DNA of 64,000 nt. It comes from Bolinopsis microptera. Taxonomy: Eukaryota; Ctenophora; Tentaculata; Lobata; Bolinopsidae. This document shows positions 1-64,000 of the stretch, piece after piece. Position numbers and translations under genes: made by a program. The stretch lies in the NCBI RefSeq assembly GCF_026151205.1, contig NC_087074.1, forward strand, positions 15,792,962 to 15,856,961, written 5' to 3'. The notes under the pieces were generated by a model. It ran no database searches. It had not been told where the DNA came from and saw only the letters and a program-made list of their open reading frames with translations. Position 1 is the stretch's first letter. Each line of letters begins with the position of its first letter.

Positions 1-132
1 AATATCATACGAATGAAATCTAATATAAAATTAGACGCAAAATCATAACTTTCCAAACAATTTAATCTCTATTCTTGAATGTTCTGTACAAATTTAAACA
101 AATTACAAAACATTAAGAAGTCCCCCAGTTCA

Positions 133-1290
133 CTAAGCTTTAGCGGCTACTTTCTCAAGGCACTCCTCCCAGGGTATATTGTAGTTGTTCTTAACATACT
201 CAGCCGGGAGTTGTTCACTGGTATCCAGCTCTGTCCTCATCCTCCCTCTCTTGTTCCTCTTCAGAGGAAAATCAAACGAGTCTAGGAGGAGTTTCTTGAT
301 AGCTCTAGCAGCCGCTCCCTGGTGATGGGTACAGACAGCGTACACTCCCATTCCTCTAAACTCATTACTCCAGATCTTCTGTAGGTTCCCATTAAACTTG
401 CACTCGGCGTGTCTCTGGAATCTCTCTTTAAAGCTCTTCTTCGCAACGCCAACGTATATAGGGTACCGTAGTTCAGAGTGAGGAGCAGGCTTCATGTAGA
501 AGAGATACAATCCTCCGTAATGTCCGGGGAACTTGTTCACATCATCAGCATCTTTGATCTCCTCTCTGTCGTGCATCTCAATATTGCAGTTCAGCTCGTC
601 TAGTAGGAACCTGATAAACGCTCCTCCTTTCTCCGCTGGTATCAGCTCCTTCTTCTTCTCCTCCTCCTCTTCACCCTCCGCTATCTTCTTCAGCTCCTCC
701 CATGGAAACTGATCCAGGTTGCTCTTTGTCCACTCTGTGGGGTATATCTCCGATATATCTATATCCTTCCTTCCCGTTTTGAGAGCAAAGTTGCACGTGT
801 CTAGGAGGATAGTTTTAATTCTCCTGGCAGCGCTACCTTGATAGTGAGTACAGTAAGCATACAGACCAAGTCCGCACAGATTCGCCGGGAAGTCCCCGTC
901 CCAGACCTGCTTTATAACACCACTACTAGCGTGTCTTACGAACCGCTCCTTGAAGCTCTGTTTAGTGACCCCTACGTATACAGGGTACCGGAGATCAGAC
1001 TGAGGTTCAGGTTTCAGGTACAGGATATAAAGCCCTCCTTGGTGACCTGAGAACTTCCGGAGGTCCTCTATGGTGTCTATCTTCTCTCCGTCGTGTAGTC
1101 GCACATTACAGTTCAGCTCGTCCAGAACGTACTGGATAAAGGGGCCGCATTTCTCAGCTTTGGGGGGTTTCTCCATGGTCTGTTCCTGATGGCCGAACAG
1201 ATGTTTTAGAAGGTAGTTCAAACAAATACCTGATCCTGCTATTAATGATAATATGATTAGATGTGATTGACCAAAACGTCGACAATTCAT
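133..1290 (-). CDS. Protein with two tandem GIY-YIG-like domains
   Basis: Uninterrupted 385-codon ORF. The two halves are internal duplicates. Repeat 1 (about residues 47-170) has GLY at 86-88, YVG at 105-107 and the basic KERFVRH segment. Repeat 2 (about 219-345) has GLY at 260-262, YVG at 279-281 and KERFQRH. G-[IL]-Y, Y-[IV]-G and the following arginine are the signature of GIY-YIG nucleases and their non-nuclease relatives. The acidic residue expected on the late helix appears replaced (AARRIK / AARAIK), so catalysis is doubtful. Residues about 9-32 are hydrophobic (possible membrane anchor or signal) and a Glu/Lys-rich linker lies at 203-216. The first ATG of the ORF is taken as the start. 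No introns seen. DNA or RNA substrate unknown; fold assignment is from motifs only. Confidence 0.7.
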   Translation of the reverse strand: MNCRRFGQSHLIILSLIAGSGICLNYLLKHLFGHQEQTMEKPPKAEKCGPFIQYVLDELNCNVRLHDGEKIDTIEDLRKFSGHQGGLYILYLKPEPQSDLRYPVYVGVTKQSFKERFVRHASSGVIKQVWDGDFPANLCGLGLYAYCTHYQGSAARRIKTILLDTCNFALKTGRKDIDISEIYPTEWTKSNLDQFPWEELKKIAEGEEEEEKKKELIPAEKGGAFIRFLLDELNCNIEMHDREEIKDADDVNKFPGHYGGLYLFYMKPAPHSELRYPIYVGVAKKSFKERFQRHAECKFNGNLQKIWSNEFRGMGVYAVCTHHQGAAARAIKKLLLDSFDFPLKRNKRGRMRTELDTSEQLPAEYVKNNYNIPWEECLEKVAAKA

Positions 1291-2997
1291 TAAGTTTTTC
1301 TGACTGTTATTGTCATTTTACGTTTACATCCGACTTGATCCGAACCATTACTTAATAACAGCACATTTTAACAATAACGATGATTAGATGCAAATTTGTT
1401 CAAACAAGCCCCTTCAGAATGAATTATGGGTACAAGATTTTCCTGAAAAACATCCATACGATATTAAAAGAGGCCTGAATAGCATTATAAAATATCAGGC
1501 TGCTATAAATTTCAGTACGAGACGGAGAGGAACTCTAACAATATGAGATAGCACACCATTATTGTGAGTGGTCTAAAATATGCAAGTACTCCGGAATCCG
1601 GACAGCACATGTTAACCCACGTGTTACACGGGTCGCCCACGTGATACAAGGGTCGCCCACGTGATACACGATTAGCTCACCTGCAGTATCTCATTACCTT
1701 TAAATCGCTACCAGGTTGGGCGTAATGCTGTATAGGTATTCAGCTCCTAAATCACTTTACTTGTTAACTTACAAACTGAATGTTGAGTAGATCGCCCTGC
1801 AGTCCTTTGGAGTACTTGAAGTGGGAAGAGAAAAACTCCCTTTATGATGTACTACTGATTATACGATGTAGTGATCTTTACAAAACGTTATTTGATACTG
1901 GTAGCAATAGTCGAACTTAGACACCAGTAAAAATGTGCAATACAAGGTTTTCTTTAGAATACAGTAACGTGGAGCTAATCTTATTTGAGGCTTTGAGATG
2001 ACGATATACTCGAGAATCAAATTATCTCAACTTTTGGTTTTGACAGTAGCATAAGTCTATAAGGTTAAGTCATAACCATTACATGTTCCTTTGGTAATCG
2101 CATATATGCATTACATCACATAATCGACAATGTTATTCCCCAAACATTTGCGATTCACAACGTGGAGATTTAAAGTTAGGGTATATCGACAAGTTAAAAT
2201 GTGCGACTCAAAACTAACATGATACCTTGATTCAGAGTATTGTTGACCAGACAGTCAATGCACGATGCACACCAGATCTCAACCATCAGGCTCACCAATC
2301 CTCTGCTCCCCAAGGGACGACAAATCTTAACAACTGGGGCCATCAATCCTCTGCAACACAATCTCTGATGTCTATTGGAACAGCTGCTGCACTGAGTGTG
2401 GGACAAGGAGACAGAACTTACCCTGGATCAGCAGTAGTCCGGGATTACGTGCCGCCCATCTACCAGAGCTGGAGTGTCGTATTTCTGACGTACAATCCTC
2501 CCTCTTACTCTCAAGATCCCGGTCCTGACAGCTCTTCTGCAGGTGTGTTAATCCTCTACACAAGATCGTAGGACACACATGACTTTTCTGGCATCTCACC
2601 TTTCTGTCTGTTCTTACATGCGACTGTAGTATAATGAGCTGTTGGCAAGGTGCCAGGATTTAAGATAAGATAAACGATAACTAACCACCCCAGAGTACAA
2701 TACAGGGGACAGAAGGAGCTCACTAGGAATATACGGAGTGAGAGATCACCTGCCCTTAAACCCCAGAGGGAGAACCGGTTTAGCTGGCAAGGGGAGTCTT
2801 CCTCACTGGGGACCCAACCATATCGCTGTTCCTATAGTTACTCGGTAAATACTGGTTCTTCTAGTTCTATTATTGCATCATATTCGATGTTACTTTTGCG
2901 ATCATGCACAATTTATACTATCAAATGATTTTTAAGTCTTGATAACTTGCTTTAAAGACTGGAAACTATAAAACCCAGCTATGTAATTTAGACATTA
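1291..2997. other. No confident gene
   Basis: AT-rich intergenic DNA. A weak 114-codon ORF (2227-2571, +) with Ser/Pro-rich coding-like sequence ends near possible splice signals, but I cannot tie it to any gene. The stretch 2640-2860 is less AT-rich than its surroundings and unassigned. Confidence 0.4.
1615..1671. repeat. Three CACGTG motifs in a 20-bp tandem repeat
   Basis: CACGTG occurs at 1618, 1638 and 1658 inside three near-identical 20-bp units, about 330 bp upstream of the minus-strand GIY-YIG ORF. CACGTG is the palindromic E-box core bound by bHLH-Zip factors; a regulatory role is inference. Confidence 0.55.
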
Positions 2998-3066
2998 AAG
3001 TAATTTATAGTAATTTAGAGTAATTTAGAGTAATTTAGAGTAATTTAGAGTAATTTAGAGTAATTT
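2998..3066. repeat. 10-bp tandem repeat (TAATTTAGAG)
   Basis: About six to seven head-to-tail copies of a 10-bp AT-rich unit, the first and last ones degenerate. Confidence 0.9.
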
Positions 3067-3405
3067 AAAACCATGACCAGGGGTCAAGGGACGGAGTTAG
3101 AAGTTTTGTTGTTTGAAGATGGAGGCATTGTTGCATTACTAGAAATAACGACACCATTCAACCCCCTTCCTACTATTATACACGAGCTGACTACTATTTT
3201 CACGACTTACTCTTCTGAGATGGTTACAGACAAACTATCGAGTCCAACTGAGTCCAGAGAAGCTTCGAATTCAACTGCAGAGGTCACTGAACAATCTTCA
3301 GATGCGAATCCAACTTTAGAGGACAAAGAATCAAAATATCTTTTCTTTAAGAGGTAATGGATTTAGTGAATTTAATTTTCCAACATCAAACATCTTTTAT
3401 TATTG

Positions 3406-3612
3406 ATTTGACCAAAACCCATAATCATGGGTAGAGTGGACTGCTGGTGCCAGTGTCTCTCTTTCCCAAATAAAAGGCAGTGATATCAATTTGAATGATT
3501 TTGCATTTGATAACGGTCATTCAAATTGATATCATATTCATTGCCTTTTGTTTGGGAAAGAGAGACACTGGCAGCGGTCCACTCTACCCATGATTATGGG
3601 TTTTGGTCAAAT
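3406..3612. mobile_element. 207-bp hairpin MITE
   Basis: A near-perfect palindrome. The left arm starts ATTTGACCAAAACCC and the right arm ends with its reverse complement, the arms being about 90 bp with a small loop. No ORF. This is the form of a foldback/MITE non-autonomous DNA transposon. Confidence 0.85.
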
Positions 3613-4029
3613 ATCATCTCTTTTTGATTATAATTTCAGGGTACTTTACAAAGTCGAAATGTGAACTCATAACTTCATTATATTAACGAGGAGGTAATTT
3701 CAACGATTTCGAAATTTTACCTTTGAAAACATTTCTTTGTGTTTAGGTAGACATAATCATATTTGTCGATAACTGACTGAATATGAAACTTTTTACTCGA
3801 TTAAGATGGCATTAAATTTATGTATAATGCCATTTAAATGTCGTCGGAAAGAATTTATACGAAATAATGAATGAGCAAAATTCTCACCTTTTGCACGTGC
3901 AAACTTTAAGCGGACGTTGCGTGCGCATGCAATATTGAATCAGTGAATCACCATAAATATTTGCATAGTCATATTTTATATGTAGTTCGATAAGCGTGCA
4001 AAGTTTCTAAAAGTTTCTAAAAGAACTTG

Positions 4030-4890
4030 AATTACAACGGGTTGATTGACTATGTCAATCCGTCGAGATCGTTGCTCTGCGAAGCAGAGCAACGATGCGA
4101 AGCAAGAATGCTAGTTCGCGCGGCGCGTCGAAGCGGCGAAGTCCTCCAATACAACGGGACTTCAAAGTTGATACAAATCGAGAAAACACAAATTTTCAGT
4201 GATTGTAGCAATTTTTAACAATTTGGGCATGTCCTCGCGTGTGCACCTTTTTGATTTTCAACTTTAAAACTAGCCTATGACACAATTTAGACCTTAAGAA
4301 ACAAGAAAGCTTACCTGGGGACTTTAGGCTATTATGTTCATTCGGCGGAATGACAGGCTGAGCGCGGCCCAGTAAAAGAAAGCAAAATTGAGTTCCACAA
4401 CCCAGGGGATGACCTAGAAACAGAAAATGCTAGAACGTAAAATTTTGTCATACATATGACCCGCCGCGCACGAGTGCGCGGCTCCCCCTGTATCATAGTG
4501 AAACGACCGTGGGGGTCACGACGTCCAACGTGATACAAATTTGATTCACGATGTCAATCCTTCGCATCTCGCCGATCTGCATACGTGGTTGCGAGAAGCA
4601 TTATTGGATGCGCGCGCGCGACCCAGTAGTGCATCGCGCTACAAGATACAAATAAAATTAGCGTTTATGTTTTATAAAATTATTCTTCAAAAAAAGCACT
4701 AACTTTTATGGCAAATATTTTTATAAAGGAGGGAGCTAAAAAACTTTTTGGTAGATTTTCGGAATGTTTGAATAATTATCTAACATGAAAATGTTTGATT
4801 GACGATGTCAACCCATCGAGATCGTTGCTTTGCGAAGCAAAGCAACGATCGACGATGCGAAGCAAAAATGCTAGTTTACGCTTCGCATCG
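4030..4890. repeat. Dispersed palindromic repeat family, several pieces
   Basis: Related pieces at 4030-4130 and 4790-4885 share a perfect inverted repeat (TTGCTNTGCGAAGCANAGCAA) preceded by a TTGATTGAC/ATGTCAA segment. A third piece at about 4540-4645 recurs inverted at 43967-44090 (shared GCGCGCG, CAGTAGTGCATCGCGC and AAGGATTGACATCGTGAATCAA pieces). Looks like fragments of one mobile family. No coding capacity. Confidence 0.65.
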
Positions 4891-5823
4891 TCTGAGGAAA
4901 ATTATTCAAAATCCAAGAAAATTTCCTCAGATTTTGAATAAAATAATTCCTTGATGGTGTATAATCAATTTAAAAAGTTATTACTTTGACAAAAATAAAG
5001 TGTTAACAGTTAATGACGTCAAATATTTTTGTATACACTGTAAACTAAAATGTAAACAATTATCTTTAAGACCTGTGGTCGGAAATGGCCGGAATGTATT
5101 TTTGTACTATTGAATCTACGGACACTTAAATACAGGCTACAATTGACTGGCAAAGCGTCTATCCTATCTATCTATTTTTTTAAAATCCCTGAATATATAT
5201 GTATATATCACAGCAATCTGTTGTAAAACAGGGGTTCCAGAAAACCCACTTCCCAATAGTCCTGAAACTTGAAACTTTTTTTGCAGTTGATTTTGTAAAC
5301 ATCTAGACGCTCTGCAAAATTTAAGATCTCTAACTCAATTTTAACATGGTTTTTTAAAGCACCTGAATATGGCGATTTTGGGGTTTTTACTGAATTTCAT
5401 ATAAAACAGTGCTGGCGCGTATTTTATGCAAAATTCTTAAAAATCTCCACATAAGTATTTCTTATTACTGTCATCTTTGACATTGAATTAGAATGTTTGA
5501 ACTTAAAATATGTGATATGCCTGCTGAACTCCTTTTGATGAGTCTTCTTAATCATAAATGCCTGAAAATCAATAAAGGGGTATATTTAAAAAAATTTGTT
5601 TTACTAATAGTAAAGGGGGTAAATTAACGGGTGATACTCGTAAAATATTTGTTCCATATATATATGGATTTGTTCCATATATACAGGACCGTCGACGAGT
5701 CCAACTCGGCGCGCGTCCTGGTAGGTTGTAAACCTACAAGGGGTAAATAGTAAAGGGGATAAATAGGTAGTAAATGGGGTAAATAGTAAAGGTGGTAAAC
5801 AGTATAGTGAATATAAAAGGCAC
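4891..5823. other. No feature recognised
   Basis: AT-rich non-coding DNA with a short GGGGTAAATAGTAAA-type direct repeat near 5740-5800. No gene or convincing element seen. Confidence 0.4.
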
Positions 5824-6265
5824 GGTCATGCTTGCCAGCACTGTGATATTCGATATAATGGTTTGATCTACCTATTTGGGAATTTCTATTTGTTAACACC
5901 TAAAGTTGACACAGTTGTCTCGGTATTTGTACTGCAACATATTGACAATATTACTTTTAGGGGTTTGTTGATAGAACGGGAATATCTGGACTCCACTTTC
6001 AACACTGACAATGCCTGGCTGGAGTTTACCTGCTACAATTTTCATGACCACGACTCAGAGTTACATGACTTTTCGATTAGGAATACCGCATATCGGTGGG
6101 CCATGATTACTGAGACTTGTTTTAACAAACCAAAACATTCCAGTTTAATAAACAAAATCAGTTTAATGCGAAGACATTAACAACCAAACTTTTTTTCGAG
6201 ATTGAATTCATTTCTCGGTCAAGAGTGCATGTAATATTAATATCACAGTGCTGGCAAGCACGACC
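5824..6265. mobile_element. 440-bp element with 27-bp terminal inverted repeats
   Basis: The left end (5824-5850) contains TTGCCAGCACTGTGATATT and its reverse complement closes the element at 6239-6265. It carries a 105-codon ORF (5863-6180) that resembles nothing I recognise. Most likely a short non-autonomous DNA transposon. Confidence 0.6.
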
Positions 6266-7302
6266 ACTGCGGGTTTTGGGGTTTTACTCTCCCCGTAATC
6301 AGCAAAGAGCACAATGCCAATGGTGAGTAAGAAAACACAACCGAAGATACAGCCAATTGAAATGTTGCTCATACTAAACACAGCGTAATATCGACAGAAC
6401 TGATCAAAATGACGTTAAAACAATCATTGCACGTGCGGTTGCGTGTAATAATTATCGTTACCATGGTAACTACGCAACTTCCTATTTCTCGTCTGATTTG
6501 CACGTGGGCGGTTGTATAAGGTTTTATAACGTTTTCCGATAATTATCAATATTTAGGAGTATGTTAGAAAAGGTCAATCGGTATTTATACGTGTGCCATA
6601 AGTTCAAAGTTATGATTATTTGCTTTGAAGATGAAGGGTTTATAAAAATTGCTTGAGATTGGCTGTTGTATTGAATGAATGGTGCTGCTTATGTGTAGTA
6701 CAACGACAGAAACAGTTACAACAAAAATTAAAAAATTAGACTCTGGTGCAACTTGTTCGTAAGTGCCACCAGAGCCAATTTCCCCACCGAGTCAAGGGGA
6801 TTCAACTGTCAGCGTTAAGCATGACTCAGTTATGGTACTGTGAAGTAACTCAAGATGTGCTCCGTTGCTGAAAGCTATTGTTGGAGGTAGCCTATTCGGA
6901 TGTGAGACACTTTTCGCTACCATCCTAGGATAAGCTAGAATCTCAAGAGCAGAAAGAGCTCTTTTTTCTTGTCACCATAAATTACTGCAAGAAAACAGAG
7001 CCTGCCTCAATTAATATTTCTTTGAATTCCTCACCGAAGTAATTGTTGCCAACTGTAACTGCTCATCAATGTGAGAGCTTTCATTAGGCAACTGAACCTT
7101 GCTAAAAACCAAACATCCACTGACGCTATCACACCCGCTGAATACAATGAATTAGAAGAATGAATCTCCTTTTCGTTTATGATCTAGATGACTTGATATT
7201 CTTTGATTGAATATTTACCTTCATTCTTTGTTAAAAATATCATTGTGATGGTCACGTGTTGAAATGATGTACTAAAGACTTGAACTATATGTATCCTCTG
7301 CA
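6266..7302. other. No feature recognised
   Basis: AT-rich sequence with no supported gene, RNA or repeat. Confidence 0.4.
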
Positions 7303-7559
7303 AAAAACCCCCCTCTCCCCCTCCCCCTTCTCCCCCCTCTTCCCCCCAAAACCCCCCCCCCCCCCTCCCCTCTCTTTTTCCTCTCTCTTCCCCTCCTTTT
7401 CCCTCTTTTTTTTCCCCTCTCCCTCCCCCCCTCCCCCCCCCCTCTCCTCTCCTCCCCCTTCTCTCTCTCTCCCCCCCTCTCCTCCCCTCTTCTCTCCCCC
7501 CCTTCTCCCCCTCTCCCCTCCTCCTTTTCCTCTCCTCTCTCACTCTCTCTCTCTCTCTC
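7303..7559. repeat. C/T-only low-complexity tract (~250 bp)
   Basis: The plus strand is almost purely C and T, ending in (CT)n. The long ORFs on both strands here (Pro/Ser-rich and Arg/Glu/Gly-rich) are artefacts of composition. Confidence 0.9.
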
Positions 7560-7737
7560 AAATGCGCCATAAATGGCAAATTATAGCAGGATTACTTCTT
7601 TTAACGTAACACGCATAGCGAAGATTAAATGATTCTTCGCGCGAAAAACGCGCGCGCGCGTCTGTGACGGTTTCAGTGTAAAATCGGTTTTAATGTAATG
7701 CAATATGTATGTACTACGGCTTTATGTGTAATTGATA

Positions 7738-7973
7738 ATATGCTTCCTTCGACCAGAATCAAATTTCCAGCACCTCGATAGTGTCACATGCCATCTCACA
7801 TCTATAGTTGACGGACTAATTGGTTACTACAGAGAAATTCAGTCCAAGTGTGAAATTTCGACCTTGGGAATTTCATCTTCGAAAACCGAAAATGGGACAG
7901 ATTGGGGCAATTAAATCAATATGGTTTTTCCAATTCATTCCAGACTTTGACCTTAGAGTAGCCAAATTTGGTC
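7738..7973. repeat. Left part of a ~340-380 bp tandem unit, interrupted
   Basis: The same sequence (from the CTTCC-CGACC start, through CAGCACCT, GGGGCAATTAAATCAATATGG, to CCAAATTTGG) recurs at 19480-19816 and 19817-20100. This copy stops at CCAAATTTGGTC and resumes at 16832, so it was split by the 8.9 kb insertion between. Confidence 0.8.
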
Positions 7974-8920
7974 GGTCGCGCTAAATCACTCTACAGTCGA
8001 TTTTCTTATTTTCATCACTTTAGTTTCGCATTGGATAGAGCACATGTTGTACGCGCGCGTTACGTCAACGTGTGATCATATTTGATCCTGATTTCCTAAT
8101 TACGTTTCTACTACATGCAGCTTACTTTGGATTTCAAACTTCGAGTTTTCGTCAACAGTCAATAATTATCCATGATTCATCTGCATCAGTGCATCAGTGC
8201 CACTTGTTTTATACTTTATATGTAGTTATAATCCTATAAGTTTAATGAATAGCTGTTAAAAATATTTATCCTCATTTGCTGCATTTTTGCTGCAGGTGTA
8301 CTGACATATGCTAGGTACAAATAGTACAAATAGAATTGTTTGCTGGATCAAAATGCTGAAATTTTAATATAAAGCATCATTAAACTAGTTTAGGTTAAGC
8401 CTGATATGATTGCTTGAGTCCTATTTAAACATATTTTTGATATCGTGTCCATTTGTCAATGATCAATCAGATGTTATATGTAATTATAACATTACGAACT
8501 TATAATATCCAGTATTATCCACGTTTGCGCTAATTGTGTGATCCTAGAATCGCAAATTTTACATTCGTTTTAATGGTGTTTCTTTTAAATACGAAGAGCA
8601 TCTATTGTTGTTCCTTAAGCCAGCTGACCCAGCTATTGTAAACGTTTACGGTCTAAAATGCTGCTCACTTTAGAATCACTGAGCTTCTTATTTGAATCAT
8701 TAATTTCTGACATTATAATAAATAATTCCTAAATCTAGGCTGCAAAAAATGATATATTTTCGGATTGTGACCTGAGCAGCCGAAACTGACATTATTGTTA
8801 TCTTTATGATATATACTATTACCGTGTAGTTTATAGAGTATACATTTATTGTATAACTTTATTTTATTTCCATAGAAGTGTTTCGACCAGTTAATTTAGT
8901 AAACTAACAAAATGTACGTC

Positions 8921-10855
8921 TGCAGTTCCGAGGACATGTTCAAACCTGGTTGGTGGTTTTGTTTCACTGCCAAAATGGGCGATTTTCTCATTTTTACAAT
9001 AACTCCATTAATAATTACTCGATGGTCTTGAAACTTTCAGAGATGATTAAAATTGTGATAACAAATAGTCTCAGGTCATCGGCTATGAATAATATTGTAA
9101 AATGGCCCAGTTATGTTGAAAAATGTAACATTTGGTTACACTTTTCAATGGCTCAGCCAATTATTAAATTATAAAGATTCTTGCTTCATAAAAATGAACT
9201 TTAGGTATTTGCTTAGCTGTGGAATGAAAAAAGGCCCACTTTTGGTTACATAAAAAGGCCCAAAATGGACATTTTGTAACATCTTGTTTTCATGAATCTA
9301 TCTTTATAGTTTGTTACAACCACAGCTAGTGTAGGATATGTATTTAACTCTCAAACCAGGTTATAAGTGCAGCAATTCTTGTATAAAGGCATTACCACAA
9401 TCTTGGTATATGGTTCATAATCAATAAAAGGCCCATTTCTTTGAATAACGTAACATGGTTACACATGAGTATGTTATACAGAGTTGTTTGATCTAGTATT
9501 GGTTTTAAGTTGGTTGATGCATTAAAAAAAGACATGAAACAACTTAACAAATTAAAAAAAATGATAATTGGGACCAAATTATTGAATTTTGTAACAATTT
9601 AAATGTAATGTAATTTAAATTGACAATCCGCGACAGAACGCGGTAAATTTAATCAAATGAATATAGCTAATTAGATTAAAGGTTGGATATTTAAAAACTT
9701 TTAATTTATATATCAAATTGTATAGAAAATAGAAATTGGGCCCTATATATTGAAATTTGTAACAATAAAATGCCAGGTCACGAGTTTATCCACTGAAATG
9801 GCAGAGTTCCATGTCCATCTATGGAATTCAATGTTTTGGGCCCAAGTACAAAATATGGTCAATAATATGGTTGATGGAACCCTTATGACCTAGGCAAACT
9901 GGTCTGAACTTCAAAAACTATAATATAGCTTGCCTAACACCCCTCACATTAGGATACATACTATATACTATACTCTATAGTCTATACATTTACTTTCTAA
10001 TGTTACATTATTCAAGTTCCGCAGCCATTTTATCAAATTATACGAATAAGGATTGCTTTACAATTCTGTATGAGAATCTAAAAACCATGTTACCAGTACA
10101 AGAATATATTGAACATTCCAGATATATATGAGCTTTGTAGTCAAAACATAAATATGTTACAAAATTCAATGTTTTGGGCCCAATTACAAAATTTGGTCAA
10201 GAATATGGTTGATGGAATCCTTTGTGACCTGGAAAAACTGGTCTGAACTTCAATTAAACTATAATATAGCTTACCTAACACCCCTCACACTAGGGTACAT
10301 ACTCTATACACTTACTTTCTAATGTTACATAATTCAAGTTCCGCAGCCATTTTATCAAATTATATGAATAAGGATTGCTTCCGAATTTTGTATGAGAATC
10401 TAAAAACCGTGTTACCAATACAAAAATATATTGAATATTCCAGATATGACCTTGGCAGTGAAAACATAAATATGTTACAGAATTCAATGTTTTGGGCCCA
10501 AGTACAAAATTTGGTCAAGAATATGGTTGATGGAACCCTTTGTGACCTAGAAAAACTGGTCTGAACTTGAAAAACTATCAAGAAGCTTCTCTAAAAACCC
10601 ATTGAAAAAGTGTAACATAGAAATGTGTTACAAAATTCAATATCCAGGGCCCCCAACTAAACTGCTATATCTCAGGACCTGAATATGTTACACAAATTCT
10701 GATTCAAGGGTGCCCTCAGTCAAAGGGTCTAGTTTTTGTCAGTAGTTTCAGTTTTTTTTTAAATGTTACAGATTTCAATCTGGGGGCCCAGAAGTAATGA
10801 GTGGGAAAAATGAAACAAAACCACCAACCAGGTTTGAACACGTCCCCGACTGCAA
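8921..10855. mobile_element. 1.9-kb TIR element nested in the 8.9-kb element
   Basis: About 45-bp inverted ends: the left (8921-8967) contains CAAACCTGGTTGGTGGTTTTG and the right (10811-10855) its reverse complement. No long ORF; the interior carries a ~330-bp internal duplication. Non-autonomous DNA transposon. Confidence 0.8.
9826..10565. repeat. Internal ~320-340 bp direct repeats
   Basis: Sequence beginning AATTCAATGTTTTGGGCCCA recurs at about 9826, 10164 and 10482, giving a little over two copies that differ by scattered substitutions. Short ORFs here are incidental. Confidence 0.8.
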
Positions 10856-11732
10856 TTCGAAATATTCTATAGGAATCCATATATATTTGTTGGTCAATAT
10901 ATTAATATGATGTTTGGTTCATTTGAACTTTGCCTTCTAGAATCTAGTGTGAATATTATATTATAGATATTTACAGCGAATATTTTCATTATCAGGTTCA
11001 GCAGCATTATGTAAAATATGGGAAAAGTTGATCAACCGCCGAATATTAGGTACGCGTACTTATACATTTGTTCAGCTGTGATTCAATAATATAATTTAAC
11101 AACAAGTTAACTTAAGAATTGCAATTTGATTGATATACAATATCATGCGATAGATTATTACAAAACTTCGAAGGCTTTTAACTTGAATAATAATATTATC
11201 ATTTTTAAAGCAAGGTTTTTAATTGAAGGCAAGCATATCGGTTTTTACTGATGTAAGAGGATTTTTGTTCTTAGTTTCTATGATATTGTACTGTACATAT
11301 TTTTACATCCTTCACCCTCCTAGCTGCATCAAGACTGATTCTTCATCCTCACACTTACACACCCTCAATTATTGTCACCACCTGGCACTTTATCATATAT
11401 AATCACGTCTTCGCCCCATCATCCCCAATTAAAGACGATTACATATGCATATTGTATAATTCTGCTAAATAAAACATGTCGTATTACTTATATAATGTTT
11501 AAACCAACTCCCGGTCCTAGGTTATCAATTTATCTCAAATTTTGCTACTTTTAAAAAGTTCAAAGAATCTTTTAATAAGCTTGAACCTCCCAGAATATCT
11601 CTGGACAGTATAATGTATGTGTCCGCTGAACGAATCAATTCTCTCTCAAATTATATGTGTTCACTGTTCACTCTTTATTAACAAAAAGTTCCTACTATCA
11701 GCTAATTTAATTTAATTACAATTTGTTTTAGT
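10856..11732. other. No feature recognised
   Basis: AT-rich interior of the 8.9-kb element. No gene or RNA supported. Confidence 0.4.
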
Positions 11733-12560
11733 TGACTATGCAAACCTTCCCCATGGGGAAGGTTTTCATAGACAACAGTTTGGCTATGAAATAATTGAAA
11801 TCACCAAATAAAATCAGCCCACGTTAAGATTCACCGTAAATAAGTACAAAAAATGCACATTCCTACACAGTGCACACTATAACTGTTGCCAGATAAAACA
11901 TTCAACGACTTGCTTTAATTACAATTAATAAACGATGTGCAATGTATATTGTATAATATAGATGGCTAATGACTACATGTTTCCATGGTAAAATGATCAT
12001 GTTTCCATGGTAACATCCACTCTATATTTACGAAAAATTCCTATTATCAGCTAATCTATTTATAGTTTAAACTTTAATAGTTGGTGACGAAGTTGGATCC
12101 TCCACTCTTTGTTTCAAAACATATTAGCTGTCGACGTTTCGGCAACACGCCTTTGTCATGGACAGGACGTTACAATAACTTACATAGCTCAATAAAGGTA
12201 ATAGATTTGTATAGTGTTGTAATTAGTTTGAACTAATAACAAAAAATATCAAACTATATGATTGACCTACTCATAAGAGCTAAGAAAGATAACCAATATC
12301 AGCTAATGTAATGTAATCACAACTTGTTTAAGTTGACTATGAAAACCTTCCCCAGTTTGGCTATGAAATAATTGATATCTCTAAAATACAAATTGGCCTA
12401 CGTTAAGATTCACCATTTAGCGAGCTACAAAAAATGCACACTCACATTCCTTCCTACCCAGTGCACACCATTACTGTTGCCAGATAAAACATTCGATGAC
12501 TTGCTTTAAATACAATTAATAAACGATGTGCAATGTATAATATAGATAGCTTATTACCAC
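11733..12560. repeat. Palindrome plus ~200-bp direct duplication
   Basis: A short perfect palindrome around CCTTCCCCATGGGGAAGG (about 11733-11778) is followed by a segment (11779-11990) repeated at about 12353-12560. Both contain GTTGCCAGATAAAACATTC and AATAAACGATGTGCAATGTATA. The second copy lost one palindrome arm. Confidence 0.75.
12125..12176 (-). other. Degenerate hammerhead-ribozyme-like motif
   Basis: On the minus strand the order is CATGACAAA, a short stem-loop GGCGTGTTGCC, GAAAC, then GTCGAC. This follows the layout of type I hammerhead ribozymes in Penelope-like elements and retrozymes (core CUGANGA - stem II - GAAAC). The first core box is altered, so cleavage is unlikely. No reverse transcriptase remains nearby. 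Confidence 0.4.
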
Positions 12561-13514
12561 ATATGTTTCCATGTATAATCAGCAGTCAATGACTAGACAG
12601 GGTTATTGAAAATTACAAAGAATAAAATGGCGTCTGGACTTGGGACCAGCTCATAGTACATTTCATTAATGCCCTCTGAAAACCATTCTGCTAGCTAAAA
12701 AATGATATTTACTGAAAATTAAAATTAAGATTAACAAGAATTTCGCCGCGGTTACACCACGCACGATTAATTTTCCCTGCTTAATATTTGCAACGAAAAG
12801 TTAATTTTATCGATTAATAAAAATTAGATATTGGATTATTTTGTTGTTAAAAAGTTGCAATATTTTCATCGTAATTTGTCATTGTGCGCGTGCAGGATTG
12901 CATGTACTCGAATATTTAGTACGCCGCGCACAAATTTTGGGCTAATTTAATTTGAACGGCATCGTTTGACAATTGAAATTCGCGTTGGATACTGCAATTA
13001 ACTAACACATGCCGAGCGTCGCGCGCAGCATAACAGACGCTTCCTATACTCATAATTATAGGGGAGTGGTCTATATTGCGAAGGAGCAGACTTTTGTCGA
13101 CATCGCAGGACCGTCGGGCCACCTCATATATCCAAACCCGATTACTTATTCCCTACGATCTTTTTGCCTTCGGCAAGAGCAGGGAAAAAAATTGAAAACG
13201 AACTGAACTAACAAAAAGAATGACACGTCATGCTAAAATACATATTCCGAAGTAAGATTAATCCCAAATTTTCCCCAAATGTTAAAATACTTGTCGACAA
13301 AGATTTCAAACCGTTTGCGCAAGGCAGCAATATTGAGACTTTGTCGTGCAAGTTTACGAACTAACTTTTTACAATCCAAAATAAAACTGTTAAAAGAACT
13401 ATTAATACGAGCTAAACGAACTAACTGATTAATAAATATACCATAAGACTGGCCTTTGGGAATATTATATATGCGACTTTCCGCAAAACCGTAAAAGATA
13501 TACAACTGAAACTT
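12561..13514. other. No gene recognised
   Basis: AT-rich sequence, with short ORFs of no recognisable content, between repeats of the 8.9-kb element. Confidence 0.4.
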
Positions 13515-14712
13515 GGTAATCTGCCGATGCACATCTGGGGCACACCTCGGGCACACCTGGGGCACATACTCGGGCACACCTGGGGCACACCTCGGGCACA
13601 CCTGGGGCACAAAGCATACCTCGGGCTCCTACAGCACCTGTGGTTCTTCCTCCTCCTCTTCCTCGACCTGTCGTTCCGGTAACCTCAGCACATGTTCCAG
13701 TTCCCGCTCCGGCTCCGGCTACTGTTCCAGCTCTGGCTACTGTTCCTGCTGCTGTTCCGGCTGCCGCTCCTGTTCCGGCTCCCGCTACAGCTCCCACCGG
13801 TCCTGTTCCGGCCCCTTATCCTGGTTCGAGCCGCACCTTCACTATCGACGGAGAAGTTTCAAAGTACGACAGGATCCTGGCACGTGTCCGGAATGGTGCT
13901 ACGAAGAAGGAGGCACTCGCTGCAGAGGGGATATCTGAGTCCTTTTTCGGCAGGAAGCGCTGCATAGCAGAGGCAGCGAGGATTGACCTAAATTCTCTCC
14001 GATATGGACTCCTCCAGCTGATAAATCCCACGCTAAAAAACCTTCTACCAGTGGCCAGGGATATCTGCAACCGGAACCTTTCTGTGCTTCGCACACTCCA
14101 CGCTTCAGGAGAAGCACTCCCTCCCAAGAGGATATACTGATTTATTTTGTAATTACAGTAATACTTATAGTTTTTAATGGTTATGAGATGTTCCGATTGA
14201 TACTTTAATAATATAATATTACTTACCTATTAAATTTATTAGATACATTATGAACAGATCAATCGTATTTTTCAATTGCTCGTTAATAAATACATTTTTT
14301 AAATAATAAAATTGAGTCCCTGAAAATTATATTGCTCATACATATAGTTTAATACTGTCACCAATATAAGTAATATAAATAATGATATCTATCATCATAG
14401 TATTAAATAATAATTCATATTGCCCGAATGACCGTGCCCCAGGTGGTTTTGCCCGAGATGTGCCCGAGGTGTGCCCGAGATGTGCCCGAGATGTGCCCCG
14501 GGTGTGCCCAGGTTCTTTTCCCAAGGTTTCCCAATTACCATGCCCGAATTTTGCCCGAGATGTGCCCGAGATGTGCCCGAGGTGTGCCCCAGGTGGTTCT
14601 GCCCGAGGTGTGCTTTGTGCCCCAGGTGTGCCCGAGGTGTGCCCCAGGTGTGCCCGAGTTTGTGCCCCAGGTGTGCCCGAGGTGTGCCCCAGATGTGCAT
14701 CGGCAGATTACC
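13515..14712. mobile_element. 1.2-kb element with repeat-built inverted termini
   Basis: Outer inverted repeats GGTAATCTGCCGATGCACAT lie at 13515 and, inverted, end at 14712. Inside each end are alternating CACACCTCGGG / CACACCTGGGG units, about 95 bp on the left and about 280 bp on the right, with more degenerate units at 14430-14600. Between them is a GC-richer ORF (13640-14140). Sub-terminal repeat arrays are typical binding sites for a transposase. All high-scoring ORFs inside the arrays are artefacts. Confidence 0.7.
13640..14140 (+). CDS. Pro/Ala-rich protein with helix-turn-helix-like C-terminal part (partial)
   Basis: Open frame of 166 codons without an ATG at its start, so probably a downstream exon or a 5'-truncated gene. 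Residues 1-66 are a Pro/Ala/Val linker built from degenerate GTTCCGGCT-type repeats. Residues about 70-166 are a compact charged domain with YDRILARVRNGATKKEALAAEG followed by SESFFGRKRCIAEA, which has the helix-turn-helix look of a DNA-binding domain. It lies centred in the 1.2-kb TIR element whose end repeats could be its targets (inference). Base composition is much richer in GC than the surroundings. No family recognised. Confidence 0.45.
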   Translation: MVLPPPLPRPVVPVTSAHVPVPAPAPATVPALATVPAAVPAAAPVPAPATAPTGPVPAPYPGSSRTFTIDGEVSKYDRILARVRNGATKKEALAAEGISESFFGRKRCIAEAARIDLNSLRYGLLQLINPTLKNLLPVARDICNRNLSVLRTLHASGEALPPKRIY

Positions 14713-15503
14713 GAGTTACCGCTACTTATTCTATTATGTGAAATCTGAATTTAATATTATTTATGAGGGTAACATTTCTGTTGATTCCACGTTTGATTAC
14801 GATGTTGTCATATTGAAACGTTGAATGATTCCTTTCCTCCTTATTTTATTTTTCATAAATATCTTATCAGGAGTAAAGAAAAAACAGTCCTGGCTGACCA
14901 AGAACCCTAACAGGGCCGGAACACACAAGCAGTGGTAGCAGGAAATACAACAAGCAGTGGCGTAACAACAAAAAGAACTAGATAGAGGGACTATAAAAAC
15001 AGGTTACCACTTCTTGCAAAGAAGAAGAATAAAAAACATTCCCCCATCACACGTGCGTCGTGCAGGCAGATTAAAAATCTTACTGTTATCTATATTTTGA
15101 GACCTCATGTGGCGTGTTTTTCTGCTTTTTATACTTATAATACTAAAGATTCTGCAGTCTTAACTCTTATACTTTTCAAGTACAAATAATTTACTTCGGT
15201 AAAATTGTAATATGCCGACTCGCTATAAAGGTTTAAAACATGAGTGATTGTTGGTTGTAAAGTGCTAAATATTTTTCCTTCTTAAATGGCTATATAAAAA
15301 GACTTGTTATATTAGCTGGAGTTTAGCAGCTCTGAAACAACCTTATGATAGAGCACACAAATATAGAGCAGCTGTTATGAACAGTCAACTATAAATAGCC
15401 ATTTTAACAGCCGTGATCATGTCGTTACGATAATACATAATAGCCGTCTCAGCATTTTTAGCCGGTTAATTAGTTTACCGGCTATAAAAAATCTTACGCA
15501 GTG
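14713..15503. other. No feature recognised
   Basis: AT-rich non-coding DNA between the 1.2-kb TIR element and the 118-bp tandem array. Confidence 0.4.
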
Positions 15504-16452
15504 GGAGCTCTGAGGATTTATAATTCGCATCATTTAGTCGTTTCAGAACCTAGAAATAGTGCTCAGAGCTTGTTTTGTGGTTAAGTTTTGTAGCTGGAAA
15601 GTGTTTTTAATGTAGAGTGGGATCAGCTCTGAGGATTTATAATTCGCATCATTTAGTCGCTTGAGAACCTAGAAATAGTGGTCAGAGCTGGTTTTGTGGT
15701 TAAGTTTTGTAGCTGGAAAGTGTTTTTAATGTAGAGTGGGATCAGCTCTGAGGATTTATAATTCGCATCATTTAGTCGTTTCAGAACCTAGAAATAGTGC
15801 TCTGAGCTGGTTTTGTGGTTAAGTTTTGTAGCTGGAAAGTGTTTTAAATGTAGAGTGGGATCAGCTCTGAGGATTTATAATTCGCATCATTTAGTCGCTT
15901 GAGAACCTAGAAATAGTGGTCAGAGCTGGTTTTGTGGTTAAGTTTTGTAGCTGGAAAGTGTTTTTAATGTAGAGTGGGATCAGCTCTGAGGATTTATAAT
16001 TCGCATCATTTAGTCGTTTCAGAACCTAGAAATAGTGCTCTGAGCTGGTTTTGTGGTTAAGTTTTGTAGCTGAAAAGTGTTTTTAATGTAGAGTGGGATC
16101 AGCTCTGAGGATTTATAATTCGCATCATTTAGTCGTTTGAGAATCTAGAAATAGTGCTCTGAGCTGGTTTTGTGGTTAAGTTTTGTAGCTGGAAAGTGTT
16201 TTTAATGTTGAGTGGGATCAGCTCTGAGGATTTATAATTCGCATCATTTAGTCGTTTGAGAACCTAGAAATAGTGCTCAGAGCTGGTTTTGTCGTTAAGT
16301 TTTGTAGCTGGAAAGTGTTTTTAATGTAGAGTGGGATCAGCTCTGAGGATTTATAATTCGCATCATTTAGTCGTTTGAGAACCTAGAAATAGTGGTCAGA
16401 GCTGGTTTTGTGGTTAAGTTTTGTAGTTGGAATTCTTGGAAAGTGTTTTTAA
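15504..16452. repeat. 118-119 bp tandem repeat, 8 copies
   Basis: Head-to-tail units each containing GATTTATAATTCGCATCATT, CCTAGAAATAGTG and GTTAAGTTTTGTAGCTGG at a constant 118-119 bp step. Copies differ by few substitutions (GTGCTC/GTGGTC, CGTTTC/CGCTTG alternate), suggesting a two-unit duplication step. Confidence 0.95.
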
Positions 16453-16831
16453 TGACGTGTTTTATAACTCGACCGGCATGCAGCTGCACAACAGTCTCCC
16501 TTATAAGAACACTTTCCACTGTTAATACAAATTAGCATTTACGATCGTTTTTCTACCAATCTGCCTTAATAAATTCGTTCATGAATTCATACACTGTAGA
16601 CTGTATAAGGGCCGTACATTTGATTAGCAATTTACTGGGCATGCGACTTAATTGTGCCATGATGTTGATAGTTGCCAAATTTCGGTAACAAATTAGGACT
16701 TAATTTGAGTTTACTGCACGCGCGATGAATAATTTGTGTTTATAGAGATCTGCGGCGCGTTATTAGGTTAACCAATGAAATCACGGCGTTTTCGTCACGT
16801 GACATTCGACTGTAGAGTGATTAATTATCAT

Positions 16832-16987
16832 CCAAATTTGGTCCCACACCATCCTCAGTTAACTGATTGATTGGTCACTGGCCAAAATTTCCATCAAATT
16901 AGTCACATTTCTGTTAGGAAAATGTCATATCTGAAAATGGGACAGAAATGGCAAATTATGAATTTTCGTTTCGTGAAGATTCCTGTA
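16832..16987. repeat. Right part of the interrupted tandem unit
   Basis: Continues from the CCAAATTTGGTC duplication through ATTGATTGGTCACTG to AAATGGCAAATTATGAATTTTC and TTCCTGTA, matching 19693-19816. It is cut off again at 16988 by the 2.5-kb element. Confidence 0.8.
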
Positions 16988-19471
16988 GGGGGGGGGTCAA
17001 CCTCATTTTACCTCATTTTACCTCATCCCAATTTTGCCTTTTTTGGCTGGCCTCATGAGGTAAAATGAGGTAAATCTCGGCAAAAATTTTAACAGGTAAA
17101 ATTCTCTAAATCGTCAATTTAGTCACGAAGGAGTATGGAAGGAGTTCTAAATGTGTGCTCCTCTAATATAAACAGTAAGAAATGGTTAACTTTAGTCGAG
17201 GTCTCAGGTCTCTACAATGTCGGGAAGTTCCTGCAGGAATTTGCGCATTGCGCATGAAGCGCAAGATTCACAGCGCCAAAAGCGAAGGTCGTAGAGACAT
17301 GAGACCTTGACTAAAGTTAACCATTTCATACCATTGCTATAAGAGTATTCCACTTTCAGAGTCCTGAACACACTCCCATATCTCTTAATCGTCAATTATA
17401 TGAATTATCATTTTAGTTTAACACTGTTAGTTTTAAAAAAGAAAATAATACTTCACACCAAACTAACACACAATATGAGAATATAAAAAGGAAGGTTTTC
17501 TTGGAGACCTGGATCGAGCATCAAAATAGTGTACATTGCTACTGTCATTGTCAAGACTCAAGAATAAGAGGGTCTAGTTGTGGGATTATGCTGGATAACA
17601 GATGTTACCATGATAAGTGGTAACATCCTACAAAAGAATGTTAGCTTACTAAGGAATTTTCCTCTTACCGAATCATACAAGAAGTTAACTAAGTTCCTCC
17701 TAGTCCTAAGCATTATCTTGTTTCAGAGGGAATGAGTGATTTAAAAAGATCAGGCCGAAGAGTAAGTTGTGAAGAAGGCAATTGTACTCTGTAATTCCTA
17801 AGCTAATTTTTTTCGATATTTTTAGCTATTTACTGATCTTGTCTTGACGTATCAGCAAGAGATCACTGGACCTCGTTAGTTGTTAGTCATGTTATGCTGA
17901 TCCAGTTAGTGACGAGCTATGAAGTAATCATTCGACCTCATTTAATACTGATCCTATCAATGACGAGCTATGAAGTAATCAGTGGATCTCGTCAATGCTC
18001 ATTCTGTCCGGACTGTCACTGACGAGTTATGAAGAAATAAATGAAGACCTCATTAATTCCCTTGTTCCAAGAAGATATTCCTCTGGTAACAACCCCTTCT
18101 GGCCTGCTTCTGAACATAATATGAAGATTCGAAAACCTAGTCTACCTTAATTGGAACTTGCTGACTGCATTGGAAAATAGAGAACAATCGAGAAATGATA
18201 ATCAGTGCCAGGATATAATCAAAGTTGAATTTGGAATTCAAGGAAAACCTTCCTTTTTTATATTATCATATTGTGCGTTAGTTTGGTGTGAAGTATTATG
18301 TTTAAAAAAAAAATTAACAGTGTTAAACTAAATTGATATCAGTTAAAGATGATATATTTTAACAGGTAAAATTCATATAATTGACGATTAAGAGCTGTAG
18401 GAGTGTGTTCAGGACTCTGAAAGTGGCATACTCTCATAGCAATGGTATGAAATGGTTAACTTTAATCAAGGTCTCATGTCTCTACGACCTTCGCTTTTGG
18501 CGCTGTGAATCTTGCGCTTCAGCGCAATGCGCAAATTCCTGCAGGAACTTCCCGACATTGTAGAGACCTGAAACCTCGACTAAAGTTAACCATTTCCTAC
18601 TGTTTATATTAGAGGAGCACACATTTAGAACTCCTTCCATACTCCTTCGTGACTAAATTGACGATTTAGAGAATTTTACCTGTTAAAAATTGGTGAAAAA
18701 TATGGGCGTGGCCCAAGTCAGTATTATACGAAACCGTAGAGACACAAAAATTTTGTTGGTTGTTCCCGACCCTATAGAGCAACTAATTAGAGGTGATATC
18801 TAATTATTTAAACGAAAGGTGGTTTTCTGAACCGCCCTTTATTCTACAGCGAATCATGAACATTGAACATGTACATAAGAACTTAGAATTGTATGAAGTA
18901 TGAGTTTATATGAGTAATTTATTATAAAATTACCTTTCACTATGCAATTTCGACTAAATTCATGTAGATATCCAATCCAATTCCATGCACAACTGTTGTT
19001 TACATTTGGTCTAGTTAGACACAATTTGTTTCAGAGTGACTCGATAATCGCAAAATCAAATTAAGATATTATTTAAATGACACTAAAGTTATTGCTAATT
19101 CCTTTACAAAACTTAGCAAGTGCTATTTACAATATCCTAATGGATCATGGAGATTGAAATACTCAATTTTCTTTTCATAAATAATAATTATAATGCGAAG
19201 TTTTATTTACCCCAAGTTTGGAGAGTAAGTAGTTTAAACTGGGAATGCCCCTTCCCAGGGACCACATCACCCCTAATAAACCATTAAATATCATGGGAGA
19301 CCATGCACAGCCTCGAATTATAGTATAATGACTTCGAATAAACCTTTTTTGTCTCTAAAAAAAGGCTTAGAAAACTAGATTTATTTACCTCATTTTACCT
19401 CATTTTACCTCATCCCAATTTTGCCTTTTTTGGCTGGCCTCATGAGGTAAAATGAGGTTGACCCCCCCCCC
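16988..19471. mobile_element. 2.5-kb TIR element with 8-bp target duplication
   Basis: The ends are a G9 run then TCAACCTCATTTTACCTCA and its inverse followed by C10. It is flanked by TTCCTGTA at 16980-16987 and 19472-19479, a clean 8-bp duplication (hAT-like size). It contains no transposase and hosts a second foldback element at 17091-18684. Confidence 0.85.
17091..18684. mobile_element. 1.6-kb foldback element with ~400-bp arms
   Basis: The left arm 17091-17495 and right arm 18248-18684 are long inverted copies (both include AACAGGTAAAATTC, GCGCATTGCGCA and TTAGTTTGGTGTGAAGTATTA). The unique core 17496-18247 includes a segment (about 17835-18235) homologous to the core of the larger foldback element at 55969-59484. 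The small ORFs 17204-17395 (-) and 18381-18563 (+) are the two arms read in mirror orientation. Confidence 0.85.
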
Positions 19472-19479
19472 TTCCTGTA

Positions 19480-20100
19480 TAATACTTCCTCCGACCGGAA
19501 TCAAACTCCCAGCACCTCAATAGTGTCACATGCCATCTATAGTTATCTGACTAATTTGTTACTGGAGAGAAATTCAATCAGAAGTGTGAAATTTCGACCT
19601 TTGGAATTTCATCTTCGAAAACCGAAAATGAGACAGATTGGGGCAATTAAATCAATATGGTTTTTTCAAATTCATTCCAGACTTTGACCTTAGAGTACCC
19701 AAATTTGGTCCCATACCATCCTCAGTTAACGGATTGATTGGTCACTGACCAAAATTTCCATCAAATTGGGACAGAAATGGCAAATTATGAATTTTCGTTT
19801 CGTGAAGATTCCTGTAATATGCTTCCTCCGACCGGAATCAAACTCCCAGCACCTCAATAGTGTCACATGCCATCTATATCATGTATATAATAGTTAACTG
19901 ACTAATTTGTTGCTGGAGAGAAATTCAGTCAGAAGTGTGAAATTTCGACCTTGGAAATTTCATCTTCGAAAACGGGGCAGATTGGGGCAATTAAATCAAT
20001 ATGGTTTTTTCCAATTCATTCTAGTACCAATTCGGTTCCACACCATACCCTATCATCTTGACAAAATTTCCATCAAATTAGTCCAAATTGGCCCCAAAAC
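19480..20100. repeat. Two further copies of the ~337-bp tandem unit
   Basis: Units start after TTCCTGTA (19472 and 19809, 337 bp apart). The first is complete and shows the undisturbed site CCCAAATTTGGTCCCA. The second decays after about 20050. Confidence 0.8.
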
Positions 20101-20508
20101 ATCTATGGTTAACTTATTTTTTGTCACTGGGTATTGTAGATCCAGAATAAGTTTGGATTTTGGAAGATTTGTGGACAGAATAGAGGAAAGTAATGCATTT
20201 TCTGAGTCATTGACTACGGGATTTCGAGGTCAGTTGAGTGGTAATATGAACAAATTGAAGGACTTGGATAACAGAGGAAAATAAAACATTCAATAGTTAC
20301 TATGTTAGAAACAACATTGTTCTATAAAAATGTCCATTTGGATAAGTTTCTTCTTGTTCCTTCGGCTGCACATGATAGACGTAAGCTACTCCAGGTATTA
20401 GAGCCGGTGGAGGTCTTGTGAAATTTGCCTGTTCAGTTCGACTCTGGAGATCTGAAGAAAATGCTTGGTTAGAGAATTCGGTAACTTGAGATCAGTGTTT
20501 ATGTTAAA

Positions 20509-20603
20509 AACAGTCAGAGTAACTATAATATTCTCATTATTATTGAACTTACACAAAAACTGTGCTTGAACAAATCAAACATGATAAATTGATCATCATT
20601 CTG
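20509..20603 (-). ncRNA. C/D snoRNA, 28S GAGUAACUAU segment
   Basis: Box C AATGATGATC (20593-20598), D 20514-20517, 63 nt from the exon ending 20451. The guide ATAGTTACTC (overlapping box D) pairs with 28S GAGUAACUAU. Last snoRNA of the host gene. Confidence 0.72.
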
Positions 20604-20775
20604 CGAGAATGTTAAGTTGGCCGAAATCACTTGATTAGACTTACTATTTTAGTAGTGGCAGCATTTGGCCGTTCTTCTTTTGCTTGACGTTATCTGGTGG
20701 CTGTTTAGTCCTCTGAAAAATATTTGTGTCAGAAGCATGGTTCAATGTAGGAATTATCTTCCCTTTTTCAAAGAG

Positions 20776-20850
20776 AAATTTCAGTTTAGGTGGTAGCCTG
20801 GTTTTATCTGCACTAACAATAAGATTCGTCATCTTGTTATCATCATATTA
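20776..20850 (-). ncRNA. C/D snoRNA, target unknown (copy 2)
   Basis: Box C TATGATGATAAC (20840-20845), D 20781-20784, 71 nt from the exon ending 20710. Differs from copy 1 mainly next to box D and in the flanks. Confidence 0.87.
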
Positions 20851-21038
20851 AGTATCGTTGAAGGTTAAAAGAGTTAAAATTTAGGATGCTTACCTGAGAT
20901 TGTTCTCTTTGTTGTTAATTTCAGTTTGTTGACTTTTAGAATGGTCCAATGTCAAATGAGAGTCCCTGAAACATTAACTAAGTTTAAATATCTGCAAGAA
21001 TCCCACATTAATTACGATATAATTAAGGGTGAGTTAAT

Positions 21039-21112
21039 AATATCAGTTAAGGTGGTAGCCTGGTTTTATCTGCACTAACAATAAGATTCGTCATCTTGTT
21101 ATCATCATTTAA
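21039..21112 (-). ncRNA. C/D snoRNA, target unknown (copy 1)
   Basis: Box C AATGATGATAAC (21102-21107), D 21043-21046, 78 nt from the exon ending 20965. Guide CAGGCTACCACCTTAA. Tandem duplicate of 20776-20850. Confidence 0.87.
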
Positions 21113-21270
21113 CTCTTAGATAATTTTATTAAGAACAGTTGAAATATTAAGACTTACCCTGTAAGACTGTAGTTGAAGATGTTCGCAGTATGATAGCCAA
21201 TATGATCACCTGCAAGGTTAACACAGTTAAATTTCAGTTTGACACAACTAATTATATTTAAAAGATACTG

Positions 21271-21346
21271 CTATATCAGAAGGAAGGCAGCACCAAGTAT
21301 CTGTCATGAATTTTCAGGTGACAAAAGGGTGCTTATCATCATTTGA
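21271..21346 (-). ncRNA. C/D snoRNA, SNORD83-like (18S A468)
   Basis: Box C AATGATGATAA (21336-21341), D' 21314-21317, D 21276-21279, 67 nt from the exon ending 21209. The guide GCTGCCTTCCTT before D is the SNORD83 guide. It pairs with 18S AAGGAAGGCAGC and the fifth base is A468. Confidence 0.9.
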
Positions 21347-21539
21347 AGTCTTTACCTTAGTTAAGAAAAGTACAAGTTGTGGTTAACAATTTCAGGTTCG
21401 GATCCTCATCAGCTTACGATTTAGCTTGATGCAAGCAGTGATTAGTAAAGAGGAGGGTGGAGTGAAAAGGTTGCAACGTTCCTGGAAAACATCAAATTTA
21501 ATGTGGGACAAATTGTGTTTGTTAATAAAACTTAAGGGG

Positions 21540-21607
21540 AAGTGTCAGAGAATTGTAGTTTTCTATAAACACGTGTGATTCATAAGAAATTTGCTTCATC
21601 AGATTTG
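21540..21607 (-). ncRNA. C/D snoRNA, target unknown
   Basis: Box C CTGATGAAG (21596-21601), D 21545-21548, 64 nt from the exon ending 21481. Guide GAAAACTACAATTCT. Confidence 0.78.
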
Positions 21608-21773
21608 TTCATAGGAAATTGACAAGACAAAAATGTTTAAGAAAACCAACCTTGAAAATAAGGAGTAGAATGTTGAGGTCTTGGGACAATTGCAAGATAT
21701 TTGTGAGTTCTGAAATAATTGATTGTTACAATCGTATGAAATGTGTTCGGAGGCCGATGAACAATTTGGTAGC

Positions 21774-21847
21774 ATGATTCAGATTTAAAAAGCTCTTTGA
21801 AGTTTCATAGACTTGTCTCAATTGGTGTGTAAGTGTCATCATTATTG
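21774..21847 (-). ncRNA. C/D snoRNA, target unknown
   Basis: Box C AATGATGACAC (21836-21841), D 21779-21782, 70 nt from the exon ending 21709. Guide AGCTTTTTAAAT; no rRNA match recalled with confidence. Confidence 0.8.
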
Positions 21848-22001
21848 AGGAGAAACTAAAATTGAGCAAAACTTTGTAAGAACTGACCTATTTCAGAAAA
21901 TATGTCACAGAAACGGCAGTGTTACATTTCCACAATGCCTGAAGATGAAAGAATTTGTTAGTATTGAAAAAGGTACTTCATGATAACATATTTTATGAAA
22001 A

Positions 22002-22074
22002 GTAAAATCAGAACCTTGGGAAAGTTTGTCTTCATTCAACAGTACAAGAGAGCTGGGTGTGTCATCATTTTACT
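22002..22074 (-). ncRNA. C/D snoRNA, target unknown
   Basis: Box C 22062-22067, D 22008-22011, perfect terminal stem AGTAAAAT/ATTTTACT, 70 nt from the exon ending 21938. Guide AACTTTCCCAAGGTT. Duplicated at 25892-25964. Confidence 0.88.
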
Positions 22075-22248
22075 TTGGTAACTATGGTAACTAGATTCAC
22101 AACGTTGTCAATTGAGACATTAAATTACCTGTGATATCTTTTGAGCGAAGTTGTGTATCTAAGCATTTGCTAGTCTCTGCTATCTGAAAATGAATAGTAA
22201 GTTAGGAAAATGATGAGAAAGTTTACTCGAGAGTTCGTTATATCTGAC

Positions 22249-22329
22249 GATACATATCAGTCTTAGATGTTCTGGAAAGAATGTCCACATCATTGTTCAG
22301 AGTGGTGCATGGGGTCTCATCATTGTATC
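22249..22329 (-). ncRNA. C/D snoRNA, U32-like (18S G1328)
   Basis: Box C 22317-22322, D' 22297-22300, D 22257-22260, terminal stem GATACA/TGTATC, 74 nt from the exon ending 22183. The D' guide ACCCCATGCACCACT equals the U32 guide but for one base (18S GGUGGUGCAUGG). The D guide CAGAACATCTAAG pairs with the 18S CUUAGAUGUUCUG segment. Confidence 0.88.
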
Positions 22330-22507
22330 ATTTAGAATAAGAAATCAGTTGCTTTATCACTAGTTTTCTTACCTGGTAAGAATGTTGCAGTTGATGTTGT
22401 CCATTATTCAGTGAACTCATTCCTGACACTTGTCAAATCTGAAATAAAGACACGTGTTATTTTTAAGGTCTAAAGTGATCTAACAAGCCTATCAATTTTA
22501 TTGTTAG

Positions 22508-22735
22508 GTTTGTCATTTGCATGGTTTATCCCCGTGGTAACTGAGCACTAGGGTCTCCACGAGGCACAAGGAATATGCAATGGAACCACCGAACACGAGG
22601 TTAGTGGCTCTTGTTTTGCAACAGTACGGAGGACATGTCCACAGGAGAACGGGTCCAAACACCATCGGGCTGCCCGCACAGCGGTCAAACTGACGGGAAC
22701 ACCCAGTTGCGAGAATACGGTATTGTGCACGGAAT
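22508..22735 (-). ncRNA. SNORA73: U17/snR30-type H/ACA snoRNA
   Basis: In the 3' hairpin the two universally conserved 18S-pairing elements are present: m1 GCATATTCCTT (22568-22578) and m2 AAACCATGC (22521-22527 core). H box ACAAGA at 22609-22614. ACA at 22511-22513, three bases from the end and 70 nt from the exon ending 22438. The 5' domain is closed by TGCACAATACCG against CGTACTGTTGCA. Length ~228 nt fits U17. U17/snR30 does not modify rRNA; it is required for 18S maturation. The 60-codon ORF here is spurious. Confidence 0.93.
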
Positions 22736-22887
22736 ATGAACGATCTAAGAGAATAACTAAATTAAGAGAAATTACCTAGAAGAGTTTCGATGTCTTCATT
22801 CTTCCTGTTTCACCCAACTGGACCTGGTAAGATTTACATCGTTAGAAAATACGTTCAGAGAAGAGACATTAAGGTAGAGTTTAACTT

Positions 22888-22972
22888 GTGTTATCAGATT
22901 ATAAAAATAGTTTTATCAACATGATCCAGCTATCTAGACTAGGTCAGTCGGGGAAAATTTCCTCATTCAACT
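22888..22972 (-). ncRNA. C/D snoRNA with variant box C
   Basis: Box D 22894-22897 (71 nt from the exon ending 22823), box C ATGAGGA (22960-22966), an internal CTGA (D') preceded by TTTTCCCCGA. Lacks a canonical RUGAUGA; position and spacing support it. Confidence 0.55.
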
Positions 22973-23184
22973 TCAATAAAATTATCAGGGGCTTATTTCC
23001 CTAATCTTTTCTATTCTGGGCAGAACAAACTTACCACTATGAGATTGAAGTTAGGGGATTCACGTGATCGTCCTAGTAGATCTCTTCGTCGATTTTTAAT
23101 GAGCGAAGCTGGTCCTGAAATCAATAAAATTATTAGGGGTTTACTCTAGTGTTGAACAAATCAAATTAAACTCCTATGGGAACT

Positions 23185-23264
23185 AAATTATCAGACATCC
23201 AAGAAAGTAAAACTTCATCAGAATCAGTGGAAACTGCGATGTTGGGGTTTTTCATCATATTATG
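23185..23264 (-). ncRNA. SNORD14: U14 C/D snoRNA, copy 2
   Basis: Box C TATGATGAAA (23252-23257), D 23191-23194, 77 nt from the exon ending 23114. Both U14 rRNA-pairing domains are present and identical to the copy at 28332; only the flanks differ. Confidence 0.95.
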
Positions 23265-23360
23265 AGCTACAATTTCGAGAGTTTAGTTTCATACAAAGAA
23301 ATGAACGAACCTGGTTGAATAAGCTTCGGTTTCAATGTTGAATCTCTGCTAACACCAGTA

Positions 23361-23665
23361 CTGAAGGAATGTTGACAGTTTATAAAACAGTTCAGTACCG
23401 TTGAAAACCCAGATTTATTAACATCATAATTCGCCCATAACATGAATGTTTCAAGCAGGGTAAATTGTTATTTTGTAGCGTTCATCTCTCATAATCATTC
23501 CGTCATATTGCCTGTACAAGGCCATAGTAATAATAAGTAATAATAGGTATATAGGAATTTAGGTACACTGGTTATGCATAATATACCGTGTACAGACGTC
23601 GGCTGGTCAAGTTAAATCATAACGCTTGAAGTTGTATGATGTTCTCTACCATTACAGAGTCTTAC
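23361..23665 (-). other. Host-gene intron without a defined snoRNA
   Basis: 305-nt intron, larger than the C/D-bearing ones. A box-C-like ATGATGT and a CTGA (about 23391-23425) are too close together. A GCCT-TGTAC-AGGC hairpin and an ACA near 23447 could belong to an H/ACA RNA, but I cannot define its boxes. Confidence 0.4.
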
Positions 23666-23791
23666 CTTTAATCTAGAAGAGTTCTGTTAGACTGTAGTTA
23701 TGGTTCAGAGGTGGTGAGTCTTCCTTAAACTGGGGATTAAGTAGATTAGACAACTGCTACTGTTAATGAACTACACAATTGATAGCTATTT

Positions 23792-23871
23792 GATGTTTTC
23801 AGACAGCCAAGGGTGTCATATCATAGGCAATCAGAACAGTCGCGAAACTGAATTGGTTTCATCATAACATC
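23792..23871 (-). ncRNA. C/D snoRNA, target unknown
   Basis: Box C TATGATGAAA (23859-23864), D' 23830-23833, C' TATGATATG, D 23798-23801, terminal stem GATGTT/AACATC, 69 nt from the exon ending 23729. Guides CAGTTTCGCGACTGTT and CACCCTTGGCTGT. Confidence 0.85.
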
Positions 23872-24041
23872 ATAATGCAGCAATAATTTCTTATTAGTTT
23901 TATAAAAACCCACCTTCTTATATTTGGCTCCGGATGAGTCTTGATCTTGGAGAGTGGTTTCTTCAGGTCGGGACCTTGGCAAAGTATAACATGAAAACGA
24001 TGTTTATGGTCCAGGCGCCACATATAAAATGGTTTTGTTTA

Positions 24042-24116
24042 CTTCAAATCAGGATTATTATAATGGTGTCAACTCAGAGGGGTCAGACGGTAATTCCAAT
24101 AAAACATCATTTTAAG
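24042..24116 (-). ncRNA. C/D snoRNA, SNORD65-like (18S U627), copy 2
   Basis: Box C ATGATGT (24104-24110), D' 24083-24086, D 24049-24052, terminal stem CTTAAAA/TTTGAAG-type, 75 nt from the exon ending 23974. Near-duplicate of 24295-24366 with the same U627 guide. Confidence 0.88.
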
Positions 24117-24294
24117 AGTATGGTTTCCAGCTTTCTAGAAAAAGTACAGAACTATTCATTTGCCTATCTCACCTGCAATTTATGATATTCCAGGGCTTCT
24201 TCAACTAGCTCCTCAGATGTTCCGGTGTTTTCCTGAGTAAAAATGAAGGTTAGCATTTTTAAATATTATACGAACTTATTGCATCTAGATTATT

Positions 24295-24366
24295 TTATAT
24301 CAGGCTTATTATAAAGGTGTCAACTCAGAAAGGTCAGACGGTAATTCCAATAAAACATCATTTAAA
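24295..24366 (-). ncRNA. C/D snoRNA, SNORD65-like (18S U627), copy 1
   Basis: Box C ATGATGT (24355-24361), D' CTGA inside GGTCAGACGG, D 24300-24303, 68 nt from the exon ending 24232. The D' guide GGAATTACCGT pairs with 18S CGGUAAUUCC and selects Um627, the SNORD65 site. Confidence 0.88.
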
Positions 24367-24528
24367 GATGAAGCATACTGAGAAAATTCATCCAACATCT
24401 TTTCCAAACTTACTTTTCATGTAGGAACGATCCATTTGAGTAGCAGAAGAATGTGTACAAACTCCTGAAGAAAGAAAAGGTTTAAGAACTAAAATAACGG
24501 AACTACAGCAAGTAAACTTTTTTAACAT

Positions 24529-24602
24529 CACCACTCAGTCCAAGGAAGGTCAATATCATAGATAAATCTCACTGAAACGCACGAAGCTAATCATCATTGG
24601 GT
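24529..24602 (-). ncRNA. C/D snoRNA, 18S CCAAGGAAGG segment
   Basis: Box C AATGATGATTA (24591-24596), D 24535-24538, terminal stem CACC/GGTG, 71 nt from the exon ending 24464. The guide CCTTCCTTGGA pairs with 18S UCCAAGGAAGG. The fifth base would be A465, between the U14 and SNORD83 sites. Confidence 0.82.
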
Positions 24603-24810
24603 GATAAGATAAGAACTTTAAGAGAGTAGTTTGTTAAGTGCATACCTTCCGGGTAAGGCGCTTGTTGGGTCTCTCTCTGTGTGAGCACTGTCATGTTGCA
24701 CAGGAGCAATTGTTATGTTGGAGTCAACTTCAGTTGTGGAACCTCCCTGGTAATAGTTAAACTTATAAGTCAAAGGAGAAAGCTTGAACAAGTCAGGTTA
24801 ACTTTTGGTG

Positions 24811-24897
24811 TAATTTCAGAAGGAACAATAGGGTAAACACAAACACAAGCAGGAAGCTAGTGTGGTTCTTACAGGGCAAGTCATTCTCATCATAGTA
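24811..24897 (-). ncRNA. C/D snoRNA, target unknown (copy 2)
   Basis: Box C 24887-24892, D 24816-24819, 70 nt from the exon ending 24746. Differs from 25125-25211 at a single interior base, so the duplication is recent. Confidence 0.85.
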
Positions 24898-25124
24898 CTT
24901 GAATAAACAGGATTCTATCAAGAATTTCTCCATCTAGCTGTATTAGCTTTCTTAACAATAACTTAATTTGGTTGTCAGAAACTACCATAAAATGATAGTT
25001 GAGAACGTTTTATAGGCCTTCACCTTAGATGAGATCTGATCTAGTCAGTTGTGGTATCGACCTGATAATAATGAGGTTAGTTAGTCAACTAATATAGCTA
25101 GTGATGAGACGTACAATTTGCATG

Positions 25125-25211
25125 TAATTTCAGAAGGAACAATAGGGTAAACACAAACAAAAGCAGGAAGCTAGTGTGGTTCTTACAGGGCAAGTCATTC
25201 TCATCATAGTA
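25125..25211 (-). ncRNA. C/D snoRNA, target unknown (copy 1)
   Basis: Box C TATGATGAG (25201-25206), D 25130-25133, 69 nt from the exon ending 25061. Guide CTATTGTTCCTT. Nearly identical to 24811-24897. Confidence 0.85.
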
Positions 25212-25367
25212 CTAATATAAGATTAAGTTTTACGATTATGATTGTAATAATTACCTTTGAATGCAGGTCCATATAGGAGGAGAAGGTTTCAGTCGAGCAA
25301 AAACACAGACCTGAAATGAGTTCTATTTAACAAAGGCTTAATCAAGGTTGTCGCGAAAATGTCTCTT

Positions 25368-25434
25368 TAAAGTCAGGTGGTCAGTTTGGCTTCACATGGA
25401 TTCAGAAACACGGACCGTGTCGTCATCATTCAAT
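25368..25434 (-). ncRNA. C/D snoRNA, 28S AAACACGGAC segment (U18-like target)
   Basis: Box C AATGATGACG (25423-25428), D' 25402-25405, D 25373-25376, 63 nt from the exon ending 25310. The D' guide GTCCGTGTTT pairs with 28S AAACACGGAC, the segment I associate with U18 in other eukaryotes (from memory). Confidence 0.82.
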
Positions 25435-25594
25435 GATGGTATATTTTATAGATGGGACGTGAGCCAGTCACTTACCTAGATGTTCAGATTAGTTGAGAGA
25501 TAGACACGCAGTTAAGGAGAAAGACAGATCAACGGCTGAAATGATTAAGGTTTGAATAATGATTTTGTTTATAGTTTAATCTTATTCTTAGAAT

Positions 25595-25717
25595 TGAAAT
25601 TCAGTGAGAAAAATTAACATCATGTCGCGTCTACTCAAGCAATCCAAGAAACAAAAAACATGTTTCAAGAATTAAAAGCGGACCCGTCAATCCAAATGCC
25701 AGATATCATCAATTAAA
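25595..25717 (-). ncRNA. Long C/D snoRNA, target unknown
   Basis: Box C TTGATGATA (25706-25711), internal C'-like ATGATGT (25617-25623), D 25601-25604, 66 nt from the exon ending 25535. Terminal AATT/AATT pairing. At ~120 nt it is the longest C/D unit here. Confidence 0.65.
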
Positions 25718-25891
25718 CAGCCTCAGTATAAATAGGATTATTTTCAGAGATGGTCCTTACCATTCGGAGATAGTATGTTCCAGATAATGTCAATCGTCGA
25801 TTCTTGAGTATCTGATTACTTTTAGCTGGTCCTGAGGTTAATTTGTGTCAGATGTTATTTCATGGTATAAGATATTATCATGTTGTTGTGA

Positions 25892-25964
25892 GTAAAATCA
25901 GAACCTTGGGAAAGTTTGTCTTCATTCAACAGTACAAGAGAGCTGGGTGTGTCATCATTTTACA
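25892..25964 (-). ncRNA. C/D snoRNA, target unknown (duplicate of 22002)
   Basis: Box C 25952-25957, D 25898-25901, terminal stem AGTAAAAT against ATTTTAC(A), 67 nt from the exon ending 25831. Guide AACTTTCCCAAGGTT. Identical interior to 22002-22074. Confidence 0.85.
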
Positions 25965-26141
25965 TTAGTAACGATGGTTACCGAATTTAGGATATTTAAA
26001 ATGAATCTTTATTCACCTGTCGTTTATTTCTGTGGAGTTATCCATTTTAGCAGTTGCTGAAGTCCAATCTTGTATCTGAAAATGAATAGCAAGTTAGGAA
26101 TTTTTTAGCTAGTTTACTAAAAAGTTAAATACATTTGACGA

Positions 26142-26212
26142 TACATATCAGTCTTAGATGTTCTGGAAAGAATGTCCACATCATTTTTCGGAGTGGTGCA
26201 TGGGGTCTCAGT
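26142..26212 (-). pseudogene. Decayed copy of the U32-like snoRNA
   Basis: Same sequence as 22249-22329 with box D (26148-26151) and both guides, but box C is gone (the match stops at GGGTCTCA and continues with unrelated GTTCGTAAG) and D' is CCGA instead of CTGA. The neighbouring exon and the next snoRNA (25892) belong to the same block duplication. Unlikely to form an snoRNP. Confidence 0.8.
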
Positions 26213-26368
26213 TCGTAAGTAAGAGGTTATAGTTTGAATAATGTTAACGTACCGTGATTCTAGTAAGAATGTCTTTTACTTGAATGTCACATTCTTCAAT
26301 TCCCTGAAAAAGACAGAGGTTTTAAACTACGGATGAGATTATTTGGTAAATATATAAGTAATGGAGAG

Positions 26369-26440
26369 GTTGAATCAGATACGAGGAATTCGATTTGTCA
26401 TCAAGAGTTTCAGAACAGGTCTGAATAATCATCACATTGC
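26369..26440 (-). ncRNA. SNORD25: C/D snoRNA U25 (18S G1490)
   Basis: Canonical C 26429-26434, D' 26410-26413, C' 26399-26404, D 26375-26378, 72 nt from the exon ending 26303. The D' guide CAGACCTGTT is that of U25 (18S AACAGGUCUG, Gm1490). A second guide, GAATTCCTCGT before D, pairs with 18S ACGAGGAAUUC. Confidence 0.92.
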
Positions 26441-26589
26441 ACAGTATGTAGAGTGTGGACAACATCTTTAGCGATTAACCTACCAGGAGTAGAGATCAGG
26501 ATCCCTCTTCTACGCATAGTTTCACTCAAGCTGAAGATTAGGAGTGTTAATTTGAGATATACAATCTGAGAACTTAATAATTTCAGGTG

Positions 26590-26693
26590 AAGTGTCAGAT
26601 TCGGGAATTATCTGCAAGCAATCAAGAGAACGTTTAGTGGGCTGGCAGGCCCCATTCAAATGACATCAGACGCAAATTACGTCATCACAGTAC
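26590..26693 (-). ncRNA. SNORD16: C/D snoRNA U16 (18S A484)
   Basis: Box C TGTGATGACG (26682-26687), D' 26668-26671, D 26595-26598, 65 nt from the exon ending 26530. GTAATTTGCGTCT directly after box C is the U16 guide; it pairs with 18S CGCAAAUUAC and selects A484. The unusual length (~104 nt) also matches U16. Confidence 0.92.
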
Positions 26694-26858
26694 ACAGTTT
26701 TTGAGAACTTATGTACACTGATTGGTTTAAAAAATTACCTCTAGAAAGAGTACCGGAAGATGATGTAACTCTTGATTTCCTCTTGCAACACAAATACACT
26801 GAAATTATTTAGAGTTAGTGAATTCTTAGACATCGAGAGAGGACAGAGTTTTCAATGT

Positions 26859-26928
26859 GGACATCAGGTATGAGGTTTGTTGTCATTCAGTATTTTTCTG
26901 AACAGGTCTGTTGTGATCATCATTTGTT
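26859..26928 (-). ncRNA. C/D snoRNA, diverged U25 relative
   Basis: Box C AATGATGATC (26917-26922), D 26864-26867, 66 nt from the exon ending 26798. Carries CAGACCTGTT like U25, but the expected D' box reads CAGA. The 3' guide AACCTCATAC resembles the U25 copy's CCTCGTAT. Probably an old duplicate with altered targeting. Confidence 0.78.
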
Positions 26929-27113
26929 TCAGAGTTTCATTCATTGACCTAACAGTTACATTTTTTGCTTACCAGTTAAGCGAAGTAAGACTTCCTCAGA
27001 TACTTCTAGACTTTTAAGCAACGATCTCCTGACATTCTTGTAAGACTCTGAGAATTATTACTGATTGAAGTCTCATTCATCACACAATTAAACGAGAACG
27101 AGGAGATTAAATT

Positions 27114-27188
27114 GATATTATCAGAATCAGCGGGAAATTATTCTCTTCACTGGCAGAGCTCATGTAATTTCATACATCATTATATCCT
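27114..27188 (-). ncRNA. C/D snoRNA, 28S AAUCAGCGGG segment (copy 2)
   Basis: Box C ATGATGT (27174-27180), D 27121-27124. Its 3' exon most likely ends at 27047 (74 nt away). The interior is identical to copy 1, so it is a recent tandem duplicate. Confidence 0.88.
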
Positions 27189-27362
27189 TAACGAGGTAGC
27201 TATTGTAAAATATCTAGGTTGTACTTACAGTCAAGAAGATAGTCTATAAATGTGTTCGTTCTGGTTTGTTCAGTTGTTTTGTTCATCCACTGTTGAATCT
27301 GAGATAAGTTATCGATTAGTAACAGCTTAACAGTCCCCATGTGCGAAGCACAATAGGACGAG

Positions 27363-27437
27363 ATATATTATCAGAATCAGCGGGAAATTATTCTCTTCAC
27401 TGGCAGAGCTCATGTAATTTCATACATCATTATATCA
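27363..27437 (-). ncRNA. C/D snoRNA, 28S AAUCAGCGGG segment (copy 1)
   Basis: Box C ATGATGT (27424-27430), D 27371-27374, terminal stem GATAT/ATATC, 73 nt from the exon ending 27298. The guide TTTCCCGCTGATT pairs with 28S AAUCAGCGGG(G)AAA with one skipped base. Nearly identical to 27114-27188. Confidence 0.88.
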
Positions 27438-27606
27438 GCCTATCTATTATAAAATACTCTGTCTGAGGTAAACTTACCGATGTTATTCCAACTTTCGCAG
27501 CTGAGTGGAGAAACTCTGATTGAGAGAGATGGAGCATAGCGTCACGCCTGAAAGATTTATGTTTTACAATAACAACAAAGCTAAGTGTAACAATATTTAG
27601 GATGAG

Positions 27607-27690
27607 ACACGTTCAGGTGAAGAAATTGTCCTCATTTCAGCTTCTCAGCTGTAATCGAGCATTAATGTCATGGTTGGATCATCACTAGTA
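27607..27690 (-). ncRNA. C/D snoRNA, 28S GUGAAGAAAUU segment
   Basis: Box C GTGATGATC (27679-27684), D' CTGA at 27645-27648, C' ATGAGGA, D 27613-27616, 66 nt from the exon ending 27547. The D guide AATTTCTTCAC pairs with 28S GUGAAGAAAUU. Confidence 0.85.
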
Positions 27691-27870
27691 ATATCAAGAA
27701 TAATTCTTATGTCCAAGGAATGGTGTTTACCTTGGCATCGATCTTTGTTGTCGTTCCAAATCTCAGATTTCTGACGAATTCAGTTGGGCGGTAACAATGC
27801 ATGGGAATCTGAAAGTAATAACAGTTCAGTAAGTTAAACAGTACACAGTTTAAAATAGATCTTATGCTAA

Positions 27871-27932
27871 ATATAGTCAGGGTAGTGGTGTCCTCATGTT
27901 AATCAGACCCGAAAGATAAGCATCATTTAATA
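27871..27932 (-). ncRNA. C/D snoRNA, 28S GACCCGAAAGAU segment
   Basis: Box C ATGATGC (27920-27926), D' 27903-27906, C' ATGAGGA, D 27877-27880, 69 nt from the exon ending 27808. The D' guide ATCTTTCGGGT pairs with 28S ACCCGAAAGAU and the fifth base is the G of CCCG, a conserved methylated segment (yeast snR39b region, from memory). Confidence 0.85.
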
Positions 27933-28096
27933 GAATTGTGAACTGGTAAGGGTTGAACGAACAGAGAATTGTACTTACAAGTAGAGTTGGGAAAGGTTCT
28001 CATAGTCTATTAGTTGCCACAAACTCGTACAATCTGAAAATGGAGATGTTTGCTACTAAGAACACAAGGTTTAAGCAGTACAAGCATGATATAAGA

Positions 28097-28166
28097 TAGA
28101 AGTCAGATCAATATAGTTTTTTCTATCACTGTATTCAGACAATGTAGGTTATGGTCATCAGGCTTT
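28097..28166 (-). ncRNA. C/D snoRNA, 28S CAAUGUAGG segment
   Basis: Box C CTGATGACC (28155-28160), D' 28135-28138, C' GTGATAGA, D 28103-28106, 70 nt from the exon ending 28033. The D' guide ACCTACATTGT pairs with 28S ACAAUGUAGGU. Confidence 0.85.
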
Positions 28167-28331
28167 TTTGTAATATTTAATGCTTATATACCAGAAATAT
28201 TTGCTCACCTTATTAGATAAGAGAGGATTTTGTCCGTGACTGCTTTTCTTTTTCTTAGAAGATTAGTTAAAACCTGAAAAAAGGGTCTAGTTATGTGGAG
28301 AAATAAAACGAATTAAATTTTAGAAGAGAAT

Positions 28332-28410
28332 AATAAATCAGACATCCAAGAAAGTAAAACTTCATCAGAATCAGTGGAAACTGCGATGTTGGGGTTTTTC
28401 ATCATTTAAA
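28332..28410 (-). ncRNA. SNORD14: U14 C/D snoRNA, copy 1
   Basis: Box C 28399-28404, D 28338-28341, 65 nt from the exon ending 28273. Contains both U14 hallmarks: CATCGCAGTTTCCACTGA (domain A, needed for 18S processing) and CTTTCTTGGATGTCTGA (domain B, guiding 18S Cm462). The boxed interior matches the copy at 23185. Confidence 0.95.
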
Positions 28411-28553
28411 GATAAGAATCAATGCTAATTTTAAAGCAGTTCTTTATTTACCTTCTGAGAATTCTTGCCCTAAGACTGGAAACGCGGCTCCTGAAGCAGT
28501 TAAGTGTTACAGCATGTGATCACCATAACAACAGGAAGGTTAACAGAAAGGTA

Positions 28554-28629
28554 AAATGATCAGTTTATGGGTGGTAGGAGTATAGAATAGTCCTCACATT
28601 AGAGTAGGCAGTCTCTCTCATCAAGTCAA
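28554..28629 (-). ncRNA. C/D snoRNA, target unknown
   Basis: Box C TTGATGAG (28618-28623), C' GTGAGGA, D 28560-28563, 70 nt from the exon ending 28490. Guide before D: CTACCACCCATAAA. Confidence 0.8.
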
Positions 28630-28799
28630 GTTGTGTAAACATTGTGTGTACAATCTCAATAATTAACTTACCTTAGAGAATGATCAGGAACAAAAGGTTT
28701 TGAGATAATTTTCTCGGCAGAGTTGGTTGATTTCCAGGAAACTGCGAAGAGTTTTGTTAGAACCGATGTTGCATGAAAGATAATTAGAGACTTTCAAGT

Positions 28800-28871
28800 T
28801 GAGATCAGGTGTTACCTAGGTGTTTTCACCATGGTGTGTAAGACAGGGATAACTTGTGTTCATCATTTACT
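28800..28871 (-). ncRNA. C/D snoRNA, 28S peptidyl-transferase region (copy 2)
   Basis: Box C 28860-28865, D 28805-28808, 64 nt from the exon ending 28741. Same ends and same ACACAAGTTATCCCTGT guide as 29084-29158. The middle diverges, so this is an older tandem duplication of an exon-intron unit. Confidence 0.82.
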
Positions 28872-29083
28872 TTCAGAGGGAAGCTTAAAATTGCTGTTTA
28901 AAAATCAGCTGTGGTAGAACGAAATTCATTTATACAAGAAATATGAAACTTACCTTAATTTAACAGAAGTGTAGAGAAGAGGTTTTATTCTCCAGCTTGT
29001 TCCTTGTTAGTTTTCTCGATAACTGCGAGAGAGAAGCTGGTTAGGATCGATAAATACAAACAATATTCTACAAAGAGTTGAAG

Positions 29084-29158
29084 TTAAGATCAGGTGTTAC
29101 CTAGTTTTTATCACCACATTTAGGGTATGACAGGGATAACTTGTGTTCATCATATACT
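29084..29158 (-). ncRNA. C/D snoRNA, 28S peptidyl-transferase region (copy 1)
   Basis: Box C 29147-29152, D 29090-29093, 68 nt from the exon ending 29022. Contains AAGTTATCCCTGT, 12 nt complementary to 28S ACAGGGAUAACU of the peptidyl-transferase centre. The D' box is not canonical. Duplicate of 28800-28871. Confidence 0.82.
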
Positions 29159-29310
29159 TAAATATATTTTCAGTGGTATATAATTAAGAGGATAGTCTTA
29201 CCTTTCTGGGTGCAAGGGAGACTGGGTCGTCAGGTAAACGTCTCTCTTAGCTGAAATAACATTATGTTATGATCATGTCAGAAGTTATCATTGAAACAGA
29301 AGTTTGCGTC

Positions 29311-29390
29311 TAAGATCAGATACGGCGGAAATTAAGGTGTCCTCACTGTTCGAAAACTCGTGTAATTTACAATCTCTTCATTAAATGTGG
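29311..29390 (-). ncRNA. C/D snoRNA with variant box C
   Basis: Box D 29316-29319 (66 nt from the exon ending 29250). The only box C candidate is ATGAAGA (29375-29381); a C'-like GTGAGGA is internal. The guide TTTCCGCCGTAT fits 28S AAACGGCGGGAG with one mismatch and G-U pairs. Weaker than its neighbours. Confidence 0.55.
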
Positions 29391-29567
29391 TTTCTACTGC
29401 AGAATTTAAATATCTTTGAGACACTTACTAAGAGAATGCAGTAGATTATGTAGTCAAGGCAGTCTGTTGTTTTGAATCTCTCCAGATAGATTCCTATAAC
29501 CTGAAAATTCAATATGTTTATCTTTGATTAAGACAAATTAACGTAAGTTAGATTAGAGTTCTAGAAG

Positions 29568-29750
29568 ACCTGTATCTGATCGGATTGAGACGAGGACTAG
29601 AAAGTAATGTCCCACTAAACCAGACCATGTGATGTAGTTTCAGTGAGGGGCAGCCAAGTAGCAAGTAAAGGGAGCGTTCACATACCGGCATGTGGAGATA
29701 TCAGTATATTCAAGTACCAACATGTTCACAAAATAGTGTGTGAACGATCC
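29568..29750 (-). ncRNA. H/ACA snoRNA candidate (paralogue of 29964)
   Basis: H box ACATCA (29630-29635), 3' hairpin CTGGT...ATCAG with inner GGAC/GTCC, then ATACAGGT with ACA three bases from the 3' end at 29568, 68 nt from the exon ending 29500. Upstream a CGTTCACA/TGTGAACG stem exists, but the 5' boundary is uncertain. The 81-codon plus-strand ORF here is incidental. Confidence 0.55.
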
Positions 29751-29963
29751 CCCGGCTTAGCTGGTGCATCAAGGAAACAGAAAGTAAAAGAATCAGCAAT
29801 TAAAAGCTTTGAAGCAGACTTACGATATACAGGTGTTAGGTCAGCCGATGGGTTTCTCTCAGGCATTCAGTCACTACAAAAAACCTGAAGAATAGGCTGG
29901 TAAATTCAAGTTAGTTACTAGGCTTAGACAGCTCACTAGAATGCAACAGATGTGAAATAATTA

Positions 29964-30085
29964 GACTATATCTGGTTTGGTTTGGGTTAGAGACGGGAAC
30001 TATGAAGAAAACGTCTCACTGAACCAGACGAAGTAATATAGCTACGCTGACGACCAACTAAGCACGTAGAGCCTAGCTGGGGCTT
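29964..30085 (-). ncRNA. H/ACA snoRNA candidate with AUA box
   Basis: 5' hairpin closed by CTACG/CGTAG, H box ATATTA (30034-30039), 3' hairpin with lower stem TCTGGTT/AACCAGA and upper stem GAGACG/CGTCTC, then ATA in place of ACA three bases from the end. Paralogue of the next H/ACA downstream: the hinge and 3' hairpin region align with that copy. Confidence 0.6.
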
Positions 30086-30271
30086 TCTGGAAGCAAACTG
30101 TTTACTAAAGTTAACAAGACTTACTTTCTAGAGAGGAGCCATGTTTGAAGCAGCGTCTTCAGTTGTTTTAGAACTTGTTCATCTTCGGTCGAAGAAGCAT
30201 TTTCGGAGCTTCATCTGAGAGAGTCAGTTTATTAGATACAAATGAACTACGAAGATAAGCTTACTTAGGAT

Positions 30272-30341
30272 ATATTGTCAGACTCATTAAATCAGTTTGT
30301 AACCTTCACGGAGAATATGGTCAAGAGGATCATCAGTTAAA
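30272..30341 (-). ncRNA. C/D snoRNA, target unknown
   Basis: Box C CTGATGATC (30330-30335), candidate D' 30292-30295, D 30278-30281, 64 nt from the exon ending 30214. Guide before D': CGTGAAGGTTACAAA. Confidence 0.75.
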
Positions 30342-30513
30342 TTAGTTTAAATACTCGTGTCGTAAGGGAAAGTCATCTTACCTTCAGAGATGTTTCAGCA
30401 TTAGAGGACGGTAGTAATTGCGGATGTTAGAGAGCCCCTTTGGACCGATTGAAAACTGAAGAGAAGATGTTTTAGAATTAAGTTTACAGAAATAATGGTG
30501 CAAGAAGAATTGT

Positions 30514-30591
30514 ATTAATTCAGAGTGTTAATTAGCATCAATAAAATCAGCCGGCAATTCCTATCAAAGATTTATAACTCATCATTAACAA
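30514..30591 (-). ncRNA. C/D snoRNA, target unknown
   Basis: Full set of boxes: C 30579-30584, D' 30547-30550, C' TTGATGC next to it, D 30520-30523. Terminal stem TTAAT/ATTAA. 65 nt from the exon ending 30455. The D' guide ATAGGAATTGCCGG was not matched to rRNA. Confidence 0.85.
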
Positions 30592-30732
30592 ATAGTCTTA
30601 AAGTTGTAAAGTAGATTAACGATGGGCCTACCATTAGTGTGTAGATTTCTTTTAAGTTCGGAGTTGCAGAAGCTGAAAGTAAGGAGTCGTCAAGTACAGA
30701 ATTTTCAAGATTTGTGACAGATATTTCTGAGA

Positions 30733-30810
30733 AAACATCAGATAGGAGCGAAAGAATGCAGTAAATCGACATTATCAGTTTCAGTTGAACTAAGTTATCA
30801 TCACTTTGAT
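30733..30810 (-). ncRNA. SNORD80: C/D snoRNA U80 (28S)
   Basis: Box C GTGATGATAAC (TGATGA 30798-30803), D 30738-30741, 66 nt from the exon ending 30672. The 3' guide CTTTCGCTCCTATCTGATGT is identical over this stretch to vertebrate U80, which methylates a 28S G (human G1612). The 5' part (AACTTAGTTCA) also resembles U80. Confidence 0.92.
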
Positions 30811-30986
30811 GTTTGGAAAATGGTAAATTAATCGAGAGGTAAACTTACATGTCTGGAAAGCGGGATCTGCTGGCATGAACGTCCTTCATTCACTTTGTTT
30901 CTTTATATTCGATCCACTAAAGAAAGGGTTAAGGTCAATAATACGAACTCAGGATGAGATGTACAATAAATATAATAAGAAAAATA

Positions 30987-31112
30987 AGGTGTATCTAAAG
31001 CACGGGGCAGGGTCGCACAAGAGCAACACAACACGTTTAACCGTAGAATTAACTTTTCCTGTACGTTTACCACAAAGCTATACGAACTACATGGCTTCGA
31101 GGACAGGTTATT
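30987..31112 (-). ncRNA. Possible H/ACA snoRNA
   Basis: No C/D boxes in this intron. On the minus strand a CCTGT...ACAGG-closed segment is followed by a second foldable segment with TAAA/TTTA closing pairs and ATACACC, an ACA with its end 71 nt from the exon ending 30916. H box not clear. Assigned mainly by position and size. Confidence 0.4.
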
Positions 31113-31261
31113 TAATATATAATATTACTTACATTAGGATTATTAGAGTAGTTAAGTTAAGTTAGAGTAGAGTTAGTTTTCACATCATTGAATATCGTAT
31201 CTGAAGTGAGAGACTGTTAAGGCGGGAACATAGATTAAGACTACAACAGAAAGTTTCTTAA

Positions 31262-31326
31262 GATAGTCAGAACGATAATATCCTCAGAAAAGTCAGATAT
31301 ATGCTTGTCAAAATTCATCATTCATG
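31262..31326 (-). ncRNA. SNORD27: C/D snoRNA U27 (18S A27)
   Basis: Box C 31315-31320, D' 31293-31296, D 31267-31270 (67 nt from the exon ending 31200). The D' guide GACAAGCATAT is that of vertebrate U27 and pairs with the 5' end of 18S (AUAUGCUUGUC). The fifth base falls on A27. Confidence 0.88.
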
Positions 31327-31484
31327 ATTGCAGCGGAAAATTTAGATTGTGCTTGATTTAACTTACCACTCTTAGAGTAATAGGTTCATTGGTTCGCTAA
31401 GCTTTTGCAAACGGAAGATCTGAAACAATTATTACGTATTAGCATTTAATAAAATCCCAAAGGTTACTTCTCATGTTTGGAATG

Positions 31485-31548
31485 GTTTGTCAGCTAAGGA
31501 ATTAATCACGGAAATCATTACAGGTCTCCAATTGTATCATCACTCAAA
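31485..31548 (-). ncRNA. C/D snoRNA, target unknown
   Basis: Box C TGATGA at 31537-31542 (GAGTGATGATA context), box D CTGA at 31490-31493, terminal stem GTTTG/CAAAC, 71 nt from the exon ending 31419. The guide before D, ATTAATTCCTTAG, has no exact rRNA match that I recall. Confidence 0.8.
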
Positions 31549-31723
31549 CAAAACTGTATTATGTAGTGAACTGCAAGATCTACTACGTACCTGATTTCAA
31601 ATTCAAAGACTTGTTGTCCAATGTAGAGAAGAGTACTAGAGACTTCAAAACTTTTCTCCCTGCAAAACAGATCCGTTACTATCTCAATATGTTGGAGAAA
31701 CTAAATTTAATTGGGACTTAAGT

Positions 31724-31848
31724 GTCTGTGAAAACCATAAATGGACAATGAGCGTGATGCTCACAGTCAAAGTGGGGTTGTCAAGTTAATGTACTCCTCA
31801 AAATACACAAACTAACACAGATTTAGTTTGCTCTAGCAGGGAGTTGGC
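31724..31848 (-). ncRNA. H/ACA snoRNA candidate
   Basis: Minus-strand order: hairpin CAAACTAA-loop-TTAGTTTG, H box ACATTA (31787-31792), second hairpin with lower stem AACC/GGTT and upper stem TGAGC/GCTCA around an internal pocket, then ACA three bases from the end (31727-31729). The 3' end is 65 nt from the exon ending 31659, the same spacing as the C/D units. Target not assigned. Confidence 0.6.
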
Positions 31849-32022
31849 TTAATTCAGAAGTAAACTTGTGTGTAATTACCTGATCAGGAGGTCAGATGTG
31901 TCTCTCAAGGTTGAATTGTGTTCGTGATTGCAGAGCCAAGTACCGGAGTTTGGAGAGTTGGCCCTGAGAAGCAACTAGGTGAGACTGGTAACGAGAGACT
32001 ACGATAAAATTTACTGTGCAAA

Positions 32023-32094
32023 ATCTGTTCAGAATAGCGTATAGATGCGGTCAAAACTGAAAGTTGTTACCAACAAGTGTGTCCTCATTTAGAT
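32023..32094 (-). ncRNA. C/D snoRNA, SNORD54-like (18S G644)
   Basis: Box D (CTGA) at 32029-32032, 66 nt from the exon ending 31963. Box C is the variant ATGAGGA (32082-32088). Terminal stem ATCT/AGAT. The guide before box D (TATACGCTATT) pairs with 18S AAUAGCGUAUA. The fifth-base rule selects the G that is Gm644 in human, the SNORD54 site. Confidence 0.75.
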
Positions 32095-32384
32095 ATGGGC
32101 AAGACTATAATAAATAAACGGGAATGTAGTGAGCTAGGACTTACCATTGGGTATAAGCAAGCATCGTCGACACCATGTCATAGACTTTGGCCTGGAAGCA
32201 AAAGCTCAAGTCAGAAGGGTCGTGTGTGAAAATGATCGAAGTTAAGTGAAGTTCCGATGAGAAACAAATGTAAATGTACACTCAAAATATAACTGATGAA
32301 TTCGTTTATAGGCTATACCAAGGGATGCGTTGCTACTAACGCGTTGCAAGCGGACAACTTTTGAGAGGTCAAGTTTGCTTTAAT

Positions 32385-32470
32385 GATGCTGAAAAGTCAC
32401 CCTCTGTACGCGAGGCGCGCACATTTTTGCTAGTTACTAAAGATTAAGTGCTACGCGCGGCCCTAAAATC
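32385..32470 (-). promoter_or_regulatory. Probable TOP-type start of the snoRNA host gene
   Basis: Minus-strand reading gives GTGACTTTTCAGC, a C followed by pyrimidines near 32396, just downstream of a locally CG-rich patch (GCGAGGCGCGC, CTACGCGCGG at 32410-32460) in AT-rich DNA. snoRNA host genes and ribosomal protein genes usually start with such terminal oligopyrimidine tracts. The start point is inferred. Confidence 0.4.
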
Positions 32471-33241
32471 AGTTTAACAATGTCCCAGGCACAACGACCC
32501 CAAAAATCGGGCTAAATTTTCTACTGTCACATTCTAAACTTATGTACTTATTTTTAAAGAGTTCTAGGGTTAAATTATTTTCTAAATCCTATGCTGCTAG
32601 ATCGAAAATAAGTGATAAAATTGTTTATGTGGATGAGTTTACTTAATAATACCTATTTAACTTCATATTTCGATTTGGTATTTAAGAAAAACCGCTAATT
32701 ATTTACTTTATTTTACCATGGCTTATTACCAGTTTTAAAGTTTACATTAAATTAAATACACATTTTAAGTACTTAAGTAATACGAATGTAAAGAACAATT
32801 TAACATCAAGTTAATTTAAATTTTAAATATTACATTAAAATACATTTACCGGGTGGTGATAATAAAATAAACGAAACTTTCGAAAATTCAAATCGGTACT
32901 GGGCGGTTGATATAGTTGTGAACAAGGTTGTTTGTCAGTTGTAAAATAAATCAAAGATCATGTAAAAGGTTCACAAAGTCAGCTCAAAATGTTCAGCGTA
33001 CAGTTAACAATTAACATTAATAGTTCCTGGAGTACTAGAAACCGGGGGCGGAGAGTTAACTTTACGTCTAATGTTAATGATAACTGTTTTACATGAAATA
33101 AACCTGGGATTAAGGTAAATTAATTAGTTATTAGTTATACAAAATCACAATTTAATGAATGATAGTTAATTCTATCAGGGTATAATTAGTATAATCTTTA
33201 CAATTAATTAATTAACTAATTAACCCACCACAACGTACCTC
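32397..33241. other. Intergenic: promoter side of the snoRNA gene and hnRNP 3' UTR
   Basis: AT-rich. A GTACGT donor-like site immediately after the hnRNP stop codon allows a 3' UTR intron. No other gene seen. Confidence 0.5.
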
Positions 33242-36200
33242 TTAGTAGGGTTTGTAGTTAGCACTTCTGGAACTCCCGTACGTGTTGGACGCGTACGTGT
33301 TTTTCTGGGCCCCGTAAGAGCTTGGAGCTTGGTTGTACTGTCCAGCCGGTTGCTGCTGTAAAGATATAAGTTATAAAAAGTTACAACGTTAAAAGTGAGA
33401 TTTAAAGATAAGCTGGAATCATATAACTGTGATGACTGTTATTTACAGTGGTTCAGGGCTCAGAAGAACTGGTAAAATGTCAGCAAGCAGCTGTGATACC
33501 CCACACACAGGGCCAGGAGGAATGGTGCAGGTGAAACCTGATTGCACGTGCACAGATAACTCCTAACATTGCACGTGTTGTATCTAGCATTAGTGTAGTC
33601 CTTACTATACACTGCACAAGTATTGTGTACCAGACAGCACCTGTATAGGACACTAAATCAAGTTCCCTCCCTGTCTGACTAACCTGTGGGTAGTAAGGGT
33701 TAGCAGCCGGAGCAGGAGGGTATCCAGGAGCTGGCTGAGGGTAGGCGGGCTGTGCTGGATAACCAGGGTAGGCAGGGTAGGAGGGAGCTGCAGCAGGGGC
33801 CGAGTATCCTGGAGCTGTAGGAGCTTGTTGGGCTGGAGCTCCTCCGTATCCACCGTAGGGTGGGTATGCTCCGTAAGCAGGCATGGGAGGGGCAGGGTAG
33901 CCGGGAGGGGGGCCGTATCCAGCAGCTGCAGGAGGTGCACCGTACACAGAGGGGTTCTGATTGTGTCCTCCCTGGTGTCCTCCCATATGTTGCTTATCTT
34001 TCACATCCAGTGCTTTCTTACATTCGATTGTCTTGCCGTTGAATTCTATGTGCTGAAATATGATAATATTAATTCAGCCCTAATCCATCAATTGTGGTGT
34101 CATGAAACATTCAATTCTTGAAAAGATTAATCAATTTTAAAACTGGTCAGGACATACCTTGAGAATGACCAGTTTGTCCACAGTATCACTGTCCTCAAAA
34201 GATACGAAGCCGAATCCTCTGCCTCTTCCAGTATTCTGATCTCTCTTGAACTGGCACTGGGTAACTTTGCCGTGCTTCTCAAAGAAAGCTTTGAGTTCTG
34301 CCTCGTTAGTTTCGGGTAATCCTCCTACAAAGATTTTGTGACATCTCTCTTGTGGCTGGTCCTTGGGTACCGCTCTCTTTACGTCCACCTGATCAACAAT
34401 AGTTAGTTATTCTGGTAAAAGAGGATGCAACTACTATAATGAACAGAATATCATAATGTGATGTACTACATAGTTACAATGTAACTACACAGTAACTACA
34501 CAGTAACTACACAGTAACTACACAGTAACTACACAGTAACTACACAGTAACTACACAGTAACTACACAGTAACTACACAGTAACTACACAGTAACTACAC
34601 AGTAACTACACAGTAACTACACAGTAACTACACAGTAACTACACAGTAACTACACAGTAACTACACAGTAACTACACAGTAACTACACAGTAACTACACA
34701 GTAACTACACAGTAACTACACAGTAACTACACAGTAACTACACAGTAACTACACAGTAACTACACAGTAACTACACAGTAACTACACAGTAACTACACAG
34801 TAACTACACAGTAACTACACAGTAACTACAAAGTAACTACACAGTAACTACACAGTAACTACACAGTAACTACACAGTAACTACACAGTAACTACACAGT
34901 AACTACACAGTAACTACACAGTAACTACACAGTAACTACACAGTAACTACACAGTAACTACACAGTAACTACACAGTAACTACACAGTGGGCTGTGAGTG
35001 GGGGTCATGCTAGCATAGGGTATTTTAGACCATCACACATGCCCATAACTTTGTTTCTAAGGTAATTTGGGTACAAAAATACGATTCCAATCATTTACAG
35101 GGCCGAAAATGTCTCAGAAAAAAAATTTTGGGCCGATTTTGAGCAATCTTGTAGTACAAAAATAGGAGGCTGATCCCAGGAAAAGTTGTTTTTTTAGAGG
35201 TTTAATCAATTTTAAAGCTCTTTTATGAACTGTAAACGAAGGACAGCTATCTTAGGAACTCAAATCTTTTTGAATTATGAAAAAATATTGATCAGAACAA
35301 AAGTTGTGCCTATTTATATGACCAAAATTTTCTGAAACACCAAAATTGTTCCTGTTATTTTCAAAAATTTCGTTTAAAATCACGATTTTTTGGATTTTTA
35401 TCAATTTTAACTATAATAATTGTGATATTTTGATTTTTCATCCATATGCATCTGGTCTAGGGTGCAAAAAATGCCACAAACATGGAGAATAACTAAAATA
35501 TGTCAATTTGACAAGATGGTTTGATGTCGATTCGGGGACTGGACAAGGTGATGTGCAAGGGCCTCCCATTTTCAACCTTGTACTTAACTGGGGATTAGAA
35601 CTTGCCGAGAAGTTTAAAAATATATCGCGTGGTTTTACTCTTCAGTACAGACAAAGTTCCAGACAACCGGAAAAATGTGTCATTGATTTGGACTATGCTG
35701 ATGACATAGCAGGCATGGATGACACTGTCGAGGGACTGCAAGAAACAACGGACAATATTGCGAAATACTGTGGGCTTGGGGGTTTAAAGATGAACGCAAA
35801 GAAAACAGAGATCATGGTAATTGGGAAAGATACGTCGCAGCACCCACTCCCAGAGAATAGGACCATAGATATTACTGTCGATGGAAACTCTGCAAAGCAG
35901 GTCACTCAATTCACTTATTTGGGTGCCAAAATTACATCGGATGGCAAGATCGATAAAGAAATAAGTGTCAGGATTGGAAAAGCAACCGGAGCTTTTAACC
36001 AACTCAATAACATTTGGAAGAATAAGAACATAAGCATTAACAACAAAGTGCGAATCTACATCGCAGCTGTTCTTACCATTCTGACCTATGGAAGTGAGAT
36101 ATGGAACACGACTCAAGTGCAGACAAGAAGATTAGAGTCTTTCCATCAGTACTGCTTACGCAGAATCCTGAGAGTGAGGTGGTTCCATCGAGTAAGAAAT

Positions 36201-39200
36201 GAAGATGTTTTAAGAAGGGCTTCAATAACTGCTCTTACTGACATAATAGCAACAAAACGGCTACGTTGGTTTGGACATGTCAGTAGAATGCCTGAAGATC
36301 GGTTACCTAACTATCTACTTGAATGGAAACCCAAGCATGGGAAACGATCAAGAGGCAGGCCTAGGAAGAGCTTAAATGATGTATTTATTGAAGATGCTGA
36401 GCAGAGATTGGATCGTAATGGACTCACGATTGATTGTATGAGAAGATTGGCTGCAGATCGAAAAGGATGGAGAAATATTACCCGCCGAAGTTGTATAATA
36501 CAAAGTAATGACGCAGATGACGCAGACTAATCCTTTTGGATGGAGATCTCGCCATGTAACATGTAATGTATGTATGTCAATTTAATAGCAAAATTGAGCT
36601 CATAAATTATCTAAAAATGCAGCAAATTTTACCCAATTTTTGAGTTTCTTAATTTTGTAAACAGAGTTGCCCAAAACTGCCCAAAGTGATTCTTATTGCA
36701 TCTGATAGGGAATTGTCTAAGCTTTCTGATGATACCATGCATTATACCGAACTATTGCAAACCAACAACGATTTCTGTCGTTAAATACCCCAAAAATTGC
36801 CTAAAATACACGCCATAAAAAAGGCGCGGTCAAAAATCAGGTGAAAATGTTAAAGTCACACAGTTTTTTTTAGATGGCTGAGTATTCTTAAGTACTATAC
36901 TGTATTTCAATTATTAAAAACTGCCTTGATCAAGCATTTTAGCCCAAAATAATAAATATTAGGCAATTTTTGGCTAAAAAAGGCAAAATTTCTTGACAGT
37001 GAAAAATGCTATTTTTTCACGCGACGCCATTTTGGCATCTTGCAAAGTTTTTAATTACGGTTTTTTGCATGAAATCGGGCTAGCCTTTTACAATAAGGAA
37101 AGCTTATTTACAAAGAAATTTAAGAAAGTCGATTTTAGGCCTATGCTAGCATGGTAGCCCACTGTGAACTACACAGTAACTACACAGTAACTACACAGTA
37201 ACTACACAGTAACTACACAGTAACTACACAGTAACTACACAGTAACTACACAGTAACTACACAGTAACTACACAGTAACTACACAGTAACTACACAGTAA
37301 CTACACAGTAACTACACAGTAACTACACAGTAACTACACAGTAACTACACAGTAACTACACAGTAACTACACAGTAACTACACAGTAACTACACAGTAAC
37401 TACACAGTAACTACACAGTAACTACACAGTAACTACACAGTAACTACACAGTAACTACACAGTAACTACACAGTAACTACACAGTAACTACACAGTAACT
37501 ACACAGTAACTACACAGTAACTACACAGTAACTACACAGTAACTACACAGTAACTACACAGTAACTACACAGTAACTACACAGTAACTACACAGTAACTA
37601 CACAGTAACTACACAGTACCTACACAGTAACTACACAGTAACTACACAGTAACTACACAGTAACTACACAGTAACTACACAGTAACTACACAGTAACTAC
37701 ACAGTAACTACACAGTAACTACACAGTAACTACACAGTAACTACACAGTAACTACACAGTACAGTGAAAGCAGGATTAATGAACGAATAGTGTGACATTG
37801 GGTTCTCAACCATGGAAATTTAGAAGTCCCTACATGCTGTTCTTTCTGGCTCCATGTGCTAGTTAGGGGTCTGAGGTATCCGAAAAATCATGTTTTGAGT
37901 ACCCAAAGTGTTCTGGGTGCCAGGAATGAGGTTATTAAAGGGGCGAAAATGACCGATTTTGGACTATTTATGAGCTTTTTTGCCCATTTTCATGAGATAA
38001 AGAATCAGGAAAGCTGCTCTAGATGATTGAAATGGTTGATACCAATGAGGATACACCCAACACACATAAATATTCGTGATATATGTGATTTTAATGAGAA
38101 AAATATGATCTCAGGGCCCATTTTATACCAAAATTTGCCAAAACCACTCGCACTTGTCAAAGCTTCCTCATTTTAGACACATTTAATGATTATTATGGTA
38201 TCTAACTTATGGTGGATCTGATAGGAGTATGTCTCAGCTTCATTTTAAGCCATCAATGAGCATGCTGGTGTGTATGAAAGTACTTTTATCCTCCCGTGGC
38301 CGTCCATTGATATAGTCTGGGCCATGCGCGCGCGCGCGCGCGCGCGCGCTTTTACAAACATGAATTTTCTCCCTCAGTATCTATCTAAATCTTTTAAAGA
38401 CATGATTTGAATGCTATCCTACTCAGCACATGAGTGCTACAGGATGGTGAAAGAATTTCTATAAAAAATCGTTAAATGTGGAAGATATGAGGTCATTATA
38501 TGTGTGTGCGCGCGCGCGCGCGCGCGCGCTTTTACAAACTTGATATCCTCAGTCCTTTCACATATACTGAGATTTTGTTTCAAACTTAATTGACTCTGAA
38601 CCGAAATTGCCAAAGGAAACAGATAGTGTAACTCAGAAAGACCACAAATGTATAGTTTGTGAGATATTGAGGTTATACTCCAAATAATTTACAATGATGT
38701 CACACCAGAAAACCTCTATTTTTGGTATATTTAACCTCATATCTTGAACGCGCAGTACTGGATTTAGCTAAACTTGGTCAGGTTTTGTAGCCCTGACTAT
38801 CCTCGATCATATGGAACAGGAATAAAACTGTTTAGATGTTCTATCTTAATTATATTAGGCACTTAGTTCTGAAAAGTGAGAATGTCATTAATACTGCTTT
38901 CAGTAACTACACAGTAACTACACAGTAACTACACAGTAACTACACAGTAACTACACAGTAACTACACAGTAACTACACAGTAACTACACAGTAACTACAC
39001 AGTAACTACACAGTAACTACACAGTAACTACACAGTAACTACACAGTAACTACACAGTAACTACACAGTAACTACACAGTAACTACACAGTAACTACACA
39101 GTAACTACACAGTAACTACACAGTAACTACACAGTAACTACACAGTAACTACAAAGTAACTACACAGTAACTACACAGTAACTACACAGTAACTACACAG

Positions 39201-39949
39201 TAACTACACAGTAACTACACAGTAACTACACAGTAACTACAAAGTAACTACACAGTAACTACACAGTAACTACACAGTAACTACACAGTAACTACAAAGT
39301 AACTACACAGTTACAATGTACTTATTTCTAGTTATATCAGAAATCATGAGGGCAAATAATCTAGAATTCAAGTTGCAGAAAATGTACACGTAATTAAGCA
39401 TATAATGTACACTGCATTTAGCTGTGGTTTACAAAAGTTTTAAAATTTGTCCACAAGGATAAAATCATTAAATAATTGAATAAGGAAACACTTACATCTT
39501 TCTGGTTAATGGTGTGTGGTTTAGCAGCCAGACATTTGTCGACGCTGGTAGGGTCGCTGTACGTCACGAAACCGAACCCTTTAGACTGACCGGTCTGTTT
39601 GTTTCTTATGTGAACGTAGTCCTGGGGAAGAGGGAGGATAAAGATTCTTTTCATCTACAAGTTGAAAGGGAATCCACTCTCAATACGGAATATAGTATTT
39701 GTGTTTAGATAATATCGGGTACAGAATCAGCTAACTCTGATCTACGGTTCAGTAACGTGCTAGTAAGTAGTCTGTTACTGATTTTAATCTAGCAGAAAAA
39801 GCGGCCGATCTTACCTCAATATCCCCGAACTTAGCGAAGTAGTTTCTGAACTGATCATCTGAAGTGTCTGGTTTTATTCCTCCGACGAACAGTTTCCTCA
39901 GAATCAACTCTACATCGTCACCATCACCCGACTTGTTCCAGGACGCCAT
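33242..39949 (-). CDS. Two-RRM hnRNP (DAZAP1 / hnRNP A-like), 5 coding exons
   Basis: Coding exons (minus): 39815-39949, 39496-39621, 34158-34388, 33684-34052, 33242-33355; all in phase 0, total 324 residues. RRM1 lies at about residues 18-95: RNP2 LFVGGI and RNP1 KGFGFVTY, split by the first intron. RRM2 is at about 104-180: RNP2 IFVGGL, RNP1 RGFGFVSF. The inter-RRM linker is DVKRAVPKDQPQER. The C-terminal half is Gly/Pro/Tyr/Ala-rich (repeated YP-P-A and GYG), a low-complexity tail typical of hnRNP A and DAZAP1 proteins that bind and shuttle mRNA. Intron 2 (34389-39495) is 5.1 kb of minisatellite and transposons. Start: ATG in GCCATGGC context. The GC-rich antisense ORFs over exon 4 are shadows. 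Confidence 0.92.
34478..34984. repeat. 11-bp minisatellite (GTAACTACACA)n, block 1
   Basis: About 46 almost perfect copies in the second hnRNP intron. Blocks 37165-37761 and 38904-39312 are the same array continued after inserted elements. Confidence 0.97.
34985..37164. mobile_element. 2.2-kb TIR element inserted in the minisatellite
   Basis: The ends CAGTGGGCT...CATGCTAGCATAGG (34985-35019) and AGCCCACTG (to 37164) are inverted copies with a small gap difference. The interior is AT-rich and non-coding except for a nested LINE fragment. CAGTGG-type ends recall hAT elements; the target duplication cannot be judged inside a tandem repeat. Confidence 0.75.
35510..36572 (+). mobile_element. 5'-truncated LINE (non-LTR) insertion with target duplication
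   Basis: Flanked by the direct repeat TATGTCAATTT (35499-35509 and 36573-36583). Open frame 35508-36530 encodes the C-terminal RT half: GTGQGD (motif B region), YADD (motif C), then the thumb and a YLGAKI/TYGSE region typical of RTE/CR1-like LINE polymerases. The endonuclease and first RT motifs are missing. The frame is intact, so the insertion is fairly young. The antisense ORFs are shadows. Confidence 0.88.
37165..37761. repeat. 11-bp minisatellite, block 2
   Basis: About 54 copies of the GTAACTACACA unit with one substituted copy near 37618. Confidence 0.97.
37762..38903. mobile_element. 1.1-kb non-coding TIR element in the minisatellite
   Basis: The left end CAGTGAAAGCAGGATTAATGA and the right end (inverse of TTACTGAAAGCAGTATTAATGA) are inverted near-copies. 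No ORF. A second insertion into the same 11-bp array. Confidence 0.7.
38325..38530. repeat. Two (CG)n tracts
   Basis: Runs of alternating G and C (~22 bp at 38327-38348 and ~20 bp at 38509-38528), both followed by CTTTTACAAAC, so probably a short duplication. Alternating CG favours Z-DNA. Confidence 0.85.
38904..39312. repeat. 11-bp minisatellite, block 3
   Basis: About 37 copies; three copies read CAAAG instead of CACAG. The array is bounded on both outer sides by GTTACAATGTA. Confidence 0.97.
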
Positions 39950-40195
39950 GGCAGCTAATAACGGATATGTGGTTAGATTTCTGAGATATAGTCCTCCATT
40001 TTCAGTTATTTATTTTGGCATTAAATAAGATGATAATAGTTTATTCAGAACGGTTTTATGCAGTTCAAACAAAGTAGTCTGTCAATGATTATCAATAATA
40101 AACACTACAGTATTTGAGATTTGTAAAAGATTTGATTTTGACTCAGTAAAACAGCCGGTTTTCGATAAATAAAAACCTAAATAAATCTTTTGAAC

Positions 40196-41941
40196 TTAGA
40201 ACTTCATTTCGTGGGGGTATTGTCCCTTTCTGAGGGTAAATACGCTTCTGAGATAAGACTGTAACATATCAACACTCTTAACAGCTGGCACTACAAGAGC
40301 ATCAACTTCTTTCTGAAGGGCGATCTTCTCAGCGGAGATCTTAGGTTCCTGGAAAATAATATATTTAGTTCTAGAAAGTGAGGGACCAGAATATTCACGT
40401 GAATTGAGCACAATCTTATCACTTCTTTTAACATTGCATCTGCTGGGTTCCTTGAAAACATTCCTTTCAAACGTTTTGGAAACTCACAAAAACAGCCCAG
40501 CCCGAATCAAAATGCCTCATTGTCCAAAGGTTAAGAAAGAAAGTCTAATAGCTATATTTAAACAAACCTCGGCAGTATTTTCAACAAACATCTCTTTCTC
40601 GTTCTTGGTAGGCTTGGCTTTCCTCTTGAACAAAGCATCGGTGAGGGTGTCAGGAAGAGCTGGGAGCTCTACGGAGGTGGAGGTAGCAATAACGTAAGCT
40701 TGGTCAACTCGCCTCAGAGGTACTCCGTTGATCTTGTAGGGTCCTGGGTTTGGTCTGATTTACGGGGTAGAATCTCATATATCGGCCAATGTTGGACAAG
40801 CCAACTCGCCGGACAAGAAAGATAGATAATTTAGAAATTTTAAACTGGGTTTGTTTAAACAAAGATTGTATTTCATTTTAGAAAGATGAAAACAATTTCT
40901 AGACGTGTAACAATTCAACATAACAATGTGGGGCTTTAAGGTGTTTTCTCGTGTCCAGCAATGGAAAACTCTTCTCCCTCCCCTCCATTATTCTAGAGCC
41001 GCAATTACAAGTAAACGTAAATCTGCATCATTGCTGTTATTTGCCCTGATATCTAACGATACATTTAACTGCCTACTCATCCTAACATGACTATTAATGA
41101 GTCACTACACTACACTACACTACAGTACACGATCTATCACACCAACGGAATTTAAATGTTTGAACAACGGACAAGATTGCCTCTAGTAATATATCAAGAT
41201 ATACAAATGTAGAATCGAGTTTTGGTACGCACCAGTTACGAGAAGAAGACCAGATGGCAACTGCTTCAGGACAACAGCCCTCTTTCCTCGGTGGGAACCA
41301 GCCAACATGATGACGACGGATCCGGGGACGATAGTGGACCTCAGTTTGGTGGGCTTCACCTTCCTTCTGTTGTTCAGGGGCTTCTTGGAGTCCTCAGTAG
41401 GGTAGAATCGGGGCTGAAATAGTACACAGTGAGTCTCAACATTGTGTGTGGCTTTTTGTGGTGGCTTGAATTTTAACAATGAAATTACAATACAGATACG
41501 ACAAAGTATTGTTTCACATTAAACTCTTAAATTGTGATATGGTTGTTTTACTTATGTCAACATTACACAAATCAATCTTTGGTTCTATCTAAACAGGAAA
41601 CATCACCACCAGGGATATTGTAATGGCAGGGGTTTCACACAATTGAAGGTTTGACAGGCAACCATCACTTAATGACAAAATTAAGTTAAGCTCAAGAAGA
41701 CAAGGGTATACAAATCTCAATTAATTTGAACCCTAACCTGTCTCTGAAGGGGCACCTCTCGGGTTCCTCCGTTCTTCTCTCCCTGAACTGTTTTAGTCTT
41801 GTGAGTAGCTTTCTCCTCAACAGCGGGTTTGACCTGGACTTTCTGTCTCTTGTAAAGAGCTCGTTTCTTGTAAACAGCTGATCGGCTCAGTTTGGGGACT
41901 CCTCCTGGGAGCATGGAGTTTCTGGGTTTGTGGGCCACCAT
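40196..41941 (-). CDS. RPL6: 60S ribosomal protein eL6, 4 coding exons
   Basis: Coding exons (minus): 41738-41941, 41233-41413, 40568-40743, 40196-40348; phases 0, 1, 0; 237 residues. Family landmarks: FYPTED, the KOW-like [51 protein letters not shown], and a C-terminal [22 protein letters not shown] resembling the vertebrate end. The protein is part of the large ribosomal subunit. It is shorter than vertebrate eL6 (288) because the basic N-terminal extension is reduced. An acceptor CCTGTAG just before the ATG indicates a separate 5' UTR exon, probably near 42.3 kb. No snoRNA boxes found in its introns. Confidence 0.96.
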
Positions 41942-42329
41942 TGTTCAAGCTACAGGAAGTGGAGGGTTAGAGTTTAAAAGTATAAAACGTCGAATGAGAT
42001 TTGAACAATAGTAGAGTCCGAGATTTGAAGACAATTTATCTCGCAACAGATTAAGATTTAGACTTAGACTTATTTGTTCTAATGACAAAGGGGGGGGTTG
42101 GACGTAACTGCTATTCTGACATGAATTGGGATGAATTTCATGATTAGAAAGTGATTTTGTACTGAAATGTAAGTTAAGCAAGATCTTTATCAAAAGATAA
42201 CAACTAAATGGGTTAACATTCCATCTTGGACGTTGGTAGAACTTAGCACAAATTCGAGCAGCTCCCGATGTTGCGAAACAAAGCTTCCGGTGCTCATTCA
42301 GATGGAAGTTCAACGATCGCCACACAAGA

Positions 42330-45180
42330 ATGACAGCACTAGCAGCGATTGGGTGCGAAGTATTATACGTTTACCCTGACATGAGTGGGGCTGGTAAAAC
42401 GACATGCGTATCCGTCCTCGGTATCAAATTAGAGTAATCAGTGAAAAAGTCACTAAAGTGATCAGTGTTAAGTGCGTTCGAGAGTAAAAAAGAACGAATC
42501 CAATTCTAGTAGTGACCGTTACGTTGCGTGAACCTCCCGCGGGCAGAACAATTTCAGACCGCGGCGCGAAGAGAAGGAAGGTTTTCTGAGAGCGCTCGAT
42601 TCATTATTCTAAAATTTAAATGTTCAAGTGCGCGGCGCGAAATTTCGACGCTTCCCTCCACATTCGAGTATCAAATTTTGAATTGATGTTTCCATAATCT
42701 AAACTGATCTTTTAGTAAATCCTGAAACCCTAACATCATTTAAATTTTATTATTATTCATTTGTTACAACTTAAAGTCACTAAAGTGGTATGGAGAATAA
42801 GGTTGAAATTTTGCGCCGCGCATTCATGATTCAAACATTTAAATTTTAGCTTCGTTAATTTTATTTTGTATTCGTCATTGCATGCCGGTTCACCATTAAG
42901 CAATTTGCATTTTTAATTTTACATTAACCATTTGTCCAGCTAGATGGCATAATATTCACATCTTATAATTTATTTAACCGCAAGTGTGAAGTGTGAAATG
43001 GTAATTGTGAAATTTGAAATTAGGAATTGAGAATGCACAATGCAGAATGGTTTTTTTAAAAAGCTTTTACATTTTACGTTTGTTGTTTGTGGTTTGTGGT
43101 TTGATCGACGATGTAAAACCAACAATGTGTATCTTTGATTTTTAATTTTACCATTTACAATTTACATAGCGTCAATATACGTCAAAAATTTTATAGTTTA
43201 TGTTCAATGTTTATGTAATATTAGGCAGTGCGCCATCGACAATAAGACGCGCGCGCTGACCATTGAATGGTTTTTAGCTCTTATTTCGGCCAGCACATTA
43301 TTTTGGAAACAATCGAAAAGTTATAATACTTCCCATATAACAATTTTGTTGACATTTGGTCAGCTTACGTAAACACTTATGTTCTACTGAACCTAATTTA
43401 GTTTGAGCAATTTCGATGCTCAGAATTTGAGTTATCAACGAATTTATACATACTTTGTCATTTTTAGACCTCTTAATCAAGGCCAATCTCTCCCAACTAA
43501 GTTAGGTTCGGTAGTTAAGTATGATTGGAAGGTTCTGACAAATTTTCAGCATGATTCATGTTCAGGAACCGAAGATATGACAGAATAATACGACAAAAAT
43601 CAACGAATTTCGTCAAATTACGCGACTTTTACAGCTAATTTTGCTCCAAAAGCCGCGCACCATCAAATATGGCACCTAGGCGAAACTCACTGATCATTCC
43701 AAAAAGGTACGATAAATTTGGTACTGTGAAAATTCTCACAGTCTCTAAAAAACGATGGTACAAAAATTTTGAAAATCCGAGCAAGTTTATTTTTTATCGT
43801 GCACCGCCTAGTAATATAATATTAATACTAATAGTAATACTATATCAATATCAAATATGCTATAACACATCACATATGAAAATTTAAAAACTCAACAGTG
43901 CAGTGTCAAGTGTATAACATAATCAAGGAAAGCAAAAGACAAAAAAACTGCATTGGCAGTTGGATTGTAGCGCGATGCACTACTGGGTCGCGCGCGCATC
44001 AAATAATGCTTCTCGCAACCACTTCGGTAGATCGGCGAGATGCACCACTGTGCCTCACCGAGCTGCGAAGGATTGACATCGTGAATCAAGCAGTTGGACT
44101 GACGGACTGTTTCAATAATTGTTGTGCAAAGAGATTGAGCGACTTTTGTCCAACATATGCAATATGACACTCATTGGTTATTGACACTGACAGCGATGAG
44201 CGGCTTTTGTATTTTCAATTTTGTCCAAATCCGAAATTAATGTTTTCGGACAAGGGTCTCTGTCAGAAAAAAACTTTATCAACGATTGTTGTCTGAATGC
44301 TCCATGCTGAATTTCAGAACAAATTTCTGCAATATCAGAGAACAAAAATCCGCAAAGTCAAAAGTTAAAGCTGCGCACTTTTATAAGGCCCAAAATAAGA
44401 CTTTTCAGGATAATTCAAAATCTACGTTGTCCCAAATTGTGCTCCTGGGGAGCTAACTTAAGTTTTACGAGACGGACATTTTGTTGAAAAGCAGAACTTT
44501 TACTTCCGAAGTTAGGCCCCTACCAATAAGGTTTCCTGGGCACTCGTAAAATATTTGGGTATAGGACTCAGTGGCGGAAGTCACTGCGGCGGTGTACAGT
44601 CCGGCGGAGGACGGTACAGCAGAGGCCGGTACGGCGGTACTTTCCAAAAAGGTTGGACGGAACGGCGGATCACATGACACCCACTTTACAGTTACTTTGG
44701 ACAGTACGGCGGCACTAGAAACTGTACCTATAAAATAGACCTAGCACTGCTAATATAACAAAATCGATTAGCTTTAAAAAGTTCTATTTTCCTCTATGTT
44801 ACTTCGAAATTAATTTTAATTAAAATTAAATTGGATAAAGTTTAACATATACATTGTGATTGCTAAGAACAGTTATTGTTCCACTTTTTGGTTCGTATCA
44901 GATCGCGTCCGGTCTGCACAACGGTGGTTAAGCGAGTGCATGATGAGCTTGTTACAGTGAGATCTCATATCACTGCGCCGAGATGCAATGGGTAATAACA
45001 AGGGCATGAGAACACGTCACGAGGGATCGCATCCAGGAATCTGATCAACCGTAGCCAAGAAGAGAGGTTGCTCAATGAAACGTAGATTATGATAGAGGCA
45101 AACAGTATATAAAGTGGATCAAAGTTGAGGAGAGTATCTTATTAGCACTACCAACTACCATCTCCAGTACTGCAACACTA
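42330..45180. other. No gene; scattered repeat fragments
   Basis: Contains an inverted relative of the 4.5-kb repeat at 43967-44090 and GC-rich GGTACGGCGG repeats at 44575-44715. No supported coding region. Confidence 0.5.
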
Positions 45181-45204
45181 CAACTTGTGTACAACAGCTA
45201 CAAC

Positions 45205-46437
45205 GATGTTCGATGAAGATACGGTGAAGGTGGTCAGAGGGAGAACTGCTAACAGTCAGAACCTTCTACACCGTGGTTTCCGCTACTCCAAAGATGGAAA
45301 GCCGACTCTGGATGGACGACAGGCTTGGAGCATGGAGGTGCGTGAAGAAGAACGACAGATGCAAGGGACGACTGTACACCCTCAACGGATCCCTGGTGTC
45401 AGTCACCCAGCCTCACAACCACAGTGCCGACATAGCTGACTGCGAAGTCCGAGAAGCCCTCTCCCAAGTCCACGATCTGGCTGCGACTACGATTACTCAG
45501 AACCACAGAATCTACTGCTCCGTTACTGGCTCGCTGTCCCAGGCTGCTCGCTTCCTCCTCCCCAGTGAACAAGCGGTGAAGAAGCAAGCTCAGAGAGCCC
45601 GCCGGAAGGAGAACCCTGTCCCTAGAGCTCCGACGAACCTGGCAGACCTTGAACTGGAGGAGGACGACTGCATGTCTCTGGCTGGCGAACCTATGCTCCA
45701 GTTTGATAACAAAGACGACGAGCGACGAGTTATCATCTTTGGGACGGAGAAGAACCTGCGAGCCCTGGAGGACAGCAGCTCTTGGTACGTGGACGCGACC
45801 TTCTCCTCTTCTCCTCAGCTCTTCTACCAACTCCTCACCATTCACGCTGAGATGGTCAACTTTAACGAGGACGCTACCTGGGTCTTCCCTTGCATCTACA
45901 TCCTCCTCACCCACAAGGATACCCCCGTCTACAAGGAAGCTGCCAAGACTCGGCAGTCTTGACAACTTCTCTCCAGACAACATCATGGTGGACTACGAGC
46001 TAGCTCTCCGGAATGCCTTATCTGCCACCTTCCCTTCCGCGCAAGTTGACAGCTGCTACTTCCATCTGTGCCAAGCGGTGATGCGGGCTGTCCAGCGACT
46101 TGGCTACAAGGAGCAGTACGAGCGAGTTACGACGGATCTCACTACTGGTCAGAAAACCTACACTCCTACCCGGATCTGGATACGCAGACTGATGATCCTC
46201 GCCTACATCCCTACAGCGGACGTCCCGGACGCCTTCTTCAGTATCCTGGACCAGATGCCACCGACCTTGGACATCGACGACCTCCTCGCCTACTTCCAGA
46301 CGACATGGATCCAGGGACTCACCACCTCGGAGAGAACCCACCGAAGAGGAAGAAAGCTCACAGCGACAAGGACAGGAGGATTCACCGCATCGTGCAGAAC
46401 TACCACTCTTACGAAGATGATGTCTTGACTTACCTGG
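45205..46437 (+). pseudogene. FLYWCH/MULE-type transposase, frameshifted
   Basis: Begins with a FLYWCH zinc-finger-like domain (VRGRTANSQNLLHRGFRYSK, then AWRCVKKNDRCKGRL, HNH) and continues into a MULE transposase core (WYVDATFSSSP, DNIMVDYELALRNAL, CYFHLCQAV). The frame breaks at about 45333, where a 7-bp AGCATGG duplication interrupts AWRC; at about 45955 (after KEAAKTRQS), where another frame continues; and again near 46320, after which the C-terminal part is missing or scrambled. Elements of this type cut and paste DNA with 9-11 bp target duplications. The long ORFs on the opposite strand are shadows. Confidence 0.85.
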
Positions 46438-46534
46438 ATCTGCTCAGAAGTGATATATGAAATATTGATTGCTGTAATTTCTTGATAATGATTTGTGGGA
46501 TTTAGATATTATATTGAGTGTGTCAACGAGCGTG

Positions 46535-46818
46535 CTAAATCACTCTACAGTCGATCTTCGAGACTGTTCTAAAAGGGCCCCCGACAGTTGAAACCAACTT
46601 CAATCGATGTATTTTCGGACGCTGATTCCGAATCACCCCCCATGACATATTGGCGAAAACTGTCTCGATCACGTGATATGACCGTATAAGGAAGTTAGTC
46701 TAATTTCTCGTTAGGGTTAGGGTTTCAGCATATACTTTAGGGTTTCGAATAGTCTTTCAGGGCCAGCTAGAGAACGGGTTGAAAAAGTCACGTGACAGTC
46801 GAGTGTAGAGTGATTAAT
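46535..46818. mobile_element. ~285-bp MITE, same TIR as the 8.9-kb element
   Basis: Left CTAAATCACTCTACAGTCGA and right TCGAGTGTAGAGTGATTAAT, the TIR found at 7982 and 16806. Non-coding. Lies just downstream of the broken MULE transposase, possibly a derivative of that family. Confidence 0.75.
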
Positions 46819-46827
46819 CATCATCCT

Positions 46828-47360
46828 GCAATGATTTCTAATTACTAACATTTTTGTAGTAGTTGTACAGCAATACTAAGGTAATGGGACTACTGCGGAC
46901 CCTCTACCGGCAAAACCTTGTTAACAAAGCCGCAGTCAAGGTTCGGTGAACGGTTGTTAAAATGTAAAAGCGCTTAGCCTTAAGGGAGATAAGTCAAAGT
47001 GGTTGAGCAACATCATGTTGTGGACATCTTGAGAAATTCTTCTCGAATAATTTTAAAGACTTGATGTCAATTTATTATCGGAGAAAAATACGATTTATGA
47101 AGGAGCATCCTTAGCTTACATTTTACCTACTACTCATTTCTCAAGATGTCCACTACTATAATACATAGCTACATCAACATGATGTTGCTCTACCAGTTTG
47201 ACTGATGTCCCTTAAGCGCTTTTAAATACCGTTCACCGAACCTTTACTGCGGCTTTGTTAACAAGATTTGGCCGGTAGAGGGTCCGCAGTAGTCTAGTCC
47301 CATTACCTTAGTTTTGCTGTACAACTACTACAAAAATGTTAGTAATTAGAAATCATTGCA
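46828..47360. mobile_element. 533-bp foldback element with ~200-bp arms
   Basis: Starts TGCAATGATTTCTAATTACT and ends with its reverse complement. The arms (including CTACTGCGGACCCTCTACCGG and TTCACCGAACC) pair over about 200 bp around an AT-rich centre. It abuts the preceding MITE. Confidence 0.85.
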
Positions 47361-48988
47361 TCTTGCACTTATTATAGATACCCGTGGAATTTTTGGACAC
47401 CGTTGACAGTTGATTAAGCAACTTTATGGTTACACTTACTACTAAAAGTACAGAAGTAATCCGGAATCCCAATATAATAATACTCGACCTCTGCTGCAGT
47501 CTGCCTGATCCAGAGGATGTCACCATTTTACCTTCACACAGAACGCTGTATGAAGATGACGATCAGACCTTGTTACTAACATTTTTATTAAAAACTCATA
47601 GTCATAATTTTAACTCAAAAAGTTAAAAAAATTCAGGGGGCTCCGCCCGAAAACCCCTGCCACCGCTTCGCTCCAGTGGACAAACCGGAGCCGGGCTCGC
47701 TTTGCTCGGCAGTCGGCCATGATTCCCCAAGTTTGAAAAAGGAATTACGACCCTGTCCTGGGGGTATTTTGTTGAGTGTTACTGTATACTGGTCTCATCG
47801 TTCACGTGATGTAATATTTATTATTAGCTTAGATTGAATTTTAAAAGGCAAGGGCGTGCACTGTACAGTGTACATTGTGCACCCAAAAATAAAGGTTCAA
47901 ATAATTCGGTACGATAAATTATTTCTTAGGCTATTCGGTTTTATATTACATATTTTTAATAATAAATTTAAAAAATAAATATCGCAGTAAAACTTTGAAT
48001 GAATTTCTAGTTCTAGTTCTACAGCTCAGCTGCTCAGAAGTTGGGGTAAAAATAAAATTCCAGATGATTTATGCAATATCACTAATCACGACTACATTTT
48101 TCTGTTTGCAACTTTAACTAAGTTACCTTTGTTGCACTTGCATATCGCTCGGATCATGGGATCAGGAATTTATCAATATAATGTAATCTTGTCTCACGAC
48201 TGTCAGCAGAGAATGGAATATCAATAGATGTTCAATGTTAGCTGCCTTCCAAGTGAGAAAAATTTAAATTTAACAACTAAACATTCAGTTTTACGCTAAA
48301 CCTCATTTAACTTTAAGCAAACTTTTCCAATCACAGTTCGAACAAGGTACTATTACATACTACTATAATATAAGTAGATTTATACGTATACCCAGACCAT
48401 TTCCAAAATACAAGACTAACACTCAGCAGTTACCAAGCTACCTCCGCAGTAATTACTGGGAATGTAGTCTGGTATAGTACGTGACATTTTGTTAAAATGT
48501 ACAGTTCTCTTCAGGCCGGCCGCTCTCGAGAGTTATCCAATGTTTCTTTCTCCACAGACAATAACATTCATTTTACCGGTCCTAATCACGATACTAATGA
48601 TTTAATTTGATGACCGTACGAAATATGTGGATGCGTAACGTACCGCCATATTTGATACCGAGAGAGCGCAACGAGGCAGGTATGTGTTTATCCCTGTTAG
48701 CACTGTTCCTTGCCTTGTTATGTGTTTAAACGTTTAGGTATGAGTAAAGCTGCTGTCGTTGGAGTTTGTGTAGCTCAGTGTTGCAATTAGCGTGTATTAC
48801 TTTTAGGATTTGGAGAGTTGCCAAAGGTTAGGTTCAATGCGTATATTATACTATATGCTATGTAACTAGTAACTACACTGTTATTACGCACAGTTTGCTC
48901 TGGTCTTGTAGAGTTGTCACTTGTCGTGATAAAGTGCACTGTTTACTGTTTAGTTGTGAGTAGTATTTCTTTCTGCGATAAAACGTTT
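47361..48988. other. No gene recognised
   Basis: AT-rich, with a short GC-rich patch (47635-47725). It may hold the promoter of the gene starting at 50343. A 66-codon ORF at 47426 has no recognisable content. Confidence 0.4.
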
Positions 48989-50213
48989 TGATCAAAACAC
49001 ACTCTCACTTGAGACATTGTTCCACTGAAGACACACTGTCCAAATTCCCATTGGAGACACTGTTCCACTGGAGACACACTGTCCCAATTTCCATTGGAGA
49101 CACTGTTCCACTGGAGACACTAACCCACTGGAGACACTGTCCCACTGGAGACACTGTCCCACTGGAGACACTGTCCCACTGGAGACACTGTCCCACTGGA
49201 GACACTGTCCCACTGGAGACAATGTCCCACTGGAGACAATGTCCCACTGGAGACAATGTCCCACTGGAGACAATGTCCCACTGGAGACACTGTCCCACTG
49301 GAGACAATGTCCCACTGGAGACACTGTCCCACTGGAGACAATGTCCCACTGGAAACAATGTCCCACTGGAGACACTGTCCCACTGGAGACAATGTCCCAC
49401 TGGAGACAATGTCCCACTGGAGACAATGTCCCACTGGAGACAATGTCCCACTGGAGACAATGTCCCACTGGAGACAATGTCCCACTGGAGACAATGTCCC
49501 ACTGGAGACAATGTCCCACTGGAGACAATGTCCCACTGGAGACAATGTCCCACTGGAGACAATGTCCCACTGGAGACAATGTCCCACTGGAGACAATGTC
49601 CCACTGGAGACAATGTCCCACTGGAGACAATGTCCCACTGGAGACAATGTCCCACTGGAGACAATGTCCCACTGGAGACAATGTCCCACTGGAGACAATG
49701 TCCCACTGGAGACAATACAATGTCCCACTGGAGACAATGTCCCACTGGAGACAATGTCCCACTGGAGACAATGTCCCACTGGAGACAATGTCCCACTGGA
49801 GACAATGTCCCACTGGAGACAATGTCCCACTGGAGACAATGTCCCACTGGAGACAATGTCCCACTGGAGACAATGTCCCACTTGCACTGGAGACAATGTC
49901 CCACTGGAGACACTGTCCCACTGGAGACACTGTCCCACTGGGGACACTGTCCCACTGGGGACACTGTCCCACTGGGGACACTGTCCCACTGGAGAGACTG
50001 TCCCACTGGAGACACTGTCCCACTGGAGAGACTGTCCCACTGGAGACACTGTCCCACTGGAGAGACTGTCCCACTGGAGACAATGTCCCACTGGAGACAA
50101 TGTCCCACTGGAGACAATGTCCCACTGGAGACACTGTCCCACTGGAGACACTGTCCCACTGGAGACACTGTCCCACTGGAGACACTGTCCCACTGGAGAC
50201 AATGTCCCACTGA
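48989..50213. repeat. 17-bp minisatellite (ACTGGAGACAATGTCCC)n, ~70 copies
   Basis: Unit of 17 bp with AATG/ACTG and GAGAC/GGGAC/GAGAG variants arranged in runs; a few phase slips (AATACAATG at 49715, TTGCACTGG at 49880). Because 17 is not a multiple of 3, several frames on both strands stay open (up to 418 codons). These are artefacts, not proteins. Confidence 0.97.
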
Positions 50214-50342
50214 CTTCTACGATTTGCGATACTCACGTTTTTAAACTAGCCCGTTTTATTGGCTAAATAACGTGAAAAATAAAGTATTTTGACTCTTTTT
50301 GAAAGGTTAACCACATCTTTAGTTTAGTGAGACATGGCTTAA

Positions 50343-53300
50343 ATGGACGACCCTCGGAAATCAGGAGGACCGTACAACTATGAACCGTCAACCTCAGAAA
50401 AAGTAGATGATCCATCCTCAAAAAAGTGAGTTTAACTTAGTTTAACAAATAATACAAAATGAAGAATGTTTCTCAGTTCGTGAGTACTGAGTATGCTATG
50501 TGCATTGTGCAAGAAGCATAATTGGTAGCTTTTGTACAACGTGCAGCCTTAGTCTTTTATACAGGGTGGCCCAGAAGTAACTGCCCACACGCAAAAAGGG
50601 TGTGGCACGCCACTTTTTTATCAATGAAATTTTACGAAACTTTCAGGAAATCTAGTTTGACTTATACTGTTATATCTATATTCTCTGAAATTTGTGTGCA
50701 ATTTTGACACGAATTACGTGAGTTATTAAAAGGTTGCTTGTGGGCAGTTACTTCTGGGCCAGCCTGTAATATCCTCGCTCAGGAATAGAAAGAACAAGAA
50801 AGCAAACACTACAGCGCCCAGAAAGCGGAGAGCGAACAAACCTCCAGCAAGTGGTGGGGTCGGAGAACCAATAGACGTTGACAGATACAATGAACCACAG
50901 ATAAACTACACGACTGGTGGGAGGGAGGAGGCTGCTAAACGGTAAGATATGCGACTTTAACACAGAGTGACTTACAACAGTTGAACCACTTACCACAGTC
51001 AAGATAGTCCAACTCAATTCCATTCTCCCTTGTGGAAAAATAGTAATGTTTACCATTTCTCCATTTTAAGCTCAACAGTCATTCGTAACATATTAAATAT
51101 TTGTAGGGGTAGAAGAGGTAGGGGAACAAGTAACGCACCCAAGAGACCCAAAGCACCGAGACAGCCCTCCCCCGCACCGAGACAGCCCTCCCCCGCACTG
51201 AGACAGCCCTCCCCCGCACCAGCATTGTCGTGGAATGCGTATGGAGCACCCAACCCAGGGAGTACCAATCAACCCACCGACTTTTGGAGCGTGTATAAAC
51301 CACCAACCTCCATGGGACTGTATGGACAGAACAGCCCAGAGACAATAAATCAACTTCAAAATGCAGCAATAATAGACCAACTGCTGAGTCCTGGATCAGG
51401 GAGAATGGAACAACTCCAATTATCCGGTAGAATAGACCAGCTTCTTAATCCCACAGCTGGTAGAGGGAACCAACTCTCAGTCTCCAGAATACCCGATCAA
51501 GGGTATAAACCTCACCCTTCAGGGGGGATATTCGGTGCCCCTGTCCCCCCAGGGAGGGCTGATGAACTGCCGAGTTACTTCAGAGCAGATCAGCTCTCAA
51601 CCTCAAGTAGTGTTCCCAAGTCTGCCAAAGTAAAGGAACCAGCTAGGTACACTTCTAAAGTAAAAACCCCGCCAGCTTCTGAAAAGATAAAGATTGTAGC
51701 TGCTAGACCGATAAGATCTGAAAAGCCACCGACTACTAATGAATCGTCATTCAGAACCACACAAGTTTTTCAACCTCATACTCCACAATCTGAAGCTGCG
51801 GTAAACCCACCAACTAAACAGAAACTGCAGAGAGTACCAACTCCACACCGGGAACAGAAACAGCCTACCTCTAGCGGGTTATATACTTTCAGAGATGTTA
51901 CGGTTTATCCAGCAACTCCGGAGGACAATGTTGAACGATCAACTAGTAGACGTGATGAAACACGTGCTATTGTTGAACCACGTGCTATTTTTGAACCACG
52001 TGCTATTGTTGAACCACGTGCTATTGTTGAACCACGTGCTATTGTTGAACCACGTGCTATTGTTGAACCACGTGCTATTGTTGAACCACGTGCTATTGTT
52101 GAACCACGTGCTATTGTTGAACCACGTGCTATTGTTGAACCAAGTGCTATTGCTGAGAAACCAATATTCGAAAGCGTTTACGATATTTCCTCTTTGCAAA
52201 GGTTGGTTTTAGGAGCTCTTGTGCAAAATTTTACGAATCACGATCAAACTTTTACCAAAAGAATGTGACCGTTTTATCTTAACTTCTTAATTCAGAAAGA
52301 AATTAAACAGATTTCTTAATATAAACGTATATGGACACTATTTCTTAAAATTCGAATACGATCGTTAAAACTAATTTCTATTTAACGATAATTTTCACTT
52401 TCAGAAAAAGGGAAATCACAGACCGCGTAGCGGAAAGAAATCAGGCCGACGAACCGCATATCTTTGGTAGTAGTCTTGAATTTTCCGCATCTGAAAATGG
52501 CGATGAAATAGCAACTACTGCTAGAGCAGATGAAAAACCTTCATATGCATCCCAAGCTGAAGAGTCTATCATCTCAAACTGGATAGATGAATTAATTACT
52601 AAATCTGAAGAGCAAATTTCTCAGATTGCCAATGAAGATACATCGACAGCTTCTGAACCCGTTGATGAGTCGCAAATCTCGGATATCGTTTATAAAACGC
52701 TTGTTCCAGAAATCGAAAATGAACCGCCTACTTCAGAAATAGTAGAAAAACCGCCTACCTCAGAAATAGTAGAAGAACCGCCTACTTCAGAAATAGTAGA
52801 AGAACCGCTTACCTCTGAAATAGTTGAAGAACCGCCAACTTCAGAAATAATAGAAGAACCGCCTTCTCCAGAAATAGTAGAAGAACCGCCAACTTCAAAA
52901 ATGGTAGAAGAACTGCTTACTTCAGAAATGGTAGAAGAACTGCCTACTTCAGAAATAGTAGAAGAACCACCAACTTCAGAAATGGTAGAAGAACCGCCTA
53001 TTTCAGAAATGGTAGAAGAACTGCCTATTTCAGAAATAGTAGAAGAACCACCTACTTCAGAAATAGTAGAAGAACCGCCTACTTCAGAAATAGTAGAAGA
53101 ACCGCCTATTTCAGAAATGGTAGAAGAACTGCCTATTTCAGAAATAGTAGAAGAACCACCTACTTTAGAAATAGTAGAAGAACTGCCTACTTCAGAAATA
53201 GTAGAAGAACCACCAACTTCAGAAATGGCAGAAGAACCGCCTACTTCAGAAATGGTAGAAGAAATGCCTACTTCAGAAATAGTAGAAGAACCACCAACTT

Positions 53301-54798
53301 CAGAAATGGTAGAAGAACCGCCTATTTCAGAAATGGTAGCAGAACTTCCTTCCTCAGAAATAGTAGAAGAACTGCCTAATTCTGAGACTGGAGATCAAAC
53401 AGCCAATGATCCGCAAAGTTGCGAGGTTGAAAAAGCACCACAGCCCTGTCAGTCAGCAGATAAACCTCTCGCGGTGAATGGACCGCAAATTCCTGATGAG
53501 CCGCCGCTGTCCAAAAGGTAATTATAATAATAGTGGTTCTGAATAACTATCACCAGCTGAAACCGCTTGCATAATAGCAGGGTGCCAAGTGCCAACTTAA
53601 CTATAAAATGTTACAACTGTAGATTTCGGCTCAGTAAAACATTAAAATAATCTTTAGCTTTAAAAAAAAATGTTCAGTACTTCAGTACAAAAAGGTTATA
53701 ATCAATCTTCATTTAAAATACGATTAATTTTTCAATTAATTCTTACTAGCCATAACATTATTCATATCAAAGGCATAGAGACAGCACGGAGACGGATGAT
53801 CCCGATCCTAAAAGAAGGAAAGCAAAAGAACAGCAAAATGACGAAAAAATTTACCCAAGCTCAGAAGATAAAAGTGAGACAAATTTATCTTGATTTAATC
53901 GCCAAAATGACTTTTTAAATATGAAATGGGTTTCCTGTTTTTGTTGCTGTTGTGTAAAAGCTCACTAGATAACGACATTTTCCCAGGTAAAGATAGAGGT
54001 ATGTTACAGAGAATAGAAGAATCAGGACAACTCCTGCACACCACGTACTGCTACAAAACACCCAACCAACCAACTATGCTGCCACCCATTCTAAACATGG
54101 GTGCTGAAAGTCATGTTAAAGTCTATCACACATTTAAAAGTTCGAAGAAGAAAATGTTGGTCTTACACGGACTACAATACACCAACGAACAATTCGCGTT
54201 GTTCAAACCCAACAAAACAGACTTCCCGTGTGATGAGAACGAACTGGATAATGAGAAAGGAGGGAGTGATTTCGTTCTGATCGGAGAAGATTTTGTGTTG
54301 ATAGTAGAAGTATCCGACTTGAATGAAAATGATGGACAGCAGATAAGGAGTGTTTTTACGACAAAAGCAGAGCAAGGAGCAGTAACCGAGGATCTCGTCA
54401 GAGAAATGATAAGGAGTTCTCATGAAAACGTTGTTACTAGTCCAGTCATCCTAAGGTTTTGTGCTTTCCCGAACCTGTCCAAAACATCTACATCAAACCT
54501 TACGGCAGAGGAGTTATCGAGGGTTATTCTTAGCGAGGATCTAACTCACGATACAAACTTCTCCGCGTGGTGGGAAAAGAATGTTGCTAAAACCTCAAAG
54601 ACTCCCCAAGGAATATTCAAATACACTAAAGAAGTTCTCGTCGGACTCTGGGATTATCTTGCTTTTTCGTGGTGGGGAAGGGTCGTTACAAACGCACTGA
54701 AACCTTCCAAAGAAACAATGACGCATTTAACTAAACTTTTGATAGGACTTTGGGACATAAACTCGCAAGATGATGCCGATATGGAGATCCAGCCTTAA
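50343..54798 (+). CDS. Large disordered repeat protein with C-terminal NERD-like domain, 6 exons
   Basis: Proposed exons 50343-50425, 50783-50941, 51107-52201, 52405-53517, 53779-53873 and 53987-54798. Total 3357 nt = 1118 residues plus stop; all junction phases agree (2,2,2,2,1). Residues ~1-80 are polar and basic. Exon 3 has three RQPSPA repeats and ~11 copies of a hexapeptide EPRAIV. Exon 4 has ~24 copies of a 9-residue EIVEEPPTS repeat. The last exon carries a domain with LVLHGLQY, GGSDFVLIGEDFVLIVEVSD and a Trp-rich tail. This resembles the nuclease-related (NERD, PD-(D/E)XK-like) fold, but the catalytic Lys position reads Ser, so activity is doubtful. Donor GTTGGT after exon 3 is weak; exon 5 could start at 53773. 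Function unknown. Confidence 0.7.
50561..50768. mobile_element. Mariner-type MITE in intron 1
   Basis: Inverted ends ACAGGGTGGCCCAGAAGTAACTGCCCAC and their inverse (CTTCTGGGCCAGCCTGT) flanked by TA. 208 bp, non-coding. Its right end lies only about 14 bp before the exon 2 acceptor. Confidence 0.85.
51960..52150 (+). repeat. 18-bp coding repeat (EPRAIV)
   Basis: About 11 near-identical copies of GAACCACGTGCTATTGTT in frame within exon 3; each contains CACGTG. Confidence 0.95.
52716..53375 (+). repeat. 27-bp coding repeat (EIVEEPPTS)
   Basis: About 24 in-frame copies with higher-order blocks of ~4 units, encoding an acidic proline-containing 9-residue repeat in exon 4. Confidence 0.95.
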
Positions 54799-55450
54799 AA
54801 GGAACATTCTGGAAGTTCAAAACAATTAATCTTAACTCTCAGGCTACACCATCAGAACGAATACGTCATATTGCACGGACTAGGTGTAAATTACAAGATC
54901 TCAACTGAAAATTGAACAAAGGGACCACAGAACCGGAAAAAGAATCTGGACAGCATCTGACTCCGACATATCTTAAACAGAAATAAGCCTGAGGTCCTCA
55001 GGTAAGTAAAATCTGGTTCGTCATAGTGCGGCCTATGCTAAAGATGGAACAAACCAAAAGAATGAACTGAGCAGGACAATCATAGACCTGATGTATCATT
55101 GATTAAGTTTGCATGATTGCAAGTATAAAACTGTGGAGACACGAATATACACGGCGCAAGGAATTTTACATATTTAATAGTCAGACTACTGGTTATTCAT
55201 TAAAGGTTACCAACTTATATCTTAATTATCATTACCTTAGCATTATTATCATAACCTTCTAGCATCATTATCAATCCATGGTTTTACTTTTGATAGTTTC
55301 GTGTAACGCTTCCTGTGTATAATGTTTATAACCAATAATCGCATATCTCACAATTAAATTACGAAATCCTTCATCACCCCTAAATCTAACACATTGTAAG
55401 TATCAAATATTTGTACAAAATATACAGCCAGTTTCTCAAACTCCCAAAAC
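54799..55450. other. Convergent 3' region of two genes
   Basis: Between the stop codons of the NERD-like gene (+) and acylphosphatase (-). AT-rich; no other feature recognised. Confidence 0.5.
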
Positions 55451-58400
55451 TCATTTCCTCTTCCTACGGATAGCGAACTCTCCGAACTCCATTTTCTCAA
55501 CACTACGATCGTTAGAAAAGCTGCAAGAGTCAATACGGCTCTGAGGACTACCAGTCTTGTTCAGCCAACTCTTCATGGTGTCAATAGCAGGGGACAGACC
55601 TTGTGCTACTCCTGGAATCAGGAAGATGGTTAAATTTGTTATAACACGGTTACATATGAGTAAGCTAGATTGGAAACGGTATATCTAACATCTTGATAAT
55701 TGTTAGATCATCGATGGAAACAGGCTAAATCGAAAAACCATATGACCCAGGCAGTTTGTGAGGGCTGGCTCGCAGTTTAAGAACCATCTCCATTTTCTCC
55801 AAGAAATTTCCACTCGTATCGGCCCCTCTCGGATGTATGTGTTGCAGCCTTGTTTGTTGTTCATTGAATTGCACAATTTATTTACATAACAATACGTCAC
55901 TGACGTATTGTTAGTATTTAGTATTTCTCGTGGACAATTTAACCGTGCCAAACATATTTCTAGGGACCACCGGTGGGAGATGAATAATTGAAAATCCAAC
56001 AGGATCTTGTTCTCTTCATTGTGCTGATTCCGGGAAGCATTCGTTTTACGCTCTAATCCTATTAAAAATCGAGATATCGGTCATTGAAAAATGAGTAATT
56101 ATAGGCCTGTCAATGATTGCAGCCCAATTAAGAGCTGATCAGTTGCAGCTACTTATGCCATATAAGGGATAACTGAAGTCACGTGACCGCCAATCCTATC
56201 ACGTGACCTTGATTAGTAAATCCTTGGTCACGTGATCACATTCGTAACGTGTCGAATGCTGACTAGGATATTTCGTGACGTCACCAGAGCTCAAGCTTCC
56301 TGACCAGGCCTTATATGGAATAATATAGTGTATCACGTGTAATTGGATCCAATTAAGATGAGCTGCGCAATTATCGCAGCATCTCGATCTGGTATCACCT
56401 TCTGAAACCCAGCAGGCAGCTGGGCCAGAGATTTTAAAATAGAAGGATTTTTTGTTAATGAAAATCGAAGCGAAAATCACGTAACCCTATGTTTCCGAGG
56501 ACGCCGAACACGATAAAACTGGTTATAATTATCATGCTCAAGGGCAAATTACTTTAAAATGCACTTGAATGTCATAGATGTTATTATAAGCTAAGCGCCT
56601 GAGCGGCTTATCGGGTGGCACTGCAGTCTATCTGCCGAATCTCAGTAATTGTAAACAACGACGCTACTAGTTCTCAGCTAATAATCGGGCTTATGAAGGA
56701 AAGATCTTAAGTTCAGAAGACTATTAACGAATACGGATTTCAACCAATATCGAAAAGCACTACCAAGGATTGTATCGGAACTTCTATAAGCGGTATTTCA
56801 AGTCTTCATAACGGTTTAAGGATGAACTAACGGTATTTCAGGATTGTGCTAGGGCTACTTACTGATAGGCTAGGTTGACGCTCCTGTTATGAGAATGGTC
56901 CCCTTCCTATCCGTTGTACATTACTCATTACCTTCTGCCTCAAATTTAAAGTTAACCTTACCTTTAACCTTAACCTTTTACCTATTAATACCATAATATG
57001 TAGTTAATATTACCTTGTATCTTACAATTTGAGTTACCATTAACTTGTGCCTTACATTTAGAGTTAACGTTACATTATACCTTTCATCTAGAGTTATAAC
57101 GTTACATTATACCTTTCATCTAGAGTTAACGTTACACTATACCTTTCATCTATAGTTAACGTTACATTATACCGTACATCTAGAGTTAACGTTACATTAC
57201 ACCGTACATAACATTATACATTCATGTTATTTTCTTACCTTTCTTTTGACGTATTACCAAGAAATCACTGGACCTCGTTAGTCGATAAGGATCCAGTTAG
57301 TGACGAGCTATGAAGTAATCATTCGACCTCATTAATACTGATCCTGTCAGTTACGAACTATGAAGTTATTATTCGACCTCGTTAATGCTGATTCTGTCAG
57401 CGAAGAGTTGTGAAGAAATCAATGAATACCTCGTTAATATACTCGTTCAACAAATATACTCATCTGGTAACCAAATCCCTTATGGCATTCTTCTGAGGAT
57501 ATGAAGATCCGAAAACCAAGTCTACCCATATCAGAACCTACTGACTTCATTAAAGCTTTAGAGAATAATCGAGAATAGTTATTTAGTTCCAGGATCTGAC
57601 GAAAGTTCCATGTCGAATCAAAAGAAACAACTAACACCCACCAGTAGCATTGCAAGCGTATACGAGTTGCAAATAGTAGGCCACAACCGCTCCTGAAAGT
57701 CCCTGTCTCTACGTCCTAAACCGACGGGATTGCAATAGAGGCGGTGCATTGGTAACAGAGCTTCAAGACTCCAGGAAGCTTATTCAATTTAATCTGTATG
57801 ATTATTGATTAATATGAATATACACTTTGGGAGTCCCTCTCCAGCAGCAGGAGTTGGAGAGGTGGGGACGCGTCGAGAAAGCCGCCGTTCAGGCAGGCTT
57901 ACAGTCAACACCAACCAATAAAAAGAAGAAGAACTCTGGATACAATATAAGGTATAATGTAATGTTACAGTTAACTCTGAAGTAATGTATACGATAATCT
58001 TAACTTTACATGTGGGGTGGAAGGTAATGTTAACTCACGAATCACGATGTGAGGTATAATGTAACGTTAACGGTATAATGTAACGTTAACTCTAGATGTA
58101 CGGTATAATGTAATGTTAACTCTAGATGTAATGTATAATGTAACGTTAACTCCATATATAAGGTATAATGTACATTAACTCTAATTGTAAGGCACAAGTA
58201 AATGGTAACTCAAATTATAAGATACAAGGTAATATTAACTACATATGCTAAGTAAAAGGTAAGGTTAACTCTAATTGTAAGATACAAGGTAATATTAACT
58301 ACATATGATAGGTAAAAGGTAAGGTTAACTTTAAATTTGAGCCAGAAGGTAATGAGTATAGTGTACAACGGATAGGAAGGGGACCATTCTCATAACAGGA

Positions 58401-61400
58401 GCGTCAACCTATCCGTAAGTAGCCCTAGCACAATCCTAAAATACCGTTAGTTCATCCTTAAACCGTTATGAAGACTTGAAATACCGCTTATAGAAGTTCC
58501 GATACAATCCTTGGTAGTCCTTTTCGATATTGGTTGAAATCCGTATTTATTAATAGTCTTCTGAACTTAAGATCTTTCCTTCATAAGCCCGATTATTAGC
58601 TGAGAACTAGTAGCGTCGTTGTTTACAATTACTGAGATTCGGCAGATAGACTGCAGTGCCACCCGATAAGCCGCTCAGGCGCTTAGCTTATAATAACATC
58701 TATGACATTCAAGTGCATTTTAAAGTAATTTGCCCTTGAGCATGATAATTATAACCAGTTTTATCGTGTTCGGCGTCCTCGGAAACATAGGGTTACGTGA
58801 TTTTCGCTTCGATTTTCATTAACAAAAAATCCTTCTATTTTAAAATCTCTGGCCCAGCTGCCTGCTGGGTTTCAGAAGGTGATACCAGATCGAGATGCTG
58901 CGATAATTGCGCAGCTCATCTTAATTGGATCCAATTACACGTAATACACTATATTATTCCATATAAGGCCTGGTCAGGAAGCTTGAGCTCTGTTGACGTC
59001 ACGAGATATCCTAGTCAGCATTCGACACGTTACGAATGTGATCACGTGACCAAGGATTTACGAATCAAGGTCACGTGATAGGATTGGCGGTCACGTGACT
59101 TCAGTCATCCCTTATATGGCACAAGTAGCTGCAACTGAATCAGTGGCGTAACGTTGCCTGTTGGCGCCCCCCTGCCGAAAAATGCGCCCCCCTGTTGGCG
59201 CCCCTCCCCTTTTGGTGTCCCTCCCTAAAATTTAACAAATTGTGATTTTAGAGAATACGCCGGTAAAATCTCTAAAAAAGTGTGTATCTAGAGCAAAACG
59301 CGCAGTTTTGCTAGTACTTTAGTTAAGTTTTCGAAATTGACAGGCCTATAATTACTCATTTTTCAATGACCGATTATATCTCGATTTTTAATAGGATTAG
59401 AGCGTAAAACGAATGCTTCCCGGAATCAGCACAATGAAGAGAACAAGATCCTGTTGGATTCTCAATTATTCATCTCCCACCGGTATAAGCTAGTATATAT
59501 TATAGTCCCTACAATACGTGCGCGCCATCATTATCTCAATTTTTATGACGCGCGTTCCAGCTCTCCGCCTTAGTAGACCTTTTTGGTCTAGTCCGAAAAT
59601 GTGCCAGTGTATGCAAAACAAATATTTATGCAAAAATTGACATGATTTATACCCTTTATAACTCATTCCCTAAATAAGGGGCACATTGGATAGCTGTAAT
59701 AACAACTGTCAATTACCAAAATAAAATGTCGAACGATCCAAATATTTGCAAATAAAACATGTACATTCCTTACCTCACCCTCCCTCCTACATACCAGTGG
59801 CGTAACAAAAGGCCCAGCTGATCTCACTATACATGAAAGGATAGAAGGGGAGGGGAGGGGGAGGTAACGTTATGACTGCTACATACCTATCACAGTTTTG
59901 TCTGGTTCATTTTTGCACCAACCGACCAACTTCAGCTTGTCTGCTTGCTCCTTTGTAAACTTTCTGAAGAATACCTGGAACGAGATCTTATTTTATTTTT
60001 TTTTTTTGGAAAACGAAATTAAATATATACAAAATAGTATTACAGGTTATATATTATGAAAATCATCATTGCAAAAATAAAACCCAGTCCATGGGACTGA
60101 AAAAATTAGTTGACTTTCGATTCGAAAGAGTTAAATTCTAAATCATCCATGTTAGATAATTCGTAAGTTTTGTTTGAGGTATTTCTTGATCCTCTAATAC
60201 ACAATAAAATTAATTTCCTAATTAAAAATGATAATTTACACCGATAAAAATTTATAATATCGTTGTAATTCTGCTTTTTCTTATAAGCAAGTTTGTTGCA
60301 AAGCAGTTTCTCAAATGTCCTGGCTTGAGGTCCCATGCCACCAGTTACTGAATAAATTAATGGAGCGAATGATCCGTGCTCTACATTAAGTATTCTCTCG
60401 TTGTAGCATCGTGATTTCTGTTTCTCGGCGTTCTCCATGGTCTTCTTTGTCGAATGTTGAAGGTAGGAATTAGAATTAGGATTAATTACCTTAACATCGA
60501 AAAAAGCCATTTGGCCCGGCCTATAGAAACCACGAGCTCTAATATCGGGTCTTGCCTGGTCACCCGTAAGTGTTGATGACCTCGTGAACTGCTCTCCTTC
60601 TAGTTCTTGAAGCTGAGGTTCAACTTCCACGTCCGAGCAAACACTCTTCAGCAAGCCAGCTAAAAAATCCCTAATCTCGTTGTGTCTGATAATGATGTAG
60701 CCACCAAGATGGCAATTTAGAGAATGGTTCACATCAAACGTTTTTCCACATGGACAGTGTGAAGGTAAACGATCCAGATCTAAGTTGTATCGCAATCTGA
60801 TAGAATCCCTAAATTCAGATTTATTTAGAACGAAACCATGTTTTCTTAGTGGTAGACATGAGAGCCAATTTGAGCTCCCTGGTTCGCTAATCTGCTCCAA
60901 AACCCTTGCAGTCTTCTTGTCAACCTTTTTAAGTATCTCCTCTTGTTGTTCTTTATATTCCAAAACACGCTGTTTTAACATATCTTGAAGCTCATCTCTC
61001 GATTCCGTGTCAGTTGTAGCAAGAGATTTTCCTTTCATGGAATTTACCAGTCCCCGGGTTACCAAAAGCGATGCAGCATGTTCTCTTTTCGCTAGATACT
61101 CCAACTGTGGCATTCCCATACCTCCGTTCTTTAATGGTAATGACATAAGCTCTCGGTGTATAGGAGATACTGGACAACCAAATATAGTTGGAATAAGCTC
61201 ATGAGTGATTATTTTGTCAAGAGGGCCCATATAAGAGCTGATATCTAGTGTCCTCATAAAATATGTAAATTTGTGGCGGACACCGTGCGTAAAACAAGCG
61301 TAGGCTGCCTGAGGCTGTGATTTGGCAAACTGTACTAACTTTTTTAGCATATCACTCCACTCAACTACAAGGTTGTTAATGTAGGTATCCTTGAATTCAG

Positions 61401-63355
61401 GCGTCCCCAGCACAGCTCCTAAATGCCTTTGACCATCTATTCTGATATCTATATTGCAATCGGAAAATATTTCCTGAGCTGTATGTAAATGTTCAGGATT
61501 TTTCAGGATTAAGCAAGATTTCTCCTGGTTCACGAAGTAGCCATACTTAAGTCCTTCTTCAATGATATCTTTCCACCATCCTAAAAGTGCGTGAAGAGTA
61601 CCCACTCCTGTGGCGTCATCTGCTAACCATACTTGTGCCACTTTTTCGTGATCTTCTAATTTCCGTAGTACTGGTAGAGTTGCAATGGCAAAAAGCGACA
61701 TTGCCAGGTTATCGCCCTGGGTTGTACCCTCCCGACTCGGGATTTCAGCTCCCCCAACAAATAGCCGGCATGGTTTCCGGTACATGTTGATTGCAATCAA
61801 GCTTAACTCCGGGCATAGTACTCTCACGTTGTGTAAGAGAGCTTGTCTGTTAACAGAATTAAAAGCATTACTGGCGTCAACTAAAATCACTGCTTCTGCA
61901 GATTCTGTTTCGAATTGCTCCCGCATGTAATGTACTGCCGCTTCCGATCCACTTTTTAGTCCTGTACAAACCTGCAGTGGTCCAGCAGCAACTTGGATCG
62001 CTGTTTTCAATTCCCAACTCAAACATTTTCCCACTATTCGTCTAAAAGTTTCCCCTATTCCTATTGGCCTCACCCCTGGGCACTTGTTAAGCGGGATGAG
62101 TCTACTGTTAACGTAGGAGTCCAACAGATCAGGATTATACGGTTTTGACGCGATCAACCTTGCAAACTTAGCAATCTCATCTCTCAGTTTCTTTCCCTCT
62201 TCTTTAAAATTCTTATGCGTCAAAATGAATCTAAAAAAATCAGCATCAGTTTGTGATGGTCCAGCAGAACCGTTAGTAAATTTTGCCGCCCTAAATACCA
62301 TTGTCTCGTCTATATTATAAAACAACGATTCTTCTATTTCTTCGATCGGTCCAAAAAGTAAACTATTCTCCACTATAGGCATTGGTTCTGGATGCTTCTT
62401 CAATAGCTGGTCCATAGTCTCTGTAGACATTTCTAGTATTCCTTTGTTATCGTTATCACACAACATGCGCACCGCAGAGCTGACTTTCCCTTCAAACATG
62501 AGGTTGGCAAATGTTCTCGCACAATCCTTTTCTTGCTTCCGAGAGCTCCTCGCTAGTTGTCGTTGTATAGTTCTTGCTTCCCTCATAAGTGCAGAAATAT
62601 TCCCCTGCCTCCATAATTCTAACCGTTTTTTCAACAGGACTTTATGTTCAGCTTTTTTACTTTTTGCGGATGGCTTTTGCAGAAGCAGAGCAGGAAGGAC
62701 AATAAATGTTTTGATTGATGAACACTGATAAACTGATCCTATATTAAAATGTTCAAGCCACGTAGATAATTCCTTTACAAATTCCCTCCCTATCTTACAT
62801 GTTGGGGGCTCAAAAATATTCTTTTTCCAGTGTACAATTTCCTCATAGCAACTGTCAATTTGTTCTTTAAACTCCGTACATTCTGCTGGTATGTCATCAT
62901 GCTCACTTTTTATTGGAGATGGTAAATACGGAGTCCGTTGATGTATTCGAATCGCTGTGTCTGAAACCTGGCACGATTCCAGCATTTCATTCAAAGGAGA
63001 GTACTGTCCAATGAATGAAAAAAAGCAACTCAAACACCCGTTATTATCAAAATATAATTATCAACAAAGATATTCCGTAAGATTTAACTTGTTTTCAGAT
63101 GGCACCACATGTTACAGCTATTAGTTATCACGACGAATATGATAAAGTAGAAATGTATTACCCCGCCTTACTACAGTAAAACCCCGATTTATCGCAAACC
63201 CCGATTTATCGCAAACCCCGATTTACCGCAAACCCCGATTTACCGCGGCTTTTTGCTGTCTCCCAAACTCCACGGTAAATCAGGGTTTTACTGCTGCTAC
63301 TTACCCCCTGTACTCTTCCAAATACTTTGAAGTCGATACTTCTGTAATTTGACAT
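55451..63355 (-). CDS. Acylphosphatase, 3 exons, 99 residues
   Basis: Coding exons (minus): 63305-63355, 59887-59974, 55451-55611; phases 0 and 1; 99 residues, the standard family length. The conserved phosphate-binding segment FGRVQGVFFRKFT contains the catalytic Arg. It is followed by LKLVGWCKNEPDKTVIG (catalytic Asn in KN), MKSWLNKTGSPQSRID and FSNDRSVEKMEFGEFAIRRK. The enzyme hydrolyses carboxyl-phosphate bonds of acylphosphates in the cytosol. Intron 1 (59975-63304) holds an intact LINE whose poly(A) ends about 20 bp before the exon 2 acceptor. Intron 2 (55612-59886) holds a 3.5-kb foldback element. Total span 7.9 kb for a 300-nt coding sequence. Confidence 0.95.
55969..59484. mobile_element. 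3.5-kb foldback element with ~1.3-kb arms
   Basis: Begins ACCGGTGGGAGATGAATAATTG and ends with its inverse. The left arm to ~57235 and right arm from ~57965 are near-identical inverted copies. ORFs 56199-56480 (-) and 58797-59078 (+) are the same 93 codons in mirror positions and not a gene. The arms contain several TCACGTGA motifs and tandem GAGTTAACGTTACATTATACC units. The right arm holds a ~190-bp insertion (59137-59335) starting near CAGTGGCGTAAC. Confidence 0.88.
57236..57700. other. Core of the foldback element, shared with 17835-18235
   Basis: Contains GACGTATTACCAAGAAATCACTG, CTGGACCTCGTTAGT and two to three copies of a ~45-bp GATCC(A/T)GT-GACGAGCTATGAAGTAATC repeat, followed by TATGAAGATCCGAAAACC. 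All have counterparts in the core of the 17091-18684 element, although the arms of the two elements are unrelated. Confidence 0.75.
59990..63040 (-). mobile_element. LINE with restriction-like endonuclease
   Basis: The 3' end is marked by a T run on the plus strand (59996-60007), i.e. a short poly(A) on the minus strand. It lies in the same orientation as the acylphosphatase gene, inside its first intron. The 5' end is near or beyond 63033; no target duplication could be identified. Confidence 0.75.
60106..63033 (-). CDS. Reverse transcriptase-endonuclease of an RLE-type LINE
   Basis: Intact 975-codon ORF. RT core: LIPLNKCPGVRPIGIGETFRRI (about 312-333), motif A ILVDASNAFNSVN (383-395), motif B GTTQGDNLAMSLF (436-448), motif C LADDATG (470-476). 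C-terminal zinc-knuckle-like CPCG-x5-NHSLNC (760-774), RHNEIRD (783-789), and a PD-(D/E)XK endonuclease signature RPDI (828-831) ... FFDVKV (844-849). This arrangement (RT then CCHC and restriction-like nuclease) is that of R2/NeSL/Utopia-like LINEs. No N-terminal zinc fingers are visible in this frame, so either the start is internal or they are absent. Antisense ORFs are shadows. Confidence 0.9.
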   Translation of the reverse strand: MSCFFSFIGQYSPLNEMLESCQVSDTAIRIHQRTPYLPSPIKSEHDDIPAECTEFKEQIDSCYEEIVHWKKNIFEPPTCKIGREFVKELSTWLEHFNIGSVYQCSSIKTFIVLPALLLQKPSAKSKKAEHKVLLKKRLELWRQGNISALMREARTIQRQLARSSRKQEKDCARTFANLMFEGKVSSAVRMLCDNDNKGILEMSTETMDQLLKKHPEPMPIVENSLLFGPIEEIEESLFYNIDETMVFRAAKFTNGSAGPSQTDADFFRFILTHKNFKEEGKKLRDEIAKFARLIASKPYNPDLLDSYVNSRLIPLNKCPGVRPIGIGETFRRIVGKCLSWELKTAIQVAAGPLQVCTGLKSGSEAAVHYMREQFETESAEAVILVDASNAFNSVNRQALLHNVRVLCPELSLIAINMYRKPCRLFVGGAEIPSREGTTQGDNLAMSLFAIATLPVLRKLEDHEKVAQVWLADDATGVGTLHALLGWWKDIIEEGLKYGYFVNQEKSCLILKNPEHLHTAQEIFSDCNIDIRIDGQRHLGAVLGTPEFKDTYINNLVVEWSDMLKKLVQFAKSQPQAAYACFTHGVRHKFTYFMRTLDISSYMGPLDKIITHELIPTIFGCPVSPIHRELMSLPLKNGGMGMPQLEYLAKREHAASLLVTRGLVNSMKGKSLATTDTESRDELQDMLKQRVLEYKEQQEEILKKVDKKTARVLEQISEPGSSNWLSCLPLRKHGFVLNKSEFRDSIRLRYNLDLDRLPSHCPCGKTFDVNHSLNCHLGGYIIIRHNEIRDFLAGLLKSVCSDVEVEPQLQELEGEQFTRSSTLTGDQARPDIRARGFYRPGQMAFFDVKVINPNSNSYLQHSTKKTMENAEKQKSRCYNERILNVEHGSFAPLIYSVTGGMGPQARTFEKLLCNKLAYKKKQNYNDIINFYRCKLSFLIRKLILLCIRGSRNTSNKTYELSNMDDLEFNSFESKVN
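63174..63293. mobile_element. 120-bp MITE with pogo/Tigger-like ends
   Basis: The left end CAGTAAAACCCCGATTTA, with the ACCCCGATTTA-CGC unit repeated four times, and the right end TAAATCAGGGTTTTACTG are inverted. Non-coding; too short to be autonomous. About 65 bp upstream of acylphosphatase exon 1 in the plus orientation. Confidence 0.65.
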
Positions 63356-64000
63356 GATCCTAAAAGTGTAAATTTATCAAGAATAACCGAGGACAGTGTC
63401 TACGGTATAAGACAAATTAATAAGTTGCTGTAAATTAGATGTCCTAGTGGCTAGTACTCAAAGACCAGTTAACAAAGAAGACAATATGTTTCATCACGAT
63501 ATTAAATCCAAGAAATTGTTAAATACAGGATAAATTTACACAAAAATCAAAGTCACTCACAAAAATCTGAAATAAAAAGATCTGTGCGGCAAATAAAACA
63601 CCAGTATATTGTGTCCTTCAAAGAGTGAAAACTGCCAGCAGTTTAACCAATAAATAGATAAACTTAAATTCTTTAGATATAGTAAAATCAAAAACTAAAT
63701 GAAGTTTCTACCAATAAAATGAATAACACTCTACTATATTCAGAATCAGACAATTACTGCTTTCAAATTACATACCAAGTTTTAAGATATATTGCTCAAT
63801 ATCTGAAGAAAGGTCAAAGGTTCCAAGGCTTCACTAAGACCAAGGATTGTTCACAGAAATCACAATTTTACTCTACATTTTCTAGAAATTTATAGTTTCA
63901 CTGAACTATAAGTAGCGGTTTCTCTAAGCGACCAAAGTGCTAGTGTCAAAGGAGCAATATTTGGAATAGAACTGCGCAGTATCACTGGCTAAAGAGATGT
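63356..64000. other. Upstream of acylphosphatase; no feature seen
   Basis: AT-rich; presumably contains the acylphosphatase promoter and 5' UTR. No gene or RNA recognised. Confidence 0.5.

Follow-up and report, generated by a model that had tools for sequence, protein, structure and literature searches.

The window analysed here, a stretch of 64,000 nt of genomic DNA, contains on its minus strand a predicted gene of 46 exons and 45 introns that extends in our model from 20300 to 32191, both ends being approximate. A splice model with generic weights and blind to snoRNAs returned an unbroken chain of 45 introns on this strand with a score of 251, compared with a maximum score of 82 and a mean of 25 introns in 30 dinucleotide shuffles; the opposite strand of this region scored 109 with 36 introns. 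A self-trained splice model returned 47 introns on the minus strand, of which the two upstream-most (before 32192) were left out and the 45 from 32144 to 20452 were used. An earlier note on this DNA had described about 47 exons; the chain of short exons with GT-AG borders stands, with 46 exons in the kept model. The introns are GT-AG throughout, with a median of 181 nt (146–337 nt, n = 45), while the exons have a median of 61 nt (38–126 nt). The model is ambiguous at exon 1 and at the donor of intron 42. A YTRAY motif close to the 3′ end is only mildly enriched (31 of 39 vs. 18 of 39). The spliced model contains 42–64 stops in each frame, and its longest ATG ORF has 72 aa, against a mean of 69 and a maximum of 156 in shuffled sequences. 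Upstream on the same strand lies the 3′ part of an RRM protein gene, seen as an ORF at 33480–34400 (Pfam RRM_1, 1.4e-15 for 34158–34340).

Box C/D snoRNA candidates occupy most of the introns. The best box pair scored at least 14 in 38 of the 45 introns, compared with 1.33% of 450 shuffled and none of 45 antisense introns. The automatic picks of introns 11 and 34 were wrong by position; that of intron 11 was re-assigned and that of intron 34 dropped, and units 17 and 24 were added by eye. After this re-reading the tally stands at 38 intact C/D units, the number given in the earlier note, plus one with a decayed box C (unit 24); 38 of the 39 kept units thus have both boxes intact, together with terminal pairing. 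In 36 of the 38 introns picked automatically, box D lies 62–77 nt ahead of the 3′ splice site; among 421 picks in shuffled sequence, 10% show this spacing. An earlier, intron-free C/D caller yielded 23 calls on the minus and 3 on the plus strand within the gene, and 5 and 6 in the rest of the window (shuffle mean 3.6, maximum 8). With a strict caller, which demands an acceptor 58–82 nt downstream in addition to the C/D boxes, there were 24 calls in the gene and, across the 64 kb, none on the minus strand outside it and none on the plus strand.

All units lie on the minus strand. The box scorer identified unit 3 (31490–31543), unit 14 (28560–28624), unit 16 (28103–28161), unit 18 (27613–27685), unit 19 (27371–27430), unit 25 (25898–25958), the long unit 26 (25601–25712), unit 36 (22894–22966), unit 41 (21545–21602) and unit 45 (20514–20599), while the boxes of unit 11 (29316–29381) and unit 17 (27877–27926) were re-read by eye. 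Box scores are accompanied by predicted 18S rRNA targets for unit 1 (32029–32088; G596), unit 28 (25130–25207; A542), unit 30 (24535–24597; A419) and unit 38 (22257–22323; G1272 by D′ and A1446 by D).

The Rfam check proposed in the earlier note gave E < 0.001 at six places, but only two families at gathering thresholds, snR60/Z15 (unit 6, 30738–30804; RF00309), which we take to be of the U80 type, and SNORD36 (unit 40, 21779–21842; E 0.2; 18S A620 predicted). U14 has two copies, unit 15 (28338–28405; 18S C416 predicted) and unit 35 (23191–23258), which are full-length Rfam matches with E 1e-4, below gathering. The SNORD57-like unit 8 (30278–30336; 16-nt duplex at 18S A99; E 9e-5) also stays below gathering, and the SNORD53/92-like unit 33 (23799–23865; E 1.4e-6) just below. 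Larger E values accompany the box scores of the SNORD18-like unit 27 (25373–25429; E 0.004), the snR75-like unit 43 (21043–21108; E 0.02), the snoR38-like unit 12 (29090–29153; E 0.025) and unit 21 (26864–26923; snoU25, E 5.1). The names U27 (unit 4, 31267–31321; 18S A28; SNORD27 at E 0.21 only), U16 (unit 22, 26595–26688; box scorer; 18S A438) and U25 (the U25/snR56-like unit 23, 26375–26435; 18S G1430; snR56 at E 0.21) are based mainly on the predicted 18S target. Unit 42 (21276–21342; 18S A422) is snR52-like by target, with Rfam at only E 0.55 (U83) and 6 (snR52), and the snR77-like units 7 (30520–30585) and 31 (24300–24361; box scorer) both point to 18S U579. Names that had been called unmistakable differ in standing: snR60/Z15 passes gathering, U14 and U17 are sub-threshold though full-length, and U16, U25 and U27 depend for the most part on their predicted 18S targets.

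The putative H/ACA snoRNA U17/snR30/SNORA73 at 22508–22710 is a full-length Rfam match (E 2.8e-13) that reaches 62.5 bits vs. a gathering score of 74, and its own fold has a z of only −1.4. There are five further H/ACA candidates. Two of them are backed by folds better than shuffles, those of intron 2 (31720–31844; z −2.7, ACA 3 nt from the end) and intron 9 (29964–30083; z −4.3), whereas no such fold was found for the candidates of intron 5 (30987–31111; weak, z −0.5), intron 10 (3′ part, 29567–29655; z +0.8) and intron 34 (23503–23643; z +0.4). Introns 10 and 9 are sequence relatives (local score 40, shuffled maximum 27). Independent support among the H/ACA assignments is thus limited to U17 and introns 2 and 9.

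Predicted guiding was evaluated against the genome's own 18S rRNA, using duplexes anchored at box D or D′ with a score of at least 9 and the box+5 rule, and yeast 2′-O-methyl (Nm) sites as known sites, taken from Table 2 of PMC5199042. Such duplexes are present in 21 of the 39 units and absent in 18. Twelve of the 20 non-redundant duplexes fall on base-matched yeast Nm sites within 3 nt, with 2.9% expected by chance (p 3e-14), and 10 of the 18 known 18S sites are touched. Units 30 (A419) and 42 (A422) compete for yeast A420 and are both counted among the 12 matches; 422 fits the local numbering. Over all units, 16 of 26 anchored duplexes coincide with yeast sites; for anchors placed elsewhere than at a box, the figure is 16 of 184 (Fisher 3.7e-9). 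As a group, the C/D units hence carry predicted antisense guides against 18S rRNA. When all rRNA pieces were considered, including degenerate own 28S copies and 3 kb of a tubeworm contig assigned to 28S by pattern match only, 22 of 65 anchored duplexes scored at least 10, vs. 14% for shuffled, 7 for antisense and 10% for non-box positions. This excess is only moderate. No intact own 28S could be read, and 28S sites were kept out of the guiding claim. Unanchored best duplexes were rejected as proof of guiding because of their noise: a score of at least 11 occurred in 27 of 39 units vs. 50% of shuffled and 15 antisense sequences, and in 17 of 44 exons and 15 of 39 flanks, which is only mildly over background.

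A repeat search (30 nt or more) revealed eight C/D copy pairs within the gene. Unit 13 (28805–28866; box scorer) is an 84% copy of unit 12, and the repeat search and copy comparison make unit 44 (20781–20846) a copy of unit 43. Box scorer and copy comparison identify unit 20 (27121–27180) as a 100% copy of unit 19, unit 29 (24816–24893) as a copy of unit 28, unit 32 (24049–24110) as a copy of unit 31 and unit 39 (22008–22068) as a 100% copy of unit 25. Unit 24 (26148–26212; repeat search, read by eye) is the copy of unit 38 that has lost box C. Units 24 and 25 on the one hand and 38 and 39 on the other form a collinear duplication with offsets of 3890–3892. Identity between paired snoRNAs is 0.84–1.00, that of the adjacent exons 0.30–0.68 vs. 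0.51–0.52 for random pairs; after duplication the snoRNAs were retained, the exons hardly. The exons lack coding capacity and are poorly conserved, as judged between copies within the gene. A tandem clonal array of the SNHG14 type was considered as well and rejected, as the gene shows eight copy pairs and no mass repetition of just one or two families.

Several features make it very probable that the region is a dedicated non-coding snoRNA host of the UHG/SNHG kind that is processed by splicing: a continuous splice chain, box pairs in most introns, box D at a set spacing from the acceptor, a share of guides that agree with known 18S sites, no ORF beyond chance length, and snoRNAs that are retained after duplication. 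Together with exon drift, these features uphold the earlier idea that the host is non-coding and carries roughly one snoRNA in each intron. Its transcription, its processing and the methylation of its targets we infer from the DNA. A single long transcript would start near 32.3 kb, several neighbouring ones being the less likely case, and every intron would be removed by splicing. Box C/D proteins would join the snoRNA during splicing, mostly 65–70 nt ahead of the 3′ splice site, the debranched intron would be trimmed down to the bound snoRNA, and the joined exons would be thrown away. The snoRNAs would direct 2′-O-methylation of rRNA. U17 and U14 also have roles in 18S maturation.

A single transcript appears likely, as the gene keeps to one strand throughout, has no intron above 337 nt, no internal exon above 126 nt and no gap in the chain, all of which argue against two or more adjacent host genes with their own promoters. 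That arrangement, a variant of the dedicated host rather than its opposite, is a possibility of clearly lower rank, to which it lends some weight that one transcript is beyond proof from DNA alone and that the Uhg genes known from flies are shorter (PMC4430873). Protein-coding hosts of intronic snoRNAs are common in vertebrates (PMC8162545), and a ribosomal S8-domain gene on C6, where a further host described below lies, seems to hold an intronic C/D candidate; with 42–64 stops per frame, a longest ORF like that of shuffled sequences and duplicated exons that are hardly kept, a fast-evolving coding gene is nevertheless very improbable here. The dense, head-to-tail units would suit a plant-style polycistronic array cut by an endonuclease, in which splice motifs occur by chance, but about one unit per intron at a fixed 3′ splice-site distance and a splice chain far over the shuffles leave this reading hardly any weight. 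We judge as similarly slight the chance that a graveyard of decaying snoRNA copies is seen: box C is lost in unit 24, introns 10 and 34 may represent decayed H/ACA units and 18 units are without an 18S match, yet 38 box pairs are intact, 10 of the 18 known sites in 18S are reached by a guide, and in duplicates the snoRNA is retained next to a drifted exon.

Taken as a dedicated host, the gene appears to belong to a familiar kind and to stand out by its size. Vertebrate SNHG genes have about ten snoRNAs each, and in vertebrates U17 and U14 sit in different hosts. As described for vertebrate SNHG genes such as UHG/SNHG1 and GAS5, intronic rRNA guides are combined with a poorly conserved host sequence, and C/D units there also sit at a preferred spacing from the acceptor (PMC7719101, PMC8162545). 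Drosophila Uhg1–5, 7 and 8 likewise lack a recognisable ORF, hold one snoRNA in each intron and occur several to a genome; the genes described have at most 16 introns and together 48 snoRNAs (PMC4430873), so that the present gene, with 45 introns, has almost three times as many as the largest fly Uhg in that account. The claim of one of the largest such genes has to be qualified, as human SNHG14 has more units, with 22 SNORD116 and 44 SNORD115 copies (PMC7917289). SNHG14 (SNORD115/116) and the SNORD113/114 locus of mammals are also non-coding hosts with tens of intronic C/D snoRNAs, but the SNHG14 units are repeats of two orphan families, whereas here the families are mostly different, many with rRNA targets. 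Intronic snoRNAs of a non-bilaterian animal are described from ribosomal-protein genes of sponges, which, unlike the gene reported here, are protein-coding (PMC3412847). According to that 2012 paper, basal-metazoan snoRNAs were poorly characterised, the sole systematic survey being that of Trichoplax with eight snoRNAs (PMC3412847).

Elsewhere in the genome there are at least two further multi-snoRNA hosts, located on other chromosomes and here called the C1 and C6 hosts. The C1 host contains a second U17 copy, which at 70.9 bits likewise falls short of the 74 needed for gathering. A candidate promoter element, AACGCGT-N7-AACGCA, lies at 32326–32345 on the minus strand, and it recurs directly ahead of the C1 host. 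It was picked by eye and counted afterwards; the whole genome has 12 exact matches, vs. 3 for the reversed pattern, and 2 of the 12 are at snoRNA hosts. The other 10 had no strict C/D call within their 3-kb loci, and the element was not found, with up to 3 mismatches, in the C6-locus piece searched. We tentatively suggest, short of favouring it, that much of the rRNA guide set, including the processing RNAs U14 and U17, is gathered in a few giant dedicated non-coding genes, at least three in number, two of which perhaps share a promoter element. If true, a handful of transcription units would set ribosome modification in this probable ctenophore, and gene-dedicated guide expression with a fixed 3′ splice-site distance would reach back to the base of animals. 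The assignment to ctenophores is supported, short of proof, by glutamate receptors: of six receptor loci, two ligand-binding stretches were compared with the PDB, and each has ML032222a of Mnemiopsis as its best match and 4zdm of Pleurobrachia as the next; a third stretch, interrupted by stops, was left out, and two full-length queries place kainate receptors first. One gene offers a readable guide set; many of the guides have a predicted 18S target, and most of the set is missed at the cut-offs of Rfam. The ancestry of UHG-type hosts and of splicing-coupled C/D assembly in animals becomes testable, and the duplications within the gene allow a side-by-side comparison of snoRNA and exon evolution.

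A genome-wide search with the pattern GTAAGT-N35-48-RTGATGA gave 434 matches, while the reversed pattern gave 277; among the matches listed, which extend to a point in C3 ahead of the window, only the C1 host groups three or more distinct sequences inside 10 kb, which we regard as a hint rather than a survey. When the splice model was applied to the flanks of the C1 and C6 hosts as well, it gave totals of 77 and 60, which are not the intron counts of these hosts because they include chance introns in nearby genes, in a transposable element and in a satellite.

The assembly holding the window (C3:15792962-15856961) comprises 264.65 Mb in 232 contigs. The genome is probably that of a ctenophore: in the PDB, the ligand-binding stretches of two of its glutamate receptors matched ML032222a first and 4zdm second, above receptors of fly and vertebrates (120, 83 and 74 bits for locus L019; for L023 no other molecule reached E<=1e-15). 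Full-length receptors placed vertebrate chains at the top. A splice model that was blind to snoRNAs and used generic weights was run with the plus strand and 30 shuffles as controls; it scored 251 with 45 introns on the minus strand, compared with 109 on the plus strand and at most 82 in the shuffles. A self-trained model yielded 47 introns on the minus strand, from which the two upstream-most were discarded, and the 45 retained introns span 32144-31964 to 20644-20452. The chain of about 47 short exons with GT-AG borders described in the earlier note was thereby recovered as 46 exons, with median lengths of 181 nt for introns and 61 nt for exons. The spliced model of 2,987 nt contains 42–64 stops per frame and no ORF beyond chance (longest ATG ORF 72 aa; shuffled mean 69, maximum 156), in agreement with the proposed non-coding character. 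Judged from the sequence, the window gene is a well supported non-coding snoRNA host, and its expression is predicted. Iso-Seq and RNA-seq of Bolinopsis are described in PMC10232365.

The best C/D box pair reached a score of at least 14 in 38 of the 45 introns, but in only 1.33% of 450 shuffled introns and in 0/45 antisense introns. Box D was located 62–77 nt before the 3′ splice site in 36/38 picks, compared with 10% of 421 shuffled picks. The automatic picks in introns 11 and 34, with box D outside this range, were wrong. Unit 11 (units are numbered by their intron) was re-read, 34 was discarded, and units 17 and 24 were entered by eye. All 39 members of the final set fall at 62–77 nt, although the three picked by eye do not count as evidence on the spacing. 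Of the 39, 38 are intact; box C is gone from unit 24, which is a copy of unit 38. A strict caller, requiring a C/D pair plus an acceptor 58–82 nt downstream, found 24 units in the window gene and 0 on the opposite strand, while a cruder, intron-free caller found 23 and 3, respectively (shuffle mean 3.6, maximum 8). The distance from box D to a YTRAY motif, sought near the 3′ end only, had a median of 41 nt in 31/39 introns. Excerpts of PMC8162545 place C/D units ~50 nt ahead of the branch point, with AQR assisting.

The H/ACA candidates fared unevenly: folding surpassed that of shuffles in introns 2 and 9, but not in introns 5 and 34 or in the 3′ part of intron 10. Intron 37 contains a probable U17 (full-length match; Rfam E 2.8e-13; 62.5 bits versus a gathering score of 74), with an own-fold z of -1.4.

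Targets were predicted on the genome's own 18S (locus L005, 3′ end unreadable). Each D box and each exact D′ box served as the anchor from which an ungapped duplex was extended, and the methylated base was assigned by the box+5 rule (excerpts of PMC5199042). A yeast 18S methylation site at the same base within 3 nt was considered a match. At scores of at least 9, 16/26 boxes of all units matched yeast sites, compared with 16/184 non-box anchors in the same RNAs (Fisher 3.7e-9). The contrast narrowed at stricter scores, along with the counts, to 12/20 versus 11/90 at score 10 and 10/15 versus 7/35 at score 11. When eye-picked units and second copies were removed, 12 of 20 matched against 2.9% expected (p 3e-14). 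Within these 20, the matches at tolerances of 0, 1 and 2 nt were 1, 8 and 12, a rise due to the numbering of the two 18S differing by up to 2. The yeast counterparts touched were 28, 100, 414, 420, 436, 541, 578, 619, 1271 and 1428, i.e. 10 of 18 sites. In this genome's 18S, methylation is accordingly predicted at A28, A99, C416, A422, A438, A542, U579, A620, G1272 and G1430. Site 420 was scored for two units, at A419 (unit 30) and at A422 (unit 42); the local shift of +2 is compatible with 422 only. For the U14, SNORD57, SNORD36, U27, snR77 and snR56 types, the target agreed with the Rfam match, although many of these matches lay far under the cut-off. Predicted sites 596 and 1446 lack a yeast counterpart and may be lineage-specific or wrong. 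For 18/39 units no duplex of score 9 with this 18S was found at any box. Units 21 (26864-26923) and 23 (U25 type) share a CAGACCTGTT element; in unit 21 it precedes a non-canonical D′ box and was therefore left unscored.

Eight copy pairs were found among the C/D units, with snoRNA identities of 84–100%, while their exons reached 0.46–0.68 upstream and 0.30–0.68 downstream, compared with 0.51–0.52 for random pairs. Units 24 and 25 sit 3890–3892 nt from units 38 and 39 in preserved order, which points to duplication of this stretch at the DNA level. Between the duplicated units, the exon has fallen to 0.68 while the snoRNAs remain at 0.93 (24/38) and 1.00 (25/39). On these identities, the snoRNA load looks to be under selection and the exons hardly so. 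For the other pairs, later gene conversion or copying of the snoRNA only is possible.

A DNA search with the window gene returned a second probable U17, at 80%, on contig C1 and, on contig C6, copies of units 6 (99%) and 7 (89%). These belong to two further multi-snoRNA hosts. The C1 host (C1:14605424-14612542, plus strand; locus L008, ending in L010/L011) holds this U17, SNORD18-like copies in tandem, and ATGATTA-box units that occur repeatedly. The C6 host (C6:12746700-12734200, minus strand; L007/L013) has many tandem copies among its units and comes after two genes whose products carry ribosomal S2 and S8 domains. A transposable element, present in many copies elsewhere, interrupts this host. 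The strict caller found 14 units in each and 0 on their opposite strands; with a looser score, 13/24 (C1) and 20/40 (C6) modelled introns passed, the models including chance introns. AACGCGT-N7-AACGCA occurs directly upstream of two hosts, at 32345-32326 of the window (minus strand) and at L010 9775-9794 (plus strand, C1 host), with 12 exact matches genome-wide versus 3 for the reversed pattern; as it was spotted by eye first, it is a lead only. A tandem satellite of ~366 bp lies directly downstream of the C1 host (C1:14613597-14621404; L008/L011).

Host genes of this kind, non-coding and with a single snoRNA in each intron, are already known. To our knowledge, and judged by the papers cited here, no mixed-guide snoRNA host is larger than the window gene. 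In excerpts of PMC4430873, the Uhg genes of the fly reach 16 introns at most, compared with 45 here, and human SNHG14 carries 22 + 44 units of two families (excerpts of PMC7917289), in contrast to the mixed set of rRNA guides in the window gene. Among the papers listed for ctenophore snoRNAs and for snoRNA hosts, judged by titles and abstract openings, none was seen to describe this gene. New are the size combined with mixed rRNA guides, the number of such genes (three or more), and the lineage, on whose snoRNAs little has been published.

Further rDNA copies on contig C5 (L004 886-6402, L006 7450-9501, L012 203-2971) are low-scoring or seemingly contain an 18S insertion; the 18S of L005 is good. 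Three public contigs of one tubeworm-endosymbiont MAG (L014, L015, L017) contain a 28S pattern of eukaryotic type, presumably through contamination from the host. In the window, at 34480-34990, inspection by eye showed an 11-nt unit (GTGTAGTTACT) repeated in a long array next to the RRM gene. The genome contains many glutamate-receptor genes (e.g. C3:15860547-15935985 and C12:11782391-11809362), several with long open frames of >900 aa and some clustered, one cluster lying directly beyond the window's end.
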